From Streptomyces lydicus (GTDB lineage Bacteria; Actinomycetota; Actinomycetes; Streptomycetales; Streptomycetaceae), in the NCBI RefSeq assembly GCF_001729485.1, contig NZ_CP017157.1:1116001-1180000 (forward strand): a stretch of 64,000 nt of DNA, written 5' to 3'. The position numbers were made by a program, and so were the translations under genes. How positions within the stretch are numbered: position 1 is the stretch's first letter; each line of letters begins with the position of its first letter. Under the pieces are notes generated by a model. It saw only the letters and a program-made list of their open reading frames with translations. It had not been told where the DNA came from and made no database searches. This document shows positions 1-64,000 of the stretch, piece by piece.

Positions 1-84
1 GTCGTCAAGATGGGCACCGCGATCCAGGTCGTCATCGGCACCGACGCCGACCCCATCGCCGCCGAGATCGAAGACATGATGTGA
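1..84 (+). CDS. PTS system EIIB domain protein, C-terminal end (partial)
   Basis: The first 28 codons of the window finish an open frame ending at TGA 82-84. The translated tail (GTAIQVVIGTDADPIAAEI and a short acidic end) resembles the C-terminus of glucose/N-acetylglucosamine-type EIIB phosphotransfer domains, which pass phosphate from EIIA to an incoming sugar at the membrane. The catalytic cysteine lies outside the window, so the assignment rests on a short tail and on context: a PTS EIIB gene upstream of RNase PH is a familiar Streptomyces arrangement. A strong hairpin follows it. Confidence 0.6.
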   Translation, partial: VVKMGTAIQVVIGTDADPIAAEIEDMM

Positions 85-135
85 GAACCTGAGCCCCCGA
101 GCCGGCCCCGGCCGCTGCCGCTCAGGCCCCCAGCC

Positions 136-179
136 GAAGGCCCTTCTCCGGACGACCGACCGCCCGGAGAAGGGCCTTC
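136..179 (+). terminator. Terminator after the PTS gene
   Basis: A perfect 16-bp stem (136-151 pairing with 164-179) with a 12-nt loop lies between the PTS gene and rph, just before the rph promoter. It should end the PTS transcript. Confidence 0.8.
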
Positions 180-190
180 ACCGTTGCCGA

Positions 191-203
191 TAGGGTCTAC
201 GCC
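191..203 (+). promoter_or_regulatory. Probable leaderless promoter of rph
   Basis: TAGGGT at 191-196 fits a TANNNT -10 box. Seven bases on is position 203, next to the ATG at 204, and there is no Shine-Dalgarno sequence, so the mRNA probably starts at the initiation codon. The same layout recurs at several genes in this window. Confidence 0.5.
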
Positions 204-935
<732 letters not shown>

Positions 936-953
936 ACACCCCGCACCCGCCAC

Positions 954-1023
954 GGGGCACAAGGGGGAGGTCCGGCGGGGCGGCGGTCGTGCCGGGCGCC
1001 CGCCGAACCTCCCCCTGTGCCCC
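954..1023 (+). terminator. Terminator after rph
   Basis: Long imperfect inverted repeat: the arm starting GGGGCAC at 954 pairs with the arm ending GTGCCCC at 1023. About 24 bp pair with one bulge and one mismatch around a GC-rich loop. It is placed directly after the rph stop. Confidence 0.65.
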
Positions 1024-1091
1024 TTGTGACCCTTTTCTCATGCGGCGTCCGCCTCTGGAAAAGCCGCCCCGGCACGCGGCACCGTGGACCC

Positions 1092-1238
1092 ATGCCCACG
1101 ACAGCCACCGCCGCCCGCGCCCGCACCGGCACCCGCACCGGCGGCCCCAAGGACGACTCCACCCTCCTGGAACACCTCGCCGGCTGGACCCTCGTCGTCG
1201 TGCTCGCCATGCTGCTCACCCAGACCGGCCTCGTCTGA
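1092..1238 (+). CDS. Small single-pass membrane protein (48 aa)
   Basis: A 48-residue product: a polar N-terminus (MPTTATAARARTGTRTGG), a short acidic linker, then one hydrophobic helix (GWTLVVVLAMLLTQTGLV) running to the C-terminus. The frame uses GC-rich third positions like its neighbours. No family is recognised. The C-terminal LLTQTGL stretch also occurs in the first helix of the DUF6412-like protein at 57491-57796, so the two may be distantly related small membrane proteins. It lies alone between the rph terminator and the lipoprotein gene. Function unknown. Confidence 0.55.
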   Translation: MPTTATAARARTGTRTGGPKDDSTLLEHLAGWTLVVVLAMLLTQTGLV

Positions 1239-1343
1239 CAGCCGGCCGAACCCCGCCCACGGCCGCCGCCCCCGGGCAACCAAACACCCCCACCCCGCGT
1301 TTCTTCCTTTGCCCGAGCATGACCCGAAGGAAGGAACCGGCCC

Positions 1344-1751
1344 ATGGCCCCCCGCACGCCCCGCACCCGCCGCACCGCGGCCCCCGCGCTCGCCGCCTTA
1401 GCCGCCGCGACCCTCGCGATACCGGTGCTCTCCGGCTGCGGAGCGGTCCAGAAGGCCGTGGACTGCGCCAAGACCGCCACCTCCGTCGTCAACGCCGCCG
1501 ACAAGCTCCAGCAGGCCGCCGACAACGCCCTCATCGACCCCAAGAAGACCCAGCAGGCCCTCGACAACATCGACAGCAACCTGCGGAAGCTCAGCGACGA
1601 GGCGAGCGACCCCGAACTGTCCAAGGCCGTCGACAAGGCGAACAAGGGCATCAAGGACGCCCGCAAGGCCATCGAGAACAACAAGGCCCCCGACATCCAG
1701 CCGATCGTCGACGGCGCCGGCGAGATGACCAAGATCTGCACCCCCGGCTGA
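1344..1751 (+). CDS. Helical lipoprotein with a TTA codon in its signal peptide
   Basis: A 135-residue exported lipoprotein. The signal peptide has arginines, a hydrophobic core (about residues 13-28) and the lipobox LSGC, so the mature protein begins at Cys31 or so and should be anchored to the outer face of the membrane. The mature part is highly charged and predicted helical (VDKANKGIKDARKAIENN), with no domain I can name. The GGAAGGAA stretch just upstream supports the ATG at 1344. Codon 19 (1398-1400) is TTA, the rare leucine codon read by the bldA tRNA in Streptomyces, so its translation may be developmentally controlled. It lies immediately upstream of rdgB. Confidence 0.8.
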   Translation: MAPRTPRTRRTAAPALAALAAATLAIPVLSGCGAVQKAVDCAKTATSVVNAADKLQQAADNALIDPKKTQQALDNIDSNLRKLSDEASDPELSKAVDKANKGIKDARKAIENNKAPDIQPIVDGAGEMTKICTPG

Positions 1752-1755
1752 CCGG

Positions 1756-1769
1756 GATAATCAGGTCCC
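1756..1769 (+). promoter_or_regulatory. Probable near-leaderless promoter of rdgB
   Basis: GATAAT at 1756-1761 is a good -10 box. The predicted start point near 1768 leaves at most a two-base leader before ATG 1770, and no Shine-Dalgarno sequence is visible. Confidence 0.5.
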
Positions 1770-2405
1770 ATGCAGTCACACACCGGCGGCCGACCCGCGA
1801 GCCCCCGCCGCCTCATCCTCGCCACCCGTAACGCCGGCAAGATCGGCGAACTCCACGCCATCCTGGAAGCGGCCGGCCTCGACGTCGAACTCGTCGGCGC
1901 CGACGCCTACCCCGACGTCCCCGACGTCAAGGAAACCGGCGTCACCTTCGCGGAGAACGCCCTCCTCAAGGCGCACGCACTCGCCCGGGCCACCGGCCAC
2001 CCCGCCGTCGCCGACGACTCCGGCCTCTGCGTCGACGTCCTCGGCGGGGCGCCCGGCATCTTCTCCGCCCGCTGGGCCGGCACCCACGGCGACGACCGGG
2101 CCAACCTCGATCTGCTCCTGGCCCAGCTCTCCGACATCGCCGACGAACACCGCGCCGCCCACTTCGCCTGCGCCGCGGCCCTCGCCCTCCCCGACGGCAC
2201 CGAGCGCGTCGTCGAGGGCACCCTGGAGGGCACCCTCCGCCGCACCCCCACGGGCACCGGCGGTTTCGGCTACGACCCCGTCCTCCAGCCCCTCGGCGAG
2301 ACCCGCACCTGCGCCGAACTGACGCCCGCGGAGAAGAACGCCATCAGCCACCGCGGCAAGGCGTTCCGCGCGTTGGTGCCGGTGGTGCGGGAGTTGATCG
2401 GCTGA
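1770..2405 (+). CDS. rdgB: RdgB/HAM1 non-canonical purine NTP pyrophosphatase
   Basis: A 211-residue member of the Ham1/RdgB family, which hydrolyses dITP, XTP and ITP to monophosphates and so keeps deaminated purines out of nucleic acids. The signatures are in order: the nucleotide-binding loop LATRNAGKIGEL near the N-terminus, the catalytic DDSGLCVDVLGGAPGIFSAR (about residues 70-89), GFGYDPVLQP (about 162-171), and the closing SHRGKAFRAL. Length is normal for the family (about 200). About 15 poorly conserved residues precede the Ham1 core, so an internal start is possible but none has a clear ribosome site. It is a soluble cytoplasmic dimer. A terminator hairpin follows. Confidence 0.96.
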   Translation: MQSHTGGRPASPRRLILATRNAGKIGELHAILEAAGLDVELVGADAYPDVPDVKETGVTFAENALLKAHALARATGHPAVADDSGLCVDVLGGAPGIFSARWAGTHGDDRANLDLLLAQLSDIADEHRAAHFACAAALALPDGTERVVEGTLEGTLRRTPTGTGGFGYDPVLQPLGETRTCAELTPAEKNAISHRGKAFRALVPVVRELIG

Positions 2406-2432
2406 GCCGGTCGGCTGTCCCCAGGCACGGAA

Positions 2433-2464
2433 ACGGCCTCCCTGTCCAAGGACGGGGAGGCCGT
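2433..2464 (+). terminator. Terminator between rdgB and the convergent tRNA
   Basis: Arms 2433-2442 (ACGGCCTCCC) and 2455-2464 pair perfectly over 10 bp. The placement suits rdgB on the plus strand and could also stop the tRNA transcript arriving on the minus strand. Confidence 0.7.
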
Positions 2465-2473
2465 ACGTGCGGG

Positions 2474-2549
2474 TGGGCCCGGTGGGACTCGAACCCACGA
2501 CACACCGGACCTAAACCGGCGCCCTCTAGGCCAGCTGGGGTACGGGCCC
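2474..2549 (-). tRNA. tRNA with anticodon UAG (leucine codon CUA), short variable loop
   Basis: A 76-nt cloverleaf reads on the minus strand. The acceptor stem is 7 bp (GGGCCCG with CGGGCCC) and the discriminator is A. The D arm has GG in its loop. The anticodon stem is 5 bp around TTTAGGT, giving anticodon UAG (complement of 2511-2513). The T arm is 5 bp around TTCGAGT. UAG reads CUA, a leucine codon, and G37 and A73 agree with leucine. The variable region is only 5 nt (2499-2503), whereas bacterial leucine tRNAs are class II with a long variable arm, so charging with leucine is not certain. The D stem has one mismatch. CCA is not fully encoded. Confidence 0.85.
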
Positions 2550-2561
2550 GCGGCGCTTACT

Positions 2562-3428
2562 TTACTGTGCCCGGCCGCGCGGCTGCGGAGGGATGGTCAG
2601 GTGTGCCGATGCCCGGGAGAAGGTCCTGGTCTGACTGTGGCAGGAGGGGCACAGGTAACGCAGGTTCTTCAGGCGGTTGTCCAACCGGTCACCGTTGATG
2701 TGGTCGATCTCCAGGACGAGGCGACGCCCCAGCCAGACGTCCCCGACGCCGCACGCGGCACACCGTCGAGGCACACCCTTCTCGTTGAGGGCACGACGCA
2801 GCAGCGCTGTCCTCTCCCGGTGGGAACCGGGCGCGCGTTGCCGCAGGATGTCATCGGCCGGTCTGCGGGCCGGGGAGGGAACGCCCCGCCCGTGCCCCTG
2901 GCCGGTGAAGTGCGCGGTCGACAGGCCGTGCGCTTCGACGCTGCGCTTCACGGCCCTGCGGGACGTGCCGTTGTCCGTCCGCGCGAGACGCCGCAGGACG
3001 TCGGCGATGCTGCGTGAGGAGGCCACGGCAGGCGCGAGTTCTTCGCGCGGGAGCAGCAGGGAGCCCTGCCTGCGGCGGGTGAAGTGCGAGGTGTCGATGC
3101 CGAATTGGTCGAGTCTCCTGCGGAGGTGACCGTAGGCGCTGTCGTACGGCGGCACCCCGATGTACTCCAGCATCTCCCGGATGCTGTGGGAGTGCGTGGC
3201 AGCTTCTCGCAGCAGTGCCTCCGTGTACGCACGGGGCGGGCGGCGGGGGAGGGGCTCGTCGACGAAATGCGCGGTGCTGATGTCGTAGTGCTTCAGCCGG
3301 TCCCGGAGGTACCGGTGTGCGCCGCTGCCCATGGGGGCGTCCAGCCGGCGCAGCATGTCGACCAGGCTGGTGGAGGCGGCTGCGGTACGGACGAGCAGGA
3401 GGCGGGGCCAGGAGGTGCGCCGGGGCAT
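2562..3428 (-). CDS. HNH endonuclease-like protein with three N-terminal repeats
   Basis: A 288-residue protein ending in an HNH nuclease domain: a CxxC pair (CAAC), the metal site EIDHINGDRLDN, and CPSCHSQT, all within about residues 218-268. HNH domains cut or nick DNA with a single metal ion. The N-terminal 180 residues hold three related helical modules of about 45-60 residues. Each is introduced by a segment such as SHSIREMLEYIG and ends in (L/I)xT(A/S)HF: ISTAHF, IDTSHF, LSTAHF. They look like small helix-turn-helix DNA-binding units, which is inference. Its paralogue lies 10 bp upstream on the same strand, so the two are probably co-transcribed. The biological target is unknown. Confidence 0.8.
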   Translation of the reverse strand: MPRRTSWPRLLLVRTAAASTSLVDMLRRLDAPMGSGAHRYLRDRLKHYDISTAHFVDEPLPRRPPRAYTEALLREAATHSHSIREMLEYIGVPPYDSAYGHLRRRLDQFGIDTSHFTRRRQGSLLLPREELAPAVASSRSIADVLRRLARTDNGTSRRAVKRSVEAHGLSTAHFTGQGHGRGVPSPARRPADDILRQRAPGSHRERTALLRRALNEKGVPRRCAACGVGDVWLGRRLVLEIDHINGDRLDNRLKNLRYLCPSCHSQTRTFSRASAHLTIPPQPRGRAQ

Positions 3429-3438
3429 GGTCGGCGCC

Positions 3439-4062
3439 TCACTTCCGCCGCGGCTTGCGACCGCGGTAAGTGTCGGTCACCGCGTGGCAGTTGGGACACA
3501 GGAGTCGCAGGTTCTCCGGCCGGTTGTCCCACCAGTCGCCGTTGACGTGGTCGACTTCCAGGCGCAGTGGTTTGCCGTTCCACCGCGGTCCCGTCCGGCA
3601 GTTCGCGCAGCGCTCCGGAACTCCCTGCCGCAGTAATTCCTTGCGGAGGCGCGCTCCTCCGATGCGGCCGTTCGCCGGCGAGTCCAGCTGCAAGCGGAGC
3701 CGCGTGGCGGTCTTGGTGCGTCGGCGGGGGCCTGCGGTGAAGTGGGTGGTGTCCAGGCCCAGTTCGGCGATGCGGCGGCCGATGTGGGCCTGGTTGCCGC
3801 CGACGGGGCTGATGCCGAGGTGGCGTACGACCTCGGCGACGCTGTGGGAGCGGGCGACGATCGCGCGGAGGCGGGCCTCGGTGTGGCGTACGCCGGGGCG
3901 AGCGAAGTGCGAGGTGTCGACGCCCGCTTCCGCCAGTCTGGCGCGCAGATATCGCCTGCGTCCCGGTGTCGGCGTCTTGCCGTGCCACCGCAGGACGTCG
4001 TCGTACGACGACGCTGTGCGTGCGGCCGCCGCGAGGCTTTCGCGGGTGTAGGTGACCGGCAT
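3439..4062 (-). CDS. HNH endonuclease-like paralogue with two N-terminal repeats
   Basis: A 207-residue paralogue of the next gene, with the same layout but two repeat modules instead of three (ending VDTSHF and LDTTHF) before the HNH domain (CANC, LEVDHVNGDWWDN, CPNCHAVT at about residues 150-200). The ATG at 4062 is chosen over a codon 16 residues upstream because a purine-rich GAGGGGG lies just before it. The charged tail RGRKPRRK may contact DNA. This gene is first in the two-gene unit. Copy-number change of the repeat between neighbours suggests duplication followed by module gain or loss. Phage-like homing nucleases have similar builds, but no phage gene is nearby. Confidence 0.8.
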   Translation of the reverse strand: MPVTYTRESLAAAARTASSYDDVLRWHGKTPTPGRRRYLRARLAEAGVDTSHFARPGVRHTEARLRAIVARSHSVAEVVRHLGISPVGGNQAHIGRRIAELGLDTTHFTAGPRRRTKTATRLRLQLDSPANGRIGGARLRKELLRQGVPERCANCRTGPRWNGKPLRLEVDHVNGDWWDNRPENLRLLCPNCHAVTDTYRGRKPRRK

Positions 4063-4150
4063 GCTTCCCCCTCGTCCCGCGCGCCGGGCCCACCCCTGCG
4101 CGCTTCTCACCTCTCGAACGAAACAACGATCGAACGCCGGGCCGGTTACG

Positions 4151-4188
4151 CGGCGTGAGGAGGTGGAAGCGGCGTGAGGAGGTGGAAA
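4151..4188. repeat. Two tandem 19-bp copies
   Basis: CGGCGTGAGGAGGTGGAA(G/A) occurs twice head to tail (4151-4169 and 4170-4188), 90 bp upstream of the HNH pair. The role is unknown; it may be slippage DNA. Confidence 0.7.
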
Positions 4189-4192
4189 GGGA

Positions 4193-4224
4193 AGAGGCCC
4201 CGGGGAAGGGGGTCCGGGGCCTCT
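4193..4224 (-). terminator. Terminator of the MHS transporter gene
   Basis: An 11-bp perfect stem (AGAGGCCCCGG at 4193-4203 with 4214-4224) lies 15 bp past the stop codon of the minus-strand transporter gene. Confidence 0.75.
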
Positions 4225-4239
4225 GGTGCGCGGGGTGGG

Positions 4240-5778
4240 TCAGAAGCGGGGTTCCTGGGTCTGGGCGGTGATGAGTTCCACGGCTTCTTCCTTGGTGGCC
4301 ACGGAGGGCGGGGAGCCTTCCAGGGGCTGCTGGGCGGTCTCCTTCATGCAGGCGACGGCGATGACGCCGACGAGGGCGGCGCCCATCGTGTAGTAGGCGG
4401 GGACCATCACGTTCTTGTCGAAGGCGTCCATCAGGGCGGTGATCACCAGGGGGGTGGTGCCGCCGAAGAGGGAGACGGCCAGGTTGTAGCCGATGGAGAG
4501 GGAGCCGTAGCGGACGCTGGTGGGGAAGAGGGCGGGGAGCGCGGCCGACATGGTGCCCAGGAGGCAGACCAGGGAGAGGCCGAGGAGGGCCATACCGGCG
4601 CAGACGGCGACCAGGGAGCCCTGCTTGACCAGGAGGAACGCGGGGATGGCGAAGAGGAAGAAGCCGAGCATGCCGGTCATCAGCAGGGGCTTGCGGCCGT
4701 AGCGGTCGTTGAGTTTGCCGACGGTGCTGATCACGAACATCAGGACGACCATGGTGGCCAGGAGGATCAGCAGGCCGTGGGACTCCTCGTAGTGGAGGGC
4801 GTCCGTGAGGTACGTCGGCATGTACGACAGCAGCATGTAGTCGGTGATGTTGTAGGCGCCGACCAGGGCGATGCAGAGGATGAGGGTGGGCCACTGCTGG
4901 GCGAAGATCTCGCCGAGCTTCTTCTTCGGGGCGTTTTCCGAGAGGTGGGAGAACTCCGCTTCCGCCTCGACGACGGAGCCCGCGGCGTTGTGGGTCCGGG
5001 CGGCCTCGAACTTCTGGAACGCGGGGGTCTCGTCGAGCTTGATCCGCAGGTAGAGGCCGACCAGGCCGAGCGGACCGGCGATCAGGAAGGGCAGGCGCCA
5101 GCCCCAGGTGAGCATGGTCTCGTCGCCGAGCACGGTGTTGAGGAGCAGCACGATGCCGGCGGCGCCGGTGTAGCCGATGAGGGTGCCCATCTCCAGGAAG
5201 CTGCCGAAGTAGCCGCGCTTCTTGTCGGGGGCGTATTCGGCGATGAAGGTGGAGGCGCCGCCGTATTCGCCGCCGGTGGAGAAGCCCTGGATCACGCGGA
5301 AGACGATGAGGAGGACGGGGGCGCCGAAGCCGATGGCGGCGTAGGAGGGGATCAGGCCGATGCAGAAGGTGCCGACCGCCATCATGATCATGGTGAGGGC
5401 GAGGACCTTCTTGCGGCCGATGCGGTCGCCGAGGGGGCCGAAGTAGGCGCCGCCGAGGGGGCGTACGAGGAAGGCCACGGCGAAGGTGGCGAAGGAGGAC
5501 AGCAGGCTGGTGGTGTCGCTGCCGCCGGGGAAGAAGACCTTGCCGATGGTGACCGCGAGATAGCTGTAGATGCCGAAGTCGAACCATTCCATGGCGTTGC
5601 CGAGGGCCGCGGCCTTCACGGCGCGTTTGACGACGCGCTCGTCGGTGACGGTGATGTCGGTGCGGCGCAGTTTGGGGTTCTTGCGCCGGGCGACGGCACG
5701 GAAGAGCACCCGGTGGCGCTTGTGTGCTTCTCGGTCCTGTTCAGGAGCGAGGTCGGCGTCGGAGCTGCCGTTCGGCAC
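4240..5778 (-). CDS. MHS-family MFS transporter (ProP-like)
   Basis: A 512-residue, 12-helix major facilitator of the metabolite:H+ symporter branch, which includes ProP (proline/betaine) and related osmolyte or organic-acid carriers. Family marks are the N-terminal GNAMEWFDFGIYSYLA, the loop GDRIGRKKVL between helices 2 and 3, RVIQGFSTGGEYGGA in helix 4, and the cytoplasmic LNDRYGRKPLL between helices 7 and 8. A long charged central loop (about residues 255-290) separates the halves. The start is the GTG at 5778, preceded by GAGGACG. The frame stays open further upstream but without a ribosome site. It is monocistronic, with its own terminator. The substrate cannot be fixed from sequence. 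Confidence 0.88.
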   Translation of the reverse strand: MPNGSSDADLAPEQDREAHKRHRVLFRAVARRKNPKLRRTDITVTDERVVKRAVKAAALGNAMEWFDFGIYSYLAVTIGKVFFPGGSDTTSLLSSFATFAVAFLVRPLGGAYFGPLGDRIGRKKVLALTMIMMAVGTFCIGLIPSYAAIGFGAPVLLIVFRVIQGFSTGGEYGGASTFIAEYAPDKKRGYFGSFLEMGTLIGYTGAAGIVLLLNTVLGDETMLTWGWRLPFLIAGPLGLVGLYLRIKLDETPAFQKFEAARTHNAAGSVVEAEAEFSHLSENAPKKKLGEIFAQQWPTLILCIALVGAYNITDYMLLSYMPTYLTDALHYEESHGLLILLATMVVLMFVISTVGKLNDRYGRKPLLMTGMLGFFLFAIPAFLLVKQGSLVAVCAGMALLGLSLVCLLGTMSAALPALFPTSVRYGSLSIGYNLAVSLFGGTTPLVITALMDAFDKNVMVPAYYTMGAALVGVIAVACMKETAQQPLEGSPPSVATKEEAVELITAQTQEPRF

Positions 5779-6095
5779 GGGGCGTCCTCTCGATTGGTCG
5801 GCGCGGGCTGCGCATGGGGTTCGACCTGTACGCCTGCGCGGTCGCGCGCGAGTCAAACCAATCTCGCCGAATCTCCCGAGGTACGTCACGTGTGGGTGCG
5901 CCGTACGGGGTGCGGCGGGCGCGGCGCGCCAGGGGTGCGGCAGGGCTTGTTACAGGACTGGTACACAGCCGCGCGGTCCTCGCAGTATTCGGGCAATCAG
6001 CCTGTGTGGCGGGGACGGGAGAGTGGCAGCGCCGGGCGCGGCAGTCGTGTTTGCTGGTGGGGGTACGGGGCCGTGGTCCCCGGGAGGAGATCGTG

Positions 6096-6602
6096 ATGAC
6101 CGACCGCGAAGGGTCCCGCTGGGTCCGGGGCCGTACCGCGCTGGTGGCCTTCGTCGTGGTGACGGCGCTGGCGGCCGGCGGGGTGTGGTTCAGCCAGGCG
6201 TCGGACCGCGCGTCGGCGGTGGACGCGGCGCCGAAGACGGCGGCGGTGCAGGACGTGAAGGAGGACGCCAAGCAGCCGGGGGGGCTGCCGGGGGTGCGGG
6301 ACTGCGGGATCGGTGAGCCGGAGATCAAGCCGCAGGTGATCACGTTGACCTGCGCGGACGCGGGGATGGTGGCGACCGCGATCACGTGGAAGAAGTACGG
6401 GGCGCGGGACGCGCTCGGGGTGGGTGTGGTGCAGGTGGAGAAGACGGCTGCCGGGGTGGGGACGGAGTCCGGGTTTCCGGCGACGTTCCGGCTCTACGGG
6501 CCGAAGCCGGTGGACGGCGGGATGGCGTTCACGGGGCTTGAGGTGACGTACGAGGGGTCGACGCCGCTCGGGGACACGACGGAGATGTACAACCTCGCGT
6601 GA
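6096..6602 (+). CDS. Secreted or membrane-anchored protein paired with a sensor kinase
   Basis: A 168-residue protein with an N-terminal hydrophobic helix (about residues 14-32) after an arginine-containing start, then a globular part that begins at a conserved-looking CGIGEPEIKPQVITLTCAD with two cysteines. Similar small actinobacterial exported proteins are uncharacterised. GGGAGGAGA precedes the ATG at 6096, and an in-frame GTG lies directly before it. Its TGA overlaps the ATG of the sensor kinase gene, so the two are translationally coupled, which suggests a periplasmic-side accessory or signal-receiving partner of the kinase (inference). Confidence 0.75.
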   Translation: MTDREGSRWVRGRTALVAFVVVTALAAGGVWFSQASDRASAVDAAPKTAAVQDVKEDAKQPGGLPGVRDCGIGEPEIKPQVITLTCADAGMVATAITWKKYGARDALGVGVVQVEKTAAGVGTESGFPATFRLYGPKPVDGGMAFTGLEVTYEGSTPLGDTTEMYNLA

Positions 6603-7876
6603 TGGGCATTCGAGGCCGGATCGCCCTGGCCATTTCATGTATGACGGCGCTGGCGGTGGTGGTGCTCGGTTTTGCCGTGCACCACATAGCGGACGCGGAG
6701 CGGGAGCGTTCGGCGCGCGCGTATCAGGACGACCGTCTGAGTTCGGCGCTGCAGATCTACGAGCGGGACGGGACGCTGGCGCTGGGTGCGCAGCTGGATG
6801 ACGCGACGTTGCCGTCGCCGTTGCGGGACGCGGTGTTCAAGAACCGGTCGGGGACGTATGTCAGCGGCGGTGAGGACCCGCGGGTGTGGGCGGCGACGGG
6901 GGTCGGTGACGGGGACGGGAGTGCGCCGGCGCGGTCGTTGTCGGTGTCGGCGGCGTATCCGGACGACGATCCGGCGCAGCTGGCGTTGGACCGTGCGTTG
7001 CTGATCGCCGGGTGCGGGACGGTGGCGCTGATGGCGGTGGTGTCGTGGTTCGTGGCGCAGCGGTTGTCGCGGCGGCTGCGGTTGAGTGCGGCGGCGGCGC
7101 GGCGGATCGCGGCGGGTGCGCCGCCGGACGCGGACGCGTTGGCGAGCCGGGGCCGGGACGAGGTGGCCGAGCTGGGCCGGAGCGTGCATCACATGGCGAC
7201 GTCGTTGGCGGCGCGGGTGGAGGCCGAGCGGGAGTTCACCGCTGATGTGGCGCACGAGCTGCGGACGCCGGTGGCGGGTCTGGTGGCGGCGGCGGAGTTG
7301 TTGCCGCAGCCGCGGGCGGTGGAGATGGTGCGGGACCGGGCGCAGGCGATGCGGCGGCTGGTGGAGGACCTGCTGGAGGTGTCGCGGCTGGACGCGGGGG
7401 TGGAGCGGGCGGATGTGGATGCCTGTGAGCTGCCGTCGCTGGTGCGCGGGATCGTGAAGCGGGCGGCGCGGCAGCGCGGGGTGGACGAGGTGTCGGTGGC
7501 GGTCGAGGGGGAGCCGCGGATCGTGGAGACGGACCGGCGCCGGGTGGAGCGGGTGCTGGTGAATCTGCTGGCGAACGCGGCGAAGCACGGCCGGCCGCCG
7601 ATCGAGGTGGTGGTGGCCGGGTCGCGGATCGTGGTGCGTGATCACGGTCCGGGGTATCCGGCGGAGTTGTGTGCGGAGGGTCCGCGGCGGTTCCGTACGG
7701 CGGCGCCGGAGCGGGGCACGGGGCACGGTCTGGGGCTGACGATCGCGGCGGGCCAGGCGGAGGTCCTGGGGGCGCGGCTGGACTTCGGCGCCGCCGTGGG
7801 GGGCGGCGCCGAGGCCGTGCTGGAGTTGCCGGACCGTGCGGTGGTGGAGCCGGCGGTTACAGCCCCAGGTCCTTGA
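6602..7876 (+). CDS. Orphan HAMP-domain sensor histidine kinase
   Basis: A 424-residue membrane kinase. Two transmembrane helices (about residues 4-26 and 125-147) enclose an extracytoplasmic loop of about 100 residues. A HAMP linker (AQRLSRRLRLS) follows, then the dimerisation/phosphoacceptor box ADVAHELRTP (about 216-225, His as phosphate site) and the ATP-binding domain with N box NLLANAAKHG, DHGPGYP and GTGHGLGLTIA. All the catalytic motifs look intact. No response regulator gene is adjacent, so its partner must lie elsewhere. The upstream secreted protein overlaps its start codon. Its last 20 bp overlap the 3' end of the convergent bcp gene. Confidence 0.92.
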   Translation: MGIRGRIALAISCMTALAVVVLGFAVHHIADAERERSARAYQDDRLSSALQIYERDGTLALGAQLDDATLPSPLRDAVFKNRSGTYVSGGEDPRVWAATGVGDGDGSAPARSLSVSAAYPDDDPAQLALDRALLIAGCGTVALMAVVSWFVAQRLSRRLRLSAAAARRIAAGAPPDADALASRGRDEVAELGRSVHHMATSLAARVEAEREFTADVAHELRTPVAGLVAAAELLPQPRAVEMVRDRAQAMRRLVEDLLEVSRLDAGVERADVDACELPSLVRGIVKRAARQRGVDEVSVAVEGEPRIVETDRRRVERVLVNLLANAAKHGRPPIEVVVAGSRIVVRDHGPGYPAELCAEGPRRFRTAAPERGTGHGLGLTIAAGQAEVLGARLDFGAAVGGGAEAVLELPDRAVVEPAVTAPGP

Positions 7877-8324
7877 TGATCTTGGCGACGTGGCCGGTGG
7901 CCTTGACGTTGTACAGGGCGCGCTCGACCTTGCCGTCCTCGTCGATGACGACGGTGGAGCGGATGACGCCGGTGACGGTCTTGCCGTAGAGCTTCTTCTC
8001 GCCGAAGGCGCCGTAGCTTTCGAGGACCTGCTTGTCGGGGTCGCCGAGGAGGGTGACCTTGAGGTCTTCCTTCTCGCGGAACTTGGCGAGCTTCTCCGGC
8101 TTGTCGGGGGAGATGCCGATGACGTCGTAGCCGTGGCCGGCGAGGAAGTCGAGGTTGTCGGTGAAGTCGCACGCCTGCTTGGTGCAGCCGGGGGTGAGGG
8201 CGGCCGGGTAGAAGTAGACGATGACCTTGCGGCCCTGGTGGTCGGCGAGCGAGACCTGCTTGCCGTCCGCGTCGGGCAGGGTGAAGGCGGGGGCGGTGTC
8301 GCCGGGCTGCAGTCGCTCGCTCAT
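7857..8324 (-). CDS. bcp: Thioredoxin-dependent thiol peroxidase (BCP/PrxQ)
   Basis: A 155-residue peroxiredoxin of the BCP/PrxQ class, which reduces hydrogen peroxide and organic hydroperoxides using thioredoxin. The active-site segment LTPGCTKQACDF carries the peroxidatic Cys47 and a resolving Cys52 five residues on, the classic atypical 2-Cys pattern. FTLPDADGKQVSL near the N-terminus and the TVVIDEDGKV strand are also typical. Length matches the family. The ATG at 8324 follows AAAGGAGAGTC. It is a cytoplasmic monomer and is transcribed convergently with the sensor kinase, sharing a 20-bp 3' overlap. Confidence 0.96.
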   Translation of the reverse strand: MSERLQPGDTAPAFTLPDADGKQVSLADHQGRKVIVYFYPAALTPGCTKQACDFTDNLDFLAGHGYDVIGISPDKPEKLAKFREKEDLKVTLLGDPDKQVLESYGAFGEKKLYGKTVTGVIRSTVVIDEDGKVERALYNVKATGHVAKIIKDLGL

Positions 8325-8491
8325 GACTCTCCTTTGGTCGGTCCGTACGCCTCCGACATTAGCGAGGGGGACCGACAGGCGGGGCCCGCGGGGCGCCGCG
8401 GGTGCGCGAAACGGGGGTGCTGTGGGGCGCGCGGGGGCATGAGCTGACAGACTGTCCATCACGAATGGCGCGAGACGACGGAGGCAGCGCG

Positions 8492-8809
8492 GTGGCGGAG
8501 GCCAGGACCCCGGCGCAGATCGAGGCGGACATCGCCTTCAGGCGGCAGGAGCTCGCCGTCACGCTCGACGAGATCGGTGTGCGGCTGCACCCGAAGACGA
8601 TCATGGATGAGGCGAAGGCGAAGGCGGCGGCCGCGGTCGACCGTACGGCGGGGCGGGCCTATGTGGCCGCCAACCGTGCGGTGTCGGACGTGCGGGCGCA
8701 GTTGGTGTCGGAGGACGGCACGCCGCGGCTGGAACGGATCGTTCCGGTCGCGTTGGTCGGTGTGGCCGTGGTCGGTCTGCTGACGCTGCGTGTCAGGCGG
8801 CGTGGCTGA
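8492..8809 (+). CDS. DUF3618 domain membrane protein
   Basis: A 105-residue protein with the DUF3618 pattern: a helix beginning TPAQIEADIAFRRQELAVTL and continuing LDEIGVRLHPKTIMDEAK, then an alanine-rich helix and one C-terminal transmembrane segment (VPVALVGVAVVGLLTL) followed by arginines. DUF3618 proteins are small actinobacterial membrane proteins of unknown role, often near cell-envelope or stress genes. The GTG at 8492 is preferred over an in-frame ATG nine codons upstream because GACGGAGG lies just before it. Monocistronic. Confidence 0.8.
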   Translation: MAEARTPAQIEADIAFRRQELAVTLDEIGVRLHPKTIMDEAKAKAAAAVDRTAGRAYVAANRAVSDVRAQLVSEDGTPRLERIVPVALVGVAVVGLLTLRVRRRG

Positions 8810-8905
8810 TGGCGGGCGCGCGGGACGCGGCTGTGCGCTCCGTCGCGGGCGCGCGGCCGGGCCCGTGGTGCGTGGTGTGCCCCGGCTTGCAGGTACGGTC
8901 ATGCC

Positions 8906-9256
8906 GTGAGCCCGAATAACACCAAGGACACCCACGACAAGCTGCCGATCCGGATGCTGCACGACCGCGTGCTGGTCCGGACGGACATTCCGGAGGGCGA
9001 GCGGCGCTCGTCCGGGGGCATCGTCATTCCCGCGACCGCGGCGGTGGGCCGGCGCCTGGCCTGGGCCGAGGTGGTCGCCGTGGGGCAGAACGTGCGGACC
9101 GTCGAGGTGGGGGACCGGGTGCTGTACGACCCGGAGGACCGGGCGGAGGTCGAGGTGCGCGGGGTGGCGTACGTGCTGATGCGTGAGCGGGACCTGCACG
9201 CGGTGGCCGCGGAGCGGCTGGAGGGCGCGGAGGACGCGACGGGGCTGTATCTGTAG
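8906..9256 (+). CDS. GroES-like (Cpn10 family) protein
   Basis: A 116-residue protein with the Cpn10 fold motifs: LPIRMLHDRVLVR near the N-terminus, a mobile-loop region RRSSGGIVIPATA (about residues 34-46), VGDRVLYDPED, and the final strand YVLMRERDLHAVA. GroES caps the GroEL chamber. This copy diverges from standard GroES and has no groEL beside it, so it is probably a paralogue whose partner is unknown. The start is the GTG at 8906. TACGGT at 8894-8899 is a -10 box exactly seven bases before it, and there is no Shine-Dalgarno sequence, so the mRNA is probably leaderless. A 14-bp tandem repeat overlaps its stop codon. Confidence 0.85.
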   Translation: MSPNNTKDTHDKLPIRMLHDRVLVRTDIPEGERRSSGGIVIPATAAVGRRLAWAEVVAVGQNVRTVEVGDRVLYDPEDRAEVEVRGVAYVLMRERDLHAVAAERLEGAEDATGLYL

Positions 9257-9303
9257 GTCCGGATCTGTAGGTCCTGATCTGTGGGCCCGGATCTGTGGGT
9301 CCG
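9248..9303. repeat. Four tandem 14-bp repeats overlapping a stop codon
   Basis: The unit (G/T)ATCTGT(A/G)GG(T/C)CC(G/T) occurs four times head to tail at 9248, 9262, 9276 and 9290. The first copy contains the last codons and TAG stop of the GroES-like gene. The terminator follows at 9312. Confidence 0.9.
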
Positions 9304-9311
9304 GTGCCGGT

Positions 9312-9341
9312 GGCGGGCGGTGACACGGGTCACCGCCCGCC
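9312..9341 (+). terminator. Intrinsic terminator of the GroES-like gene
   Basis: A perfect 13-bp stem (GGCGGGCGGTGAC at 9312-9324 with 9329-9341), a 4-nt loop, then T-rich TCTTTGCGTTTTG. It separates this transcript from the riboswitch. Confidence 0.85.
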
Positions 9342-9370
9342 TCTTTGCGTTTTGCTAGCCTCGGGAGGAA

Positions 9371-9411
9371 CCCGACGAGACGCGCCGTACCGGGTCAGGA
9401 CAAGACGACGC
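9371..9411 (+). ncRNA. Guanidine-III riboswitch (mini-ykkC-III type)
   Basis: This 41-nt segment matches the guanidine-III consensus almost base for base. It has the P1 arm ending CCCGACGAG, the core CGCGCCGTACC, GGGTCAGGACAAGACG and the closing GACGC that pairs with GCGCC to form the pseudoknot, as in the actinobacterial (Thermobifida-type) aptamer. It lies 43 bp before the start codon of an SMR exporter, the classic target. In known members guanidinium binding stabilises the pseudoknot and raises expression, probably by freeing the ribosome-binding region (here TCGTGGAGGTG at 9440-9450). Confidence 0.9.
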
Positions 9412-9454
9412 ACCCCTGTTGAAGCTCGTGGAGCTCTTTCGTGGAGGTGCCGTC

Positions 9455-9775
9455 ATGGCGTGGGTGCTGCTCGTGGTCGCCGGTCTGCTGGAGGTGGGCT
9501 GGTCGGTGGGGATGAAGTTCACCGAGGGCTTCACCCGGTTGTGGCCGAGTGTGTTCACCGGCGCGGGGATCGTCGTCAGCATGCTGTTGCTCTCGTACGC
9601 GGCGAGGACTCTGCCGATCGGCACGGCCTACGGGGTGTGGGTCGGTATCGGCGCGGCGGGGGCCGCGGTGGTGGGGATGGTGGTGCTGGGTGAGCCGGCG
9701 ACGGCGGCCCGGATGTTCTTCATCTGTCTGCTGCTGGTGGCGGTCGTCGGTCTGAAGGCGACGTCGGGCCACTGA
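9455..9775 (+). CDS. gdx: Guanidinium exporter, SMR family (Gdx/SugE)
   Basis: A 106-residue, four-helix small multidrug resistance protein. The first helix contains the essential Glu13 in GLLEVGWSVGMKFTEGF, with Trp16 and the lysine typical of the Gdx/SugE guanidinium-exporting branch rather than the EmrE drug-exporting branch. Later marks are GTAYGVWVGIGAAGA in helix 3 and VLGEPATAARMFFI entering helix 4. It works as a dual-topology dimer exchanging protons for guanidinium. The guanidine-III riboswitch at 9371-9411 directly supports this substrate. The ATG at 9455 follows GTGGAGGTG. Most Gdx pairs are one-gene homodimers, consistent with the single gene here. Confidence 0.93.
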   Translation: MAWVLLVVAGLLEVGWSVGMKFTEGFTRLWPSVFTGAGIVVSMLLLSYAARTLPIGTAYGVWVGIGAAGAAVVGMVVLGEPATAARMFFICLLLVAVVGLKATSGH

Positions 9776-9791
9776 CGCCGCCCGCGGCGGG

Positions 9792-12005
9792 TCATTGCCG
9801 GGCCATCGCCGTCCACCAGCGTGAGCGCAGCCGCCGCTCGAAGTCGTCGCCGGGGCCCACGGTGGGCCAGTCCTGGGTGGGTTGGGTGGTCGGCGGGGTG
9901 GGCGTCGGGAAGGTGGGGGAGGGCGGCAGGGTGGCCGGCGGGGTGGGGGCGCCGGTGGTCGGCGCGGGTGTCGTCGGGGTGCCGGAGGGGCCGGTGGTGG
10001 GGGAGTCCGAGTCGCTCGGCGACGGGGAGGCGCTGTCGGAGGGTTCCTCGGACGGTGAGGGTTCGGCGCCGTCGGCCAGGTGCAGGTCGAAGTCGCGGAC
10101 GGGGCGTCCGCGGAGGGCGGCGGCGGTGTAGTCGGCCCAGATCTCGGCGGGGAAGTCGCCGCCGTTGACGCGGGCCAGGCCGGCCGCGCCGTAGAGGGGC
10201 TCCTGGGCGGCGGTGTCGGGGTTCTGGCCGAGTACGGCGACGACGGTGGCGAGGTCGGGTGTGTAGCCCGCGAACCACGCGGCCTTGTCCTCCTCCGCGG
10301 TGCCGGTCTTGCCGGCCGCCGGCCGTCCGGCGCCCTGGGCGGCGGTGCCGGTGCCGCCCTCGACGACGCTGCGGAGCATCGCGGTGGTGGTGTCGGCGGC
10401 CTCACGGGGGAGGGCGTCGATGCGTTCGCGGTCGGGCAGTTCGATCTCCTCGTCGCTGCGGGTGACCTTGTCGACGAGGGTGTAGGGCCGTCGGCTGCCG
10501 TGCTGGGCGAGGGTGGCGTAGACCTGCGTCATGTCCAGGACGCTGGGGGTGGCGGTGCCCAGCGCGATCGCGCCGTGGGAGGCGGCGAGGCCGGGGGTGT
10601 CGGCGGGGATGCCCAGGTCGACGGCGGTGTCCTTGACCTTGTCGGGGCCGACGTCGATGCCCATCTGGGCGTAGACGGCGTTGACGGATTTGTCGGTGGC
10701 CTCGGTGACGGTGATCGGGCCGTAGGAGCGGTCGTCCTCGTTGGCGGGGGCGAAGCCGGTGGCGTGGCCGTCGCTGACCGTCATGCGTTTGTTGGTGCCG
10801 TCGTAGACGGTGTTGGGGGTGATGGGGGTGCCGTCCTGGGTGGTGGCGCGGTTCTGGACGGCGGAGGCGAAGACGATCGGCTTGAAGGTGGAGCCGACCT
10901 GGTAGTCGGTGCGGGTGGCGCTGTTGACGTACTGCTTGGCGAAGTCGATGCCGCCGTAGAGGGCGACGACCCGGCCGTTGCGGGGGTCGATGGAGGCGCC
11001 GCCGGCGCGGACGTTGCGGTCGGCGGGGCGGGAGTCGTCGAGCCGGTCCATCAGGTGGGTGTTGACCGCGGCGACGAAGGCGTTCTGGCGGCGTCTGCTG
11101 AGGGTGGTGGTGATGCGGTAGCCGCCGGCCCGCAGGGTGGCCTCGCCGAGGATCCGGTGGTCGGTGAGGTAGTCCTTGACGGCTTCGACGAGGTAGCCGC
11201 GTTGGCCGGTGAGGCCGGGGGAGGTCTTGGCGGGGCGGGGTGCGGGGAAGCGCATCGCGGCCCGTTCGGCGGGGCTGAGCCACTTCTGTTTGACCATGCC
11301 GTCGAGGACGTAGTTCCAGCGGGCCGTCACCCGCGGCCGGTTCCCGGGGTGGGCGGTGAGGTCGTAGGCGCTGGGCGCGTTGAGGAGGGTGGCGAGGTAG
11401 GCGCCCTGAGCGGTGGTCAGCTGCTCGGAGTCGCGGCCGTAGTACGCCTGGGCGGCGGCCTGGATGCCGTAGGCGTTGCGGCCGTAGTAGCTGGAGTTGA
11501 GGTAGCCCAGCAGGATGTTGTCCTTGCTGACCTCGCGGTCCAGCTTGATGGCGATGAAGAACTCCTTGGTCTTGCGGGTGAGGGTCTGCTCCTGGGCGAG
11601 GTAGTAGTTCTTCACGTACTGCTGGGTGATGGTGGAACCGGACTGCTTGCCCTTGCCGGTGACGGTGTTCCAGGCGGCGCGGAGCATGGCGGCGGGGTCG
11701 ACGGCGGACTCCGAGTAGAAGTCGCGGTCCTCGGCGGCGAGCACGGCCTGCTGGACGGTTTTGGGGATCTGGCTGAGCCGCACGTTCTGCCGGTTGACCT
11801 CGCCGTCGCGGGCGAGTTCGGTGCCGTCGGAGTAGAGGTAGACGTTGCTCTGGGCCTTGGCGGCGCTGTTGGCCGGCGGGATGTCGACGAGGAGGTACCC
11901 GGCGATCAGCGCGCCGATGACGAGCAGCAGGAACAGCAGCACGGTGCCGAGCATCGTGCGCCAGCTGGGCAGGGCCCGGCGCCAGCCTGTGCGTGGTCCG
12001 CTCAT
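9792..12005 (-). CDS. Class A penicillin-binding protein (transglycosylase/transpeptidase)
   Basis: A 737-residue bifunctional peptidoglycan synthase. A cytoplasmic start and one transmembrane helix (about 18-41) lead into a GT51 glycosyltransferase domain with the catalytic glutamate in AAEDRDFYSE (Glu92) and GSTITQQYVKNYY (123-135). The penicillin-binding transpeptidase domain follows with Ser372 in GSTFKP, SVN at 440-442 and KTG at 566-568, so both activities look intact. The last 100 residues are rich in Pro, Ser and Thr, a low-complexity wall-spanning tail, and end in a short charged segment. It acts outside the membrane in cell-wall growth. It is divergent from the ABC exporter operon. 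Confidence 0.95.
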   Translation of the reverse strand: MSGPRTGWRRALPSWRTMLGTVLLFLLLVIGALIAGYLLVDIPPANSAAKAQSNVYLYSDGTELARDGEVNRQNVRLSQIPKTVQQAVLAAEDRDFYSESAVDPAAMLRAAWNTVTGKGKQSGSTITQQYVKNYYLAQEQTLTRKTKEFFIAIKLDREVSKDNILLGYLNSSYYGRNAYGIQAAAQAYYGRDSEQLTTAQGAYLATLLNAPSAYDLTAHPGNRPRVTARWNYVLDGMVKQKWLSPAERAAMRFPAPRPAKTSPGLTGQRGYLVEAVKDYLTDHRILGEATLRAGGYRITTTLSRRRQNAFVAAVNTHLMDRLDDSRPADRNVRAGGASIDPRNGRVVALYGGIDFAKQYVNSATRTDYQVGSTFKPIVFASAVQNRATTQDGTPITPNTVYDGTNKRMTVSDGHATGFAPANEDDRSYGPITVTEATDKSVNAVYAQMGIDVGPDKVKDTAVDLGIPADTPGLAASHGAIALGTATPSVLDMTQVYATLAQHGSRRPYTLVDKVTRSDEEIELPDRERIDALPREAADTTTAMLRSVVEGGTGTAAQGAGRPAAGKTGTAEEDKAAWFAGYTPDLATVVAVLGQNPDTAAQEPLYGAAGLARVNGGDFPAEIWADYTAAALRGRPVRDFDLHLADGAEPSPSEEPSDSASPSPSDSDSPTTGPSGTPTTPAPTTGAPTPPATLPPSPTFPTPTPPTTQPTQDWPTVGPGDDFERRLRSRWWTAMARQ

Positions 12006-12293
12006 GTCTGTATGGACTCCTCGGCCGTCGCCGATGGTTGTACCCCGGCGGGGGATTGGTGTCGTGTGCGGGAGTTCGTGCCGTACGCCGGAAAAGCAAC
12101 TGTTTCCCGTTGGGGAACTTTCGCATCATGCGCCCCGGTCAGCGGGGGTGGCGCGCACCTGGGCCCGCCACCTGACCGGCTGAATGGCGCCCAGGACTCA
12201 CCCGAAGCGGTGATAAATCGATGGTGCCCACGACTCCGGGGTCCTAGGCTCCGGAGCTTCGCTGTCGGACGGAACAGGGCCGGGGGAACGCGC
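12006..12293. promoter_or_regulatory. Divergent promoter region between the PBP and ABC exporter genes
   Basis: 288 bp without a gene. TAGGCT at 12245-12250 is a candidate -10 box for the exporter operon, leaving a leader of about 37 nt. The half next to the PBP gene contains lower-GC DNA (around 12095-12125) likely to hold its promoter. No clear operator palindrome is visible. Confidence 0.4.
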
Positions 12294-13091
12294 GTGTGGT
12301 GCGTGGCGGTGGCGGCCGGGAGCTTCCGGCGGTACGCGACTTATCGGGTGGCCACGGCGGCCGGCGTGTTCACCAACACGGTCTTCGGCTTCATCGTCGC
12401 CTACGCCTACCTCGCGCTGTGGGCGGAGCGGCCGCATCTGGGCGGCTACGACCGGGCGCAGGCGCTGGCCTTCGTGTGGATCGCGCAGGCACTGCTGGCG
12501 GCGTCGGCGCTGATGGGCGGCGGTGGTCTGGACGAGCTGGAGGAGCGGATCCGTAGCGGCGACGTCGCAGTGGACCTCTACCGGCCCGCGGACCTGCAGG
12601 TGTGGTGGCTGGCCGCGGACCTGGGGCGGGCGGCGCTGCAGCTGATCGCCCGCGGGGTGGTGCCGCTGGCGGTGGGCGCGCTGGTCTTCCCGCTGGCGCT
12701 GCCCGGGGACGCGGCGACCTGGGGCTGGTTCCTGGTGTCGGTGCTGCTGGGGGTGGTGGTCAGTTTCGCGCTGCGCTATCTGGTGGCGCTGGCGTCGTTC
12801 TGGCTGCTCGACGGCTCGGGACTGTCCCTGATCAGCGGCCTGGCCTGCATGTTCTTCTCGGGGATGGTGCTGCCGCTGCGGGTGTTCCCCGGCGGTTTCG
12901 GCGAGGTCGCCCAGCTGCTGCCGTGGGCGGCGATCCTTCAGGTGCCGGCGGATGTGCTGGTGGGGGCGCGCGGCGGGGACGGGCTGCTGCGGGGGCTGGT
13001 GTTCCAGGCGGCGTGGGCCGCGGCGCTGCTGGCCCTGGGGCGGCTGGTGCAGTCGGCGGCGACCCGGAAGGTGGTGGTGCAGGGTGGCTAG
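12294..13091 (+). CDS. ABC-2 type exporter permease, subunit 1
   Basis: A 265-residue permease with about six hydrophobic helices. It belongs to the ABC-2 superfamily branch in which two dissimilar permeases are encoded with a single ATPase carrying an extended N-terminus. Motifs include LDELEERIRSGDVAVDLYRP, a cytoplasmic segment typical of this branch, and GLACMFFSGMVLPLRVFPG before the last helices. The start is taken as GTG 12294 after a weak GGGGGA; another GTG lies three codons further in. The next gene starts 8 bp inside its end, showing tight coupling. Substrate unknown. Confidence 0.82.
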   Translation: MWCVAVAAGSFRRYATYRVATAAGVFTNTVFGFIVAYAYLALWAERPHLGGYDRAQALAFVWIAQALLAASALMGGGGLDELEERIRSGDVAVDLYRPADLQVWWLAADLGRAALQLIARGVVPLAVGALVFPLALPGDAATWGWFLVSVLLGVVVSFALRYLVALASFWLLDGSGLSLISGLACMFFSGMVLPLRVFPGGFGEVAQLLPWAAILQVPADVLVGARGGDGLLRGLVFQAAWAAALLALGRLVQSAATRKVVVQGG

Positions 13092-13938
13092 GGAGACGCC
13101 CGCCGGGGGCGGTTGGTCGTCCGGGGCGGGCCGGCTGGCCCAGGGGATGTCCGCGTACGGGCTGATCGTGCGGATGTGGGTGCGCTCGACGCTCGCCTAC
13201 CGCGCGTCGTTCGTCATGATGACGGTCGGCAACTTCGCCGCCTGCGCGCTGGACTTCGTCGCGATCATGCTGATGTTCTCGCAGATCGACGCCCTCGGCG
13301 GGTTCTCGCTGCCCGAAGTGGCCTTCCTGTACGGCACGTCCGGTGTCGCGCTGGGGCTGGCGGATCTGCTGCTGGGCAGCATGGAGCGGCTGGGGCGGCG
13401 GGTGCGGGACGGCACCCTCGACGTGTTGCTGCTGCGCCCGGCGCCGGTCTTCGCGCAGGTCGCGGCGGACCGGTTCGCGCTGCGCCGGCTGGGCCGGATC
13501 ACCCAGGCGCTGCTGGTGCTGGGCTGGTCGGTGTCGCGGCTGGACGTGGAGTGGACGGCCGGGCGGGTGCTGATGGTGCCGCTGATGGTCCTGTGCGGTG
13601 CCGCCATCTTCGGGGCGGTGTTCACCACGGGCGCCGCGTTCCAGTTCTGGGCCCAGGACGCGGCCGAGGTGCAGAACTCCTTCACGTACGGCGGCAACGC
13701 GCTGCTCCAGTACCCGCCGACGGTGTTCGCCAAGGACCTGGTGCGCGGGGTGACCTTCCTGGTGCCGCTGGCCTTCGTCAACTGGCTGCCCGCGCTGCGC
13801 CTGTTGGGGCGTGACGATCCTCTGGGGCTGCCGGGGTGGGCGGACTTCCTGGGGCCGGGGGTGGCGGTGCTGATGTGCGCGGGTGCCGCGCTGGCCTGGC
13901 GCCGCGGCCTGCGGGCCTACCGCAGCACCGGAAGCTGA
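13084..13938 (+). CDS. ABC-2 type exporter permease, subunit 2
   Basis: A 284-residue second permease of the same exporter. Its segment MERLGRRVRDGTLDVLLLRP corresponds to the cytoplasmic motif in subunit 1 (both have RxGxxDxxLxRP), which shows that they are paralogues. Six hydrophobic segments follow the usual ABC-2 layout, with QYPPTVFAKDLVRGVTFLVP before the last pair. The GTG at 13084 overlaps the upstream gene by 8 bp. An ATG at 13147 after CAGGGG is an alternative that would remove a poorly conserved 21-residue start. The ATPase gene follows after 31 bp. Confidence 0.82.
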   Translation: MARETPAGGGWSSGAGRLAQGMSAYGLIVRMWVRSTLAYRASFVMMTVGNFAACALDFVAIMLMFSQIDALGGFSLPEVAFLYGTSGVALGLADLLLGSMERLGRRVRDGTLDVLLLRPAPVFAQVAADRFALRRLGRITQALLVLGWSVSRLDVEWTAGRVLMVPLMVLCGAAIFGAVFTTGAAFQFWAQDAAEVQNSFTYGGNALLQYPPTVFAKDLVRGVTFLVPLAFVNWLPALRLLGRDDPLGLPGWADFLGPGVAVLMCAGAALAWRRGLRAYRSTGS

Positions 13939-13969
13939 CGGCACGGTGGGAGAGGACGGGAGAGGGCGG

Positions 13970-14992
13970 ATGCGTACGGAGACGGCAGGAGGCGGGACGG
14001 TGCCCGGTGACGGCGTGGCGGCGGAGCCGCTGATCGAGGTGGACGGCGTCGAGAAGGTGTTCTCGGTACGGCGCAGGGCGGGCCGGCTGCGTCGGGTCCG
14101 CCGGGAGGTGCGGGCGGTGGACGGCCTCACCTTCCGGGTGCCGCGCGGCGAGATGGTCGGCTACATCGGGCCGAACGGCGCGGGGAAGTCCACCACCGTC
14201 AAGATGCTGACCGGCATCCTCACGCCCAGCGGCGGCCGGCTGCGGGTCGCCGGCATCGATCCGGCGCGGGAACGCACCCGCCTGGCCCGCCGGATCGGGG
14301 TGGTCTTCGGCCAGCGCACCACGCTGTGGTGGGACCTGCCGCTGCAGGACTCCTACGAGCTGGTGCGGCGGATGTACCGGGTCCCCGACGCGGTCTACCG
14401 CGCCAACCTCGACCGCTGCGTGGAACTGCTGGACCTGGCGCCGCTGCTGGCCGTCCCCGTACGGCAGCTGTCCCTCGGGCAGCGGATGCGCGGCGACATC
14501 GCGGCGGCGCTGCTGCACGACCCGGAGGTGCTGTATCTGGACGAGCCGACCATCGGGCTCGACGTCGTCAGCAAGGCGAAGGTCCGGCAGTTCCTGCGCG
14601 AGGTGAACGCCGAACGCGGCACCACGGTCCTGCTGACCACGCACGACCTGACCGACATCGAGCAGCTGTGCCGCCGGGTGATGGTCATCGACCACGGGCG
14701 CCTGGTGTACGACGGCGGACTCGACGGGTTGCGGGCGGCCGGTGAGGGGGAGCGGACGCTGGTGGTGGACCTGGAGCGGGAGCTGCCGCCGCTGGAGGTG
14801 CCCGGCGCCCGCACGGTCCGGGTCGAGGGCCCCCGCCAGTGGCTGGCCTTCCCCGCCGGGCGGAGCGCGGCGCCGCTGGTCACCGCGGTCGCCGAACGCT
14901 ATCCGCTGGTGGACCTGTCGCTGCGCGAGCCGGACATCGAGGAGGTGATCGCCCGGCTCTACGCGGGCGCGCACGGGCCGCCGGCACGCTGA
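13970..14992 (+). CDS. ABC exporter ATP-binding protein
   Basis: A 340-residue ATPase that energises the two preceding permeases. Walker A is YIGPNGAGKSTTVKML (about residues 64-79). The Q-loop region contains VVFGQRTTLWWDLP, a sequence characteristic of this sub-branch. The signature is LSLGQRMRGDIA, Walker B is VLYLDEPTIGLD, and the switch histidine is in LLTTHDLTDIEQL. An N-terminal extension with RRRAGRLRRVRREVRAVDGL lies before the core. The ATG at 13970 follows GGGAGAGGGCGG. All ATP-hydrolysis motifs are intact. Together with the permeases it forms a complete drug- or lipid-type exporter of unknown substrate. Confidence 0.92.
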   Translation: MRTETAGGGTVPGDGVAAEPLIEVDGVEKVFSVRRRAGRLRRVRREVRAVDGLTFRVPRGEMVGYIGPNGAGKSTTVKMLTGILTPSGGRLRVAGIDPARERTRLARRIGVVFGQRTTLWWDLPLQDSYELVRRMYRVPDAVYRANLDRCVELLDLAPLLAVPVRQLSLGQRMRGDIAAALLHDPEVLYLDEPTIGLDVVSKAKVRQFLREVNAERGTTVLLTTHDLTDIEQLCRRVMVIDHGRLVYDGGLDGLRAAGEGERTLVVDLERELPPLEVPGARTVRVEGPRQWLAFPAGRSAAPLVTAVAERYPLVDLSLREPDIEEVIARLYAGAHGPPAR

Positions 14993-15067
14993 GCCCGCGG
15001 GTGCCGCCGGTGCCGTGGCCCGGCTGACCGGCCCTCACCGGAGGGGACCCGGTCTTAGTCTGTCCGT

Positions 15068-15766
15068 ATGACTGAAGAACTCCCTGAGTTGCGGGCCTCC
15101 GACGCCGACCGCGAGCGGGTCGCCGAGATCCTGCGGGACGCCCTCGCGGAGGGGCGGCTGGTGATGGAGGAGTTCGAGGAGCGCCTCGACGCGGCCTACC
15201 GGGCGCGCACGTACGGGGAGTTGGAGCCGCTCACCGCCGATCTGCCGACCGGTGCGGCGGCGCCGGTGGTGTCCTCGGGGCTGTCGCTGCGCAAGGACAC
15301 CGGTGCGGTGACGGCCTGGTCGGAGCGGATCGTCAGCGGGGTGGCGGGCTCGTCGGCGGGGGTCGGCATCCTGGGCGGTTTCCAGCGCAAGGGCCGGTGG
15401 ACGATCGGCCGGCGCTTCACGGCGGTCTGCTTCATGGGCGGCGGCGAGATCGACCTGCGCGAGGCGAACTTCGCCGCCCGCGAGGTCACCGTGACCTGCT
15501 GGGCGTTCATGGGCGGGGTGAACGTCGTGGTCCCGCCGGGCGTCGAGGTCGACGTCCGCGGACTGGGCATCATGGGCGGCTTCGACGCGCACGAGGACGG
15601 CACACCGGGGGAGCCCGGCGCGCCGCGGGTGATCGTCAGGGGGCTGGCGCTGATGGGCGGCGTCGGCGTGGAACGCAAACTCCCCAAGGCGGAACGCCGC
15701 CGCCTCAAGGAGGAGCAGCGCCGCCAGAAGTCCCTGGACCGCGAGGAGCGCAAGGAACTGGGCTGA
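15068..15766 (+). CDS. DUF1707 domain protein with LiaF-like C-terminus
   Basis: A 232-residue protein. The first 55 residues form a DUF1707 domain (ELRASDADRERVAEILRDAL, then EEFEERLDAAYRARTYGEL), a short actinobacterial helical module seen at the N-termini of membrane and surface proteins. The rest carries glycine-rich beta strands with recurring FMGGG, FMGGV, IMGG and LMGGV motifs (about residues 115-200), like the C-terminal domain of LiaF-type cell-wall stress proteins. No transmembrane helix is evident. The tail is charged and helical (ERRRLKEEQRRQKSLD). Function unknown; an envelope-stress link is inference. Confidence 0.8.
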   Translation: MTEELPELRASDADRERVAEILRDALAEGRLVMEEFEERLDAAYRARTYGELEPLTADLPTGAAAPVVSSGLSLRKDTGAVTAWSERIVSGVAGSSAGVGILGGFQRKGRWTIGRRFTAVCFMGGGEIDLREANFAAREVTVTCWAFMGGVNVVVPPGVEVDVRGLGIMGGFDAHEDGTPGEPGAPRVIVRGLALMGGVGVERKLPKAERRRLKEEQRRQKSLDREERKELG

Positions 15767-15773
15767 GCCCCGA

Positions 15774-15806
15774 GCCGGCCGTCGGGCCTCCCGACGCCGG
15801 CCGGCC
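15774..15806. terminator. Likely bidirectional terminator between convergent genes
   Basis: An imperfect GC-rich hairpin (GCCGGCCGTCGGG with the following CCCGACGCCGGC) in the 47-bp gap between the DUF1707 gene and the convergent SGNH hydrolase gene. Confidence 0.5.
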
Positions 15807-15813
15807 GTTCGCG

Positions 15814-17124
15814 CTACAGCGACGCCGGGGCCGACTGGCGGAGGTGGTCGAGGTCGATGGCCGCGGCCATGGCGCGGTATCCCTCGTCGCTGGGGTGGAG
15901 GTGGTCGCCGGAGTCGTAGGAGGGGCGCAGGCGGAACGGGGCGGCGGGGTCGCGCAGGGCCTTGTCGAAGTCGACGACCTCGTCGTAGACGCTGCCGGAG
16001 CGGATGATGTGGTTGACCCGTTCGCGGACCGAGTTCAGCAGGGCGGAGTAGCCGCGGTGTCCGCCGAACGGCGTAAGGGTGGAGCCGGTGACCCGCAGGC
16101 CGCGGGCGTGCGCCTCGCGGACGATCAGCCGCATGCCCGCGACGATCTTCTGCGGGTCGAGCTGGCGCGGTGACTTGAAGAGGTCGTTCAGGCCGATCTC
16201 GACGACGACCGCCTTCACGCCGGTGCGGGAGAGGGCGTCGCGGTCGAGGCGGGAGAGCACGCTGGGGCCGTTGTTCGGGGAGAAGCGGCTGCCGTTGACC
16301 AGCAGGCGGTTGCCGCTGATGCCCTGGTTGAGGACGCCGTAGCGGGGCGCGCCGGGTTCGTCGCGCAGCCGCGCGGCGAGGAAGTCCGTCCAGCGGTGGT
16401 TGGCGCCGGCGGTGGAGGTGATGCCGTCGGTGATCGAGTCGCCGATCGCGACGACCGAGCCGCGGGCCTCGGTGCTCCAGACGTCCACACCGGTCAGATA
16501 GCGCCAGTAGGGGCTCTGCTCGGTGTAGGCGGCGCCGGTGCCGTCCTCGGCGCGGTCGCCGCGCGCCAGGTAGGAGGTCTGCCGGGCGTACGGGTGGTAG
16601 GTGGCGGGGCCGGAGGGCGAGGGGGAGTAGGTGGTGACCAGCAGGTCGGTGTCGCCGGGGACCTTCAGCCGGGCCGGGTCGCTGGTGACCGCGCCGCCCG
16701 CCGGGATCGTCACCGCGGGCTTGCCGCCGAAGGTCAGCCGGCGCATGGTGCCGGGCGCGGCGGTGGGGTTGCTGGGGGCCGCGGCCAGCGCCAGTGTGGC
16801 GTGGCTGACCACCAGCGGGCGGGTGCCGTAGAGGTTGGAGAGCTGGATGCGGGCGCCGCGGCCGCCGACGCTGGTGTGCACCACGTTGCGTATCGACATG
16901 CCGGCGTAGCCGTCCAGGGTGCCCGGCTCGGCCGCCGCCGCGGCCGCCGACCAGGTGCCGACCCATTGCCCGGAGACGGCCGGTGCGGCGGGGTCGCGCT
17001 GCTTGTGCGGGGAGCTGCCGGGACCGCCGTCCTCGCCGCCGAAGCCGACGAATATCGCGGTCGAGATCAGCACCACCACCGCCGCCAGACCGGCGAGCAG
17101 GGCGTAACCCACACTTTTCTTCAT
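15814..17124 (-). CDS. Exported SGNH/GDSL hydrolase
   Basis: A 436-residue secreted or membrane-anchored esterase-type enzyme. An N-terminal hydrophobic helix after MKKSVG (about residues 4-27) exports or anchors it. Block I of the SGNH fold is VVAIGDSITDG, with the nucleophilic serine at about residue 230. Block III is VVEIGLNDLF with the oxyanion asparagine. Block V is GDHLHPSDEGY with the catalytic Asp and His. About 190 residues before block I form an extra beta-rich region. Such enzymes hydrolyse ester bonds in polysaccharides or lipids. The substrate is not evident. The gene is divergent from the DUF445 gene. Confidence 0.9.
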   Translation of the reverse strand: MKKSVGYALLAGLAAVVVLISTAIFVGFGGEDGGPGSSPHKQRDPAAPAVSGQWVGTWSAAAAAAEPGTLDGYAGMSIRNVVHTSVGGRGARIQLSNLYGTRPLVVSHATLALAAAPSNPTAAPGTMRRLTFGGKPAVTIPAGGAVTSDPARLKVPGDTDLLVTTYSPSPSGPATYHPYARQTSYLARGDRAEDGTGAAYTEQSPYWRYLTGVDVWSTEARGSVVAIGDSITDGITSTAGANHRWTDFLAARLRDEPGAPRYGVLNQGISGNRLLVNGSRFSPNNGPSVLSRLDRDALSRTGVKAVVVEIGLNDLFKSPRQLDPQKIVAGMRLIVREAHARGLRVTGSTLTPFGGHRGYSALLNSVRERVNHIIRSGSVYDEVVDFDKALRDPAAPFRLRPSYDSGDHLHPSDEGYRAMAAAIDLDHLRQSAPASL

Positions 17125-17391
17125 GCGGGAGAAGTCTCCTGGGTGAAGCGGAGCGGTGCGCTCCGGGCGGGCAAGGGCAGCGGATGATCAGCGGCACCGT
17201 TGCGGTCCGATCGGTTCCTTCATGATCCCACGGACCTCCGGGGAGCCGCCCGGCGCCCCGTTCGGCGCGCCCACGCCCGGCCCGCGGGGAACTCGTGGTC
17301 CGTTCCGGGAGTAGGTCACAGTGGGAGTGACGGCCGGCCCGGTGGCCGGGCGTGCGGAGCAGGATAGGCCGTACGGCTGACGGGGGGCACG

Positions 17392-18759
17392 GTGGGAGCG
17401 GTGGAGCGGATGGAACGGACGAGAGCGGACCTGGTACCGGAGAGCGGCACGGCGTCCCCGGGGGCGGCCGCGCGGGGCCGGGCGGCACCGGGCGGCGGCT
17501 TCACGTACGGCGCGGCCGACGAGGAGCGGCGGCGCGGCGTGCGCCGGATGAAGACGCTGGCCACCGGCCTGCTGCTGGCGGTCGCGCTGGTCTACGCCCT
17601 GGCGAAATGGGCCGGCAACGCCGGCGCGGGCGGCTGGACGGGGTTCGTGGCGGCGGCCGCGGAGGCCGGCATGGTCGGTGCGCTGGCCGACTGGTTCGCG
17701 GTCACCGCGCTGTTCAAGCGGCCCATGGGGCTGCCGATCCCGCACACCGCCATCATCCCGACGAAGAAGGACCAACTGGGACAGAGCCTGGGTGATTTCG
17801 TCGGGGAGAACTTCCTGTCCGGCGAGGTCGTACGGCTCCGGCTGCGCTCGGTGGGCGTCGGCCGGCGGCTCGGCGGCTGGCTGGCGGAGCCGAGGAACGC
17901 CGACCGGGTGACCGCCGAGCTGTCCACCGCGCTGCGCGGCGCACTGACCGTGCTGCGCGACTCCGACGTGCAGGCGGTGGTCGGCGAGGCGATCACCCGC
18001 CGGGCGGACGCCCAGGAGATCGCGCCCGGTATCGGCACGCTGCTGGAGCGGGTGGTCGCCGAGGGCGGCCACACGAGGGTGGTCGACCTGGTCGTCGCCC
18101 GCGCCCACGACTGGCTGGTCGAGCACGGCGACTCCGTCATGGCGGCGGTCTCCGGCGGCGCCCCCGGCTGGACCCCGCGGTTCGTGGACCGCAAGGTCGG
18201 CGACCGGGTCTACAAGGAGCTGCTGCGCTTCGTCACCGAGATGCGGGACATGCCCGAGCATCCCGCGCGCGGCGCCGTCGACCGCTTCCTCAAGGACTTC
18301 GCGGTCGACCTGCAGAGCGATCCGGACACCCGGGCCCGGGTCGAGCGGCTGAAGTCGGAGGTGCTGGGCCGCGGCGAGGTGCAGGACCTGATCGCCTCGG
18401 CCTGGAACGCGGTCCGCGCGATGATCGTGGCCGCCGCCGAGGACGAGCGCAGCGAACTGCGGCTGCGGGTGCGGGCGGCGCTGCTGTCGCTGGGCCGGCG
18501 GCTGGCCGACGAGGAACGGCTCCAGGGCAAGGTGGACCGCTGGCTGGAGGGCGCGGCCGTCTATGTGGTGACGACGTATCAGAGCGAGATCACCGCCCTG
18601 ATCACCGACACCGTCGCCGGCTGGGACGCCGAGCACACCTCGAAGAAGATCGAGGCGCACATCGGCCGTGACCTGCAGTTCATCCGCATCAACGGCACGG
18701 TCGTCGGCGCGCTGGCCGGCCTCGCCATCTACACCGTCTCCCGGGCGTTGGGCGGCTGA
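17392..18759 (+). CDS. DUF445 family membrane protein
   Basis: A DUF445 protein of up to 455 residues. After a variable start come a hydrophobic helix (TLATGLLLAVALVYALAKW), the conserved EAGMVGALADWFAVTALFKRPMG-type stretch, and PHTAIIPTKKDQLGQSLGDF, the family hallmark. A long helical, charged middle region (about 120-400) precedes a C-terminal hydrophobic segment (GTVVGALAGLAIYTV). The family is widespread and uncharacterised, and is thought to sit at the membrane with an elongated helical bundle. The start is uncertain: GTG 17392, GTG 17401 and ATG 17410 are all in frame, each with purines upstream. The widest frame is given. Confidence 0.85.
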   Translation: MGAVERMERTRADLVPESGTASPGAAARGRAAPGGGFTYGAADEERRRGVRRMKTLATGLLLAVALVYALAKWAGNAGAGGWTGFVAAAAEAGMVGALADWFAVTALFKRPMGLPIPHTAIIPTKKDQLGQSLGDFVGENFLSGEVVRLRLRSVGVGRRLGGWLAEPRNADRVTAELSTALRGALTVLRDSDVQAVVGEAITRRADAQEIAPGIGTLLERVVAEGGHTRVVDLVVARAHDWLVEHGDSVMAAVSGGAPGWTPRFVDRKVGDRVYKELLRFVTEMRDMPEHPARGAVDRFLKDFAVDLQSDPDTRARVERLKSEVLGRGEVQDLIASAWNAVRAMIVAAAEDERSELRLRVRAALLSLGRRLADEERLQGKVDRWLEGAAVYVVTTYQSEITALITDTVAGWDAEHTSKKIEAHIGRDLQFIRINGTVVGALAGLAIYTVSRALGG

Positions 18760-18818
18760 CGCCGGGCCGGGCCACCCGGGACCGGCGCGGGCCTCTGGTG
18801 ACCTGCGCCCGCAGGGCT

Positions 18819-18830
18819 TACGGTGCCCGC
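18819..18830 (+). promoter_or_regulatory. Probable leaderless promoter of the sortase gene
   Basis: TACGGT at 18819-18824 places the transcription start at about 18831, the first base of the GTG start codon. No Shine-Dalgarno sequence precedes it. Confidence 0.5.
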
Positions 18831-19637
18831 GTGCGGGAGCGGATACCGGTAGTCGTGCAGGGGCGGCGGCGCCCCCGCCGCGCGCGCGGCGCGCGGGCGC
18901 TGTGGACGGGCGCGGAGCTGGCCGTGACGGCCGGCGCCGTCCTGCTGCTGCTCGTCGCGCACCAGCTGTGGTGGACGAACCGTCAGGCGCGGGACGCGGC
19001 GCGGGACGAGGTGACGCAGCTGGAGCGGCAGTGGCGGCAGGCCGGTACGCCGTCGCCCGGCCCGGCCCCCGCGCGCGGGGACCGCACGCCTGCCGGGGAC
19101 CGTACGTCGTCCGGCGACGGCGGCACCCGGCCGGCCCCGGCCCCCGGTCCGGCCGCCCGCCGGGCCGCCGGGGCCGCGCCCGGGCCCGGCCTCGGGTACG
19201 CCGTGCTGCGCATCCCGCGCCTCGGCGTCACCGCCCCCGTGGCCGAGGGCACCGGCAAGTCCGCGGTCCTCGACAAGGGGTACGTCGGGCACTACCGGCA
19301 CACCGCGCAGCCCGGCGAGGCCGGCAACGCCGCGCTGGCGGGGCACCGCAACACCCACGGCGAGCCGTTCCGCCACCTCGACCTGCTGAGACCGGGGGAC
19401 ACCGTCCTCGTCGACACCGCCGCCGCCCGCTACACCTACGTGGTGCGGCGGATCCTGCCGCGGACCACCCCGGGCGACGGCACCGTGCTGGCGGCCGTCC
19501 CGCACAGCACCGTGCACCCCGCCTACCGGTTCACCGCGCCCGCCGCCTATCTGACGCTGACGACCTGTACGCCCGCCTACACCTCGACCTACCGGCTCGT
19601 GGTCTGGGGCGTGTTGCGGTCGACACAGTCGAGGTGA
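18831..19637 (+). CDS. Class E sortase
   Basis: A 268-residue transpeptidase that should attach LAXTG-type surface proteins to peptidoglycan. An arginine-rich cytoplasmic start and one transmembrane helix (about residues 24-45) are followed by a Pro/Gly-rich linker and the sortase barrel. The catalytic His is in LAGHRNTHGEPF, the Cys in YLTLTTCTP (about residue 248), and the Arg in TSTYRLVVWG. Class E enzymes are the actinobacterial housekeeping sortases. No LAXTG substrate gene is adjacent. The GTG start appears leaderless. Confidence 0.92.
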   Translation: MRERIPVVVQGRRRPRRARGARALWTGAELAVTAGAVLLLLVAHQLWWTNRQARDAARDEVTQLERQWRQAGTPSPGPAPARGDRTPAGDRTSSGDGGTRPAPAPGPAARRAAGAAPGPGLGYAVLRIPRLGVTAPVAEGTGKSAVLDKGYVGHYRHTAQPGEAGNAALAGHRNTHGEPFRHLDLLRPGDTVLVDTAAARYTYVVRRILPRTTPGDGTVLAAVPHSTVHPAYRFTAPAAYLTLTTCTPAYTSTYRLVVWGVLRSTQSR

Positions 19638-19655
19638 GAGCCGTGCCGCGTCGCC

Positions 19656-19669
19656 TAGGCTCTCACCCC
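19656..19669 (+). promoter_or_regulatory. Probable leaderless promoter of the DUF3311-symporter operon
   Basis: TAGGCT at 19656-19661 predicts a start point at about 19668, two bases before GTG 19670. No Shine-Dalgarno sequence is present. Confidence 0.5.
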
Positions 19670-19915
19670 GTGCCTTCTCAGTCCTCCGGTGGTCGCTCCC
19701 CGGGCTCCCGCAAGCGTCCCGCGCTGCTGTGGCTGCTGCTGCCGTACGTGCTGTTCCTGGCGGTGCTGCCGCTGGTGAACCGGGTGACGCCGACCGTGCT
19801 GGGCCTGCCCTTCCTGTTCTTCTGGATGCTGGTGGCCACCCTCGCCACCCCGGTGGCGGTGTGGCTGGCGCGCCGCGCCGACCTCCGGCGGGGCCCGGGC
19901 AAGGAGGGCTCGTGA
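19670..19915 (+). CDS. DUF3311 small membrane protein, symporter partner
   Basis: An 81-residue two-helix membrane protein of the DUF3311 family (LLWLLLPYVLFLAVLPLVNR, then LGLPFLFFWMLVATLATPV), ending in a short basic tail. In many bacteria DUF3311 genes sit directly upstream of a sodium:solute symporter gene, as here, where the stop codon overlaps the symporter start by 4 bp (GTGA). It is presumably a small accessory subunit of the symporter. The GTG at 19670 lies two bases past the predicted transcription start. Confidence 0.88.
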   Translation: MPSQSSGGRSPGSRKRPALLWLLLPYVLFLAVLPLVNRVTPTVLGLPFLFFWMLVATLATPVAVWLARRADLRRGPGKEGS

Positions 19916-21438
19916 ACGCCGCGGTCGCCACCGCCGTCTTCGGCGGCTTCATGGTGCTCACCGTCGCCCTCGGCCTGCTCGCGGTGCGGGGCAGGGGAGC
20001 CGGCGGCGGCCTCACCGAGTGGTCGGTGGGCGGCCGAAGCCTGGGCACCGTCTTCATCTGGGTGCTGATGGCGGGGGAGAGCTACACCAGCTTCAGCTAC
20101 CTCGGCGCGGCCGGCTGGGGCTACAACTTCGGCGCCCCGGTGCTGTATGTGCTGGCCTACATGTCCTGCGGCTACGCCCTCGGGTACGTCGTCGGGCCGA
20201 TGCTGTGGGCGTACGCCCGCCGGCACGGCCTGGTCGGCATCAGCGACATCGTCGCGCACCGCTACCGCCGGCCCTGGCTCGGCGCCGCCGTCGCCCTGCT
20301 CGCCACGGTCTGCCTGCTGCCGTACATCCAGCTCCAGATCACCGGCATGGGCGTGGTCGTCTCCACGATCTCCTACGGTGCCATCAGCCTGAACTGGGCG
20401 TACTTCATCGGCTTCGCGGTGACCACCGGGTTCGTCGTGGTCAGCGGGCTGCGCGGCAGCGCCTGGGTCTCGGTCCTCAAGGACATCCTGGTCATCGCCA
20501 CCCTCGGCTTCCTCGTGGTGTACGTGCCGCTGCACTACTTCGACGGCTACGGGCCCTTCCTGCACCGGATCGTCGCGGAGAAGCCGCAGTGGCTGACCTT
20601 CCCCGGACACGCCTCGGGCGGGCTGGGTCACGTCTGGTTCGTCACCACCACCGTCGTCAACTCCCTGACGGTGGTGATCTTCCCGACGACGGTGGCGGGC
20701 TACCTGGGGGCCCGCAACGCCGATGCGCTGCGCCGCAACGCGATGTACCTCCCCTTCTACAACGTGCTGCTCTTCGTGCCGATGCTGCTGGGTCTGGCGG
20801 CGCTGTTCGTGGTGCCCGGCCTGACCGGCGCGGACTCCAACCTCGCGCTGTTCAAGCTGGTGGTGGACTCCCTCCCGGCCTGGGCCGTGGGCGTGATCGG
20901 CGTCGCCGCGGCCCTCTCCTCCATCGTGCCGATGGCCGTGTTCATGCTGGTCATCGGCACGATGTGGGGGAGGAGCGTGCTGGGTGCGGTGCCGCGGCTG
21001 GCCTCCCGTCAGAAGCTGTGGTCGCAACTGGTGGTGGTGGCGGCCGGCGCGGTGGCGCTGCTGCTGACCTACACCGCCCCCAACACCCTCGTGCGGCTGT
21101 CCCTGATCTCGTACGAGGGCATGGCGCAGCTCGTGCCGATGCTGCTGCTGGGGCTGGTGTGGCGGCGGCTGACGTGGTGCGCCGCGGTGAGCGGCCTGCT
21201 GGTGGGCTTCGCTCTGGTGTGTGTCCTGGTTTTCGGGGGACACGACCCGCTGTGGGGGATGAACGCGGGGCTGGTCGCGCTCGCCCTGAACGTGGTGGTG
21301 GCGCTGGCGGTCACCTGGCTGGGGCCGCGGGACGCGGACGGGCGGCCGGACGCCGAGGTGCTGGCGCTGGACGACGAGTTCCCCCGGGACGAGGCGCTCG
21401 TGCCGGCCGACCGGGTCAGCCCGCCGGCGTCGTCGTGA
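19912..21438 (+). CDS. Sodium:solute symporter (MctP-like)
   Basis: A 508-residue, roughly 13-helix member of the SSS family (LeuT fold), which couples sodium entry to uptake of organic acids, amino acids or sugars. Conserved elements include WSVGGRSLGTVFIWVLMAGE in the first helices, YVVGPMLWAYARRHGLVGIS, and PTTVAGYLGARNADALRRN in the core. Pairing with a DUF3311 protein and similarity to the monocarboxylate transporter MctP suggest a carboxylate substrate (inference). Translation is coupled to DUF3311 by a 4-bp overlap. Its last 23 bp overlap the convergent lipoprotein gene. Confidence 0.88.
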   Translation: MNAAVATAVFGGFMVLTVALGLLAVRGRGAGGGLTEWSVGGRSLGTVFIWVLMAGESYTSFSYLGAAGWGYNFGAPVLYVLAYMSCGYALGYVVGPMLWAYARRHGLVGISDIVAHRYRRPWLGAAVALLATVCLLPYIQLQITGMGVVVSTISYGAISLNWAYFIGFAVTTGFVVVSGLRGSAWVSVLKDILVIATLGFLVVYVPLHYFDGYGPFLHRIVAEKPQWLTFPGHASGGLGHVWFVTTTVVNSLTVVIFPTTVAGYLGARNADALRRNAMYLPFYNVLLFVPMLLGLAALFVVPGLTGADSNLALFKLVVDSLPAWAVGVIGVAAALSSIVPMAVFMLVIGTMWGRSVLGAVPRLASRQKLWSQLVVVAAGAVALLLTYTAPNTLVRLSLISYEGMAQLVPMLLLGLVWRRLTWCAAVSGLLVGFALVCVLVFGGHDPLWGMNAGLVALALNVVVALAVTWLGPRDADGRPDAEVLALDDEFPRDEALVPADRVSPPASS

Positions 21439-22387
21439 TCTTCTTGCCGGCGTTGGAGACCGCGAACCACAGGCCCATCTTGCCCTGGCCGTTGATGTCG
21501 CCGGGCTGCTTGTCGCCGGTGAAGGTGTAGACGGGCCAGCAGTCGACGGCGAGCTGGCGCAGCCCGTCGGGACGGGTGACGGTGGAGATCAGCTTGGCCG
21601 GGATGCCCTTGAGCTTGGAGCGGTCGGCGGGCTTGGCGGGCTTCCAGGTGTCCAGGCAGGCGTCGTTGCAGCCGAACTTCATCGGCCAGGCGCTGTCCTT
21701 GTTGAAGCGGTAGAGGGTCATGCCGTTGCCGTCGACGAGGATCTGGCCGAGCTCGGGCTGGTTGAGCACCGAGACGTCCGCGGCGTCCTGCGCGACGGCC
21801 TTCTTGCCCTCGGCGGTCAGCGCGTTCCAGGTGCCGCCGACGCCCTGGCCCTTGGTGTCGCCGGCCTTGGTGTCCTTGGCGTAGCGGTAGGCGGGCCAGC
21901 CGCCGATGGTCAGCTGCTTGGTGCCGTCGGCGCGGGTGACCGAGCCCAGCGCGCTCTTGGCGATGCCCGCGGGCGCGGCGGCGCCGTCGGCGGGGACCGG
22001 CGGCCAGGCGGTGGCGCAGGAGCCCGAGCAGTTCGACTTGGGCGGCTGGGCGGTGTCCTTGTCGAAGCGGTAGAGGGTCATGCCCTTGGCGTCCGTGACG
22101 ACCGGGCCGAGCTTGGCGTCCTGATGGAGCGCCAGCGTCCCGGCGCTCGGGGCGGTCTGCGCGGACTTGCCGCTGTCGCCGCCGGCCTGGCCCCCGTACC
22201 CGCCGTCGCCCTGGCCGGAGCCGGAGGAACCGTAGCCGTAGTCGCTGGTGCCCTGGCCCGCGGGCTGGACCGAGTCGGCGTTGGGCGAGGTGCCGGCGCC
22301 CTGGTTGGTGCTGCTGCCGCAGGCGGCGGTGAGCGCCAGGGTGGCGACCGCCGCGGCCGCGAGTCCCGCACGACGTCGAGTGATCAT
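21416..22387 (-). CDS. Lipoprotein with duplicated YxFxxD repeats (PF03640 type)
   Basis: A 323-residue lipoprotein: the signal peptide runs to the lipobox LTAAC at about residue 23, then a Gly/Ser-rich linker, then two copies of a domain of about 115 residues. Each copy has a GMTLYRF(D/N)KD segment, a paired-cysteine motif (NCSGSCATAWPP, GCNDACLDTWKP) and a second half ending PAYRYAKD or PVYTFTGD. These are the hallmarks of PF03640 (Lipoprotein_15). Its members are exported proteins, often near redox genes, of unclear role. The gene lies 156 bp downstream of the NuoF-ferredoxin gene on the same strand, so an extracytoplasmic electron-transfer role is a reasonable inference. Confidence 0.88.
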   Translation of the reverse strand: MITRRRAGLAAAAVATLALTAACGSSTNQGAGTSPNADSVQPAGQGTSDYGYGSSGSGQGDGGYGGQAGGDSGKSAQTAPSAGTLALHQDAKLGPVVTDAKGMTLYRFDKDTAQPPKSNCSGSCATAWPPVPADGAAAPAGIAKSALGSVTRADGTKQLTIGGWPAYRYAKDTKAGDTKGQGVGGTWNALTAEGKKAVAQDAADVSVLNQPELGQILVDGNGMTLYRFNKDSAWPMKFGCNDACLDTWKPAKPADRSKLKGIPAKLISTVTRPDGLRQLAVDCWPVYTFTGDKQPGDINGQGKMGLWFAVSNAGKKITTTPAG

Positions 22388-22543
22388 GGTGTCTCCAATG
22401 CCGGTGGGCGAGGTCGATCGGTATGTGGTGGTTCGTTGCTTGCTGGGCGAGTTGCCGTCGCCCGGGAGTACGGCGTACGGGGTGGCCCGCGTTCAACGCC
22501 CGCGAAGTTTTTCTCCGCCGGGCGAAAACCCGGGCCGCCGCCG

Positions 22544-24082
22544 TCAGTTGCCGCCCTGCACCCGCAGCGCCAGTGCCGGGCAGCGGCGCACCGCCAGCTG
22601 CGCGCGGCGCCGCATCCGGGCCGGCAGCGGCATGCTGGCGCGCTCCGGGTAGCCGTCCGGGCCGAGCTTGACGATGCCGGGCACCACGTCCGCGCACAGG
22701 CCGTGGCCGCGGCACAGCGTCCAGTCGACCAGCAGCCGCTCCTGCGGCGGGGCGGCGACCGGGGACGGCTGCGGGACGGTGGCCGGCGGTGGCTGGTGCC
22801 CGGTGACCGGCAGCGCTCCGGTCACCGGGCGGCCGCACCCGAACCCCTGGGCGTGGCGCTCGAACTCCTCGGGGAAGGCGGCGAGGGCCGAGGCGACGAA
22901 CCGCGCGGTGCCGTCCGGGTGGCTGCAGGCGCCGCGCTTCTCCACGGCCCGCATCCGGGCCCGTACGGCCTCCAGCGCGCCCTCGCCGCCGCCCCGCACG
23001 GCACGGGCGAGTTCCTCGGCGAGCGCGGGCAGGCCGATGACGCACGGGCCGCACTGGCCGGCCGACTCGGCGCCCATCCACTGCGCGACGCGCACCGTCT
23101 CGCCGGCCGGGCAGGTGTCGTACGGCAGCGGCAGCACCGCCCCGGCGCCGAGCACCGCCTGGTAGTCGGCGAGCGCCTCCCGGGACAGCGTCGCGGTCAG
23201 CGCGTCGGTGGCGGAGATGAACGTGCCGTGGTAGCCGCCGATCAGCACGCCCTGCCCCTGGTCCATCCCGCACAGGGCCAGGACGCGGGAGAGCGACACC
23301 CCGTAGGGGACCTCCACGACCATGCTGCCGGCGACCGTCAGCAGCAGGGTGCCGGCCTCGGCGGGCAGCCCGACGTTCCGGTAGCCGAGCGCGCCGAGCC
23401 GTGCGGCGACGGCGAGTTGGGCGTAGGTCTCGGTGTTCGACAGCAGCGTCGGCACCCCGTTCAGCCCGCGCTCGCTGGAGCGGATCTTGCGGCCGGAGGG
23501 CAGGCCGGGGCCGCCGCCCAGCCCGTTGGTCATGGCCGATCCCTCGCCCGTGACGAACCGCTCGGTCAGCAGGGTGACCCGTAAGGCCGGCCGGACCGGG
23601 CCGCGTTCGGCGATCGCCCGGCGCACCGAGTCCTCGACGTCCGTGCGGGTCACCCCGAGGGCGACCTCCTGGGCGCCGAGGGCGTCGGCGGCCAGCAGCG
23701 CGCCGTCCAGGACCAGGTGCGGGGCGTGCAGCAGCAGCGCGGTGTCCTTGAGGCAACTGGGCTCGCCCTCGCTGCCGTTGACGACCACCGCGCCCTTGCC
23801 GTCGGCGCGTTTCATCCCGTCCATGACGGCGGTCAGTTTCCGGGCGAAGGGGAAGCCCGCGCCGCCGCGGCCGCGCAGGTCGATGTCCTCGGCCAGTGCC
23901 ACCAGCTCCTGGGAGGTGAGCTGGGGCAGGCCGCCGTGCCGGGAGAGGTGGGCCACCCGGTCCATGCGCGGTACCTCGTCGAGGCCGGCGAGCAGCCGCG
24001 GCGGCCCGAAGGACGCCAGTGTCGGTACCGGATCCGGTCCCTGGAGGGCGGGCAGGAGTTGGGTGGGGGCGGGGGCGGTCAT
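22544..24082 (-). CDS. NuoF-like flavoprotein fused to a single-cluster ferredoxin
   Basis: A 512-residue cytoplasmic redox protein. The N-terminal 390 residues follow the NuoF/HoxF plan: LRGRGGAGFPFARKL and NGSEGEPSCLKD for NADH/FMN binding, and CGPC plus a later GACSH for an Fe-S cluster. After a Pro-rich linker, residues of about 440-512 form a small ferredoxin (DWTLCRGHGLCADVVP and a final RRCPALAL) with the three-cysteine spacing of 3Fe-4S ferredoxins. NADH dehydrogenase assembly genes are absent, so this is a stand-alone electron donor. The ATG at 24082 overlaps the stop of the membrane protein gene by 4 bp. The partner is probably that cytochrome-b-like protein. Confidence 0.88.
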   Translation of the reverse strand: MTAPAPTQLLPALQGPDPVPTLASFGPPRLLAGLDEVPRMDRVAHLSRHGGLPQLTSQELVALAEDIDLRGRGGAGFPFARKLTAVMDGMKRADGKGAVVVNGSEGEPSCLKDTALLLHAPHLVLDGALLAADALGAQEVALGVTRTDVEDSVRRAIAERGPVRPALRVTLLTERFVTGEGSAMTNGLGGGPGLPSGRKIRSSERGLNGVPTLLSNTETYAQLAVAARLGALGYRNVGLPAEAGTLLLTVAGSMVVEVPYGVSLSRVLALCGMDQGQGVLIGGYHGTFISATDALTATLSREALADYQAVLGAGAVLPLPYDTCPAGETVRVAQWMGAESAGQCGPCVIGLPALAEELARAVRGGGEGALEAVRARMRAVEKRGACSHPDGTARFVASALAAFPEEFERHAQGFGCGRPVTGALPVTGHQPPPATVPQPSPVAAPPQERLLVDWTLCRGHGLCADVVPGIVKLGPDGYPERASMPLPARMRRRAQLAVRRCPALALRVQGGN

Positions 24083-24837
24083 GGGAGTTCTCCTGAGTTC
24101 CTGCGTGCGTCGCGCAGCCGCAGCGCCAGCCGTACGGCCACCGCGGCAAGGCATAGGGCGTACCCGACCACGGCATAGCCGGCCGCCGCGCGGCCCGACT
24201 TCAGGCCGTGCACCAGGGCCAGGCCCCAGGCGAGGTACGCGCTCATGTGCAGCGCCCGCCACCAGCGGGAGGCGGTGATGCCGGTGAAGGCGCCGCGCAC
24301 CGCGCCGGTCACGGCGACGGCGACGAAGACGTAGGCGGCGAGGGTGCCCAGTCCGATGAGCACCGGCCGCGCGCCGTCGGTGAACGGCACGGCGACGGAC
24401 ACCGTGCCGACGTGGCCCTCGGCGACCTTCACCCAGATGTGCAGTCCGAGGAAGCCGAGTCCGGCGACGCCGGTGCCGCGGTGCACGGCCTGGGCGAGCA
24501 GCCGGTGGTTCGAGTGCAGCACCATCCGGTCGGTCGCGGCCAGTCCCCACAGCACGGTGACCGACAGCGAGACCAGGGCGAGCACCCCGGCGCCGAAGTC
24601 GAGGAAGCGCATCAGGGTGTCCATCGCGCCGGAGTGCAGGGTGACGGCGATGAAGAGCAGCAGCGCGGCCGGAAGTGCCGGCCGCAGCACGGCAGTTCCG
24701 TTCAGACCGCCGCCGGGCGCACGTCGGTCCGGCGGCCCGGGTTCGTTCGGCGGGCGCCGGGGGCGGGGCACGGTCGGCGAGGGACGGGCGCGGTGTGCAC
24801 GGCGGCCCTGGCGGCTCTGCAGGCGTGGTGCGGACAT
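24079..24837 (-). CDS. Cytochrome-b/ferric-reductase-like membrane protein
   Basis: A 252-residue protein with about six transmembrane helices after a basic, Pro-rich 45-residue start. Paired histidines in successive helices could bind two haems across the membrane: HRGTGVAGLGFLGLHIWVK, RALHMSAYLAWGLALVHGL, and a further His in HSNHRLLAQ. This resembles ferric-reductase-like transmembrane domains. Coupled by a 4-bp overlap to the NuoF-ferredoxin gene, it likely receives electrons from NADH and passes them outward. The ATG at 24837 follows GGGAGGTCCG. No FAD/NADPH domain of its own is present, which fits a separate donor protein. Confidence 0.78.
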   Translation of the reverse strand: MSAPRLQSRQGRRAHRARPSPTVPRPRRPPNEPGPPDRRAPGGGLNGTAVLRPALPAALLLFIAVTLHSGAMDTLMRFLDFGAGVLALVSLSVTVLWGLAATDRMVLHSNHRLLAQAVHRGTGVAGLGFLGLHIWVKVAEGHVGTVSVAVPFTDGARPVLIGLGTLAAYVFVAVAVTGAVRGAFTGITASRWWRALHMSAYLAWGLALVHGLKSGRAAAGYAVVGYALCLAAVAVRLALRLRDARRNSGELP

Positions 24838-25158
24838 CGGACCTCCCGGTGTCGGGGCACGGGTGCGGGATACGAATTTCGATGAATTTTCCCGGCGATG
24901 GTATTTGCCGGGGCTTTTGTGAGTGTGACCCCCGGTAACACTAAACATTCCGTAACCGGCTGGATACGCAGGGCCGTAATCCGGATGTGCAAAAGCATCT
25001 ACGAACGCGTTCAGGCTTTCGTAAGGTTTATCGCGCTGTGACAAATTCCTGCACCGGCGTCGCGGTCGCGCGGGAGTACTCCGGATGATGCCGACTCAGG
25101 CGCACGGGGGCGCCGCTCCCCTGTCCAAGCCGCATCCCCGCCAGGATCGAGGTTAGCG
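24838..25158. promoter_or_regulatory. Low-GC divergent intergenic region
   Basis: A 321-bp gap, clearly AT-richer than its neighbours, between the redox operon and the PucR-type regulator. It contains GGTAACACTAAACATTCCGTAACC (24932-24955 area, split here by its GGTAAC and GTAACC ends), a loose direct repeat that could be a regulator site, and several promoter-like AT tracts. No gene or RNA is recognised. Confidence 0.4.
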
Positions 25159-26214
25159 ATGTGTGATCTCCTCAACCGCATCTGGTCGCGTCCCCGAGGC
25201 GAGTGGACCCGGGTAGTGAGAAATGAACTCCCGGGCCTCGCAGAGAAGGTGGTCGCGGAGTTGCAACGCGGATTTCCCGCATTGGCTGCGCTTCTCGGTG
25301 ATACCCCCGTAGAAGAGGCAGAATGGGCGCTGGAACAGGCGCTGCTGACAGTTCTGGGTTACCAGAAAGAGTCGGAAAGTAAACGTCCGGCCGTCTCGTC
25401 CGTTGTCACCCCGATGCCCGTTGCGCGGGCCCGCCAGGACCTCTTCGAGGTGCTCGCCGGCCAGCGCGAGGCACCGGACGACGGGCTGGACGAGCTGGCC
25501 CGCGCGGCGGGCTGGCCGGTCCCCGAGACCCTCCAGGCCGTCGTGCTCGCCACGCCCGCCGAGGCACCGCAACTCGCCGCCGCACTGGGCCACGCGCTCA
25601 TCGGCACCGTGGACGGCTACACCTGTCTGTTCGTGCCCGACCCGGCCACCCAGACCCGGGCCCGCCTGGAGGCCGCCCTCAAGGGCCGCCCCGCCGCGGT
25701 GGGTCACGTCGTCCCCGCGACCGACACCGCGTCATCCCTGCGGTGGGCCCGCTACCTGCTGACCCTGGCCCCGGGCCGGGTCGGTCCCGAAACCCGTCCC
25801 GCGTTCGTCGACGACCACCTCTCCGCGCTGCTCCTCCTCCAGGACGAGTCCCTCGCCGACGCCCTCACCTCCCGCTGGCTCGGCCCGCTGGAGGAACTGA
25901 CGCCACGCCAGAGCGAACGCCTCGAAGTCACCCTGCTCGCCTGGCTGGAGGGCGGCGGGGCACCGGAGGCGGCGAAGCTCCTGCATGTGCATCCGCAGAC
26001 GGTGCGGTACCGCCTCCGCCAGATCGAGAAGCTCTTCGGTCCGGTCCTGCGCGACCCCCGCACCCGCTTCGAGCTCGAAATGGCGTTGCGCAGCCGCCGC
26101 CTGATGGCCCATGTCCGCAGCTACCGCGCCCGGGCGGGCCGCCGGGCCCGCGTGGTGGCCTCCTCGATACGCCCCCTCGGCGTCGCCCGCGAGGCCCGCG
26201 TCAACGGCCTGTGA
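25159..26214 (+). CDS. PucR/CdaR-type transcriptional regulator
   Basis: A 351-residue regulator. The C-terminal part holds the PucR helix-turn-helix (EAAKLLHVHPQTVRYRLRQIEKLFG, read as two pieces around the recognition helix TVRYRLRQIE, about residues 275-300) followed by RFELEMALRS, the usual end of the family. The middle contains the GGDEF-like CdaR region, and the first 80 residues form a helical sensor-type domain. Such proteins respond to metabolites and often regulate divergent genes, here the cytochrome-b/NuoF-ferredoxin operon (inference). ATG 25159 is the only plausible start. A strong hairpin follows 130 bp downstream. Confidence 0.88.
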   Translation: MCDLLNRIWSRPRGEWTRVVRNELPGLAEKVVAELQRGFPALAALLGDTPVEEAEWALEQALLTVLGYQKESESKRPAVSSVVTPMPVARARQDLFEVLAGQREAPDDGLDELARAAGWPVPETLQAVVLATPAEAPQLAAALGHALIGTVDGYTCLFVPDPATQTRARLEAALKGRPAAVGHVVPATDTASSLRWARYLLTLAPGRVGPETRPAFVDDHLSALLLLQDESLADALTSRWLGPLEELTPRQSERLEVTLLAWLEGGGAPEAAKLLHVHPQTVRYRLRQIEKLFGPVLRDPRTRFELEMALRSRRLMAHVRSYRARAGRRARVVASSIRPLGVAREARVNGL

Positions 26215-26344
26215 CCCGCGGACCGGCCGGTCGTCCCCGTCGGGACCCGTGACCGGCGCCCGTCGGAACGACGCGACAACTGAATCGATGTGCCGGCTCC
26301 TCTGACGTTCGCCACCCCAATGTCAGCCACCGGTCATCAGAACG

Positions 26345-26388
26345 CGACGGCCCCGCCCCGGGAGAGTTACCCGGAGGCGGGGCCGTCG
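26345..26388 (+). terminator. Strong terminator after the PucR-type gene
   Basis: A perfect 13-bp stem (CGACGGCCCCGCC at 26345-26357 with 26376-26388). The 18-nt spacer can itself pair (CCGGG...CCCGG). It is not followed by T residues, as is usual in this genus. Confidence 0.75.
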
Positions 26389-27254
26389 GCTTGTGCGGGG
26401 TGCCGGCGACCGCCCTTCTGGTTGAATGGAAAAGCACCTCCGGAAATCCACGGACGCCACCTCCCCGGGCCGCTCCGAGGAAATCCCGAAGCACGCCTGA
26501 AACCCCTCCGCGAAATTCCGCACCACACCCACCGGCCGAGCGATTTCCTCTTTCGATGGCGATGCCATTCAACCCCGCCCGGGATATTCAATTCCCTCCT
26601 GAAAGGAAGTTTCTGCGCAGCCGTCCACGGAATCTGAACCCGTCGCCGTCCCGGTGTGCTCCGTACGGGTTTTCCCGGGCCGGTCGCAGCCGACGCGGTC
26701 CGAACCGCTCGGGGTGGAGCGAAGTGTGCCGGGAGTAAAACCCGGACGGCCGGCGGTGCCGGAATTCCCGCAGAAATACACGTCGCCGGCGAGGGTCCGG
26801 CCGCCGGTCGCGGCGGCGGCGCGGGCGGGCCGCCCCCGGGTGCCTTCCGGCCGGTGAGGCCCTGTCCTGACGCGGTCCGGCCGGCCGCGGGTACGGCCGG
26901 CGCGGGCCGGTGACGGGCGGTCTGTGCCCACAACACCTGCTGCGCGGCGCGGGGTTGATTCCGTGTCCGGCGAATCCGCCATCGAGGTTTAGCGCCGGGT
27001 CGGTGGACTTCTTCCGGCAACCTTCCAAGCGGTCGCTTACCCGGGTGAAGTGCCGACACCGGTCGCGAAGTTTTCAGGAGCAGATGGTGAAGTATTCGTG
27101 CGCATCACGCCGACCCGCCGTCAGCGCTGGTGATCTTTCCCCGAATGTGCTGCCGAGCGGCGCGGAGGGAGGGCGTGATCTTCGCATCCAAGGATGCAGC
27201 AAAGAGCAAATTCCCGGGGCGGGGAAGCGCGCCGTCGGGGTAAAACCCGGCACG
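26389..27254. other. 866 bp without a supported gene
   Basis: Both strands have only open frames lacking the GC-rich third-position bias of true genes here. Base composition changes along the stretch: AT-rich islands around 26500-26640 and 26990-27130 alternate with very GC-rich DNA. A short hairpin, CCGGG-AGTAAAA-CCCGG, lies at 26729-26745, and the same GTAAAACCCGG string recurs at about 27240-27250. No tRNA, known riboswitch or transposase piece is recognised. It could hold an unannotated small RNA or degraded DNA. Confidence 0.4.
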
Positions 27255-28058
27255 TTATGGGGTGTTGGCGCGGCCGTCCCTCGGCCCGAAAGCCGCCAGC
27301 GCGTCGGCGTCCGTGGCGCGGGCGTGGAGGTAGTAGTCGGCCCAGGCGGCGGCGTCCGGGTAGGTGGAGGTGCGGGTGACCTGGTCAACGGCGGCTTCCA
27401 GGTCGTAGGGGGTGTGGCGGAGGTCGGTGCCGGGACCGAGCAGGGCCCAGTGCGCGCCGGGGCGGCCGTAGGGCATGCCGACGCTGCCGGGATTGACCAC
27501 CAGGCGGCTGACGGGGGCACCGCCCCGCTCACCCGAGACCACGGGCGGCGGCGCCAGGCGGACGAAGGGCATGTGGGTGTGGCCGCACACCACGGTGCGG
27601 ATGTCGTCGTCGAGGCCGGTGAAGACCTCCCGCCAGCGTTCGACGCGGGAGTCGACGAGGACGACTTCCTCGTCGTCGCGCGGCGTCGCGTGGCAGAAGA
27701 GCACGGTGCCCAGGCCCCGCACGGGGAGGGTGAGCGTGCGGGGCAGGGAAGCGAGCAGGTCGAGGTGGTCGGGACGGAGCTGGGCGGCGGCCCAGGGGGT
27801 GAGGGGGTCGGGGGAGGGGGCGGCGGGGGAGTTCCGGCGGTGTTCGAGGAGTTCGCGGTCGGCGTTGCCGCCGAGCCAGCCGACCCGGTCGCCCAGGGAC
27901 ACCAGCAGGTCCAGGACCTGGGTCGGCTGGGGTCCGGCGGCGATGTCACCGGTGAGGACGATGAGGTCCGCGGCGCGGACGTCCGGTTCGGCGAGCACCG
28001 CCTCCAGGGCGGGCAGGACCCCGTGGATGTCGGAGAGTACGGCTACGCGGTCGGGCAT
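27255..28058 (-). CDS. Calcineurin-like metallophosphoesterase
   Basis: A 267-residue phosphoesterase. Metal-binding motifs run in order: VLSDIHGVLPALEAVL (D-x-H), LTGDIAAGPQP (GD), WLGGNADRE (GN-D), FCHATP, VVCGHTHMP (GHxH). The last, with NPGSVGMP following, is typical of the YfcE/MJ0936-like branch that hydrolyses phosphodiesters in vitro. Two metal ions should sit in the site, and all ligands are present. It is a soluble cytoplasmic protein of standard length. The ATG at 28058 is the natural start. No operon partner is evident. Confidence 0.92.
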   Translation of the reverse strand: MPDRVAVLSDIHGVLPALEAVLAEPDVRAADLIVLTGDIAAGPQPTQVLDLLVSLGDRVGWLGGNADRELLEHRRNSPAAPSPDPLTPWAAAQLRPDHLDLLASLPRTLTLPVRGLGTVLFCHATPRDDEEVVLVDSRVERWREVFTGLDDDIRTVVCGHTHMPFVRLAPPPVVSGERGGAPVSRLVVNPGSVGMPYGRPGAHWALLGPGTDLRHTPYDLEAAVDQVTRTSTYPDAAAWADYYLHARATDADALAAFGPRDGRANTP

Positions 28059-28202
28059 GGTCACCACGGTGGGCCGGTGCGCGTCGCGCGGCGGGGTCTT
28101 TCGCTGTGCGCGTAGCTCCCGCCGGGGCACCCAGCCCGCAACCGAGCCCGACCACCAGCCCGGCAACCATCCTCGCGCCTGACTGACGCAGAGCGTGACA
28201 AG

Positions 28203-28230
28203 GCCCCGCCCCTGCGTGCAGAGGCGGGGC
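28203..28230 (-). terminator. Terminator of the small 53-aa gene
   Basis: An 8-bp perfect stem (GCCCCGCC at 28203-28210 with GGCGGGGC at 28223-28230) with a 12-nt loop, 18 bp after the stop codon of the minus-strand small gene. Confidence 0.65.
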
Positions 28231-28248
28231 GCTTCGTCGTGTCCTGGG

Positions 28249-28410
28249 TCAGGTGGTCGGGCGCTCGCGCAGTGCCGCGGCCCACGCGAGCAGCAGTTCG
28301 TACTCGTCCTGCTCGTCTGGCCACGGCGGCCGGCCGGTGCGGGCGGCCATGAACTCGCGTATCGCGCCGTGGGCCTCGGCGGTGGCGTCGGGGACGCAGG
28401 TGGTCGCCAT
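28249..28410 (-). CDS. Small hypothetical protein (53 aa)
   Basis: A 53-residue acidic protein (MATTCVPDATAEAHGAIREF, then PPWPDEQDEYELLLAWAAAL). It is predicted helical, with no signal or membrane segment. Short proteins of this appearance occur upstream of XRE regulators in Streptomyces accessory regions, and here it is divergent from one. The frame is open further upstream, but this ATG starts the part with normal codon bias. Function unknown. Confidence 0.55.
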   Translation of the reverse strand: MATTCVPDATAEAHGAIREFMAARTGRPPWPDEQDEYELLLAWAAALRERPTT

Positions 28411-28549
28411 GGGGCGATTCGTACGGCTGGCCACTGACAAACGCACCACGAAAACGGCTCCCGCGGCTCTACGTGGGGGCCGTTCACTGCACACCCCGGA
28501 CTCGCCAAGGCGTACCGTTCTGAGTGTCGAGGTCGGAACGGAGCCCAGA

Positions 28550-29716
28550 ATGCCCGAGCACGCTGACAAGCACATCGGTACTCACCTGCGCACCATTCGG
28601 AAGCGCCGCGGCCTGTCACAAAAGGCCCTCGCGGACGCATCCGGTGTATCCGTCTCCCTCATCCGGCAGTTGGAGCAGGGCACGGTGGAGGGCACGAGGA
28701 TGGAGACCGCCCACAAACTCGCGACCGCGCTGCGTGTCACCACCAGCACACTGTTGGAGCGCGACGATGACCCGCAGTCGTCGGCCACCACCGAAGCATG
28801 GCGTCCCTTGCAACTCGCAGTTCAAGTCGCCCCTTTGGCTGGCACCGAGGAGCCCACGGTGCAGGGCGTCAGCGCGATCCTTCCCGACGTGCGGCGTGCC
28901 TACTTCAGCAACCGGCTCACCGAGTTGACGACGTTGCTGGCCCCGGCGCTGCGCGACGCCGATGCGCTCGGCGACGAGCCCGCGGCCCGCGCCCTCCGGG
29001 CGCACCTCCTGCAGATCGCAGGCTCGGTGCTCACACAGGTGCGTGAGTTCGACGCAGCGGAGACCGCCCTGCAACGGGCCCTGGACGACTCTCCTGACCG
29101 CCTCCGCGCCGCTGCCGTGATCACTACCTGGAGTTGGCTGCTGGTACGGCAGGGCCGGCTGCGCGAATCCCGAGAGTTGGCCACCCGGTGGGCTGATGAC
29201 GTCGAACCACGCATGTCGCGGGCGACTCCTGAAGAGCTGGCCGCGTGGGGCTGGCTGTTGCTGCAGGCGTCGGCGGCGAACCTCCGCGACAACCGCCGGG
29301 GCGAGGCCGACGACACGATGCGACTGGCGCGGTCCGTGGCGGTGATGACAGGGAGGGAGCTGCCGCGGGGCCGGGAACGGCTGACAACCTGGGGCCCGGT
29401 GACGGTGGGGTACAAGGCGGCCGAGCGGCACATCGTCCTCGACCAGCCGGACAGGGTGATCGCCGGGGCCCGGACGGGTAGCCAGCAGGCGTCCACCGAG
29501 TATCACCGCCACCGACTCGACGTGGCACGGGCGCACACGATGATGCGGCAGCACGGAGAGGCAGTTGACGTTCTTGTGAGCATCAACGCCGCCGCCCCGG
29601 AGTGGCTGGCCAGCCAGCGGTACGCGCAGGACATCATGGGCGTCGTGGTGGAGCAGCGCCGAACTCTGACTCCGGAGATGCGGGAGCTGGCGGACGCGCT
29701 GTCAGTTCCGTTGTAG
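28550..29716 (+). CDS. XRE-family regulator with TPR-like C-terminus
   Basis: A 388-residue protein. Residues of about 9-65 form an XRE/Cro helix-turn-helix (LRTIRKRRGLSQKALADAS, then VSVSLIRQLEQG). The remaining 300 residues are helical, with repeated A/L patterns and pairs of helices (REFDAAETALQRALDDSP, RLRESRELATRWADDVEP) that look like tetratricopeptide-type repeats. Streptomyces has many such regulators next to small accessory genes, some linked to DUF397-type partners, but none is seen here. ATG 28550 starts just after GAGCCCAGA. It may control the downstream overlapping gene run. Ligand unknown. Confidence 0.85.
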   Translation: MPEHADKHIGTHLRTIRKRRGLSQKALADASGVSVSLIRQLEQGTVEGTRMETAHKLATALRVTTSTLLERDDDPQSSATTEAWRPLQLAVQVAPLAGTEEPTVQGVSAILPDVRRAYFSNRLTELTTLLAPALRDADALGDEPAARALRAHLLQIAGSVLTQVREFDAAETALQRALDDSPDRLRAAAVITTWSWLLVRQGRLRESRELATRWADDVEPRMSRATPEELAAWGWLLLQASAANLRDNRRGEADDTMRLARSVAVMTGRELPRGRERLTTWGPVTVGYKAAERHIVLDQPDRVIAGARTGSQQASTEYHRHRLDVARAHTMMRQHGEAVDVLVSINAAAPEWLASQRYAQDIMGVVVEQRRTLTPEMRELADALSVPL

Positions 29717-29789
29717 CTATTGGCACTTCGGTCCTCGGCCTGCGGAAACTACCATTGAGGCGCTGGTCACACGCCCCTACGGTCACCAT

Positions 29790-30170
29790 ATGGACACGGA
29801 CCGTGAACGAACGACCACGGTCGCCGCGGCTGGCGATGCTCTGCCGATCGACGCGGAGACGATCAGTGCGACGATTTACGGTGCGCTCCGCACCGGCACC
29901 GGCCCGCTGGACCTGAGCGTGATGGCCGACGCCGCCGAGGCGCTGCGCGGGCACATCGCCCTGTTGCTGCCGTTGGCGCGGGAGTCGACCGGCCGGCTGC
30001 GGGTCGGCAGCATCGAGGCGCACCGGCTCAGGGCCCGGCTCGACGGCATCGAGCAGCAGTATCGGCGGCGCCTGGCGCCCGCGCCGCTGGCCGCGCACGT
30101 CCAGGTGCAGCAGCTCGCCCGGGACTGCCAATGGCTGCTGGCCCGGCACACGGCGGAGGCCCGGCGATGA
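29790..30170 (+). CDS. DUF6415-like hypothetical protein, first gene of an overlapping run
   Basis: A 126-residue helical protein (PIDAETISATIYGALRTGTG, then LRGHIALLLPLARES, and a terminal QQLARDCQWLLARHT). It resembles small Streptomyces proteins grouped as DUF6415, whose role is unknown. The next three genes each start inside the stop codon of the one before (ATGA), so 29790-30890 is one translationally coupled unit downstream of the XRE regulator. No membrane segment or catalytic motif is visible. Confidence 0.65.
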   Translation: MDTDRERTTTVAAAGDALPIDAETISATIYGALRTGTGPLDLSVMADAAEALRGHIALLLPLARESTGRLRVGSIEAHRLRARLDGIEQQYRRRLAPAPLAAHVQVQQLARDCQWLLARHTAEARR

Positions 30171-30562
30171 ACGGCGACGTCATGGCCCCGCTGGTGTTCA
30201 TCTACGACCGGTGCGCCAGCAGGAATCACCGCGACCTCGACATGCGGCTGGTGGGCTGCCACACCTACGTGGACCGCATGGGCTGGGCGCTGGCCGGGCG
30301 CAGCCCGTGGCGGGACCTCGGGCCTGACGCGCTCAGTACGCACCGCCCGGCGCTGGCCACCATGGCCGAGGCGATGCAGGAGGCGGCCGGCCACCGCGAG
30401 GTGCTGTGCCTGGTGCACACCTGGGGCCGTCTGGCCACGGACGAGACGCACCGCCTGGTACTGCAGCAGCGCATCATCGAGGCTGGCGGCTACACCCTGA
30501 CGACGTTCGGGGAGTCCGACCGGCACACCCTCCGCGCTGTACTGGTGGGGAGGGGCACATGA
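30167..30562 (+). CDS. Resolvase-like domain protein, no DNA-binding domain
   Basis: A 131-residue protein whose pattern follows the N-terminal catalytic domain of serine recombinases: an opening strand FIYDRCASRN in place of the usual YxRxSxxxQ, then RLVGCHTYVDRMGWALAG as the following helix and strand, LCLVHTWGRLATDETHRL aligned with the usual VxxLDRLxR segment, and a closing strand GGYTLTTFGE. The serine and one arginine remain, but the motif is degenerate and the helix-turn-helix tail is missing. It is probably not an active recombinase. It overlaps both neighbours by 4 bp. The assignment is by pattern only. Confidence 0.55.
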   Translation: MNGDVMAPLVFIYDRCASRNHRDLDMRLVGCHTYVDRMGWALAGRSPWRDLGPDALSTHRPALATMAEAMQEAAGHREVLCLVHTWGRLATDETHRLVLQQRIIEAGGYTLTTFGESDRHTLRAVLVGRGT

Positions 30563-30654
30563 CCTGCGAACAGCGCCGAGCCATCACCTACTTGACGTGC
30601 CTGGCCGCCCTGGTGTTCGTGCTGGCCGTCGGTATCGCGCGAGGTGGCCGATGA
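30559..30654 (+). CDS. Tiny membrane protein (31 aa)
   Basis: A 31-residue product: MTCEQRRAITYLTCLAALVF continues into one hydrophobic helix and ends IARGGR. It overlaps the previous stop and the next start by 4 bp each, and GGGGAGGGG precedes its ATG. The conserved coupling argues that it is translated. Function unknown. Confidence 0.55.
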   Translation: MTCEQRRAITYLTCLAALVFVLAVGIARGGR

Positions 30655-30890
30655 CCGCCGCCGCTCGCTGCGCCTGCGGCAGCACCCTCGACCTGCGGAC
30701 CGTCATGGTCGACTCCGTCTCGGGCCCGCCGCGGCCGGTGACGGTCTGCGGCCCGTGCGCCCCCGGCGCGACGCTGCCCGTCCCGCCGACCGTCGCCCGC
30801 GTCCTCGCCCGGAGCGCCGGTATCCGGCTTCCGGGCGACCTGCCGCGCCTCCACCCGGCCGAGGGCGACCGGGCGCGGCCTCACCCCTGA
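30651..30890 (+). CDS. Small zinc-ribbon-like protein (79 aa)
   Basis: A 79-residue protein with two cysteine pairs, CAC near residue 7-9 and CGPC at about 32-35, suggesting a small metal-binding knuckle. The rest is Pro/Arg-rich. It is the last gene of the overlapping unit. No family is recognised. Confidence 0.5.
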   Translation: MTAAARCACGSTLDLRTVMVDSVSGPPRPVTVCGPCAPGATLPVPPTVARVLARSAGIRLPGDLPRLHPAEGDRARPHP

Positions 30891-31070
30891 ACTCCCGTGG
30901 CGCTACGCCCCCCGGGCGCTGCGGAAAGCCGGCCGCTGCTGCTCACGGACGGCGGCGGCCGGCCGCACACCACAGACCCCCGTCCCGGCCGGGTACTCCT
31001 GGCCGGACCGCGCCGGCCGGGACGGGACCGGGCCTCCACCGCGAGGCTTCACCCCACCGATTGGAGAACC

Positions 31071-31301
31071 ATGGGCCAGTCTGCCCGAAAGTTACTCACC
31101 GACGACCAGTTCGTTGCCGTCCGCTCCACCGTCCAGACCGACAACCCAGACATCACCGCGGAGGACGCCGCGGCGGTCGTCACCGAGGCACTGGCGTTCG
31201 TCGCGACCTGCGTCCTGTTCCCCGCCGCGAGCCTGGTCCCTTCACGCATGGTGGACGCCGGCTGGCATGCCCTCATCCTCCACACGCAGACAAAGGGCTA
31301 G
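31071..31301 (+). CDS. Truncated glycine-rich-domain-like protein with a TTA codon
   Basis: A 76-residue protein. The end, MVDAGWHALILHT, matches the start of a conserved motif (VDxxWHxxILxT, then Y and FC) found in larger actinobacterial and plant glycine-rich domain proteins, but the frame stops five residues later, so this is either a short form or a truncated copy. Codon 8 (31092-31094) is TTA, rare in Streptomyces and read by the bldA tRNA. The ATG follows TTGGAGAACC. Function unknown. Confidence 0.55.
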   Translation: MGQSARKLLTDDQFVAVRSTVQTDNPDITAEDAAAVVTEALAFVATCVLFPAASLVPSRMVDAGWHALILHTQTKG

Positions 31302-31333
31302 CCTGCCTAGCCCCTGACGAGAGGACTGCCGCC

Positions 31334-31477
31334 ATGGAGTGGACCCGACCCGAATACGCCGACGTTGTGGCCTCGATGAAGATGGCCGAGGCAGCGATCG
31401 GAAGCAACGGCGAACCCCCGCTCCGCGGCTTCCTCATCCCCGACCCCCCTGCCGCCACAGAGAACGGCGAGGGGTAG
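31334..31477 (+). CDS. Small hypothetical protein (47 aa)
   Basis: A 47-residue acidic protein (MEWTRPEYADVVASMKMAEA, ending PAATENGEG). GAGAGGACTG precedes the ATG, and a strong terminator hairpin begins 5 bp after its stop, which supports a real transcript end. No family is recognised. Confidence 0.45.
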   Translation: MEWTRPEYADVVASMKMAEAAIGSNGEPPLRGFLIPDPPAATENGEG

Positions 31478-31481
31478 CACC

Positions 31482-31524
31482 AGCGGCCCGTCCGCGGCTA
31501 ACTGCTGCCCGCGGACGGGCCGCT
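31482..31524 (+). terminator. Terminator, 16-bp stem
   Basis: AGCGGCCCGTCCGCGG (31482-31497) pairs perfectly with 31509-31524 around an 11-nt loop, ending the small-gene region. Confidence 0.8.
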
Positions 31525-31643
31525 GGGTGCTCTTCACCCATGAGCGCACAGCAAGGCGTGCTGACCGGCTGGGGAGACACTGCCGCGGCAAACGCGCCAA
31601 GCGCACAGCCCGAATGCCAGGCCCGGTACCGCACGTACGGGTA

Positions 31644-31674
31644 GAGGGCCCGGGCAGCACTCCTCCGGGCCCTC
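31644..31674. terminator. Second hairpin, 10-bp stem
   Basis: GAGGGCCCGG (31644-31653) pairs with 31665-31674. A 34-codon frame (31540-31644) between the two hairpins is too weak to call. Confidence 0.6.
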
Positions 31675-31941
31675 ATCGTCTGTGTAGGCGGCGTTAGCCG
31701 TGATAGCTCCGCTCCTGCGGCCGGGGGGCGTGTGGCACCGAGGATGAGCTGTTCGAGCTCGGGGTCGTGCCAGGGCCGGTCGACGGTGAGCTCGCGGCGA
31801 CGTCCGGCTGAGATGTCGGCGTACACGGCCTGTCGAGCGGACCCATGCGGGAAGTGGCGGTGGGGCCTAGACAGGCTCGTCGTCTTCTCGCAGGATCGCC
31901 GCAGCTCTCTGAAACCGACTGTGCTTTGGCAGGGGGAAAGT

Positions 31942-32472
31942 GTGGATGGTGCGGTGTGGGGTGCGCTCGGTGCGGCGGCGGGTGCTGGCCTGACGGCCCT
32001 CGGCGGATATCTGGGACCGGTACGCGCGGCACGTGCTGCGGCGCGAGAACGGGACCGCGATCGGCGAGACCAGCGCGTGGCAGAAGAGGTAACGAGGCTG
32101 ATCGCGCTTCGTTCTGCCTATCGGGACTGGGACCTCTACCTACACTCGGTGACGGAGGCAACGGTCCAGGGCTACCGACGAGAGTCCGCAGACGCGGTCC
32201 TCGAGCGCATCGAAGCCCTTCGTGCCGCTGTGGAGGCAGCCTCCGATGCCGCGATGCAGGACGGGCTGTGGATCGGGTCCGAGCGAATGCCGTTCGAGAT
32301 CGCCTCCCACATGGTGCGGGTTCTGGTCACCAGCACAGACGCCGCGGCGCCGAGCCGGGCCCTTACGGACGTACGTGAGGCGAGGACGGGGTTCAACAGG
32401 TTCATTCTTCACCGGCTGGAAGAGATCTCCGACGGCACCGTAACGCGGGTCCATCCACCACCGGCGGTGTAA
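31942..32472 (+). CDS. Membrane-tethered helical hypothetical protein
   Basis: A 176-residue protein. A short glycine/alanine-rich hydrophobic start (VWGALGAAAGAGLTALGGYL) could anchor it. A highly charged coiled helix follows (ARERDRDRRDQRVAEEVTRL), then a helical domain (about 60-170). GTG 31942 is chosen because AGGGGGA lies five bases before it; the frame is open upstream but with poor codon bias. This plan resembles small actinobacterial proteins with one N-terminal helix and an unassigned cytoplasmic domain. It lies alone before the transposon remnants. Function unknown. Confidence 0.6.
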   Translation: MDGAVWGALGAAAGAGLTALGGYLGPVRAARAAARERDRDRRDQRVAEEVTRLIALRSAYRDWDLYLHSVTEATVQGYRRESADAVLERIEALRAAVEAASDAAMQDGLWIGSERMPFEIASHMVRVLVTSTDAAAPSRALTDVREARTGFNRFILHRLEEISDGTVTRVHPPPAV

Positions 32473-32564
32473 GGACAACGCAGAGTCCCAGTCCACGAAA
32501 CTGTCCCCAGCTGAGCGTTCGCCTCCACTCTGCGGCTGATGCTGGGTATGGCCCGTCCGGACAC

Positions 32565-33111
32565 CTACGCGATGCGTCCGTGCAGTTCAGAGACCATCCA
32601 GGCAGATCGTAGGTCGGTAAAGCGGGCGAGGCGCTTGAGCTCGTGGACGGTGAGGATGACCTCCTGGTCGGGGGCGGCCTCCTTGATGTCGTATGCCAGC
32701 TTCAGCGCCTTCTCCAGCTCGGGACGGTTCTTGATACGGGTGGAGATCTTCTCGGAGAAGATCCGCTTGCAGACCGGTTCGAGCGCGGTGAGCTGGGAGG
32801 CGAGTTCCTGCTGGGCATTGAGCAGCGGGCGTACCGATCCGGATCGGCTTGGCCGCCGGGGCAGCCGGCAGGGACGGGGCGGGCGAGCCCGCCTTCCACG
32901 GCCGCCCGGGGCCGCGATCCTCGGGCACGCTCACCATCAGCTGCTCGCGGAGCGCGGGCACGAGGATGAAGCGAGCGGTGTGGTACTTCGTCGCACACTT
33001 CCCGCTCCGGGTGCGGCACGGGCTGCCGGCCGGGGCTTCACACTTCGGACAGTCGTTTCGTTCTACCGCGTTTGCGGCTTGATCGATGTCAGTTTCCGAA
33101 GTCGCGTACAC
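32565..33111 (-). pseudogene. Zinc-finger serine recombinase, frameshifted and truncated
   Basis: The N-terminal part (MYATSETDIDQAANAVERND, then CPKC and GSPCRTRSGKCATKYHTARF) is the zinc-finger leader found on one group of Streptomyces resolvases. After KPIRIG the catalytic strand should read YARCS. It does so only in another frame, and a second single-base loss soon after restores QQELASQL, CKRIFSEKISTRIKNRPEL and VILTVHELKRLAR. The frame then diverges to an unrelated tail and stops at 32565. Two small deletions plus loss of the C-terminal DNA-binding part make this a dead gene. The expected family sequence is recalled from knowledge, not from a search. Confidence 0.75.
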
Positions 33112-33204
33112 GGGTGAACTGGTGATTCATCGCCGAGTGCAGGGAACTATGAACTCGGCGGATATGCCGAAGTCGCCTGCTCTACGGTCGAGTTGTCCGT
33201 AGTC

Positions 33205-33560
33205 ATGTGCGCGACGGGCTTTCGGATGGCAGAGGGATCGGTGGCCGAGCACGGGGTGCTGACCGCGCCGACCCAGATTTGGGAGACCGCGGTGCGGCAG
33301 GCCGAAGTGATTGGGCCGCTCGCAGCGAAGGACACGGTGGGACTGGCCGATGCGGACGCAGCCGCCGAGCGGCTGAGGGTCTCCCGGCGCCAGGTGTACG
33401 TGTTGCTCGGGCGGTGGCGGGCCGGTGAGGGAGTGGTGTCGGACCTGCTGCCGAGCCGTTCCAGCGGGGGCCGCGGCGGCGGACGGCTGCCTGGCGAAGT
33501 CGAGGCGATCGTCCAGGAAGTGCTGCGCACTCGGTACTTGGTGCAACAGCGCCGGAATGT
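33205..33560 (+). pseudogene. Mu-type transposase, N-terminal fragment
   Basis: The fragment reads ADAAAERLRVSRRQVYVLLG, RWRAGEGVVSDLLPSRSSGG, then RLPGEVEAIVQEVLRTRYL and VQQRR. This is the N-terminal DNA-binding part of the Mu/TnsB-like DDE transposases frequent in Streptomyces. The normal protein continues for several hundred residues into the DDE core. Here the similarity stops near 33560 and the next DNA comes from a different recombinase. The start at 33205 is nominal. Confidence 0.7.
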
Positions 33561-33690
33561 GGCGGACGAGGGCATTGGCCGCATCGCCTTCCTGCTGCTG
33601 GCCCTGTTCGCCGAGATGAACGCACCTTCACCGCCGAACGGGTCGCCCACGCCCGCGCCGTCGCCGAGGCCGCCGGCCGCCGCATCGGCC
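33561..33690 (+). pseudogene. Serine recombinase fragment (long helix region)
   Basis: DEGIGRIAFLLLALFAEM is the long helix after the catalytic domain of serine resolvases. One base is missing after ATG at 33617-33619; in the next frame it continues ERTFTAERVAHARAVAEAAG and RRIGRP. The fragment is fused directly to the Mu-type transposase piece. Just beyond it the opposite strand reads IEYARLLKHQG, which looks like the next part of the same protein inverted. Confidence 0.6.
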
Positions 33691-34043
33691 GCCCTGGTGC
33701 TTGAGGAGCCTGGCGTACTCGATGTGAGAGGGGTTCTGCGAACGGCGACCTGCGGATTCGCGAGCGACTCCGGGGTGTTCGCAGAACTCTCACAACTGGT
33801 CATTTTTGAGAGTGACGCAGCGTCGTGCTGTGGCCCCCGCCGTGCGCTCGCGGAACACCGGGCCGACTTCCCGCTATTCGTCCGAAGTTTGCGGTGCCGA
33901 CTGTCAGTGGTCGGGGTCCGGGTAGGAACGGACCGGAAAGCCGGTGCTGCCGTCAGAATTTTTGACGCCCGCTGTTCCGTTGCTTGGCCAGCTCCGACAG
34001 GCGCCGCGGGTGCGCCGGAACGCGGCCGAGCGCCAAGCGGGCA
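33691..34043. other. Scrambled remnant DNA without an intact gene
   Basis: About 350 bp with lower GC content and no frame showing coding bias. It separates resolvase-like from Tn3-like fragments. Nothing else is recognised. Confidence 0.4.
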
Positions 34044-34124
34044 CACCTCGGTGAACGTCCCGTATGCCCCGGCCTGCTCATCAGTCAGAAACTCCACCGG
34101 CACGAACCGGATCGTAGCCAGCAC
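34044..34124 (-). pseudogene. Tn3-family transposase, first 27 codons
   Basis: LATIRFVPVEFLTDEQAGAY and GTFTEV match the conserved N-terminus of Tn3-family transposases (EFLTDEQ followed by AYGxF). The remaining roughly 950 residues are absent. With the resolvase pieces nearby it suggests that a Tn3-type element once occupied this site. Confidence 0.65.
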
Positions 34125-34407
34125 CGACGGCCGTCCGGCGATCTTTCCGTGAACCTCAGCGGAGCCTCCGGTCGACGTGCCGGCCGACCCTGATCGTTCT
34201 CACCGGCATTTCCTGTACCTCAGCTACTCACACCCGGAGAGGCCCGCGAGTTCGCGGAAACTGAAGGTCTTTTCGCGGGAACCCGAGGATGGACGGTCGT
34301 GTTCTCGTGGGTTCGGCTTCCGGGTTCAGGCGAACACGCGGGGCAGGTGCCGAGCGGGCCCGCCCCTGGGTGCCTTCCCTGGAAACGGTCCTGACACCGT
34401 AGGAGTC

Positions 34408-34932
34408 ATGAGAGCAGAAGGAACTACACCGGAACCGGAAACCTCTATGCAGAGTGGGCTCACATCTCTGGGTGAGGTAGCGTGCCGTTATCAGGCGGAT
34501 GAGATACGCCCGGAAGATCTGCCGATGATCGCTGCTGAGGCGCTCGCAGCCGGACTGGACACCCCGACATTGTGCGAGCTCGCCGGTTGGCCTCGCAACG
34601 CGGATGCCCGCGACATTCGTGACGCGTTCGAGCAAGCACTTGCCGAGTCCGGGATCCGGTTGCGGGATCGGGGCCTGGCGCGGCGCCACGCGCTGCGCCG
34701 GATGGCGGCGAGACTCATCGATGGAGAGATAACTCCCGCTGACCTGGCGACGGACGATTGGTGGGAGACGGATGTCGAGACCGCGGCGGAGCAATCGTTC
34801 GTGGCGCTGATCCCGCAGTGCGATTGCTGCATCGAGTACACGTTGGGGCTTGACCAGCAGACGTGGGCGGCCCAGCTGCGGAACGCTGCCCTCGCCCTGA
34901 CATCGTCTCCGCCGATCAGCCGCGGATGCTGA
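34408..34932 (+). CDS. Hypothetical protein (174 aa)
   Basis: A 174-residue acidic, helical protein (LGEVACRYQADEIRPEDLPM, then ALAAGLDTPTLCELAGWPRN and DARDIRDAFEQALAESGI). The first half looks like a compact helical bundle. The second half has two cysteines in QCDCCIEYTLG. TAGGAGTC precedes ATG 34408, and another in-frame ATG lies at 34447. GC content is lower than in core genes, in keeping with the mobile surroundings. No family is recognised. It is uninterrupted and looks expressible. Confidence 0.6.
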   Translation: MRAEGTTPEPETSMQSGLTSLGEVACRYQADEIRPEDLPMIAAEALAAGLDTPTLCELAGWPRNADARDIRDAFEQALAESGIRLRDRGLARRHALRRMAARLIDGEITPADLATDDWWETDVETAAEQSFVALIPQCDCCIEYTLGLDQQTWAAQLRNAALALTSSPPISRGC

Positions 34933-34982
34933 CTGTGCCTGGCGTGCTCATCCTCAGCAAAGGCGTGGACCGTTAAGCAGAT

Positions 34983-35003
34983 TTCACTGAGCCTCTTTCA
35001 TCC
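34983..35003 (+). repeat. IS-type terminal repeat, solitary copy
   Basis: TTCACTGAGCCTCTTTCATC(C) matches 18 of 21 bases of the left end of the IS remnant at 35573 and of the inverted right end at 35924-35944. It has the same orientation as the left end. The RidA gene lies between them. Confidence 0.65.
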
Positions 35004-35145
35004 TCTGCTGGAGGGTGTTTGTGCGCGCAGAGAACACTTCGGCGGCGCTACCAGACAAGCATCGTTTGTACAGACCCGTAACTTCTACGTGCAAGGGGCC
35101 TGTCTGCAACTGACGGTCCCGCGCGCTGTATCAAGGGAGTGAGTC

Positions 35146-35550
35146 ATGAGTTCTCAGGTGAAGGTATTCGGGTTCGGCATGCCGTGGGAGTCGTTGTACG
35201 GGTACAGTCAGGCCACTCAGGTCGGTGACACGGTTTATGTGTCGGGGCAGCTGTCTCATGACCGTCACGGCAACTTCGTGGGTGCCGGCGACTTCGAACT
35301 GCAGGTCCGCACCACGCTGGAGAATCTGGACCTGGTGCTGAGGCAATTCGGGGCCGAGCGTGGCCAGATAGCGGAGACCACGGTTCTGGTGAGGAACCTG
35401 CGGGAGAACTTCGACACGACAGCACGCCTCCACGCCGAGTACTTCGGGGAGCACCGGCCCGCCAGCACGGTCATGGGCGTTTCCGACTTGGCACTGCCGG
35501 ACCAACTCGTGGAGATCGGGGCGCTCGTGCGTCTCGATGTGAAGCCATAA
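35146..35550 (+). CDS. RidA family (YjgF/UK114) protein
   Basis: A 134-residue member of the RidA superfamily, small trimeric proteins that hydrolyse reactive enamine/imine intermediates or serve specialised deaminase roles. Family marks are YSQATQVGDTVYVSGQLSHD, the helix VRTTLENLDLVLRQFGA, TTVLVRNLRENFDT and the closing strand LVEIGALVRLDV. The catalytic arginine usual near residue 105 in archetypal RidA (RxxV/C context) is not obvious: the region reads HRPASTVMGVSDLALP, so it may belong to an Rid2-7 type subgroup. AAGGGAGTGAG precedes the ATG. It is enclosed by IS-type ends, hinting at acquisition by transfer. Confidence 0.88.
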   Translation: MSSQVKVFGFGMPWESLYGYSQATQVGDTVYVSGQLSHDRHGNFVGAGDFELQVRTTLENLDLVLRQFGAERGQIAETTVLVRNLRENFDTTARLHAEYFGEHRPASTVMGVSDLALPDQLVEIGALVRLDVKP

Positions 35551-35572
35551 GTGAGGAGGCCGGCCTGATTCC

Positions 35573-35944
35573 TTCAGTGAACCTCTTACATCCTGAATAG
35601 TTGCAGGTCAGCAGCGTGTGGACGGCTTGGACGATGGTGCTGATAAGGCGGGTGGAGCATCTGGCTCGTCGTAGCAGCCGCCAGGCTTTCAACTGGGCGA
35701 AGGCGCGTTCGCCGGGGGCTCTCAGCCGGGCGTGATCGCGGATGAACTGCTGGTAATGCGGGGGCTGTTCGCGGTGGCCATGCGGGACGTCGAGCGGGGC
35801 AGGATATGGAACCAACAGGGCCCCTTCGGCCGCCGGTGTGATGAGTGGAATCACCACGCCAACGACGAGAGGCCCTGCCTCGTCACCACACCCGCTGACC
35901 AGCCCATTTCATCCTCCAGCACAGGACGAAAGAGGTTCACTGAA
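35573..35944. mobile_element. 372-bp IS remnant (IS5-like), inverted repeats intact
   Basis: The ends form a 21-bp inverted repeat with two mismatches: TTCAGTGAACCTCTTACATC(C) from 35573 and its complement ending TTCACTGAA at 35944. Fifteen outer bases are identical. Inside is only the C-terminal part of a transposase on the minus strand. No target-site duplication is evident. The right end supplies the stop codon of the recombinase pseudogene at 35939-37531, so the element inserted into that gene's 3' end. Confidence 0.8.
35590..35790 (-). pseudogene. IS5-like transposase, C-terminal fragment
   Basis: Reads HREQPPHYQQFIRDHARLRA, PGERAFAQLKAWRLLRRARC and IVQAVHTLLTCNYSG. This is the typical C-terminus of IS5-group DDE transposases from Streptomyces, including the final catalytic glutamate region (PGERAFAQLK). 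About 200 N-terminal residues are missing, so it cannot transpose itself. Confidence 0.8.
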
Positions 35945-37531
35945 GTGGCTTTTCAGCGGCCTGGTGCAGCAGCGCCTGTGCGGAGTCCGCGTAGCGCATC
36001 GCGGTCTTCTCGTCGAGCCCGAACACCTCGGCGAGGTGGAGCGGGTCGGGCCCGTGAGTCAGGGTCTCTTCGAATTGTCGGTCGACGCGGAGCCGCTCCA
36101 GCGTCGCGTCCTGCCCACGCATCGCGGCGCTGATCCAGTGGTTGCTGGCGCGGCTGGTTTTCGTGGCGGTCTGGTTGTTGATCAGCAGGTGGAGATTCGC
36201 GGTGTTCGGCCACCGGCGGCGCCGGTGCTCTAGCCAGTCCAGCAGCAGCTTCCGGGTGAGATCGTCCAGCGGGCGGACGCGTCCGGCGATGGTCAGCCGG
36301 CGATTGCCGAGATCGACGTCGTCGAGCATGAGGTTGGCGATCTGGGCGGGACCCGGGCGGCGTGGACCGCTGCGAGGGCGAGGATGAGCCGCGTCGCCGG
36401 CGTGGTGGCCGCCGCGACGGAGCGGTCGACCTGCTCGGGGACGAGCGGTTGCAGCACGGCGTACTCGTATTGCCCGACCTTGATCCGACTGGTGGGGTTG
36501 CGGAAGATCAGCCCGTTCTGCTTGGCCCATGTGAATAGCGAGCGCAGGGCGACGAGTTGGTCGTGGCGCTGGTGGCCGTGCAGTGTCTTGATGTAGGTGA
36601 GGACGTCGTCGCGGGTCACTTCACGCAGGTGGTCGTAGGGGTTCGACCATTCCAGCAGGGCCGGACGGACTCGGTTGAGGTAGAGCCAGACTGTGCCTTC
36701 CCGTCGCGGGAGGCTGCGGGGGCCGCCGTCGTGCAGGACGCGGGTCCAGCGCTCGGCCTCCGAGCGGATGCCGGGTGCGAGACCCTCCAGCCTTTTGGCG
36801 AGCCAGCGTTCGAAGGAGGGTTCGCTGTCGTCCTCGAAGATCCCCATCTCGTCCAGGACCGTGACGGTGTGGCCGACCGGCAGGTCCAGGGCCCGCAGCG
36901 GGGTGAAGATCTCCGTGTGCCGGATGACGTCGCCCTCGACGTGTCCGGTGAGGACGAGGGCCAGGCCGCGGTTGACGGCGAAGCGGATGTTGCGTCCCCA
37001 GCCTCGGGTCTCGGCGAGCCGGTGGGCGAGGTACTTTGCCCAGGCCAGCCACGGGCTGGTCAGGTCGGCGTCGGCCAGGGCGAGCCGGCTGTAGTCACGG
37101 GGGATCTGTGCGAACAGCGGTAGCTGCTGCCAGCCGGGATCCGGGTGCCAGGCCGGTGCAGGAGGCGGCTTGCGCGGGGCTCCCCGCCGTCCTCCGCGCG
37201 TCCGAAATGTGGGGGTCGGTCTCCTGCGGTAGTGCATCCCGACGAAGAACAGTTGGTGATGCCGGACGGCGGCGAGCCGGTCCCGCACGTCCGTCTCGTC
37301 CGTGGGCTGGCCGACGACGGCCTTCGCGCTGAGGCGGGCCTGGCACCAGCACAGGCGGCAGTAGTTCCACTTCAGCGGCTGGACGCGACGGCAGCCGGTG
37401 CATGCGGCCGCGTCGTGGCCGCGGCCGAACATGTAGCAGGTGGGGCAGAGGCGGCCGCTGAAGTTTCCCCAGGCGAGGCAGCTGTCGCAGGAGTCGGTGG
37501 GCTTGACGTAGCCCTTCGGGAACCGTGCCAC
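35939..37531 (-). pseudogene. Zinc-finger tyrosine recombinase, frameshifted near 36350
   Basis: The third member of the recombinase trio. The GTG at 37531 opens a frame with many CxxC pairs (CDSCLAWG, CPTCYMFG, CTGC, CRLCWC) in the first 75 residues, then a core-binding region and the start of a catalytic domain (RLILALAAVHAAR). At about 36348-36353 a base change shifts the frame. The other frame continues QIANLMLDDVDLGNRRLTIA, DDLTRKLLLDWLEHRRRRW, LERLRVDRQFEETLTHGPDP and LHLAEVFGLDEKTAMRYADS. The last few codons lie in the IS inverted repeat. It is coupled to the HTH gene upstream (4-bp gap). It is non-functional unless the frameshift is a sequencing error. Confidence 0.75.
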
Positions 37532-37535
37532 TGGA

Positions 37536-37868
37536 TCACTCCGGCGGCAGCGACCGGCCGTCCCGGCGCTTGGGGATCACCTTCGGTGCGGCGGTTCCCG
37601 CACCGACCGCGGCCCGTTCCGTCTCCTCGGCCCGGCCAGGGCGGCTGACCTTCTCCGGTTCGGGGATCAGCAGGTCGCCGATCTCGCAGCCGAGGACCAC
37701 GCAGATGACGTCCAGGTCCTCCAGCTTGAGCGAGACCGGCTGGCGGGACCACAGCCCGGACATCTTGCCGGCCGAGATCACCAGGCCGTGCTCGGCCAGG
37801 CTCCGCTGGAGCTCGGACGCCTTCCAGATACCCTTGTGCGCGGCGGTCAGCCGCAGGTTCCACCTCAT
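37536..37868 (-). CDS. XRE-like helix-turn-helix protein of the recombinase trio
   Basis: A 110-residue protein with a Cro/C1-type domain: MRWNLRLTAAHKGIWKASEL, KMSGLWSRQPVSLKLEDLDV, ICVVLGCEIGDLLIPEP. A charged tail follows. Its ATG overlaps the stop of the upstream integrase by 4 bp, and the downstream recombinase starts 4 bp after its stop. This is the middle gene of the integrase - HTH - recombinase trio common in Streptomyces mobile regions. It may be an excisionase-like or regulatory DNA-binding factor. It is itself intact, although both partners are broken. Confidence 0.8.
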   Translation of the reverse strand: MRWNLRLTAAHKGIWKASELQRSLAEHGLVISAGKMSGLWSRQPVSLKLEDLDVICVVLGCEIGDLLIPEPEKVSRPGRAEETERAAVGAGTAAPKVIPKRRDGRSLPPE

Positions 37869-38810
37869 CGGGCCAGTCCTTCCAGCCGCTTCGCGGCCCG
37901 TTCCATTCCGGCGGCCCAGGCGTCCTCGACCCGGGTCTGCTGCACGTGGATATACCGCATGGTCGTGGCGATCCAGGAATGTCCTAAGACCTCCTGGATT
38001 GCGAGCAAATCCAGTCCGTTTCCGTAGAGTTGAGACGCGCAGAAATGCCGCAGGACGTGCGGTGTCAACCTGTCCGTCCAGCTCGGCAGGTGAGCCTGGA
38101 CCGCGTTGTCGAGCCCGTTGCGCAGGGCGTCGTCGCCGACCCGGCGGGCAGAGCCGTCGGTGTTCTTGCGCTCGCTCGGGAACAGCGGGGCACCAGGGCG
38201 AGTGTGATCGTCGTCGAACTGACCCCACACATCCTCGATGAACCACCGCAGTGTCCGGTCGGCACCATTGATCAGCGGAACCATCCGCTCGCGCGGCCCC
38301 GAGCCGCGGGCCCCCTTGCCGTGGCGGACGTGGAGCTTGCCGAAGCGGCCCAGGTCCCACTTGATGTCGCCCAGATCGAGCCCACACGCCTCGCTCACCC
38401 GCAGGCCGACCTGGGACATCAACTTCGAGGCGGTGTAGTTCCGTGCGGTCGGGGCGAACTTCCGGCAAGTGGCCGGCTCGCCGCCCCAGCCGGTGAACAA
38501 ACGTGCTCAACGCCTTCGACCGGCCCAGCCGGGTGCCGCTGGGCGAGTCCCGCAGCACCTTCCCGAAGTACATGTCCGCGTCAGCAGGCTCCATGTCCCA
38601 CAAGGGCCGGCCGAACCAGGTCCTGATCTGATCCAAGTGACCGACGTCCCCGCGGATGGTGCCGTCCGCCAGCCCTGCTGAGGCCCGTGTCAGGACGAAC
38701 CCGGACAGCACATCGGTCTCGAACCGCTCCAGCTCCTCCGCCGACGCGGGCGCCCAGTGCTCACGCAGGTCCCGTACGACTGCCAGCGCCGCCAACCCGA
38801 GCCTCCTCAC
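37865..38810 (-). pseudogene. Tyrosine recombinase/integrase with internal deletion
   Basis: The N-terminal core-binding part (RFETDVLSGFVLTRASAGLA, HLDQIRTWFGRPLWDM) runs in one frame from GTG 38810 to about 38500. The catalytic part runs in another frame from FTGWGGEPATCRKFAPTARN. At the join about 60 residues expected between these blocks are missing and the frame is changed. The catalytic domain itself is complete: GLRVSEACGL (Arg I), TPHVLRHFCAS (HxLRH), LGHSWIATTMRYIH (GH and Tyr). A shorter product could in principle start internally, but it would lack the core-binding half. First gene of the trio. Confidence 0.78.
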
Positions 38811-38947
38811 CTTCGACCCGACTGCGAATCGGTCGGACGAGATGAGAACGCTTCAAGAATCCCGAAGTTACGTCACAAGCAAGCAGAGCACACAAAGGAG
38901 GAAGAACCCCCTGGCCACAGGCCCAGGAACTCAGCGGGCAGGGGAAC
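38811..38947. other. Gap between the integrase remnant and the biosynthetic locus
   Basis: 137 bp, AT-richer in the middle. It is the upstream region of the broken integrase gene and marks the boundary between the mobile zone and the EamA gene. No attachment-site repeat is seen. Confidence 0.4.
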
Positions 38948-39937
38948 TCACGGAATGTCGCACACTCCGTCGGCCCGGGCGGCTCTCGCGCGGCGGTTGT
39001 TGACGAGGGCCGCGCCGATGAGGGAGATGACGCCGCCCACGAGGCCCAGGAGGCTGGGGAGTTCGTGGAGGAAGGCGAGGGAGATGAGGATGGTGATGAG
39101 GGGGAGGGCGTAGAGGGCGGAGGTGGAGGCGGAGACGTCGAGGCGGGCCAGGGCGTAGTTCCACAGGAGGTAGGCCACGGCGGCGGGGAAGATGCCGAGG
39201 TAGACGAGAATGAGGAGGTTGGGGGTGGTCGCCGAGGCCAGCTGGTGGGTGAGGTCGCCGGCGAAGGGGAGCATCATCAAGGTGCCCGGGATCGTGACGT
39301 AGAGGTTCAGCTCCATGGAGCTGTAGCGCGTCAGCAGCGGCTTGGACAGGACGAAGTAGAGGCTTTCGGCGATCGCGGCGGCCAGCACGTAGATGGTGCC
39401 GATGTTGACGGAGAGGCCGGCCTGGTCGGCGAAGAGCATGACGACCGTGCCGACGATGCCCACCCCCACGCCGATCCAGCCGACCACCGCCACCCGCTCC
39501 CGGAGGATCGCGGCGGCCAGCATGATGCTGAACACCGGGACCTGGCCGACCAGGAAGCTCGCGGTGCCGGGACTGACCGTCTGCTCGCCGAAGTTCACCC
39601 CCAGGTTGTAGATGACGATCAGCAGCAGGGCGCAGAGCAGCAGCAGCGGGATGTCGCGGCGGGCCGGCAGCCGGAGGCGTTCGCGGCGGAGGCGGGTGGA
39701 GACCAGCCACAGGGCCAGCAGGCCCAGGGACGCCACGGTGAAGCGGAGCAGGGCCATCGGCCCGGGGGTGAAGTCGTGCAGGGCGGAGCGGATGCCGACG
39801 AAGGCGGAGGCCCACAGGGTGAGGGCCCCGGCCAGGGCGAGCCAGACCGTGGCCGGGGCCCGGCGGGGGGCCGGGCCCGTGGGGCCCGGCCCGGCCGCCG
39901 GTCGTGCCGGCCGCTCGGTGGAGTGCTCAGCGGTCAT
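38948..39937 (-). CDS. EamA-family exporter, last gene of the N-N locus operon
   Basis: A 329-residue drug/metabolite transporter with ten predicted helices in two EamA repeats (WLALAGALTLWASAFVGIRS opening repeat 1, YVLAAAIAESLYFVLSKPLL opening repeat 2). EamA proteins export small metabolites and amino acids. The ATG at 39937 overlaps the stop of the WD40 protein gene by 4 bp, so it is translated with the biosynthetic genes. The likely role is efflux of the product or an intermediate (inference). A second EamA exporter heads the locus at 51036-51998. Confidence 0.88.
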   Translation of the reverse strand: MTAEHSTERPARPAAGPGPTGPAPRRAPATVWLALAGALTLWASAFVGIRSALHDFTPGPMALLRFTVASLGLLALWLVSTRLRRERLRLPARRDIPLLLLCALLLIVIYNLGVNFGEQTVSPGTASFLVGQVPVFSIMLAAAILRERVAVVGWIGVGVGIVGTVVMLFADQAGLSVNIGTIYVLAAAIAESLYFVLSKPLLTRYSSMELNLYVTIPGTLMMLPFAGDLTHQLASATTPNLLILVYLGIFPAAVAYLLWNYALARLDVSASTSALYALPLITILISLAFLHELPSLLGLVGGVISLIGAALVNNRRARAARADGVCDIP

Positions 39938-42336
39938 GAGCGGGTCCTGTCTATGAGAATGCCGCCGAGGAGGGCGTCGAGGTGGCCGCGGTGTGCGGTC
40001 CGGTTGTCCTCTCCCCCGTACCCGTAGCGGTCGAAACTGTGCAGGTGGTCGGGGAGGCCGGCGGGCGGCTCCGCCCCGTCCACGGTGACCGGCAGCCAGC
40101 GGATGCGGCGGCCCGCGGCCCGGGTGCGGGCGGTGAGCCGGGCGTACGGCTCGGCCAGCGGACCGGCCGGCCAGCCGCGGGCGGCGAGGGACGGGGTGAG
40201 CAGCAGCAGGGCGGTGCGGGCGTCGAGGGTGGACTCGGTCAGCGGGTCGGTGCGGTGCTCGCCGTAGGTGGCGCGCAGGCCGAGGGTGGTGAGTTCGGCG
40301 GCCAGGGCGGCCGCGGTCGGGTGGTCCTCGGGGGTGTGCCAGAGATGGACGTCGGGACGGTCGTGCCCGGCGAAGCCCTCGTTCAGCAACAGCCGTTCCT
40401 GGCGGGCCCGTTCGTCGTCGACGTGCTCGTCGACCAGGGCCACCCGGTCGTCGGCCCGGGGCGGCAGGTCCTCGCGGGTCAGGGCCCAGACGCGGGTGGC
40501 GGCGGGGTCCCAGGGGCGCAGGCTGCCGGGCACGGTGAGCGGCAGGGACGTGGTGCGGCGGACGGGTGGCGCGGCGCCGGGGCAGGCGCGGGCCAGGCGC
40601 CGGGTCAGGAGGGCGGTGAGGAGGGCGCGGTCCTCGTCGCGGGCCGCGGCGACGCGGACGGTGAGGCCGTCGCCGGGTACCTCACCGGTGAACCGCGCCG
40701 TCACCCGTACGGGGTGGCCGTCGTCGGTCAGGGCGGTCAGGCCCCGGTGGTCGGCGGCCCAGTGGCGGAACAGGGTGGTGTGGAGGACGTCGGTCAGGAC
40801 GCGCGCCGGGGTGTACGGGCCGGCCTGCGGGAAGCGGAGTTCCGTCGCGTCCGGCAGGGTCTCCGGCACCGCCTCCGGACGTGTGCCCCGCCCGCTCGCC
40901 GGCACCGCGTCCGGCTCGGCCTGCGCCCCGGCCGGGGGGACCCAGAGTTCCCCCGGCCGGGTGGTGTCGGTGAGCAGGGCGCGGCCGGTGCGCACGAGCA
41001 GGGCGCCGACCAGGGCCGCCGTCGTGGCGGCCGAAGGACCGCCGCTCCCGTCGCCCCCGCCGGCCGCCGCCGGTGCGGAGGCCGGCAGCCGCTCGACGGT
41101 GGGCCGCAGCGGCAGGTCCGCGCCCGGCGCGGCGGCCGCCGCGGTGACACAGCGGTCGGCCAGCCGCCGGAGCCGGGCCGGGTCCAGGGCGGCCACCCGG
41201 CCCCCGAGGAAGCCGAGCGCGCCCGCGTCGGCGGCCCGTGCGAACTCCGCCTCCGCCCAGCCCTCCGGCTTGCGGAGGGCCGGCAGTGCGGCGGCGAGGC
41301 GGCTGGTGGCGGCGGTGAGGGTCAGGTGGTCCCGGCCGGCGCGCCGGGCGTCGGCCAGCACGTCCCGCAGGACGCCGCCCACCTGCCCGGCCACCTCCTG
41401 CTCCCCGGGCGCGGCACCGTCCGCCGGCGCCAGGGGCCACAGCCGGACCTCCTGGCCGTCGGCGTCGGTGCCCGCCAGGAGACCGGCCGTCGGGGACGCC
41501 TCCAGACAGCCGGTCCAGCCCGGGTAGGCGTCCGCGCGGCGCCACTGAGGCCGGCCGGTGCGGGCGTCCCACACGGCGACGGTCTGGTCGTGCGAGAGGG
41601 TGGCGAGGACGGCGCCGTCATGGCTCGCGGTGACCCGGGCGACCGCCCCGCCGTGGCCGTCGATCGTGGCCCGGAGCCGCAGCGTGCGCGGGTCCCACAG
41701 GTGCACCCGCCCGGCGGCGTTGCCCGTCGCCAGGCCCCCGGGCCACCAGCACACCGTCCAGACGCTGCCCGGCCCGGCCGCGGGCCGCGCGCGGACCGTC
41801 CAGTCCGCGGTGTCCCAGACCGTGAGGTCCGAGCCGCGCGCGGTGGCGGCCAGCGCGGCGCCGTCCGGGGACCAGGCCAGGCTGAGGAAGACCCCGTAGG
41901 GGCTCGTCAGGGGGCGGGTGACCGGGCGGCCGTAGCGGTCGGTGACCACGAGCCGCCGGTCGCCGCCGGCGGCCGCCAGCCGGCGGCCGTCCGGCGCCCA
42001 GGCCACCGCGTTGACCCAGCGCCGGTTGCGCTGCGGGGTCGCCAGCCGTTCGCCGGTCGCGGTGTCCCAGATGCCGACGGTGCCGTCCTCCGCGCCGGAG
42101 GCCAGCAGGGCGTCGTCCGGGGTCCAGGACAGGGACCGTACGGCCCCGTCGTGGCCGCGCAGGGTGGACAGCAGTTCCGCGGCGCCGGCGCGGGGACGCC
42201 AGATCTTGATCAGTCCGTCGTTGCCGCCGGTGGCCAGGCGCTGCCCGTCGTGGGACCAGGACAGCGCGCAGAGCCCGGCGGGGTGGGCGTGCCAGCCGGC
42301 GGTCGCCGGCGGGCACGCCACGGGCCTCGCGGTCAT
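39934..42336 (-). CDS. WD40 propeller protein with TIR-like C-terminal domain
   Basis: An 800-residue soluble protein. Residues of about 15-320 contain seven WD40 repeats (for example LCALSWSHDGQRLATGGNDG, LIKIWRP, LASGAEDGTVGIWDTATG, VLATLSHDQTVAVWDARTG), enough for one complete propeller. A helical middle (about 340-560) holds DHLTLTAATSRLAAALPAL and a winged-helix-like part. The last 140 residues read like a TIR-type fold: DVHLWHTPEDHPTAAALAAE, LGLRATYGEH, ARTALLLLTPSLAARGW, RRIRWLPVTVDGAEPP and SFDRYGY, in the order of TIR strands. The catalytic glutamate of NADase TIRs is not certain. It overlaps the N-hydroxylase stop and the exporter start by 4 bp each. Role unknown; TIR by pattern only. 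Confidence 0.7.
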   Translation of the reverse strand: MTARPVACPPATAGWHAHPAGLCALSWSHDGQRLATGGNDGLIKIWRPRAGAAELLSTLRGHDGAVRSLSWTPDDALLASGAEDGTVGIWDTATGERLATPQRNRRWVNAVAWAPDGRRLAAAGGDRRLVVTDRYGRPVTRPLTSPYGVFLSLAWSPDGAALAATARGSDLTVWDTADWTVRARPAAGPGSVWTVCWWPGGLATGNAAGRVHLWDPRTLRLRATIDGHGGAVARVTASHDGAVLATLSHDQTVAVWDARTGRPQWRRADAYPGWTGCLEASPTAGLLAGTDADGQEVRLWPLAPADGAAPGEQEVAGQVGGVLRDVLADARRAGRDHLTLTAATSRLAAALPALRKPEGWAEAEFARAADAGALGFLGGRVAALDPARLRRLADRCVTAAAAAPGADLPLRPTVERLPASAPAAAGGGDGSGGPSAATTAALVGALLVRTGRALLTDTTRPGELWVPPAGAQAEPDAVPASGRGTRPEAVPETLPDATELRFPQAGPYTPARVLTDVLHTTLFRHWAADHRGLTALTDDGHPVRVTARFTGEVPGDGLTVRVAAARDEDRALLTALLTRRLARACPGAAPPVRRTTSLPLTVPGSLRPWDPAATRVWALTREDLPPRADDRVALVDEHVDDERARQERLLLNEGFAGHDRPDVHLWHTPEDHPTAAALAAELTTLGLRATYGEHRTDPLTESTLDARTALLLLTPSLAARGWPAGPLAEPYARLTARTRAAGRRIRWLPVTVDGAEPPAGLPDHLHSFDRYGYGGEDNRTAHRGHLDALLGGILIDRTRS

Positions 42337-43685
42337 ATACCGGCCCCGGTGGGTTCCAGGACGGGCATCTCCAGCGTGGTGGTGGTCTTGCCTCCCCAGT
42401 CCACGGTGGTGCCGTCGACATCCACGTCGTACAGGTACCGGCCGGTCAGGCTGTTGACGATGACGCCGCTGCGCCAGGCCATCCCGGCGAAGTTGGGGTC
42501 GATCCAGCCGTGGGTGTGCAGGGACATGTTGTGGGCGAAGATCCGGTGGTCCGGCGGGCCGTCCCAGCGCAGCGAGAAGTCCTCGTTGACGACGCACCGG
42601 CCGTCCTCGTCCAGGACCAGCCGGTCGGCGAGCTGGTCGAGCACCGCCGGCACGCCGTTGGAGAAGCCGGTCGCCAGGATCACGATGTCGGCCTCCACCG
42701 CCTCCACGCCGTTGGGGCCCTCCATGGTGAGCACCCAGCCGTCGGCCTTCGGGGAGACCCGGGTGAACTGGCGGTCCACCAGCATCCGGTAGTCCAGCCC
42801 GCGGTCGTGGAGGAAGTCCGTCTCGTACAGCCGGCGGTAGATGCCCTCCAGCAGCGGCTGCAGGATGGCGTCGCTGGAGAGCTTCTGCATCGGCAGCAGG
42901 CGCTGCCGCTCGGCGGGGGTCTGCGCGTGGAAGTAGCGCGTGTAGCCCGGCACGTACAGCTCGTTGGCGAACGGCGACTCGTCGAACGGCGCGAAGTTGC
43001 CGCGCCGGGTGACCCAGGTGACCTGGGAGGGCAGCCGGGCGTCGTCGGAGATCAGGTCGTCGAAGATCTCCGCGCCGGTCTGCCCGCCGCCGATCACCGC
43101 GACGCGCTTGCCGGTGGGGTCGATGTCGCGCAGCAGGTACTCGCTGCCGTGGAAGACGGTCTCGCCGAGGTGGGCGCGCGCCCCCTCGGGGACGAAGGGC
43201 GCCCGGCCGACGCCGAGGACCACGTCCTTGGCGCGGTACTCGCCGCGGTCCGTGCCGGCGACGAACGCCCCGCCGTCGAAGGTCAGCGACTCGACGCCGG
43301 TGCCGAACCGGAGCGTGTCCAGGCTGCGGCAGATCCACTTGAAGTACTCGTTGAACTCACGGCGTTTGACGTTGGGGTGGTCGGCGACCACGAAGCGGTT
43401 CAGCCGGCGGCTGCGCGAGAGGAAGTTGAGGAACGAGTACTCGCTGGTCGGGTCGACGAGCGTGACGCAGTCCTTGAGGAACGGCGACTGCAGCGTGGCG
43501 TTGCGGAACAGCAGGCCGGGGTGCCAGTCGAAGGCGTCCTTGCGGTCGAGGAACCGGGCGGTCACCCCGTCCTTCGGCAGCAGGGCGGCGGTGCTGAGGT
43601 TGAACGGGCCGATGCCGATGCCGAGCACGTCGAGGGTCTCGGCGGACGGTGCGGTCCCGGCGGGGCGGTTGCGGTGATCGGACAC
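42333..43685 (-). CDS. L-lysine/L-ornithine N-hydroxylase (FAD, NADPH)
   Basis: A 450-residue flavin monooxygenase of the lysine N6-/ornithine N5-hydroxylase family. It has the FAD site DVLGIGIGPFNLSTAALL (about 19-36), FDWHPGLLFRNATLQSPFLK in the substrate/FAD region, the NADPH site VAVIGGGQTGAEIF (about 205-218) and the ATGFSNG stretch near 365. It converts the side-chain amine to a hydroxylamine. GTG 43685 is chosen because GTGAGGAGCAACTGACC precedes it. It starts 2 bp after the MetRS-like gene. In siderophore loci such an enzyme sits with NRPS or NIS genes, which are absent here. Beside a MetRS-like protein it signals hydrazine formation. Confidence 0.92.
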   Translation of the reverse strand: MSDHRNRPAGTAPSAETLDVLGIGIGPFNLSTAALLPKDGVTARFLDRKDAFDWHPGLLFRNATLQSPFLKDCVTLVDPTSEYSFLNFLSRSRRLNRFVVADHPNVKRREFNEYFKWICRSLDTLRFGTGVESLTFDGGAFVAGTDRGEYRAKDVVLGVGRAPFVPEGARAHLGETVFHGSEYLLRDIDPTGKRVAVIGGGQTGAEIFDDLISDDARLPSQVTWVTRRGNFAPFDESPFANELYVPGYTRYFHAQTPAERQRLLPMQKLSSDAILQPLLEGIYRRLYETDFLHDRGLDYRMLVDRQFTRVSPKADGWVLTMEGPNGVEAVEADIVILATGFSNGVPAVLDQLADRLVLDEDGRCVVNEDFSLRWDGPPDHRIFAHNMSLHTHGWIDPNFAGMAWRSGVIVNSLTGRYLYDVDVDGTTVDWGGKTTTTLEMPVLEPTGAGI

Positions 43686-43687
43686 GG

Positions 43688-45250
43688 TCAGTTGCTCCTC
43701 ACGTGGCACACGGGTGCTATCTCGTCGGCGGTGAAGGTCTGCGGCGGCACGGGGGCCGCGGGGCGGGCGGGGCCGGACGCGCGGTCCAGGGCGGCGAGCC
43801 GCGGGCGGCCCGGCCTGCCGAGCGCCGTCCACAGGCGCTGCGCGGCCTCCGGCATGAAGGGCTCGGCGAGCAGTGCCACACCGGTCGCCCAGGCGGCGTC
43901 GGTGACCGGCGGCCGGGTCAGCCACTCGTCGAGGACCCGGACCGCGGCGGGCAGGTTGACCGCCGCCCCGGGCCGCAGCTGCGCCCCCTGTTCGTGGACG
44001 GCCGCGGCGATCCGGGCGGTGTCCTCGGCGGGCAGCGCGCCGCCGGCCCCGTTCGCCTGGCGTCCGGCGGCGGCGAGCCGTTCGCGGATGTGGTTGACGC
44101 TGTCGACGAAGGCGGCGACGGCGAAGTTGTCGCTACCGCTCGTCAGGTCCACATGGCTCAGGTGGTAGCGCAGCTCGTCGGCGGTCGCCGAGGTACGGGA
44201 GAGGAGCTCGTTCAGCCAGATGCCGTGTTTGCGGCTGGTGGAGCACTTCTCGCCCTCGAAGTCCAGGAAGTAGTTGGTCACCATGTGGTCGAACGCCTTG
44301 AGCCCGCCGTGGGCGTGTGCGAGCGCGTGGCTGGCGGCGACCCCGCCGACCGCGTTGTCGATGCCGAACAGCCCGACGGTGATCACGCCGGAGTCCCGGT
44401 GGAAGGCGTTGTGCTCGGTGCCGTGGCGCTGCCGGTAGACCTCGCCGCAGTAGAGGCTGAAGCCGAAGTACGGGTTGCTCAGCACGCCTTCGGGGCCGGC
44501 CAGTTCGCTCGGGATGCCCCAGCTGCCCGGCTGCGAGAGCCGTACCGCGCCCTTGGTCTGCCGCAGGTAGGTGACCGCGATGTCGGCGAAGTCGGGCGCC
44601 ACGTCCGAGGCCCGCACCGCGTCGACGACGTCCTCGACGGACGGCGGGCTCAGGTACCAGCTGTCGAAGTCCTCCCAGTCCAGCGGGCCTTCGTCCAGCC
44701 GCGAGTACGGTTCGAGGATCTCCGACGGCTGGTAGTGGTAGCCGCACTCCTCGCAGGCGTTGCCGCCGCCGGGGGTGTGGCACTGCGGGCAGGTGCCCTT
44801 CAGCCACACGCCGATGACATGGCGGCCGGTGTCCCGCGAGCGGGGCGTGGGGTCGGGCACCTTGACGGCGGTGCCGGCCGTCGCCAGCCGCTCCAGCAGC
44901 TCCTCGTGGGTGCGCCGGTAGGGCTCGGCGTGGTCGTCGGACAGCGGGCTGATCCAGTCGTCGAGCTCCACGCCGAGGCTGCGCAGGTCGTCACCGATCA
45001 GGGCGTGGAAGCGCCAGCAGGTCTCCGCCGGTGAGCGGCCCGCGTCGAGCGCGTCCAGCAGGATCCAGTTCTCGTAGGCGTCGCTGCCGCTCATCACCGA
45101 CACCTGGTGGCCCTCGCGGCGCAGGTGGCGGGCGAGCACATCGGCCCGCAGGTAGGCGCCCGCGGCGTGCCCGATGTGCAGCCGCCCGTTGGGCGTGGGG
45201 TGCATCGGTACGAGCAGATAGCGCTGTGGCGCCGGGGTTTCGGTGGTCAT
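43688..45250 (-). CDS. Stand-alone MetRS-like protein, candidate hydrazine synthetase
   Basis: A 520-residue class I synthetase-like protein. HIGH at 25-28 (NGRLHIGHAAGAYL), a zinc knuckle Cys154/157/166/169 (CPQC, CEEC) and KCSTSR at 335-340 in the KMSKS position place it with methionyl-tRNA synthetases. It is shorter than true MetRS and lacks a clear tRNA anticodon-binding domain, although residues after 360 are helical. In hydrazine pathways such as s56-p1 (Spb40), a MetRS-like domain fused to a cupin adenylates an amino acid and joins it to N6-hydroxylysine, giving an N-N bond. Here the cupin is not fused. Being paired with the N-hydroxylase makes that role likely; a tRNA-charging role is the alternative. 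Confidence 0.8.
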   Translation of the reverse strand: MTTETPAPQRYLLVPMHPTPNGRLHIGHAAGAYLRADVLARHLRREGHQVSVMSGSDAYENWILLDALDAGRSPAETCWRFHALIGDDLRSLGVELDDWISPLSDDHAEPYRRTHEELLERLATAGTAVKVPDPTPRSRDTGRHVIGVWLKGTCPQCHTPGGGNACEECGYHYQPSEILEPYSRLDEGPLDWEDFDSWYLSPPSVEDVVDAVRASDVAPDFADIAVTYLRQTKGAVRLSQPGSWGIPSELAGPEGVLSNPYFGFSLYCGEVYRQRHGTEHNAFHRDSGVITVGLFGIDNAVGGVAASHALAHAHGGLKAFDHMVTNYFLDFEGEKCSTSRKHGIWLNELLSRTSATADELRYHLSHVDLTSGSDNFAVAAFVDSVNHIRERLAAAGRQANGAGGALPAEDTARIAAAVHEQGAQLRPGAAVNLPAAVRVLDEWLTRPPVTDAAWATGVALLAEPFMPEAAQRLWTALGRPGRPRLAALDRASGPARPAAPVPPQTFTADEIAPVCHVRSN

Positions 45251-45276
45251 GGCACTCCTTCGTGCGTGCGGGGTGG

Positions 45277-46068
45277 CTAGATGTGCGGGACGTAGGGGGT
45301 GAAGTCGACGAGCAGGATGGAGCGTTCGCCGCGCTGCGCCTCGGGGCCCAGGCGCACCGGGCTGACGTAGTGGCTGACCTTCGGGTCGTACACGGCGTAC
45401 GAGTCCAGCGGGCCGTCGAGGGTGAACTCGGCCTCGATCAGCTCCTGGTTGACCTCCTGCGGGCGCAGGCCGGCGCAGCGCGGGGGAGCGATCACGTTCA
45501 CCCCGCCGGTGACGTTGTAGCGGCTGATCAGGTGGGCGAAGGTGAACGGTTCGCCGTCCTGGTGCAGGGCGTTGGGCGAGGGCACGGCGACCTCGTCGGC
45601 GCCGTCCACGGCCAGCTTGAGGAAGTGCACGCCGACGTGGACCAGGCCGTGGCGCAGGCTGTCCAGCTGGCAGGCTTCCTCGGCGTCGAAGAGGATGATC
45701 TGGCGCAGCAGCGCGTTGGCCCGGGCCTCGGGGGTGACCGCGGGGAAGCGGCGCCGCTCGCCGCGGTGCTCGGGGTTGTGGTCGCCCTGGTAGTACTCGG
45801 TGACCGGCCCGAGGGCCGGGTCCGGGGTGGTCGGCAGCCAGGTCAGGGACCGGTCCCAGGGGACGTAGACCGCGCGGCCGTACCTGCGGAAGCGGTGGGC
45901 GTGCGTGGCGTACGGGTCCGGGGGCAGCTCCGCGAACGCGTCCCGCAGCCGGCCGAAGAGCGCATCGGCGTCGTGCTCGCCGACCCTCTCCAGGAAGACC
46001 TCGCGGTCGTAGCGCTCAAAGCCTTTGCCGAGCAGCCGGGTTGATGCCTCGACGGACAGCGTCGTCAT
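45277..46068 (-). CDS. 2OG-Fe(II) amino-acid dioxygenase (PF10014 type)
   Basis: A 263-residue non-haem iron enzyme of the family that hydroxylates free amino acids such as isoleucine. The iron ligands fit His169 and Asp171 in NALHQDGEPFTFAHLI and His233 in KVSHYVSPVRL. An arginine for 2-oxoglutarate lies nearby (SPVRLG or RGERSILLVDF). NVTGGVN after the first ligands is family-typical. It could hydroxylate the amino-acid building block or the hydrazine product. ATG 46068 has weak ribosome-site purines. It lies 27 bp upstream of the MetRS-like gene, so both share a transcript, with a likely promoter in the 300-bp gap upstream. Confidence 0.85.
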   Translation of the reverse strand: MTTLSVEASTRLLGKGFERYDREVFLERVGEHDADALFGRLRDAFAELPPDPYATHAHRFRRYGRAVYVPWDRSLTWLPTTPDPALGPVTEYYQGDHNPEHRGERRRFPAVTPEARANALLRQIILFDAEEACQLDSLRHGLVHVGVHFLKLAVDGADEVAVPSPNALHQDGEPFTFAHLISRYNVTGGVNVIAPPRCAGLRPQEVNQELIEAEFTLDGPLDSYAVYDPKVSHYVSPVRLGPEAQRGERSILLVDFTPYVPHI

Positions 46069-46368
46069 GTTCTCTCACTCCGTGATTCGCTTCAGGGAAT
46101 CCCGCACCCGGACAGGGCGGGGCCGTTCGGACGTGCAGAGGAAAGGAAAAAAGGGCGGAAAAAGGGCGGGGAGGGGTAGGGAGGGGTGGGGAACGAGGGA
46201 GGGGAGGAAAGCACCGGCCGATGCGGCACAACCGAGGAGATGCGCAGATTCCTCAACTCGGGGTGTCCGGGAGGGATCGGCCGAGGGGGGAGTTCCGGTT
46301 CAGTGGGCCGGCCGCGTGCCGGGGACGCGCGGCCGGCCTGCCATCAGGGTCGTCGGTCTCCGTTCAGC
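46069..46368. promoter_or_regulatory. Intergenic region with long purine tract upstream of the core operon
   Basis: 300 bp without a gene, between the DJ-1 gene and the dioxygenase gene. On the plus strand 46137-46210 is almost all purine, including GGGGAGGGGTAGGGAGGGG (46167-46185) then TGGGG, capable of G-quadruplex formation. The gap probably contains the promoter of the dioxygenase - MetRS-like - hydroxylase - WD40 - EamA unit. Confidence 0.5.
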
Positions 46369-47067
46369 TCACAGGATGTCGCACAGCACCCGGGCGAGCG
46401 GCCGCGCGGACGCCGGGTTCTGGCCGGTCAGCAGGGCACGGTCACGGACGAGGTGCTCGCCCCAGGGCGGACCCGCGACGAAGCGGGCGCCGCGCTTGAC
46501 CAGGCGGCCCTCGGCCGTCCAGGGAATGAGGTCCAGCAGGCCGAGTTCGGCCTCCTCCTCGTCGGAGAAGGACGTCATCTCGTAACCGCTGAACAGCCAT
46601 TCACCGGCCACATCCATGGAGGACAGGAGCGCCGCCGGGCCGTGGCAGACCGCCGCGATGGGTTTTCCGGCGCGATGGAACTCGCTCAGCACCCGTCCGC
46701 AGTCGGGGTCGGCCCACAGGTCCGCCAACGGGCCGTACCCGCCGGGGATGAACACCGCGTCGAACCGTTCCACGTCGACGGCCGCCAGCGGCACCGGAGT
46801 GGTGAAGCGCGGACGCAGTGCCTCGACGGCGTCGATCAGTTCGGCGCAGCGCTCGGCGCTGTACCCGGTGCCCTCCGGGGTGAGCCCCGCGGGGTCGGCG
46901 CCGGCCGGTGCGCCTTCGGGGGTGGCGAGGACGGTGGAGATGCCGGCGGCCGCGAACACGGCCTCCGGATCCACGACCTCTTCCGGCCAGAATCCCGCGG
47001 TACGACAGCTTCCGTCGGTGAGTGGCAGCTCGGTGGCGGCTGACAGGATCATCAGGACCGACGTCAT
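46369..47067 (-). CDS. DJ-1/PfpI family protein
   Basis: A 232-residue protein of the DJ-1/PfpI glutamine-amidotransferase-like superfamily. The nucleophile elbow AVCHGPAALL gives Cys141-His142, and the acidic partner glutamate lies in GFWPEEVVDP (Glu29/30). VFIPGGYGPLADL is the usual strand-loop before it. Members act as glyoxalases, chaperone-like Hsp31 proteins or hydratases. Its extended length and the TPEGTGYSAE segment fit the Hsp31-like or related branch. In this locus it might detoxify an aldehyde or act on an intermediate, which is inference only. It follows the cupin gene by 85 bp on the same strand. Confidence 0.85.
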   Translation of the reverse strand: MTSVLMILSAATELPLTDGSCRTAGFWPEEVVDPEAVFAAAGISTVLATPEGAPAGADPAGLTPEGTGYSAERCAELIDAVEALRPRFTTPVPLAAVDVERFDAVFIPGGYGPLADLWADPDCGRVLSEFHRAGKPIAAVCHGPAALLSSMDVAGEWLFSGYEMTSFSDEEEAELGLLDLIPWTAEGRLVKRGARFVAGPPWGEHLVRDRALLTGQNPASARPLARVLCDIL

Positions 47068-47152
47068 GGCTGCTCTCCTTCCTGTGTGGGTGGGTTCGGG
47101 CGGTCGCCTGCGGTGCCCGCCGCGCGCGGCACGCGCCGCAGGCGACCCCCGC

Positions 47153-48226
47153 TTACTGGCCGGCCGGCTCCTCGGCGTAGAGGCCGAGTCGCTCCAGCAG
47201 AGGGAACTCGTTGTACGAGAACAGCACGGCCTCTTCGGTGCCGGGGTTGGCGTGGCTGTGCCACGACCAGGACGGCACGCAGAAGGTGTCCCCGGCGCTC
47301 CAGGCGTGGTCCACGCCGTCGATCGTCACGGTGCCGCGCCCCTGCGCGGCCACGTAGACGACCGAGCCGGTGTGCCGGTGGCTGCGGGTGTGCTCGCCCG
47401 CCGCCAGCAGCTGCAGCTTCGCGCCGACGGTGGGGGTCACCGACCCGCCCGTGGCCGGGTTGGTGTACTCCATGATCACGCCGTCGAAGGCGGAGTGCTG
47501 CCCGGCCCGCGCGGCCGCCGCCAGCGCCTCGCGGCACTTCTCCCACGGGAAGGAGAACAGCGGGGAGTTCTCGGCGCGCCGGCGGGTGTCGGGCAGCAGC
47601 AGGCCGCCGTAGCGGGCGAGGGTGTCGTTGCGCGGGCCGCCGGTGAGGTGGGTGCCCTGCGGGTGCAACTCGAAGAAGTTCGCCCCGAGGGTGTTGACCA
47701 GCGGATCGTCGGTGCAGTCCTGCCAGATGACGAGCCCGTCGTCGGCGTCGTTGCCGTGTTCGTGCCACAGCCGGCTGGGCGTGATCACCACATCGCCCGG
47801 GCCGACGGGCATCCGGTCGCCGTCGACGGCCGTCCAGCCGCCCTCGCCCTCCAGCACGAACCGGATCGCGGAGGCGGCGTGCCGGTGGGCGGTCATCCTC
47901 TCGTGCGGTTTGAGGGTCTGCAGCCCCGAGTACAGGTGGCCGACGGCCGCCTCGTGATCGGGGTGGCCGGGGTTCAGATGGGTGATCACCCGCAGGGCGG
48001 CGTCCTCGCCCTTGACGAACTCCGCGGCCTCGACGGCGAACGGACGCAGTTCCGCGTAGCGCCACAGGGCGGGCACCGAACGGGGGGCCGGGGTCCAGGA
48101 CTGGTTCTCGTTGGCGGCGCTCCACCGCCCGACGGCGTGGTGGTGGAGCAGCCGGCCGGCGAAGGTCTCCGGCTCCGCGGGCCCGGTCCGTCCGGGGCGG
48201 GCCACGCCGGTCAGGGCCGGGCTCAT
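47153..48226 (-). CDS. Bicupin protein, gentisate 1,2-dioxygenase-like
   Basis: A 357-residue double cupin. The first cupin holds MTAHRHAASAIRFVLEGEG and later RLWHEHGN. The second holds TRSHRHTGSVVYVAAQGRG and SWSWHSHAN. Histidines sit at iron-ligand positions in both, although usually only one site is active. The overall plan matches gentisate/1-hydroxy-2-naphthoate ring-cleaving dioxygenases. No other aromatic catabolism genes are present, so it may have been recruited for biosynthesis, or could supply the cupin function that is fused to MetRS in known hydrazine synthetases (a hypothesis). ATG 48226 overlaps the decarboxylase stop by 4 bp. Confidence 0.85.
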   Translation of the reverse strand: MSPALTGVARPGRTGPAEPETFAGRLLHHHAVGRWSAANENQSWTPAPRSVPALWRYAELRPFAVEAAEFVKGEDAALRVITHLNPGHPDHEAAVGHLYSGLQTLKPHERMTAHRHAASAIRFVLEGEGGWTAVDGDRMPVGPGDVVITPSRLWHEHGNDADDGLVIWQDCTDDPLVNTLGANFFELHPQGTHLTGGPRNDTLARYGGLLLPDTRRRAENSPLFSFPWEKCREALAAAARAGQHSAFDGVIMEYTNPATGGSVTPTVGAKLQLLAAGEHTRSHRHTGSVVYVAAQGRGTVTIDGVDHAWSAGDTFCVPSWSWHSHANPGTEEAVLFSYNEFPLLERLGLYAEEPAGQ

Positions 48227-49701
48227 AACGTGCTCCGTTCGGTCAGGCGCGGGGCCGCACAGCGTTCGGCGGCGGCGGTGAGTTCGCCCCACAGGGCGTC
48301 GATGTCGGCTTCGGTGGTGTGGATGTTCCCGATGGAGATGCGTAGCGCATACCCCGTGGGCAGCACGGTGTGCGAGACGAAGGAGGTCCCGGCGTCGTTG
48401 ACGGCCCGGTGGACGCGCCGGTTGAGCGCGTCGGTCTCCTCGTCGTCGAGGTCCCGGTCGTGCGGGCGGTGGCGCAGGCACACCAGCGGGAAGGGCGAGT
48501 CGTTCTCCACCGTCCAGTCCGGGTGGGCGCGGGCCCGCGCCCGCAGCCCGTCGGCGAGGGCGGCCGCGGCGCTCAGCCGGCTGGTGAGGCCCGCGACCCC
48601 GAACGTCTTGATCAGCCACCACAGTTTGAGCGCCCGGAACTGCCGGCCCAGCTGGAGCGAGTAGTTCATGAAGTCCACGCTGCCGTCCTCGTGGCGGGTG
48701 CGCAGGTACTCCGGTACGACGCGGAAGGTGTTGGTGAGGGCGTCGCGGTGCCGGCAGAACAGCGCGCCGGCCTCCATCGGGCTCAGCAGGACCTTGTGCG
48801 GGTTGGCCACCACCGAGTCGGCCCGGGACAGGTCGGGCAGCAGCGGGCGCACCTCGGGCGCCAGCCGCCAGAAGCCGCCGTACGCCGCGTCGACGTGCAG
48901 CCAGGTGTCGTGCGCGGCGCACACCTCGGCGATCTCCTCGACCGGGTCGATCGCCCCGATGGAGGTGGTGCCGACGTTCGCGACCACGGCCAGCGGCCGG
49001 TGCCCGCTGCGCACGTCCCGCTCCAGGGCCGCCCGCAGCGCCTCGGGGTCGAGCCGGCCGGTGGGACCGGCGGGGAGGCGTACGACGTTGTCGAGGCCGA
49101 TGCCGAGGGTGATCGCGGCCTTGTCGACGGAGCTGTGGGTCTGGTCGGAGGCGTAGATCCGCAGCCGCGGCAGGTCCCGGCCGGCCAGCCCCTGCTGCCG
49201 GATGTCCAGGCCGGACAGCCGCTCCCGGGCGGCGGCCAGGGCGTAGAGCGTGCCCAGGGAGGCGCCGTCGACGAGTACCGAGTCCTGCGCCACGGGGTAG
49301 CCGACCATCTGCGCGAGCCAGTCGAGGACCGTCAGTTCCACGGCGGCGGCGGCCGGCGCGGCGTCCCACAGCATCACGTTGACGTTCATCGCCGCGGTGA
49401 ACATCTCGGCCAGGATGGCCGGTCCGCTGGAGCTGTTGCTGAAGTACGCGTGGAACCGCGGATGGTTCCACAGGGTGAGGTTGGGACGGACGTCGTCCCA
49501 GGTCTGGCGGAGGATCTCGGGGAACGGCTGCGGTGCGGTGGGCAGCGGTTCGTCGATGACCGCGCGGATCTCCTGTGCGGAGCGCGTGGTGGTGACGGGC
49601 TGGGTGCGCAACGTCGTGAAGTGCTCGCGCAGTTGGGACAACAGGAGGTGGCCGTTCTTCTCCAGCTCTTCGGGGCTCCAGTCCCCGACGTTCTCACTCA
49701 T
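48223..49701 (-). CDS. PLP-dependent amino-acid decarboxylase (AADC family)
   Basis: A 492-residue group II decarboxylase. PLP is expected on Lys303 in NPHKVLLSP, with Asp271 in HVDAAYGG pairing the pyridine nitrogen and His189 stacking (SDQTHSSVDKAA). ANVGTTSIGAIDPVEEI is also typical. The family includes aromatic amino-acid, glutamate and diaminobutyrate decarboxylases and some amine-oxidising aldehyde synthases; the substrate is not readable. In a lysine-based N-N pathway it could remove a carboxylate from a building block or product. ATG 49701 is preceded by AGGACACCC. It is coupled to the bicupin gene by a 4-bp overlap. Confidence 0.9.
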   Translation of the reverse strand: MSENVGDWSPEELEKNGHLLLSQLREHFTTLRTQPVTTTRSAQEIRAVIDEPLPTAPQPFPEILRQTWDDVRPNLTLWNHPRFHAYFSNSSSGPAILAEMFTAAMNVNVMLWDAAPAAAAVELTVLDWLAQMVGYPVAQDSVLVDGASLGTLYALAAARERLSGLDIRQQGLAGRDLPRLRIYASDQTHSSVDKAAITLGIGLDNVVRLPAGPTGRLDPEALRAALERDVRSGHRPLAVVANVGTTSIGAIDPVEEIAEVCAAHDTWLHVDAAYGGFWRLAPEVRPLLPDLSRADSVVANPHKVLLSPMEAGALFCRHRDALTNTFRVVPEYLRTRHEDGSVDFMNYSLQLGRQFRALKLWWLIKTFGVAGLTSRLSAAAALADGLRARARAHPDWTVENDSPFPLVCLRHRPHDRDLDDEETDALNRRVHRAVNDAGTSFVSHTVLPTGYALRISIGNIHTTEADIDALWGELTAAAERCAAPRLTERSTL

Positions 49702-49740
49702 GGGTGTCCTTACGTGGCACAGGGAGCGGACGGCGGCGGC

Positions 49741-50064
49741 TCAGTGGTCGTGCTCGACCTCGACCTCCAGCTCGGTGGCGTAGCGGATCTGCCGCGGGCG
49801 GGTGCAGTACGTGCGGTACAGCGGTTCCGCCAGGGCCTCCTCGGTCTTCAGCAGGTCCTCGTGGTCCTGCTTGCTGCGCCACGCGTACTGCCACGTCACC
49901 TGGCGCGGATCGGCCTCGTCCTGGAAGAAGCTGGCGTGCCCGTGCCAGCCGGCGTGGGCGTGGGCGTTGTCGCCCAGCGCGTCGTCCATCTGCTGCATGA
50001 CCTTCGTCGCCTGCGTGGCGGCGTCGTCGTTCAGGTACCAGGTCTCGATCACCGTGATGGCCAT
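49741..50064 (-). CDS. Small ABM-like protein (107 aa)
   Basis: A 107-residue protein with the strand-helix pattern of dimeric alpha-beta barrel (antibiotic biosynthesis monooxygenase-like) proteins: ITVIETWYLND, a helix ATQATKVMQQMDDAL, a His-rich strand AHAHAGWHGHASFFQDEA, QVTWQYAWRSKQDHEDLL and a terminal acidic strand. Such proteins can be cofactor-free oxygenases or subunit-like accessories. The cluster of four histidines and the final HDH are unusual and might bind metal. The ATG at 50064 follows CAAGGAGACAGC. It lies between two other small genes of the locus. Confidence 0.6.
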   Translation of the reverse strand: MAITVIETWYLNDDAATQATKVMQQMDDALGDNAHAHAGWHGHASFFQDEADPRQVTWQYAWRSKQDHEDLLKTEEALAEPLYRTYCTRPRQIRYATELEVEVEHDH

Positions 50065-50108
50065 GGCTGTCTCCTTGAGGTGTGTGGTGTGTGGTGTGCG
50101 GGGGTGCG

Positions 50109-50618
50109 TCAGGCGTTGGCGTTGAAGTAGTCCTGGAGCAGCGACTGGCCGCCGGGGACGAACTTCTCGCAGATGAGCTTGTGGCTCGCGCGGTTCTGGG
50201 ACTGCGCCCGCCAGAGGCGGGTGGCGGCGCGCTCGACGTCCTCGGGCACGCTGCCCGCGCGGATGGCGCTCTTCAGGCCGGTGCGGATCGTGCGCATGAG
50301 GTGCAGCATCCGCTCGTGGTCGGTGTTGAACTTCCCGGAGAAGCCGGGGTTCAGCCAGGGCGGTTCCATGGACGGCCGGATGAGGCTCTCGTACGCCGTC
50401 GCCGGGAAATCCGACGCGTAGCGCATGCACGAGGTGGCGGCGCCGTAGAGCCGGCTGAGGGTGTCCAGCAGTGGCCGGGTGGCCTGCCAGTCACGTTCCT
50501 CGACGCATTTCTGTAATGACGTGAGGTACGTGTTCATCACGGTGAGATGCAGATGGAAGACGTGATGTCCGAGCTTCCACCGGCGCACTGCTGTCTGCTG
50601 TTCCTGCGATATGTGCAT
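50109..50618 (-). CDS. Unassigned helical protein in the N-N locus (169 aa)
   Basis: A 169-residue, mainly helical cytoplasmic protein (RRWKLGHHVFHLHLTVMNTY, then SRLYGAATSCMRYASDFPAT, HERMLHLMRTIRTGLKSAI). HHxxHxH near the N-terminus and HERMLH further on could form a metal or haem site, but no known family is recognised. ATG 50618 is used; a GTG directly before it is in frame. It lies 44 bp upstream of the ABM-like gene on the same strand. A new enzyme or a carrier-type partner is possible. Confidence 0.6.
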   Translation of the reverse strand: MHISQEQQTAVRRWKLGHHVFHLHLTVMNTYLTSLQKCVEERDWQATRPLLDTLSRLYGAATSCMRYASDFPATAYESLIRPSMEPPWLNPGFSGKFNTDHERMLHLMRTIRTGLKSAIRAGSVPEDVERAATRLWRAQSQNRASHKLICEKFVPGGQSLLQDYFNANA

Positions 50619-50668
50619 CACTGTCGCGCGCTCCCTTTTCCTACCGGGGGGTCGGAATTCCGGGCCGG

Positions 50669-50968
50669 TCAGCTGGCCATTTGCTGCAGCGTGTGCTGCA
50701 GGATGATGGCGATACCGTCAAGAATCTGGGCCTGTTCGCCGTCTTCCAGGCTGGTGTCCGGAAGATCGTCCCGGACTTTTTCCGCGATCGTCAGCACGGT
50801 GTGCACCCAGGCACCCTGGGACATATCGTCCTCGTGCTCGATGCGGAAATACGCGTCGTACTCGTCCGTCTCACTGATCGTTTTCGCCTCGCCCGGTGCC
50901 CGGCCGTTGCCGGGCAGCGTGATCGGGGCGATCAGGCGGTAATCGTCTACAAGAGTCTCTTCACCCAT
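50669..50968 (-). CDS. Unassigned acidic protein in the N-N locus (99 aa)
   Basis: A 99-residue strongly acidic protein (DDYRLIAPITLPGNGRAPGE, then ETDEYDAYFRIEHEDDMSQG and DTSLEDGEQAQILDGIAIIL). No cysteines and no membrane helix. No family is recognised. It lies between the EamA exporter and the 169-aa gene and probably begins the run of small biosynthetic genes. The start ATG is at 50968. Confidence 0.6.
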   Translation of the reverse strand: MGEETLVDDYRLIAPITLPGNGRAPGEAKTISETDEYDAYFRIEHEDDMSQGAWVHTVLTIAEKVRDDLPDTSLEDGEQAQILDGIAIILQHTLQQMAS

Positions 50969-51035
50969 GACGTTTCCCCGTCGGTTGGCAGAACTTCCGT
51001 CAGAACGGTCTTGCGCTTACCGGGTACTACCTCAT

Positions 51036-51998
51036 TCAGGAATGATTGCGGCCGGCCGGACGCGGGGTGCGGTGGGAGAACCACACCGCCGCGATCACGA
51101 TCACGCAGCCGACGAGCTGGGAGGCGCTGGGCGTCTCCCTCAGGATCACCAGTCCGAAGCCGATGGCCATCACCGGCTGGAGCAGGAGCAGGGCGGCGGA
51201 CGTGTTCGGCGCCAGCCGGGGCGTCCCGGTGCTGATCAGCAACCAGGCCGCCACCTGTCCCAGCAGGGCCAACGCGACCACCCAGCCCCAGGAGACCGGT
51301 GAGATCGACAGCGAGAGGCCCGTGGTGAACAGGCTGATCAGTCCGGCGGTCGCCGCGGCGGCGCCGGTGGAAATACAGATCGGTGTGACGACGTGCCGTG
51401 GGCTGCGCTCGCCGGAGGCCCGGTTGAGGTACAGGTACACGGCATAGGCGACTCCCGCGGCCACACCGAGCACCGCGCCGCGTACCGGATTACCGGATTC
51501 CGAGCCGCGTTCGAATGCGCCACTCGCCAGCGCGATTCCGGCCAACATCACCGGAATGGTGAAGACGAACCGACGGGAAATCGCCGTTCCGCCGAACACC
51601 CGCGCCAGCAGCGGGAATGCGATGACCTGCACGTTGATGAGTACGGTGGCCACCGCCGCACCCACGTCCAGGATGCTCATCGTCCACATGACGTAATCCG
51701 CGCCGAGAAAAACGCCCGCTATCACCGCATATCCCTGCAGCGGTCGCGCCAGCCACCCTTTGCGCCATACTTCGTGCGCGAGCAGCGGCACCAGGGCGAC
51801 CAGGGCTACGGCGCAGCGCAGGAATGCCGCGGCGCCCGCACTGATGTCGGCCAGCTTGACGAACATCGCCGAGGCCGACAAACAGGCGGCCCCGCCGATG
51901 ACCAACGCCGCGGCTCCCGTTGTGCCCTGCGGGCTGTCCGGGAGGGTGTCATCGGAGGTCGTCACAGAAGACGTTGAGGTCGCATCCACAACGTTCAC
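51036..51998 (-). CDS. EamA-family exporter, first gene of the N-N locus
   Basis: A 320-residue, ten-helix drug/metabolite transporter with two EamA repeats (AALVIGGAACLSASAMFVKL opening the first, GAVLGVAAGVAYAVYLYLNR opening the second, VLRET-type ILRETPSASQLVGCV near the end). It is probably an exporter for the product. GTG 51998 is the start of the widest frame. It is divergent from the LysR regulator gene with only 65 bp between, the usual arrangement for a gene directly controlled by that regulator. Confidence 0.88.
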   Translation of the reverse strand: MNVVDATSTSSVTTSDDTLPDSPQGTTGAAALVIGGAACLSASAMFVKLADISAGAAAFLRCAVALVALVPLLAHEVWRKGWLARPLQGYAVIAGVFLGADYVMWTMSILDVGAAVATVLINVQVIAFPLLARVFGGTAISRRFVFTIPVMLAGIALASGAFERGSESGNPVRGAVLGVAAGVAYAVYLYLNRASGERSPRHVVTPICISTGAAAATAGLISLFTTGLSLSISPVSWGWVVALALLGQVAAWLLISTGTPRLAPNTSAALLLLQPVMAIGFGLVILRETPSASQLVGCVIVIAAVWFSHRTPRPAGRNHS

Positions 51999-52063
51999 GA
52001 TGACAGCGTGAGCCCCGTAACACTATTCAAAAATCATTAGGTAAAAGCATTAGTCTGCCTTAC
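51999..52063. promoter_or_regulatory. LysR-EamA divergent promoter with CATTAG repeats
   Basis: 65 AT-rich bp. CATTAG occurs at 52035-52040 and 52048-52053, a 13-bp direct repeat suited to a regulator dimer. TAGTCT at 52051-52056 is a -10 box that puts the lysR transcript start at about 52063, beside ATG 52064, so that mRNA is probably leaderless. The repeat overlaps this promoter, which fits autoregulation. Confidence 0.55.
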
Positions 52064-53020
52064 ATGATCACCTGGGAGAGGTTACGTGTCTTTGCCGCCG
52101 TGGCCCGTCTCGGTTCCGTGGGTGCGGCGGCCGAGGCCCTGCACATCACCGGCCCGGCGGTGTCCCAGCATCTCCGCAAACTCGAGAAGGAGGCGCAGTG
52201 CCAGCTCATCGAGCGGGACGGCCGCGGCATCAGACTCACCAGCGCCGGGCAGGTGCTGGCCGCGTCCGCCCAGTCCATGGTGGGCACGCTCGCGGACGCC
52301 GAGCGTGACCTCGCCAACCTGCACGGCCTCGTCGCCGGGCCGCTGCGCATCGGCGGCGTCGCCAGCGCCCTCCGGGCGCTCGTCCCGCAGGTGCTGCACC
52401 GGCTGATCGAACGTCACCCGCGCCTCGAACCGTCGTTGCGGGACGGCGAGGCCGTCGACATGATCCCGATGCTGCAGGAGCGCCAGCTGGACGCGGTCGT
52501 CACGGAGAGCTGGACGCACCGCCCGGCCCACATGCCCTCCGGGGTCCGCACCACCCGGCTGCTGCACGAGGACGCCCAACTGGCGGTGCCCGCCGGGCAT
52601 CCGCTCGCCGACCGGGAGTTCGTGGCGCTGAACGAACTCCACGGCGAGCTGTGGACCAGCTGCCCGGAGGGGAGCGACGCGCACGAGGCGCTGCTGCAGC
52701 TGCTGCGCGCCCACGAGGTGGAGGCGGACGTGCGCTACTGCGTCTCCGACTACGCCACCCAGCTCCAGCTGGTGGCGGCCGGCCTCGCGGTGACGCTGGT
52801 GCCGCGCATGGTGCGTGCCTCCGCCTCCCAGGAGGTGCGGTTCATCCCCTGCCGGCCGACCGTGACGCGCAGCGTGATCGTGGCGACCGCGGCCGACGCC
52901 GAGACGCCGCGCGTACGGGCCTTCATGGCGGAGATGATCCGCGTCGCCTACCGGGCGGAGCCCAGCTGCCCGCCGCCCGGCCGGCCCGGCGCGGCGGCGG
53001 GCCCGGCCCCGGCGGACTGA
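52064..53020 (+). CDS. LysR-family regulator with a TTA codon
   Basis: A 318-residue LysR-type regulator. The N-terminal winged helix-turn-helix is standard (LRVFAAVARLGSVGAAAEAL, ITGPAVSQHLRKLEKEAQ), followed by the effector-binding domain (about 90-300) with PLRIGGVASALRALVPQVL and GLAVTLVPRM. A Pro/Ala-rich tail follows. Codon 7 (52082-52084) is TTA, rare in Streptomyces and dependent on the bldA leucine tRNA, a common device for tying secondary metabolism to development. It is divergent from the EamA exporter and probably controls the locus. A 15-bp terminator stem follows. Confidence 0.92.
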   Translation: MITWERLRVFAAVARLGSVGAAAEALHITGPAVSQHLRKLEKEAQCQLIERDGRGIRLTSAGQVLAASAQSMVGTLADAERDLANLHGLVAGPLRIGGVASALRALVPQVLHRLIERHPRLEPSLRDGEAVDMIPMLQERQLDAVVTESWTHRPAHMPSGVRTTRLLHEDAQLAVPAGHPLADREFVALNELHGELWTSCPEGSDAHEALLQLLRAHEVEADVRYCVSDYATQLQLVAAGLAVTLVPRMVRASASQEVRFIPCRPTVTRSVIVATAADAETPRVRAFMAEMIRVAYRAEPSCPPPGRPGAAAGPAPAD

Positions 53021-53034
53021 CCGCGGGCAGCACG

Positions 53035-53068
53035 CAGCGACGCCGGCGCACGGGCGCCGGCGTCGCTG
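53035..53068. terminator. Terminator between lysR and the convergent DUF1996 gene
   Basis: A perfect 15-bp stem (CAGCGACGCCGGCGC at 53035-53049 with 53054-53068) and a 4-nt loop; it can serve both strands. Confidence 0.85.
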
Positions 53069-53101
53069 TGGTCGCGGTCCTCGGGGAGGGTCAGACCGCC
53101 G

Positions 53102-54541
53102 TCAGGTGCACTGCTGCCCCCGGTTGATGCAGTCGACCGCCTTGCTCATCAGGTCGTCCGGCATCACATTGATGAAGTCGCCGTGGTCGGTGACCGGTTT
53201 GTGGAGCTGCTCGGGGAAGCTGTCGACCGCGAAGCTGTTGCCCTGGGGCACGTCGTAGGTGATCCGCTCGACCAGTTGCGGGATGGCCCGGAAGTTGTTG
53301 GGGCAGTTGCCGTTCTGGTCGGAGAAGGTCACGTGGTCCCGGTGGTTGCCGCTGTCGATGGACCGGCCGTCCCAGCAGTTCTGGAACGCGAAGGTGCGCA
53401 CGACCTGCGAACCGCTCGGGCACAGCGGGTACTTGTCCTTCAGCTGGCGGTCCTCGAAGCCGGTGCAGCTCCACGAGGCGTTGGCGTTCTTCGTGCCGTT
53501 GGTGAACGCCTTGGCGTCGCCGGTGATGATGCGCAGGAACCGCGGCATCGCCGTCACCTGGCCGGACTGGCTGCCGCGGTAGGTGAGGGTCACGGTGGCC
53601 GGGGTCAGCACCGAGCCGACGTTGGCGTCCTGCGCGGCGCCGGGCTTCTGCTCCGCGTTGCCGTCCAGTTTGCGCAGCACCGGCCAGTAGTAGGTGGACT
53701 GGTCACCGTTGTTGCAGGTGGTGTCGGAGGCGGCCAGCGAGTCGTCGGTGGAGTTCCCGTCGGTGGACTTGTTGCCGACGTAGTCGTGGGTGTGGTGGGC
53801 GCCGTTGCTGACGCCCGGGGTCACGATGACGTTGTCGGAGTTGAAGTGGCCCTCCTCGTTGCGCCCGCACTCGGTGGTGAACGTACCGGTGGTGGCGTTG
53901 CCGCCCTTGGGCGCGGCGAACGGCGGGGCGTCGGCGTTCGGCTGGACGGTGCTGATGTCGACGAAGTCGTCGGGGGAGGGGCCGCCGGGCTGGCCCTGCT
54001 GCCCGCCGTTCTGCCCCTGCTGCGGGTTCTGCCCCTGGTACCAGCCCTGCGCGGTGGACTTCGTGGAGTCGAAGCCGCCGGCGCCCGCACCCTCGTCGAC
54101 GGGCTTGGTGGTACAGCCGCTCATCTTCAGCAGGTAGCCCGGCCGCTTCGCGTCCTTGGCGATGGCGGTGACCATCGAGGTGATGGTGTGCGACCGCTGC
54201 CGCTTCAGCGTGACCAGCACGGTGTTGCCGCTGCCGCCCATCATCTTGTGGTAGGCGTCGTGCACCTGGCGGTCCAGCGTGGCCAGACCCTTGGAGACCT
54301 GGAGCTGGGCGCTGTGCGGCACCTGCCGCAGCCGCTCACCGACATCGGGGCACGAGATGGTGGTGGCCATGACGGTGTGCCGGTGGCCGGCGCTCGCCGT
54401 GGGCGTGTTGCTGCCGGCCAGCGCCGTGGTGGCGACCACGGCCAGCCCGCCGCCGCCCAGCAGGAGCGCGGCCGCCCCCACCAGCATTCTGTTGGTCAAG
54501 CGCGAGCGTTTGTGGCCCTGTTGGCGCTGCCGTTGCCTCAT
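53102..54541 (-). CDS. Secreted DUF1996 protein
   Basis: A 479-residue exported protein. A basic start and a hydrophobic segment (RMLVGAAALLLGGGGLAVVA, about 18-40) form the signal. Residues of about 50-150 are a variable helical part, followed by a Gln/Gly/Pro-rich linker (GQNPQQGQNGGQQGQPG). The rest is the DUF1996 domain with many conserved His, Trp and Cys positions (NGAHHTHDYVGNKSTDGNS, CPSGSQVVRTFAFQNCWDG, HVTFSD). Such domains occur in fungal and actinobacterial secreted proteins of unknown activity. The gene is paired with a DUF4142 gene 63 bp upstream. Confidence 0.85.
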   Translation of the reverse strand: MRQRQRQQGHKRSRLTNRMLVGAAALLLGGGGLAVVATTALAGSNTPTASAGHRHTVMATTISCPDVGERLRQVPHSAQLQVSKGLATLDRQVHDAYHKMMGGSGNTVLVTLKRQRSHTITSMVTAIAKDAKRPGYLLKMSGCTTKPVDEGAGAGGFDSTKSTAQGWYQGQNPQQGQNGGQQGQPGGPSPDDFVDISTVQPNADAPPFAAPKGGNATTGTFTTECGRNEEGHFNSDNVIVTPGVSNGAHHTHDYVGNKSTDGNSTDDSLAASDTTCNNGDQSTYYWPVLRKLDGNAEQKPGAAQDANVGSVLTPATVTLTYRGSQSGQVTAMPRFLRIITGDAKAFTNGTKNANASWSCTGFEDRQLKDKYPLCPSGSQVVRTFAFQNCWDGRSIDSGNHRDHVTFSDQNGNCPNNFRAIPQLVERITYDVPQGNSFAVDSFPEQLHKPVTDHGDFINVMPDDLMSKAVDCINRGQQCT

Positions 54542-54604
54542 GAGATCACTTCGCTTCGTCCGATGGGGGTGTGAGGGGTGAGGGGGTGCCGTCGCGCACC
54601 GGGC

Positions 54605-55252
54605 TCAGCTGCTGTGCAGCGTGTCGAAGTCGACCTGGCCGGTGTTCTCCAGCACCGTGATGTGGTCCAGCACGGTGGAGTTGGCCTTGTTCGCCAGGGC
54701 GCGCACCATCGTGTTGCGGGTCTGGTCGCGGACCATCGCGATCAGCCCGAAGACCTTGCCGTGCGAACGGCGGAGCAGCTCGGCGAACAGGCGCGGGTAC
54801 TCGGCGTCCGAGGCGGAGTTCAACTGACCCAGCCAGCCCTGCTGTTCGGCGGACGGCTGGTTGGGCAGCGGGATGCCCAGGGCCCGGCCGGCCTCCACCG
54901 ACCGCCGGTCCAGCTCGGTGTGGCCGGCCACGAGGTGGTCGCCCGCGGTGCGCACCGCCGCGGTCTTGCCGCGTTCCTGGGCCTGCCGGCCCGCGGGCAT
55001 CTCCCACAGCCCGGCCAGCCGGACCTTGCGCACGAAGTCCCGGTCCATCGGGGTCAGCGGCCCGTAGCGGGTGTTCACCGTGCCGCCGCCGTCGTCGTCG
55101 TACGACACCGTGTTCGTCGCCGCGGACGCGGTCTCGCCGAAGAGCTGCACCGGCAGCAGCAGTGCCGCGAGGGTGGCCACGAGCGCGGCGACCACCAGTC
55201 CGGTGGCGATGGTCCGCCCGGATGTTGCGGAGTTGCTGAGGATGGCGCGCAC
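54605..55252 (-). CDS. Exported DUF4142 protein
   Basis: A 215-residue protein with an N-terminal hydrophobic segment (TIATGLVVAALVATLAALLL) and a DUF4142 helical-bundle domain: LTPMDRDFVRKVRLAGLWEM, then ERGKTAAVRTAGDHLVAGHT and the closing HITVLENTGQVDFD. DUF4142 proteins are ferritin-fold-like exported proteins of unknown role. GTG 55252 is chosen because GGGAGGCCGT precedes it; an upstream in-frame codon lacks one. It probably forms a two-gene secreted unit with the DUF1996 gene. Confidence 0.85.
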   Translation of the reverse strand: MRAILSNSATSGRTIATGLVVAALVATLAALLLPVQLFGETASAATNTVSYDDDGGGTVNTRYGPLTPMDRDFVRKVRLAGLWEMPAGRQAQERGKTAAVRTAGDHLVAGHTELDRRSVEAGRALGIPLPNQPSAEQQGWLGQLNSASDAEYPRLFAELLRRSHGKVFGLIAMVRDQTRNTMVRALANKANSTVLDHITVLENTGQVDFDTLHSS

Positions 55253-55429
55253 ACGGCCTCCCGGTTCGTCCTTACTGGAATGCCACCGGACGCTAAGCGC
55301 CGGAGCGGGCCTTCGGACGTGGGTTCTCACCCCTGGACAAATAACGGCCGGGCCCGTCGCGACACTGCTACGGTGCCGCGTACGGGCCCGGCTCGGGGGC
55401 GGGGCCGACCGGTGCGCGCTGTCCTGCGC

Positions 55430-57328
55430 TCAGCGCGCGTACAGCCCGGTCGCCGCCCACCTGCGGCGATCCCGCCGGGTCGCGGGCTCCTCGCGCTTCC
55501 CCTGCGCGTACAGCGCGTCGATCTCCGCCGCGTACGCCCGGACGATCGCGGCCCGGCGCAGCTTCCGCGACGGCGTCATCAGCCCGGCGTCCTGGCTGAA
55601 CTCGCCCGGCAGCACCTTGAACGCGCGGATCGACTCGGAACGGGACACCGACGCGTTCGCCCGCGCCACCGCCCGCCGCACCTCCGCCTGCAACTGCTCC
55701 TCCGGGGAGGGCCCCTCGCCGGCCCCGCCCGGCTCGCCGCGCAGCTGCCGCCACTGCTCCAGCGCCTCCGGGTCCAGCGTGATCAGCGCGGCCACGTACG
55801 GCCGGTTGTCGCCCACGACCACGCTCTGCGAGATCAGCGGATGGGCGCACAGCCGCTGTTCCAGGCCCTGCGGGGCGACGCTCTTGCCGTTGCTGGTGAT
55901 GATGACGTCCTTCTTGCGGCCGGTGATGACGAGGTAGCCCTGCTCGTCCAGATGGCCGAGGTCCCCGGTCGGCAGCCAGCCGTCGTAGAGGCCGCTGCCC
56001 CCCTCGTCCGCCCCGTCGTCGAGGTAGCCGGCGAACACCACCGCGCCGCGCACCCACACCTCGCCGTCCAGCGCCAGATGGATCGCGCTGCCCGGCAGCG
56101 GGAGGCCCACCGTCCCGAACCGCACCCGGCCGGGCGGCTGCGCGGTGATCGCGCCGCTGGTCTCCGTCAGGCCGTAGCCGTCGTAGACGGTGATGCCGAG
56201 GCCCGCGAAGAGCAGGCCCAGCTCGCGGAAGAGCGGCGAGCCGCCGGAGACCGCGGTGCGCACCCGGCCGCCCAGCAGCTCACGGATGCGGGAGTACACC
56301 AGCCGGTCGTACAGGGCGTGCCGGGCCCGCAGGAAGGGGTCGGGGCCGCGCCCGCCCTGTTCCTCCTCGGCCAGCGCCTCCGCGTACCGCACCGCGACCG
56401 TCATCGCCGCGTCGAACGTCCGCAGCCGGCCGGCCTGTTCGGCGGCCAGCCGGGCGCGGGCACAGATCTTCTCGAAGACGTACGGCACCGCGAACAGGAA
56501 CGTCGGCCGGAACGAGGCGAGCGCCGGCAGCAGCTGGTCCGACGACGGATCGGGCTGGTGCGCCAGCTTCACCCCGCCGCGCAGGCACGCCACCTGCACC
56601 ATCAGCCCGTAGATGTGCGCGAACGGCAGGAACGCCAGCAGCGACGGGCGCTCGCCGGGCGCGGCCAGCAGCCCGCCCCAGCCGGCGTAGAGGGTGTCGC
56701 ACTGGGCGGCGAGGTTGGCGTGCGTGATCACGCAGCCGCGCGGTCGCCCGGTGGTGCCCGAGGTGTAGACGATCGCGGCGACGGCGTCCGGGGCGACCGC
56801 GTGCCGCAGCCGGTGCACGTCCGCGTCGGCCAGCCGGGTGCCCTCCTCCATGAGCCGCCGGATGCAGTCCAGGTCCAGCTGCCACAGCCGGCGCAGCCGC
56901 GACTGCGCGTCGCAGGCTTCCGCCACGGTCATGGCGTGCGCCTCGTTCTCCACGACGATCGCGGTGACCTGCGCCCCGTTGAGGATGCAGCGCAGCTGCT
57001 CGGCCGACGCGGTCGGGTAGACCGGCACGAGCTGCCCGCCGATCGCCCACAGGGCATAGCTGAACAACGTCCACTCGTAGCGCGTACGGGACATCAGCGC
57101 GACCCGGGTGCCGGGCCGCACCCCGTCGGCCAGCAGTCCCCTGGCCAGCGCCATGACCTCGTCGCAGAACTCCTTCGCGGACACCTCCTGCCAGTCGCCG
57201 GCGGCTCTGTCGTCGCGCCGGGCGAGCTGGGCGAAGTCCGGCTGGTGGGCGGCGGTGTCGAAGACGGAGTCGGCCAGGCCGCCGCTCCGCAGTGGAGCCG
57301 CCAGGGCCGGAACGCTGATGTCGCGCAC
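55430..57328 (-). CDS. Long-chain acyl-CoA synthetase (AMP-binding)
   Basis: A 632-residue member of the ANL superfamily that activates fatty acids as acyl-AMP and then acyl-CoA. The P-loop is AIVYTSGTTGRPRGCVITHA, A5 is VYDGYGLTETSG, A7 is DGWLPTGDLGHLDEQGYLVI and A8 is TGRKKDVIITSNGKSVAP. The late lysine region is TPSRKLRR. Length and motif order match bacterial FadD15-like enzymes. GTG 57328 is well supported by AGGAGGTGCT directly before it. It is monocistronic and divergent from DUF6412. Confidence 0.94.
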   Translation of the reverse strand: MRDISVPALAAPLRSGGLADSVFDTAAHQPDFAQLARRDDRAAGDWQEVSAKEFCDEVMALARGLLADGVRPGTRVALMSRTRYEWTLFSYALWAIGGQLVPVYPTASAEQLRCILNGAQVTAIVVENEAHAMTVAEACDAQSRLRRLWQLDLDCIRRLMEEGTRLADADVHRLRHAVAPDAVAAIVYTSGTTGRPRGCVITHANLAAQCDTLYAGWGGLLAAPGERPSLLAFLPFAHIYGLMVQVACLRGGVKLAHQPDPSSDQLLPALASFRPTFLFAVPYVFEKICARARLAAEQAGRLRTFDAAMTVAVRYAEALAEEEQGGRGPDPFLRARHALYDRLVYSRIRELLGGRVRTAVSGGSPLFRELGLLFAGLGITVYDGYGLTETSGAITAQPPGRVRFGTVGLPLPGSAIHLALDGEVWVRGAVVFAGYLDDGADEGGSGLYDGWLPTGDLGHLDEQGYLVITGRKKDVIITSNGKSVAPQGLEQRLCAHPLISQSVVVGDNRPYVAALITLDPEALEQWRQLRGEPGGAGEGPSPEEQLQAEVRRAVARANASVSRSESIRAFKVLPGEFSQDAGLMTPSRKLRRAAIVRAYAAEIDALYAQGKREEPATRRDRRRWAATGLYAR

Positions 57329-57490
57329 AGCACCTCCTAGGTGTTGCCTTTGTCCCCCCGTGGTCCACCGCCGTCCCGACGGCAGGGAGGGCAAGTTACC
57401 GGCCGGTCCGTGGTCTGCCCAGAGGTGCGGCTACTCTTGAGCGGAAGACGACAAGTTGTGGGGACGAGCCGTACGCGAGGGGGGCACCGG

Positions 57491-57796
57491 ATGTACCGCA
57501 TCGCCCAGGCATGGCGCCTGTACACCTCCGCGCTCCTCTTCCTCCTCGCCGGCCTCCTGCTCACCCAGACCGGGCTGGCCACCGCGCTGACCGCCGCCGC
57601 GACCACGGCCGCGGTGCTGCTGCTGTGCAGCGCCTTCCTGATCGCCGCCTGCGCGCGGCCCGTGCCACCGGGCCGGATCCGTACGGCGATCCGCGACCGC
57701 GAGCGGCGCACGGCGTTCCTGCCGCAGCGCGATCCCGACGCGGCCGGACGTCCGCGGCCCCGAGCACCGGGCCGTGCCCTCCTGACGGCCGCGTAG
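57491..57796 (+). CDS. DUF6412-like small membrane protein
   Basis: A 101-residue protein: two hydrophobic helices (LYTSALLFLLAGLLLTQTGL, then TAAVLLLCSAFLIAACA) and a charged C-terminal tail with Arg/Pro. It resembles the DUF6412 group, small actinobacterial proteins found beside a YidC-type gene, as here (89 bp upstream of one). CGAGGGGGGCACCGG precedes the ATG. TACTCT at 57431-57436 is a candidate -10 box. It may help YidC-type insertion, by context only. Confidence 0.7.
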   Translation: MYRIAQAWRLYTSALLFLLAGLLLTQTGLATALTAAATTAAVLLLCSAFLIAACARPVPPGRIRTAIRDRERRTAFLPQRDPDAAGRPRPRAPGRALLTAA

Positions 57797-57884
57797 ACGC
57801 CTTTCTCCTTGCTCGTCCGCGTCCGCGCGGCTCGTCACGCCGAATCCGTATCCCGGCACGACGAGACCCGTGGAGGGCTCCCCC

Positions 57885-58826
57885 ATGTCCGTTTTCGGCT
57901 TCCTCGGCGAGGCGCTGACGCGCGTCGCCACCGCCGTCGAACCGCTCTTCGGCCCCGCGGCGATGGCCGTCGCCATCGTCGCCTGCACCCTCGCGGTACG
58001 CGCCGCGCTGCACCCGCTCGCCCGCGCCGCGGCCCGCGGGGAGAAGGCCCGTACCGCGCTCGCCCCGCAACTCGCCGCCCTGCAGCGCACACACAAGGGC
58101 AACCCGGAGCGGCTGCGGAAGGCGACGGCCGACCTGTACGCCACCACGGGTGCGTCGCCGCTGGCGGGCTGCCTGCCGACGCTGCTGCAGATGCCCGTGT
58201 TCTTCGTGATGTACCACCTCTTCTCCACCGGCGGCGGCGGTCTGCTGGAGCACACGCTGCTGGGCGCGCCGCTCGGCGGCCACTGGAGCCAGGCGCTCGC
58301 CGACGGCGGGGTGTTCGGCCCGCAGGGCCGGGTCTACCTGGGGCTTTTCCTGCTGATCGGCGCGGTCGCGACCTGGAACTTCCGCCGCGCACGGGCCGCG
58401 GTGGCCAAGGCCCCGGCGCCGGCCGCGGGCGCGGCGCTGCCGGGGACGGGCTCGCTGTCCAAGGTGCTGCCGCTGCTGTCCTTCGGCACGCTGGTCACGG
58501 TGGCCGTGGTGCCGCTGGCGGCCGGGCTCTACATGGTCACGACGACGACCTGGACGGCGTGCGAGCGGGCGCTGCTGCACCGCGACCGCAAGGAACCGGC
58601 CGCCGAGGAGCGGCCGTCCGCCGGGGCCGCCCCGGCGGACGCCCCGGCGCCGCACGCCCCCGCCGTGCGGCGGCAGCGACCCGCCCCGAAGAGCCGCGCG
58701 GCCCGGCAGCGGGCGGCCCGGACCCGGGCCGGCGCGCAGGCGAACGCCCGGGCGGCGACGACCGGTGCGCCGGACGGTGCGGACCCGGCGGCACCCGCCG
58801 GAAACGGCGTCACTACCACCCGGTAA
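57885..58826 (+). CDS. YidC/Oxa1-family insertase paralogue
   Basis: A 313-residue membrane protein. Helix 1 lies at about 20-42 and is followed by the cytoplasmic hairpin (ARTALAPQLAALQRTHKGNP, ERLRKATADLYATTGASPLA) and GCLPTLLQMPVFFVMYHL, which match YidC/Oxa1 insertases. Two or three further helices come next. The last 90 residues are Ala/Arg/Pro-rich and basic, suited to ribosome or RNA contact. The housekeeping yidC normally sits near rnpA and dnaA, so this is a second copy. ATG 57885 follows GGAGGG. The DUF6412 gene upstream is a conserved companion. Confidence 0.85.
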   Translation: MSVFGFLGEALTRVATAVEPLFGPAAMAVAIVACTLAVRAALHPLARAAARGEKARTALAPQLAALQRTHKGNPERLRKATADLYATTGASPLAGCLPTLLQMPVFFVMYHLFSTGGGGLLEHTLLGAPLGGHWSQALADGGVFGPQGRVYLGLFLLIGAVATWNFRRARAAVAKAPAPAAGAALPGTGSLSKVLPLLSFGTLVTVAVVPLAAGLYMVTTTTWTACERALLHRDRKEPAAEERPSAGAAPADAPAPHAPAVRRQRPAPKSRAARQRAARTRAGAQANARAATTGAPDGADPAAPAGNGVTTTR

Positions 58827-58828
58827 CG

Positions 58829-58937
58829 GTCCAGTCCGTGAACGGGGTCTTGTGGACTGGACGAGGTTCTTGGAGGATCGGCCAAATCGCTCGATGGCCG
58901 TCCCCCATCGGCCGGTCCGGAAGACCCCTTCCGGACC
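58829..58937. terminator. Two hairpins between the yidC-like and FAH genes
   Basis: The first: GTCCAGTCC (58829-58837) pairs with GGACTGGAC (58854-58862). The second: a perfect 10-bp stem GGTCCGGAAG (58914-58923) with 58928-58937, 4-nt loop. The second is a good terminator for the yidC-like gene. The first, with its 16-bp spacing, could instead be an operator for the FAH gene. Confidence 0.6.
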
Positions 58938-58964
58938 GACCCTTCGACCACGGGAGTTGAATCG

Positions 58965-59822
58965 ATGAAGCTGCTGCGCGTCGGAACGGTGGGGGCGGAA
59001 CGCCCGGCGCTGCTCGACGAGTCGGGTGTCCTGCGGGACCTGTCGGGCCTGGTGCCGGACATCGATGGAGCGCTGCTCGCGGACGACGGGCAGCTGGCCC
59101 GGATTCGCGCCGCCGCGGCCTCCGGCGAGCTGCCCGCCCTCGACGCCGCCGGGCTGCGCACCGGACCGCCGGTGGCCCGTATCGGCAAGGTCGTGTGCAT
59201 CGGGCTGAACTACCACGACCACGCCCGGGAGACGGGAGCGGCGCCCCCCGAGGAGCCGATCATCTTCATGAAGGCCCCGGACACCGTCGTCGGCCCCGAC
59301 GACACGGTGCTGGTGCCGCGCGGCAGCGTGAAGACGGACTGGGAGGTGGAGCTCGCCGTCGTCATCGGCCGCACCGCCCGCTACCTGGAGAGCGACGAGC
59401 AGGCGCTGGCGGCGGTGGCCGGCTACGCGGTGGCGCACGACGTCTCCGAGCGCGCCTTCCAGATCGAGCGCGGCGGCCAGTGGGACAAGGGCAAGAACTG
59501 CGAGACCTTCAACCCGCTCGGCCCGTGGCTGGTGACCGCCGACGAGGTACCCGACCCGCAGGCCCTCGGTATCCGGCTGTGGGTCAACGGCGAGCTGCAG
59601 CAGAACGGCACGACCGCCGAGCAGATCTTCCCGGTGGCCGAAGTCGTCCGCTACGTCAGCCAATTCATGACGCTGTACCCCGGCGACGTCATCAACACCG
59701 GCACCCCGGCCGGCGTCGCCATGGGCCGGCCCGAACCCAAGCCGTACCTGCGGGCCGGCGACGTCGTAGAGCTGGAGATCGACGGCCTGGGCCGCCAGCG
59801 GCAGTCGCTCAAGGGGGCTTAG
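58965..59822 (+). CDS. Fumarylacetoacetate hydrolase (FAH) family protein
   Basis: A 285-residue FAH-superfamily enzyme, which uses a divalent metal to hydrolyse C-C bonds of acylpyruvates or to decarboxylate or isomerise diketo acids. Marks: CIGLNYHDHARETGA, IIFMKAPDTVVGPDD, the metal-site segment KTDWEVELAVVIG (acidic ligands), and CETFNPLGPWLVT. NTGTPAGVAMG is the usual late loop. ATG 58965 follows GGGAGTTGAATCG. The true substrate cannot be set; many Streptomyces relatives are annotated as acylpyruvases. The following 315-bp inverted repeat ends the transcript. Confidence 0.92.
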   Translation: MKLLRVGTVGAERPALLDESGVLRDLSGLVPDIDGALLADDGQLARIRAAAASGELPALDAAGLRTGPPVARIGKVVCIGLNYHDHARETGAAPPEEPIIFMKAPDTVVGPDDTVLVPRGSVKTDWEVELAVVIGRTARYLESDEQALAAVAGYAVAHDVSERAFQIERGGQWDKGKNCETFNPLGPWLVTADEVPDPQALGIRLWVNGELQQNGTTAEQIFPVAEVVRYVSQFMTLYPGDVINTGTPAGVAMGRPEPKPYLRAGDVVELEIDGLGRQRQSLKGA

Positions 59823-60137
59823 CCCACGTTGTTGTCCGTCCCGCCGCGGTGGTTGTTCGCCGTTGCGCCTGCGGCGGGCCGGGTTGTTGTCGGGGGCGGT
59901 GCCGGCCCTCCGGACTTCGTCCTGCGGTCCGTCCCCTCCCGTGGGAGGGAATGGTGAAGGCCGGTGGGGGCGAGCGTCGTTACTGACGCTCGCCCCCACC
60001 GGCCTTTACTTCTTCCCCTACGGGAGGGGCCGCGCCGCAGGACGAAGTCCGGAGGAGCGGCACCGCACCCGACCACCCACGCCCGCCGCAGGCGCCACGG
60101 CGAGAAACCACCACGGCGGGACGGACAACAACGTGGG
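59823..60137. repeat. 315-bp imperfect inverted repeat with 22-bp perfect core
   Basis: The left end CCCACGTTGTTGTCCGTCCC and the right end GGGACGGACAACAACGTGGG (60118-60137) are exact complements. Inside, further blocks pair: GGACTTCGTCCTGCGG with CCGCAGGACGAAGTCC, and CTCCCGTGGGAGG-type with ACGGGAGGGG-type pieces. The centre is a perfect 22-bp stem (59957-59978 with 59985-60006) around GTTACT. It lies between two convergent genes and acts at least as a bidirectional terminator. Part of the outer arm recurs once more at 60138-60178. Similar long palindromes are scattered through Streptomyces chromosomes. Confidence 0.9.
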
Positions 60138-60196
60138 AAGCAACAACCACGGCGGGAAAGCCGACAACGTGGGAAGCGGCCCCGGCCAGGCCCCCC

Positions 60197-61321
60197 TCAG
60201 GCCGTCGCGTCGATCCCGACCGTGACCCCCTCGGCCGCCGACCGCTTCGCGGCCTCCAGTACGCGCAGCGTCGCCGCGGCCTCGGTGGCCGTGACCGGTG
60301 GCGCACCGCCCTCGCGCAGGGCGCGGGCGATCGCGGCGTAGTAGGCGGGGTAGTCACCCGGCAGGGTCGGCACCGGCTCGCCGCCGCCGTGCCGCGGAGA
60401 GGCGCCGGCGCCGAGGCGGCCCCAGGAGGCCCTGGGCTCCACCCCCCACTCCACGCCCGCGTCGCCCGGGCGCAGGCCCTCGCGCAGGGCGGCCTCCTGC
60501 GGGTCCAGGCCGTGCTTGGTATAGCCGGCCTCGCTGCCCAGCACCCGGAAGCGGGGGCCCAGCAGGGGCGTGACGGCACTCACCCAGAGATGCGAGCGGA
60601 CGCCGTTCGCGTGGGTGAGGGCGAGGAAGGTGTCGTCGTCGGCCTCCGCGCCAGGGCGGCGGACGTCGGACTCGGCGTAGACGGACACGACCGGGCCGAA
60701 GAGGGTCAGCGCCTGGTCGACGAGGTGGCTGCCGAGGTCGTACAGCAGGCCGCCGATCTCCTGCGGGTCGCCGGACTCGCGCCAGCCGCCCTTGGGCTGC
60801 GGCCGCCAGCGCTCGAAGCGGGACTCGAAGCGCCGGACGTCACCGAGCGCGCCGTCCTCGATGAGCGTGCGCACCGTGCGGAAGTCGTTGTCCCAGCGGC
60901 GGTTCTGGAAGACCGAGAGCAGCAGTCCGCGGTCGTCGGCGAGCGCGGCGAGCTTCTCGGCCTCGGCGGCGGTCCCGGACAGCGGCTTGTCGACGACCAC
61001 CGGCAGGCCGGCCTCCAGCGCGGCGGTGGCGAGCGGCACATGGGTCTTGTTGGGCGTCGCCACCACGATCAGGTCCAGCTCCGCGGCGCGTGCGAGCACC
61101 GCCTCGGGGGTGCTGACCGTGCGCACCTGCGGATGCTCGGCGCGGGCCTGCGCCTGCCGTTCCGGGTTGCCGGTGGAGACTGTGTCGAGCACCAGGCCGT
61201 CGGTGGCGGCGATCAGCGGGGCGTGGAAGACCGAGCCCGCCAAGCCGTAGCCGAGCAGGCCGACGCGGAGCGGGCCGCCGGGGGTGGGGGAGGCGCTCTT
61301 CTTCTCGCTCGTCTCACTCAT
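60197..61321 (-). CDS. Gfo/Idh/MocA family oxidoreductase
   Basis: A 374-residue NAD(P)-dependent dehydrogenase. The Rossmann start is RVGLLGYGLAGSVFHAPLIA, followed by LDLIVVATPNKTH and the catalytic-region VVVDKPLSGTAAEAEKLAAL (the conserved EKP-like motif here is DKP, with the lysine). FQNRRWDNDFRTVRTLIEDG and GGLLYDLGSHLVDQAL hold the later acid-base residues (Asp and His). It acts on sugars or inositol-type compounds. ATG 61321 is used. It is divergent from a ROK regulator with a palindrome between, so it is probably controlled by it. Confidence 0.92.
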   Translation of the reverse strand: MSETSEKKSASPTPGGPLRVGLLGYGLAGSVFHAPLIAATDGLVLDTVSTGNPERQAQARAEHPQVRTVSTPEAVLARAAELDLIVVATPNKTHVPLATAALEAGLPVVVDKPLSGTAAEAEKLAALADDRGLLLSVFQNRRWDNDFRTVRTLIEDGALGDVRRFESRFERWRPQPKGGWRESGDPQEIGGLLYDLGSHLVDQALTLFGPVVSVYAESDVRRPGAEADDDTFLALTHANGVRSHLWVSAVTPLLGPRFRVLGSEAGYTKHGLDPQEAALREGLRPGDAGVEWGVEPRASWGRLGAGASPRHGGGEPVPTLPGDYPAYYAAIARALREGGAPPVTATEAAATLRVLEAAKRSAAEGVTVGIDATA

Positions 61322-61333
61322 GACCCCACTTAA

Positions 61334-61346
61334 GCAACGCTGTTGC
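61334..61346. promoter_or_regulatory. Palindromic candidate operator GCAAC-N3-GTTGC
   Basis: GCAACGCTGTTGC is a perfect 5-bp inverted repeat 13 bp upstream of the Gfo/Idh start and 32 bp upstream of the ROK start. TTGCCAAAGTGCAA directly beside it is a second loose palindrome. A shared ROK binding site is likely. Confidence 0.5.
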
Positions 61347-61377
61347 CAAAGTGCAAGCCGCAACGGACAATGGGCGG

Positions 61378-62526
61378 GTGAGCAGCAACGACCTCCCCGC
61401 CCTCGGCGCCGGCAGCCCGGGCGCCAACCTCCCCGCGCTGCGCGGCCACAACGCCGCGCTGGTGCTCGGACTGCTGCGCGCAGCCGGCGGCGAGGGCGTC
61501 AGCCGGCTGGAGCTCGCCGCGCACACGGGACTCACCCCTCAGGCCGTCAGCAAGATCACCGCCCGGCTGCGGTCCGAGGGACTGGCCGCCGAGGCGGGCC
61601 GCCGCGCCTCGACCGGCGGCAAACCCGCCACCGTGCTGCGCCTGGTCCCCGCCGCCCGGCATGCCGTGGGGCTGCACCTGGACCGTGACGAGCTGACCGC
61701 CGTCCTCGCCGACCTCACGGGCCGCGCGGTCGACGTGCGACGCGCCCCACTCGCCTTCGAGGCCGGCGCGGAGCAGGTGCTCACCGCCGTCGAACGCGAG
61801 GTCGCGGCGCTGCTCACGGCGGCCGGCGGACCGCGCGTCCTGGGGGTCGGCGTGGCCTGCCCGGGCCCGCTGGACCACACCACCGGTGTGCTGCACCGCG
61901 TCACCGGCGCCCCGCGGTGGGACGGCTTCCCGCTGCGGGACGCCGTCGCCGCGCGGCTCGGCCTGCCCGCCGTCCTCGACAAGGACACCAACGCCGCCGC
62001 GCTCGGCCTGGACCGCGCCCGCCCCGACGGCACGGGCTCCTTCGGCTATCTGCATCTCGGCACCGGCCTGGGCGCCGGACTCGTCCTGGACGGCAGCCTC
62101 TACCGGGGTCCGCACACCGGCGCCGGCGAATTCGGCCACCAGATCGTCCAGTTGGACGGCCCGCGCTGCGACTGCGGCCGGCAGGGCTGCATAGAGGCGC
62201 TGTGCCTGGCGTCGGTGGCCGGCGGCGACCTGCCGGGCGCGGCCCGGGCGCTGGGCGTGGGAGCCGCCAACCTCGTCGAACTGCTGGACATCGACCAGGT
62301 GCTGCTCGGCGGACGCACCGTCCTGGAGCACCCCGAACCGTTCCTCGGCGGGGTGGCCAGGGAACTGGCCGCGCAGGCCCGTACACGCGGCGGCGGGTCC
62401 GGCGCGCGGCCCGCGGTGTCGGTGGCGCTCGCCCCCGGCGGCGCGCAGGTGGTCGCCGACGGAGCCGCCGAGCTGGTGCTCGCCCCCCTCTTCGGCGCCC
62501 GCCGCCCCACCCTGCGGCCGCGCTAG
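61378..62526 (+). CDS. ROK-family transcriptional regulator
   Basis: A 382-residue ROK protein. An N-terminal winged helix-turn-helix (SRLELAAHTGLTPQAVSKIT, about 40-60) identifies it as a regulator rather than a sugar kinase. The ROK core follows with GVGVACPGPLDHTTG, LDKDTNAAALG and the zinc motif CDCGRQGCIEA, here intact. Ligands are usually sugars or sugar phosphates. GTG 61378 has no ribosome site, and GACAAT at 61366-61371 predicts a transcript starting exactly there. It is divergent from the Gfo/Idh gene and likely represses it. Confidence 0.93.
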   Translation: MSSNDLPALGAGSPGANLPALRGHNAALVLGLLRAAGGEGVSRLELAAHTGLTPQAVSKITARLRSEGLAAEAGRRASTGGKPATVLRLVPAARHAVGLHLDRDELTAVLADLTGRAVDVRRAPLAFEAGAEQVLTAVEREVAALLTAAGGPRVLGVGVACPGPLDHTTGVLHRVTGAPRWDGFPLRDAVAARLGLPAVLDKDTNAAALGLDRARPDGTGSFGYLHLGTGLGAGLVLDGSLYRGPHTGAGEFGHQIVQLDGPRCDCGRQGCIEALCLASVAGGDLPGAARALGVGAANLVELLDIDQVLLGGRTVLEHPEPFLGGVARELAAQARTRGGGSGARPAVSVALAPGGAQVVADGAAELVLAPLFGARRPTLRPR

Positions 62527-62813
62527 GAGCGCCGAGCCCGCCCCGCCCGGCACGGCATCGACGAAAACCTTCCCGCGTACGTCGACGCCGGGAAATCCAC
62601 CACCGGCCGCCGACGGCGGGAGGTCCGCGCCCGCCGGCCCGGGCCCGCCCCTCGCCCCCACCGGTGCCGGGAAGTCCGGGGTGATCGTCCGGGTCGGGGA
62701 GGCGGCGGCTGACTTAGGGTGGGGGCGTCGGCCGTACGTACGACGGGCGGGGCAGGCGTCGCCTGTGGGTGCGGCCGGTGCCCCTGGTCAACACGCACGG
62801 CAGGAGTCCGGCA
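62527..62813. other. 287-bp intergenic region
   Basis: GC-rich, without a credible gene. The part near 62700-62720 (GGCTGACTTAGGGTGGGGGC) contains TTAGGGT, a candidate promoter element for the HAD gene. Nothing else is seen. Confidence 0.35.
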
Positions 62814-63593
62814 GTGGCAGAGCGCAAGCCGATCGAGTCATGGCTCACCGACATGGACGGCGTCCTGATGCACGAGGGGGTCCCGGTCCCCGGGGCGGAT
62901 GCCTTCATCAAGCGCCTGCGGGACTCGGGCAAGCCGTTCCTCGTCCTGACCAACAACTCCATCTACACCCCGCGCGACCTGCACGCCCGGCTCAACCGGA
63001 TCGGGCTGGACGTGCCCTGGGAGTCGATCTGGACGTCCGCGCTGGCCACCGCGCAGTTCCTCGACGAGCAACGCCCCGGCGGCACCGCGCACGTCATCGG
63101 CGAGGCAGGACTGACCACCGCCCTGCACGACATCGGCTACGTCCTCACCGACCACGACCCCGACTACGTCGTCCTCGGAGAGACCCGCACCTACAGCTTC
63201 GAGGCGCTGACGAAGGCGATCCGGCTGATCGACGCCGGCGCCCGGTTCATCGCGACCAACCCCGACGAGACCGGCCCGTCGCCCCAGGGGCCGCTGCCCG
63301 CGACCGGCTCGGTGGCCGCGCTGATCACCAAGGCGACGGGCGTCGACCCGTACTTCGTCGGCAAGCCGAATCCGCTGATGATGCGGCACGGGCTGAACGC
63401 CATCGGCGCCCACTCCGAGACCTCCGCGATGATCGGCGACCGGATGGACACCGACGTGCTGGCCGGCCTGGAAGCGGGCATGGAGACGTTCCTGGTGCTC
63501 ACCGGACTGACCCGGCCCGAGGAGATCGAACGGCACCCCTTCCGGCCCTCCCGGGTGGTGGACTCGATCGCGGACCTCATCGACCTGGTCTGA
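62814..63593 (+). CDS. HAD-IIA hydrolase (NagD-like phosphatase)
   Basis: A 259-residue HAD phosphatase. Motif I is WLTDMDGVLMHEG (nucleophile Asp and second Asp two residues on), motif II is FLVLTNNS, motif III lysine is in VGKPNPLMMRHGL, and motif IV is MIGDRMDTDVLAGLEAGM. Between motifs II and III lies the C2B-type cap of the NagD branch. These enzymes dephosphorylate nucleotides or sugar phosphates. GTG 62814 is chosen because CAGGAGTCCGGCA precedes it. It is not clearly part of an operon. Confidence 0.93.
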   Translation: MAERKPIESWLTDMDGVLMHEGVPVPGADAFIKRLRDSGKPFLVLTNNSIYTPRDLHARLNRIGLDVPWESIWTSALATAQFLDEQRPGGTAHVIGEAGLTTALHDIGYVLTDHDPDYVVLGETRTYSFEALTKAIRLIDAGARFIATNPDETGPSPQGPLPATGSVAALITKATGVDPYFVGKPNPLMMRHGLNAIGAHSETSAMIGDRMDTDVLAGLEAGMETFLVLTGLTRPEEIERHPFRPSRVVDSIADLIDLV

Positions 63594-63696
63594 GCGCCGG
63601 TGGGGCCCGGGCCCCACCCGAATGGCGCAGGCCCGGACCGCACCGGGATGCGGCCGGGCGGGCACGGGCGGACCTTCGGAGGGATCGGAGGTTCAC

Positions 63697-64000
63697 ATGC
63701 GCTCACCGCTTCTTACGCTCTGCGCCGCAGCCGCGGCCTGCGCGGTGACGGCGGCGCCCGCGTACCCCGTGGCGGCGTCCGGCGCCGCGACCGCAGCCGT
63801 CCGTGTCACCCCGGGCCCGGCTCCCGCCGGCTGCCCGGCCGGCCCCCACGTCACCCGCTGCGGCTCCGGAGCGGCCCCCGCCCGGCCGGCGGCCCTCGCC
63901 GGCGTCCTGCCGCTCACCCGGCCCGAGCCGCCCGGCACGCCGGCCGAGACGTCCGCGCGCGGCGAGCTGAGCAGCACCTCGGCCGTCGGGCTGGTGCTGG
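63697..64000 (+). CDS. Secreted protein, N-terminal part (runs off the window)
   Basis: 101 residues are visible. A signal peptide (MRSPLLTLCAAAAACAVTAA, cleavage likely after APAYPVAA) is followed by an Ala/Pro/Gly-rich low-complexity region with two cysteines (GCPAGPHVTRCGSG). GGAGGGATCGGAGG precedes ATG 63697. The functional domain lies beyond the end, so no role is assigned. Confidence 0.7.
   Translation, partial: MRSPLLTLCAAAAACAVTAAPAYPVAASGAATAAVRVTPGPAPAGCPAGPHVTRCGSGAAPARPAALAGVLPLTRPEPPGTPAETSARGELSSTSAVGLVL

Follow-up and report, generated by a model that had tools for sequence, protein, structure and literature searches.

Hydrazine synthetases (HS), both fused (PyrN, Spb40, Tri28, and AzsN) and split (Afn8/Afn9 and Rhodococcus RHS1), combine the gene for an N-hydroxylase (NMO) with an adjacent one for a MetRS-like adenylating protein. 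According to PMC8664883, the O-aminoacyl ester made by the MetRS-like part is converted to the hydrazine by a zinc cupin. Does a locus of Streptomyces lydicus with the same gene pair, which a preliminary description had put forward as a possible new N–N bond-forming system, likewise encode the formation of such a bond?

Gene content and layout of the locus

The window, that is, the whole stretch of DNA analysed, comprises 64,000 nucleotides (positions 1116001–1180000) of the 8.2-Mb single-contig S. lydicus genome. The interval at 38948..53020 of the window holds 13 genes (Table 1), LysR on the plus strand and the other 12 on the minus strand. The latter overlap or are spaced by 2–85 bases, save for one 300-base gap between the end of DJ-1 (46369) and the start of 2OG (46068). 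NMO and MetRSL are 2 bases apart, and WDTIR overlaps both the stop of NMO and the start of EamA2. In positions 46000–52200, a promoter scan found 0 sites against 0.3 expected, and a terminator scan found 4 against 2.0 ± 1.6 expected.

Table 1 Genes of the locus, with positions in the window
Gene	Product	Position	Strand	Module	Evidence
EamA2	Drug/metabolite (amino-acid type) exporter (predicted)	38948..39937	-	B	PF00892, 140 bits
WDTIR	WD40 propeller with degenerate TIR-like C-terminus, 800 aa	39934..42336	-	B	WD40 PF00400, 116 bits
NMO	Flavin N-hydroxylase (predicted)	42333..43685	-	B	PF13434, 312 bits
MetRSL	Stand-alone MetRS-like aminoacyl-adenylating enzyme (predicted)	43688..45250	-	B	PF09334, 131 bits
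2OG	2OG-Fe(II) dioxygenase, free-amino-acid (isoleucine 4-hydroxylase) family	45277..46068	-	B	PF10014, 103 bits
DJ-1	DJ-1/HchA-like protein	46369..47067	-	A	PF01965, 55 bits; NF003168, 74 bits (cut-off 365)
Bicupin	Gentisate 1,2-dioxygenase-like, lacking the HS cupin Glu	47153..48226	-	A	TIGR02272, 291 bits (cut-off 442)
Decarboxylase	PLP-dependent group II decarboxylase	48223..49701	-	A	PF00282, 292 bits; NF052646, 168 bits (cut-off 900)
u107	Small unknown	49741..50064	-	A	4 of 4 module-A genomes, window's own included
u170	Mini heme-dependent aromatic oxygenase (SfmD/LmbB2/TDO superfamily; predicted)	50109..50621	-	A	Profile and fold
u99	Small unknown	50669..50968	-	A	4 of 4 module-A genomes, window's own included
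EamA1	Exporter (predicted)	51036..51998	-	A	PF00892, 70 bits
LysR	Regulator	52064..53020	+		PF03466 and PF00126

Every ORF named in the preliminary description was present at its position and strand, and Pfam scans confirmed the 2OG enzyme, DJ-1, PLP decarboxylase, bicupin, two EamA exporters, and LysR as well as the NMO/MetRS-like pair. The list had nevertheless passed over the WD40/TIR-like gene inside the interval, and the bicupin, although present, lies in another frame than the ORF at 47064–48125 that had been assigned to it. For u107, no match was found in Pfam and NCBIfam, and for u99, no family assignment was obtained from the same two collections. As had also been noted, no NRPS, PKS, or Spb39-like (hydrazine-cleaving) oxidase domain turned up when the 13 genes were scanned with Pfam, which sets the locus apart from the HS systems. 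The absence of the cupin described below is more telling than that of the oxidase.

Two separable modules and their distribution

To judge from related genomes, the locus is composed of two separable modules plus LysR. Module B (2OG, MetRSL, NMO, WDTIR, and EamA2) was found together in all four module-B genomes, the window's own included, and module A consists of EamA1, u99, u170, u107, the decarboxylase, the bicupin, and DJ-1, with LysR as an additional gene. Streptomyces fodineus carries module B (2OG 69%, MetRSL 70%, NMO 75%, WDTIR 55%, and EamA2 66% identical), and a search of its genome found no u170. Streptomyces sp. Ru73, which was not among the 60 of 392 genomes with a MetRSL match, carries module A with LysR (LysR 65%, then 67, 54, 69, 69, 71, 72, and 58% identity). 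Both modules occur in the window's gene order in S. lydicus NRRL ISP-5461.

The synteny comparison proposed in the preliminary description revealed all 13 genes, differently arranged and with 34–79% protein identity, in Streptomyces sp. NBC_00237. There, LysR is divergent from 2OG of module B (in the window and Ru73, from EamA1), followed by MetRSL, NMO, WDTIR, and EamA2, then by EamA1 in inverted orientation, and then by u99, u170, u107, the decarboxylase, the bicupin, and DJ-1 at 34–62% identity. Because the 13-gene set recurs in this rearranged form, it is taken to be a real unit. Past both ends of the NBC_00237 set lie ORFs that by eye look like transposases.

The two modules are rare. MetRSL at ≥70% identity was found in 2 of 392 genus genomes (the window's own and S. 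fodineus), with two more at 43–45%; u170 was found in three of the 392 (the window's own, Ru73, and, at 42%, G035); and 2OG at ≥69% was found in 4 of 375 family genomes, each with a full module B. This rarity, the shared LysR, and the existence of a second gene order speak for a functional link between the modules, although each exists without the other. The link could go as far as a single pathway, compatible with the other readings considered below, in which u170 and the decarboxylase would supply an aromatic amine for hydroxylation by NMO and acylation by MetRSL. The rearranged 13-gene set with its shared LysR would fit such a pathway, as would the best NCBIfam model for NMO, histamine N-monooxygenase (230 bits, cut-off 700). 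Given module A without B in Ru73 and module B without A in S. fodineus, we consider it unlikely.

MetRSL and NMO are related to the enzymes of hydrazine synthetases

The preliminary description would have had to be abandoned if MetRSL grouped with tRNA-charging MetRS, which was not observed. MetRSL scored 131 bits with PF09334, compared with 495 bits for the housekeeping MetRS encoded elsewhere in the genome, and the two are only 24% identical. Its score of 74 bits against this housekeeping enzyme contrasts with 123–278 bits against 17 HS-type relatives (loci L053–L069) and 379–383 bits against the proteins of L051 and L052; by bit scores, MetRSL is thus closer to the HS-type proteins, and it is a MetRS-like adenylating protein distinct from the housekeeping one, as in HS. 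Its best PDB sequence match was 9l8v (103 bits), named in the structure search as the C-terminal domain of PyrN together with a glutamyl-adenylate analogue. In the profile search, PyrN (171.4 bits) and the runner-up, the archaeal Pyrococcus abyssi MetRS (167.5 bits), were nearly tied, and in the fold search with MetRSL (AlphaFold model, mean pLDDT 90.4) true MetRSs and PyrN ranked together. A KxSTS loop was dropped as an HS signature because the genome's own housekeeping MetRS carries it too.

In a 67-row tree, MetRSL, which is 96% identical to its S. lydicus counterpart, fell inside a 35-row clade (SH-aLRT 100); this tree, rooted on a single housekeeping MetRS and with archaeal-type MetRSs outside it, is no test of tRNA-charging kinship. 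In an adjacent 20-row group (SH-aLRT 90), whose branching order relative to the 35-row clade is without resolution, the six rows with a known locus (L053–L056, L064, and L065) all have a cupin match nearby.

MetRSL as a spare tRNA ligase was thought unlikely in view of the weaker PF09334 score, the PyrN match, and the low identity to the own MetRS. More specifically, MetRSL could be a second, resistant MetRS that shields the producer of a MetRS inhibitor, as its MetRS fold and the nearly equal closeness of the archaeal MetRS in the profile search would allow. This is hardly credible against its divergence from the own MetRS, its best sequence match to PyrN, its 2-base coupling to NMO, and the retention of the cassette in 4 of 4 genomes.

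NMO, a lysine/ornithine-type N-hydroxylase, adjoins MetRSL in all four module-B genomes. Grouping with siderophore enzymes and loss of the link to MetRSL had been named as grounds for rejection, and neither was observed. In a 22-row tree, the four module-B NMOs fell among HS-cluster NMOs in a group of 12 rows (SH-aLRT 95), and the genome's two stronger PF13434 proteins (430 and 379 bits), presumed to be siderophore enzymes, were set apart (SH-aLRT 99). The preliminary description had further proposed lysine N6-hydroxylation, which is unproven: NMO scored 225, 215, and 212 bits against 5o8p, 6xbb, and the putrescine N-hydroxylase 7us3, respectively, versus 168 bits against the lysine enzyme MbtG and 144 bits against the ornithine enzyme KtzI. 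We take 5o8p and 6xbb, whose titles read "L-lysine 6-monooxygenase of desferrioxamine biosynthesis" and "Monooxigenase", respectively, to be cadaverine-type enzymes. The margin by which the desferrioxamine/putrescine-type enzymes outscored MbtG, 57 bits for the window's NMO, was 13 bits for an azaserine-type NMO (179/172/170 against 5o8p/6xbb/7us3 and 166 against MbtG) and 163 bits for a Robbsia NMO (331/317/314 and 168), which sits two genes from a diaminobutyrate transaminase. Lying between these comparison NMOs, the scores are not decisive as to a lysine or diamine substrate. The cluster is genuine, unusual, and rightly tied to hydrazine-synthetase chemistry through NMO and MetRSL.

No HS-type cupin is detectable with module B

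HS cupins have an essential Glu, and the substitutions E56A in PyrN and E69A in RHS1 are reported in PMC8664883 to abolish hydrazine formation. In eight HS cupins, H65, E69, and H103 (numbered as in the first sequence) were invariant, and an HS cupin was defined by [HDE]xHxxxE...H, fused or adjacent. No zinc cupin with this Glu was found at the locus. A model built from six HS cupins, the L051 cupin excluded, found a match near MetRSL in 16 of 19 other MetRS-like loci (L051–L069), of which six had supplied the model (64–75 bits when left out in turn) and ten had not; the contrast in cupin presence is limited by L061, an NMO/MetRSL locus outside the MetRSL clade and also without a cupin match, and by L146–L148, which lay outside the cupin search. 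The other two loci without a match were L051 and L052 (MetRSL 43–44%), where neither an NMO nor an HS cupin was found. At the module-B loci, the bicupin was the only match to this model (35–62 bits), and S. fodineus had a 24-bit match about 20 kb from the locus.

Whole genomes were then searched with a profile of eight HS cupins, scoring in each module-B genome about 150 of 153–160 first-look candidates. In the six HS genomes, the scores were 159–166 bits for the three inside the profile and 125, 77, and 64 bits for the three outside it. The best scores in the module-B genomes were 34.1 (window's own), 31.1 (S. fodineus), 33.5 (NBC_00237), and 33.6 bits (S. lydicus G1043), and those in two controls without such a cupin were 35.4 and 32.7 bits. 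Because the defining third component was sought and not found, at the locus or by profile in the four carrier genomes, the N–N bond that had been proposed is unsupported by the gene content, and a hydrazine, although a possible product, is likewise without support.

The bicupin would be the natural candidate for an N–N-forming cupin from the enzyme list of the preliminary description, since it resembles HS cupins weakly (up to 62 bits) and occurs in three of the four module-B genomes. Its motifs, HRHAASA and HRHTGSV or HRHTGAV, contain no Glu in either domain in four orthologues, however, and it is related to gentisate 1,2-dioxygenase, although it missed the NCBIfam cut-off for membership (291 versus 442 bits). 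Moreover, it is not at the S. fodineus locus and occurs in Ru73 without NMO and MetRSL. With the Glu missing and the modules separable, the bicupin was rejected as the N–N enzyme, a role that we regard as very improbable.

In Aravind et al. 2010 (PMC2922099), MetRS paralogues are reported with a cupin and an NMO "without exception", and the accessory genes include other 2OG dioxygenase families (JOR/JmjC and phytanoyl types). Module B shares with those systems the MetRS paralogue and the lysine/ornithine-type NMO but not the cupin. As far as profile searches reveal, the cupin-less NMO/MetRSL pairing thus breaks the reported rule, and no description of a cupin-less, 2OG-linked MetRS cassette was found in the open-licence PMC literature searched.

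A 2OG oxygenase is linked to the MetRSL clade

In each of the four module-B genomes, the 2OG enzyme lies next to MetRSL, a pairing that was read directly in NBC_00237. In the matching of contigs of the same size, 9 of 48 MetRSL homologues co-occurred with one of the 120 listed 2OG homologues, a lower bound because 120 of 234 2OG matches were listed; sizes shifted by 1–200 bases gave a mean of 0.14 and a maximum of 2 matches. All nine are among the 30 clade members that are known as proteins, and none of the 14 homologues outside the clade was paired in this way among the matches listed, gene contexts having been read for a minority of clade members. By these counts, this MetRSL clade has a linked 2OG oxygenase in the cupin's stead.

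Fe(II)/2OG enzymes have a double-stranded beta-helix like that of cupins, with a different metal site. In the window's enzyme, the PF10014 pattern HxD...H plus Arg is intact, and an alignment of 20 sequences showed no variation at H169, D171, H233, and R249, which in this fold would bind Fe and 2OG. Among named PDB entries, the nearest relative was 6lnh, L-isoleucine 4-hydroxylase (E = 1.6e-12).

Module B could still form an N–N bond if a non-cupin catalyst, most likely this adjacent enzyme, rearranged the ester. The invariant residues and the linkage to MetRSL are consistent with such a role, and VlmO, described in PMC11705231 as making a comparable N–N bond in valanimycin though unrelated, provides a precedent for a second protein family. 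We nevertheless regard this reading as doubtful, and the specific form of it, in which an Fe(II)/2OG enzyme took the place of the zinc cupin in the HS lineage and captures the O-aminoacyl-hydroxylamine to give an N–N bond or an oxidised azo/azoxy product, as improbable. The nearest named relative is an amino-acid hydroxylase, and eight further 2OG loci (47–66% identity) had no MetRSL or NMO in the 17–20 kb read. Among the latter, the 2OGs of genomes G959 and G952 are 60–66% identical and stand without MetRSL and NMO in 18–20 kb, so that no ester would be there to rearrange. In G959, 2OG adjoins an EamA2 homologue, with an L-amino-acid-ligase-type ATP-grasp gene nearby, a context that suits a free-amino-acid oxygenase.

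Module A suggests an aromatic amino-acid branch

The u170 protein matched 49 proteins at E ≤ 0.001, and a 48-sequence profile of it found SfmD (E = 1e-16) and TyrH (E = 1.5e-10). Its predicted fold (mean pLDDT 89.8) resembles TyrH, SfmD, MarE, and TDO, so that by profile and fold it belongs with the heme-dependent aromatic oxygenases. An HxxxC motif, aligned with that of SfmD, is kept in 47 of 48 sequences, which is suggestive only of heme binding; SfmD reportedly has a single heme thioether. LmbB2 is described as making DOPA from tyrosine. Unlike SfmD and LmbB2/TyrH, u170 has only 170 aa and is found together with a decarboxylase and a gentisate-dioxygenase-like bicupin, and this neighbourhood suggests that module A is an aromatic amino-acid branch.

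Proposed function of the locus

The reading that we tentatively place first is that module B is an HS-derived ligation cassette in which the N–N-forming step was lost, with module A as a linked aromatic branch; a hydroxamate-type aminoacyl-hydroxylamine is accordingly ranked first as product, ahead of the non-cupin N–N catalyst. The reactions and substrates that we infer for both modules are as follows. NMO would N-hydroxylate an amine, be it that of a diamine or that of an amino-acid side chain, and MetRSL would adenylate an amino acid and hand it to the hydroxylamine oxygen without tRNA. Without a zinc cupin, the O-aminoacyl ester would collapse to the N-aminoacyl-N-hydroxyamine, that is, a hydroxamate. 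The 2OG enzyme would hydroxylate the amino acid either ahead of ligation or once it is complete, and export of the product would fall to EamA2. In module A, heme-dependent hydroxylation by u170, decarboxylation, and ring cleavage by the bicupin would constitute the aromatic branch.

Published chemistry predicts a hydroxamate from an NMO and a MetRS-like enzyme acting without a cupin: with an inactive cupin, PMC8664883 reports that the ester is converted to the hydroxamate non-enzymatically with a half-life of less than 10 min. The ligation cassette is likewise consistent with the kinship of MetRSL and NMO to HS enzymes, the lack of an HS cupin by profile in the module-B genomes, the bicupin without its Glu, the occurrence of B without A and A without B, the co-occurrence of 2OG with at least 9 of 30 clade MetRSLs, and the G959 context. 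A related logic is described for valanimycin (VlmH/VlmA/VlmO; PMC11705231), where a hydroxylamine and an activated amino acid likewise give an O-aminoacyl ester, VlmA using seryl-tRNA, in contrast to the tRNA-free ligation proposed for module B. Given the VlmO precedent, however, the missing cupin does not exclude N–N formation, and a shunt product would be odd as the end product of a conserved cassette. In addition, the NMO substrate scores lie between those of the comparison NMOs, and L061, outside the clade, is also without a cupin match.

The ligation cassette also leaves WDTIR without a role, this gene being, with 2OG and EamA, what module B has in addition to the HS pair. Its TIR_2 score (17.4 bits) is below the 28-bit cut-off, the candidate TIR Glu is not conserved in four orthologues, and PADLOC gave a single 34.7-bit match, to the WD40 part; WDTIR was thus rejected as an active TIR effector or known defence protein.

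As for the wider meaning, module A links a compact, predicted heme oxygenase to a decarboxylase and a ring-cleavage-type dioxygenase. The conserved cupin-less lineage would represent either a new N–N catalyst or an NMO/MetRS-like pair acting as a stand-alone hydroxamate ligase; if the exchange of the zinc cupin were true, the Fe(II)/2OG enzyme would be the third catalyst for this type of intermediate, after the zinc cupin and VlmO. Collectively, the cluster has the first and second enzymes of a known route to N–N bonds without the third, bond-forming one, and may therefore yield a different small molecule or arrive at the bond by a new means.

Relatives and flanks of the module B genes

Relatives of the MetRS-like protein of the window (MetRSL) were found with other partners. 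In two comparison loci, L051 and L052, the MetRSL relative (43–44% protein identity) adjoins a gene resembling a kinase/HAD fusion, and neither locus gave a match to the flavin N-hydroxylase (NMO); L051 also carries an atypical cupin (Cupin_2, 17.7 bits). In L146, a 43% relative adjoins a gene for an acyl-CoA-dehydrogenase-type flavoprotein, with aminotransferase-like and GlmS-like genes (judged by eye) and no NMO match beside it. This gene group, its partners assigned partly by eye, looks like a further partner set for the MetRSL clade. On Robbsia plasmid p1 (L065), a single run comprises the gene for a diaminobutyrate transaminase, a PLP gene resembling a decarboxylase, and the genes for NMO, a MetRS-like protein, and a cupin; it has the appearance of a hydrazine synthetase cluster that works on a diamine.

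Homologues of the 2OG dioxygenase and the exporter EamA2 occur without MetRSL or NMO in L111, near an L-amino-acid-ligase-type ATP-grasp gene. In the window, the gene for the conserved WD40/TIR-like protein is coupled to those of NMO and EamA2.

Beside module B, recombinase-like ORFs and a Cro/C1 HTH, near a stretch of lower GC at 34–36 kb, point to a possible integration site.

Coordinates of the features
Feature	Locus	Position	Match
XerD-like tyrosine-recombinase-like ORF	window	36293-37531	18 bits only
XerC-like tyrosine-recombinase-like ORF	window	37865-38500	90 bits
Cro/C1 HTH, adjoining module B	window	within 36293-38810	
Candidate integration site	window	36293-38810	
WD40/TIR-like gene	window	39934-42336	
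MetRSL relative	L051	9048-10619	
MetRSL relative	L052	9102-10670	
MetRSL relative and partners	L146 (G1305:C3:1-15960)	4362-11096	
Robbsia run	L065	3577-9832	
2OG and EamA2 homologues	L111 (G959:C128)	4398-8961	
u170 relative and flanks	L074 (G035:C7:262000-281999)	6837-11639	

A possible heme enzyme/decarboxylase pair outside module A

In L074, a 43% relative of u170, the mini heme aromatic oxygenase-like protein of module A, is flanked on both sides by decarboxylase-similar stretches (31–33%). The remaining module A genes are absent around this relative. The heme enzyme/decarboxylase pairing may be of wider occurrence.
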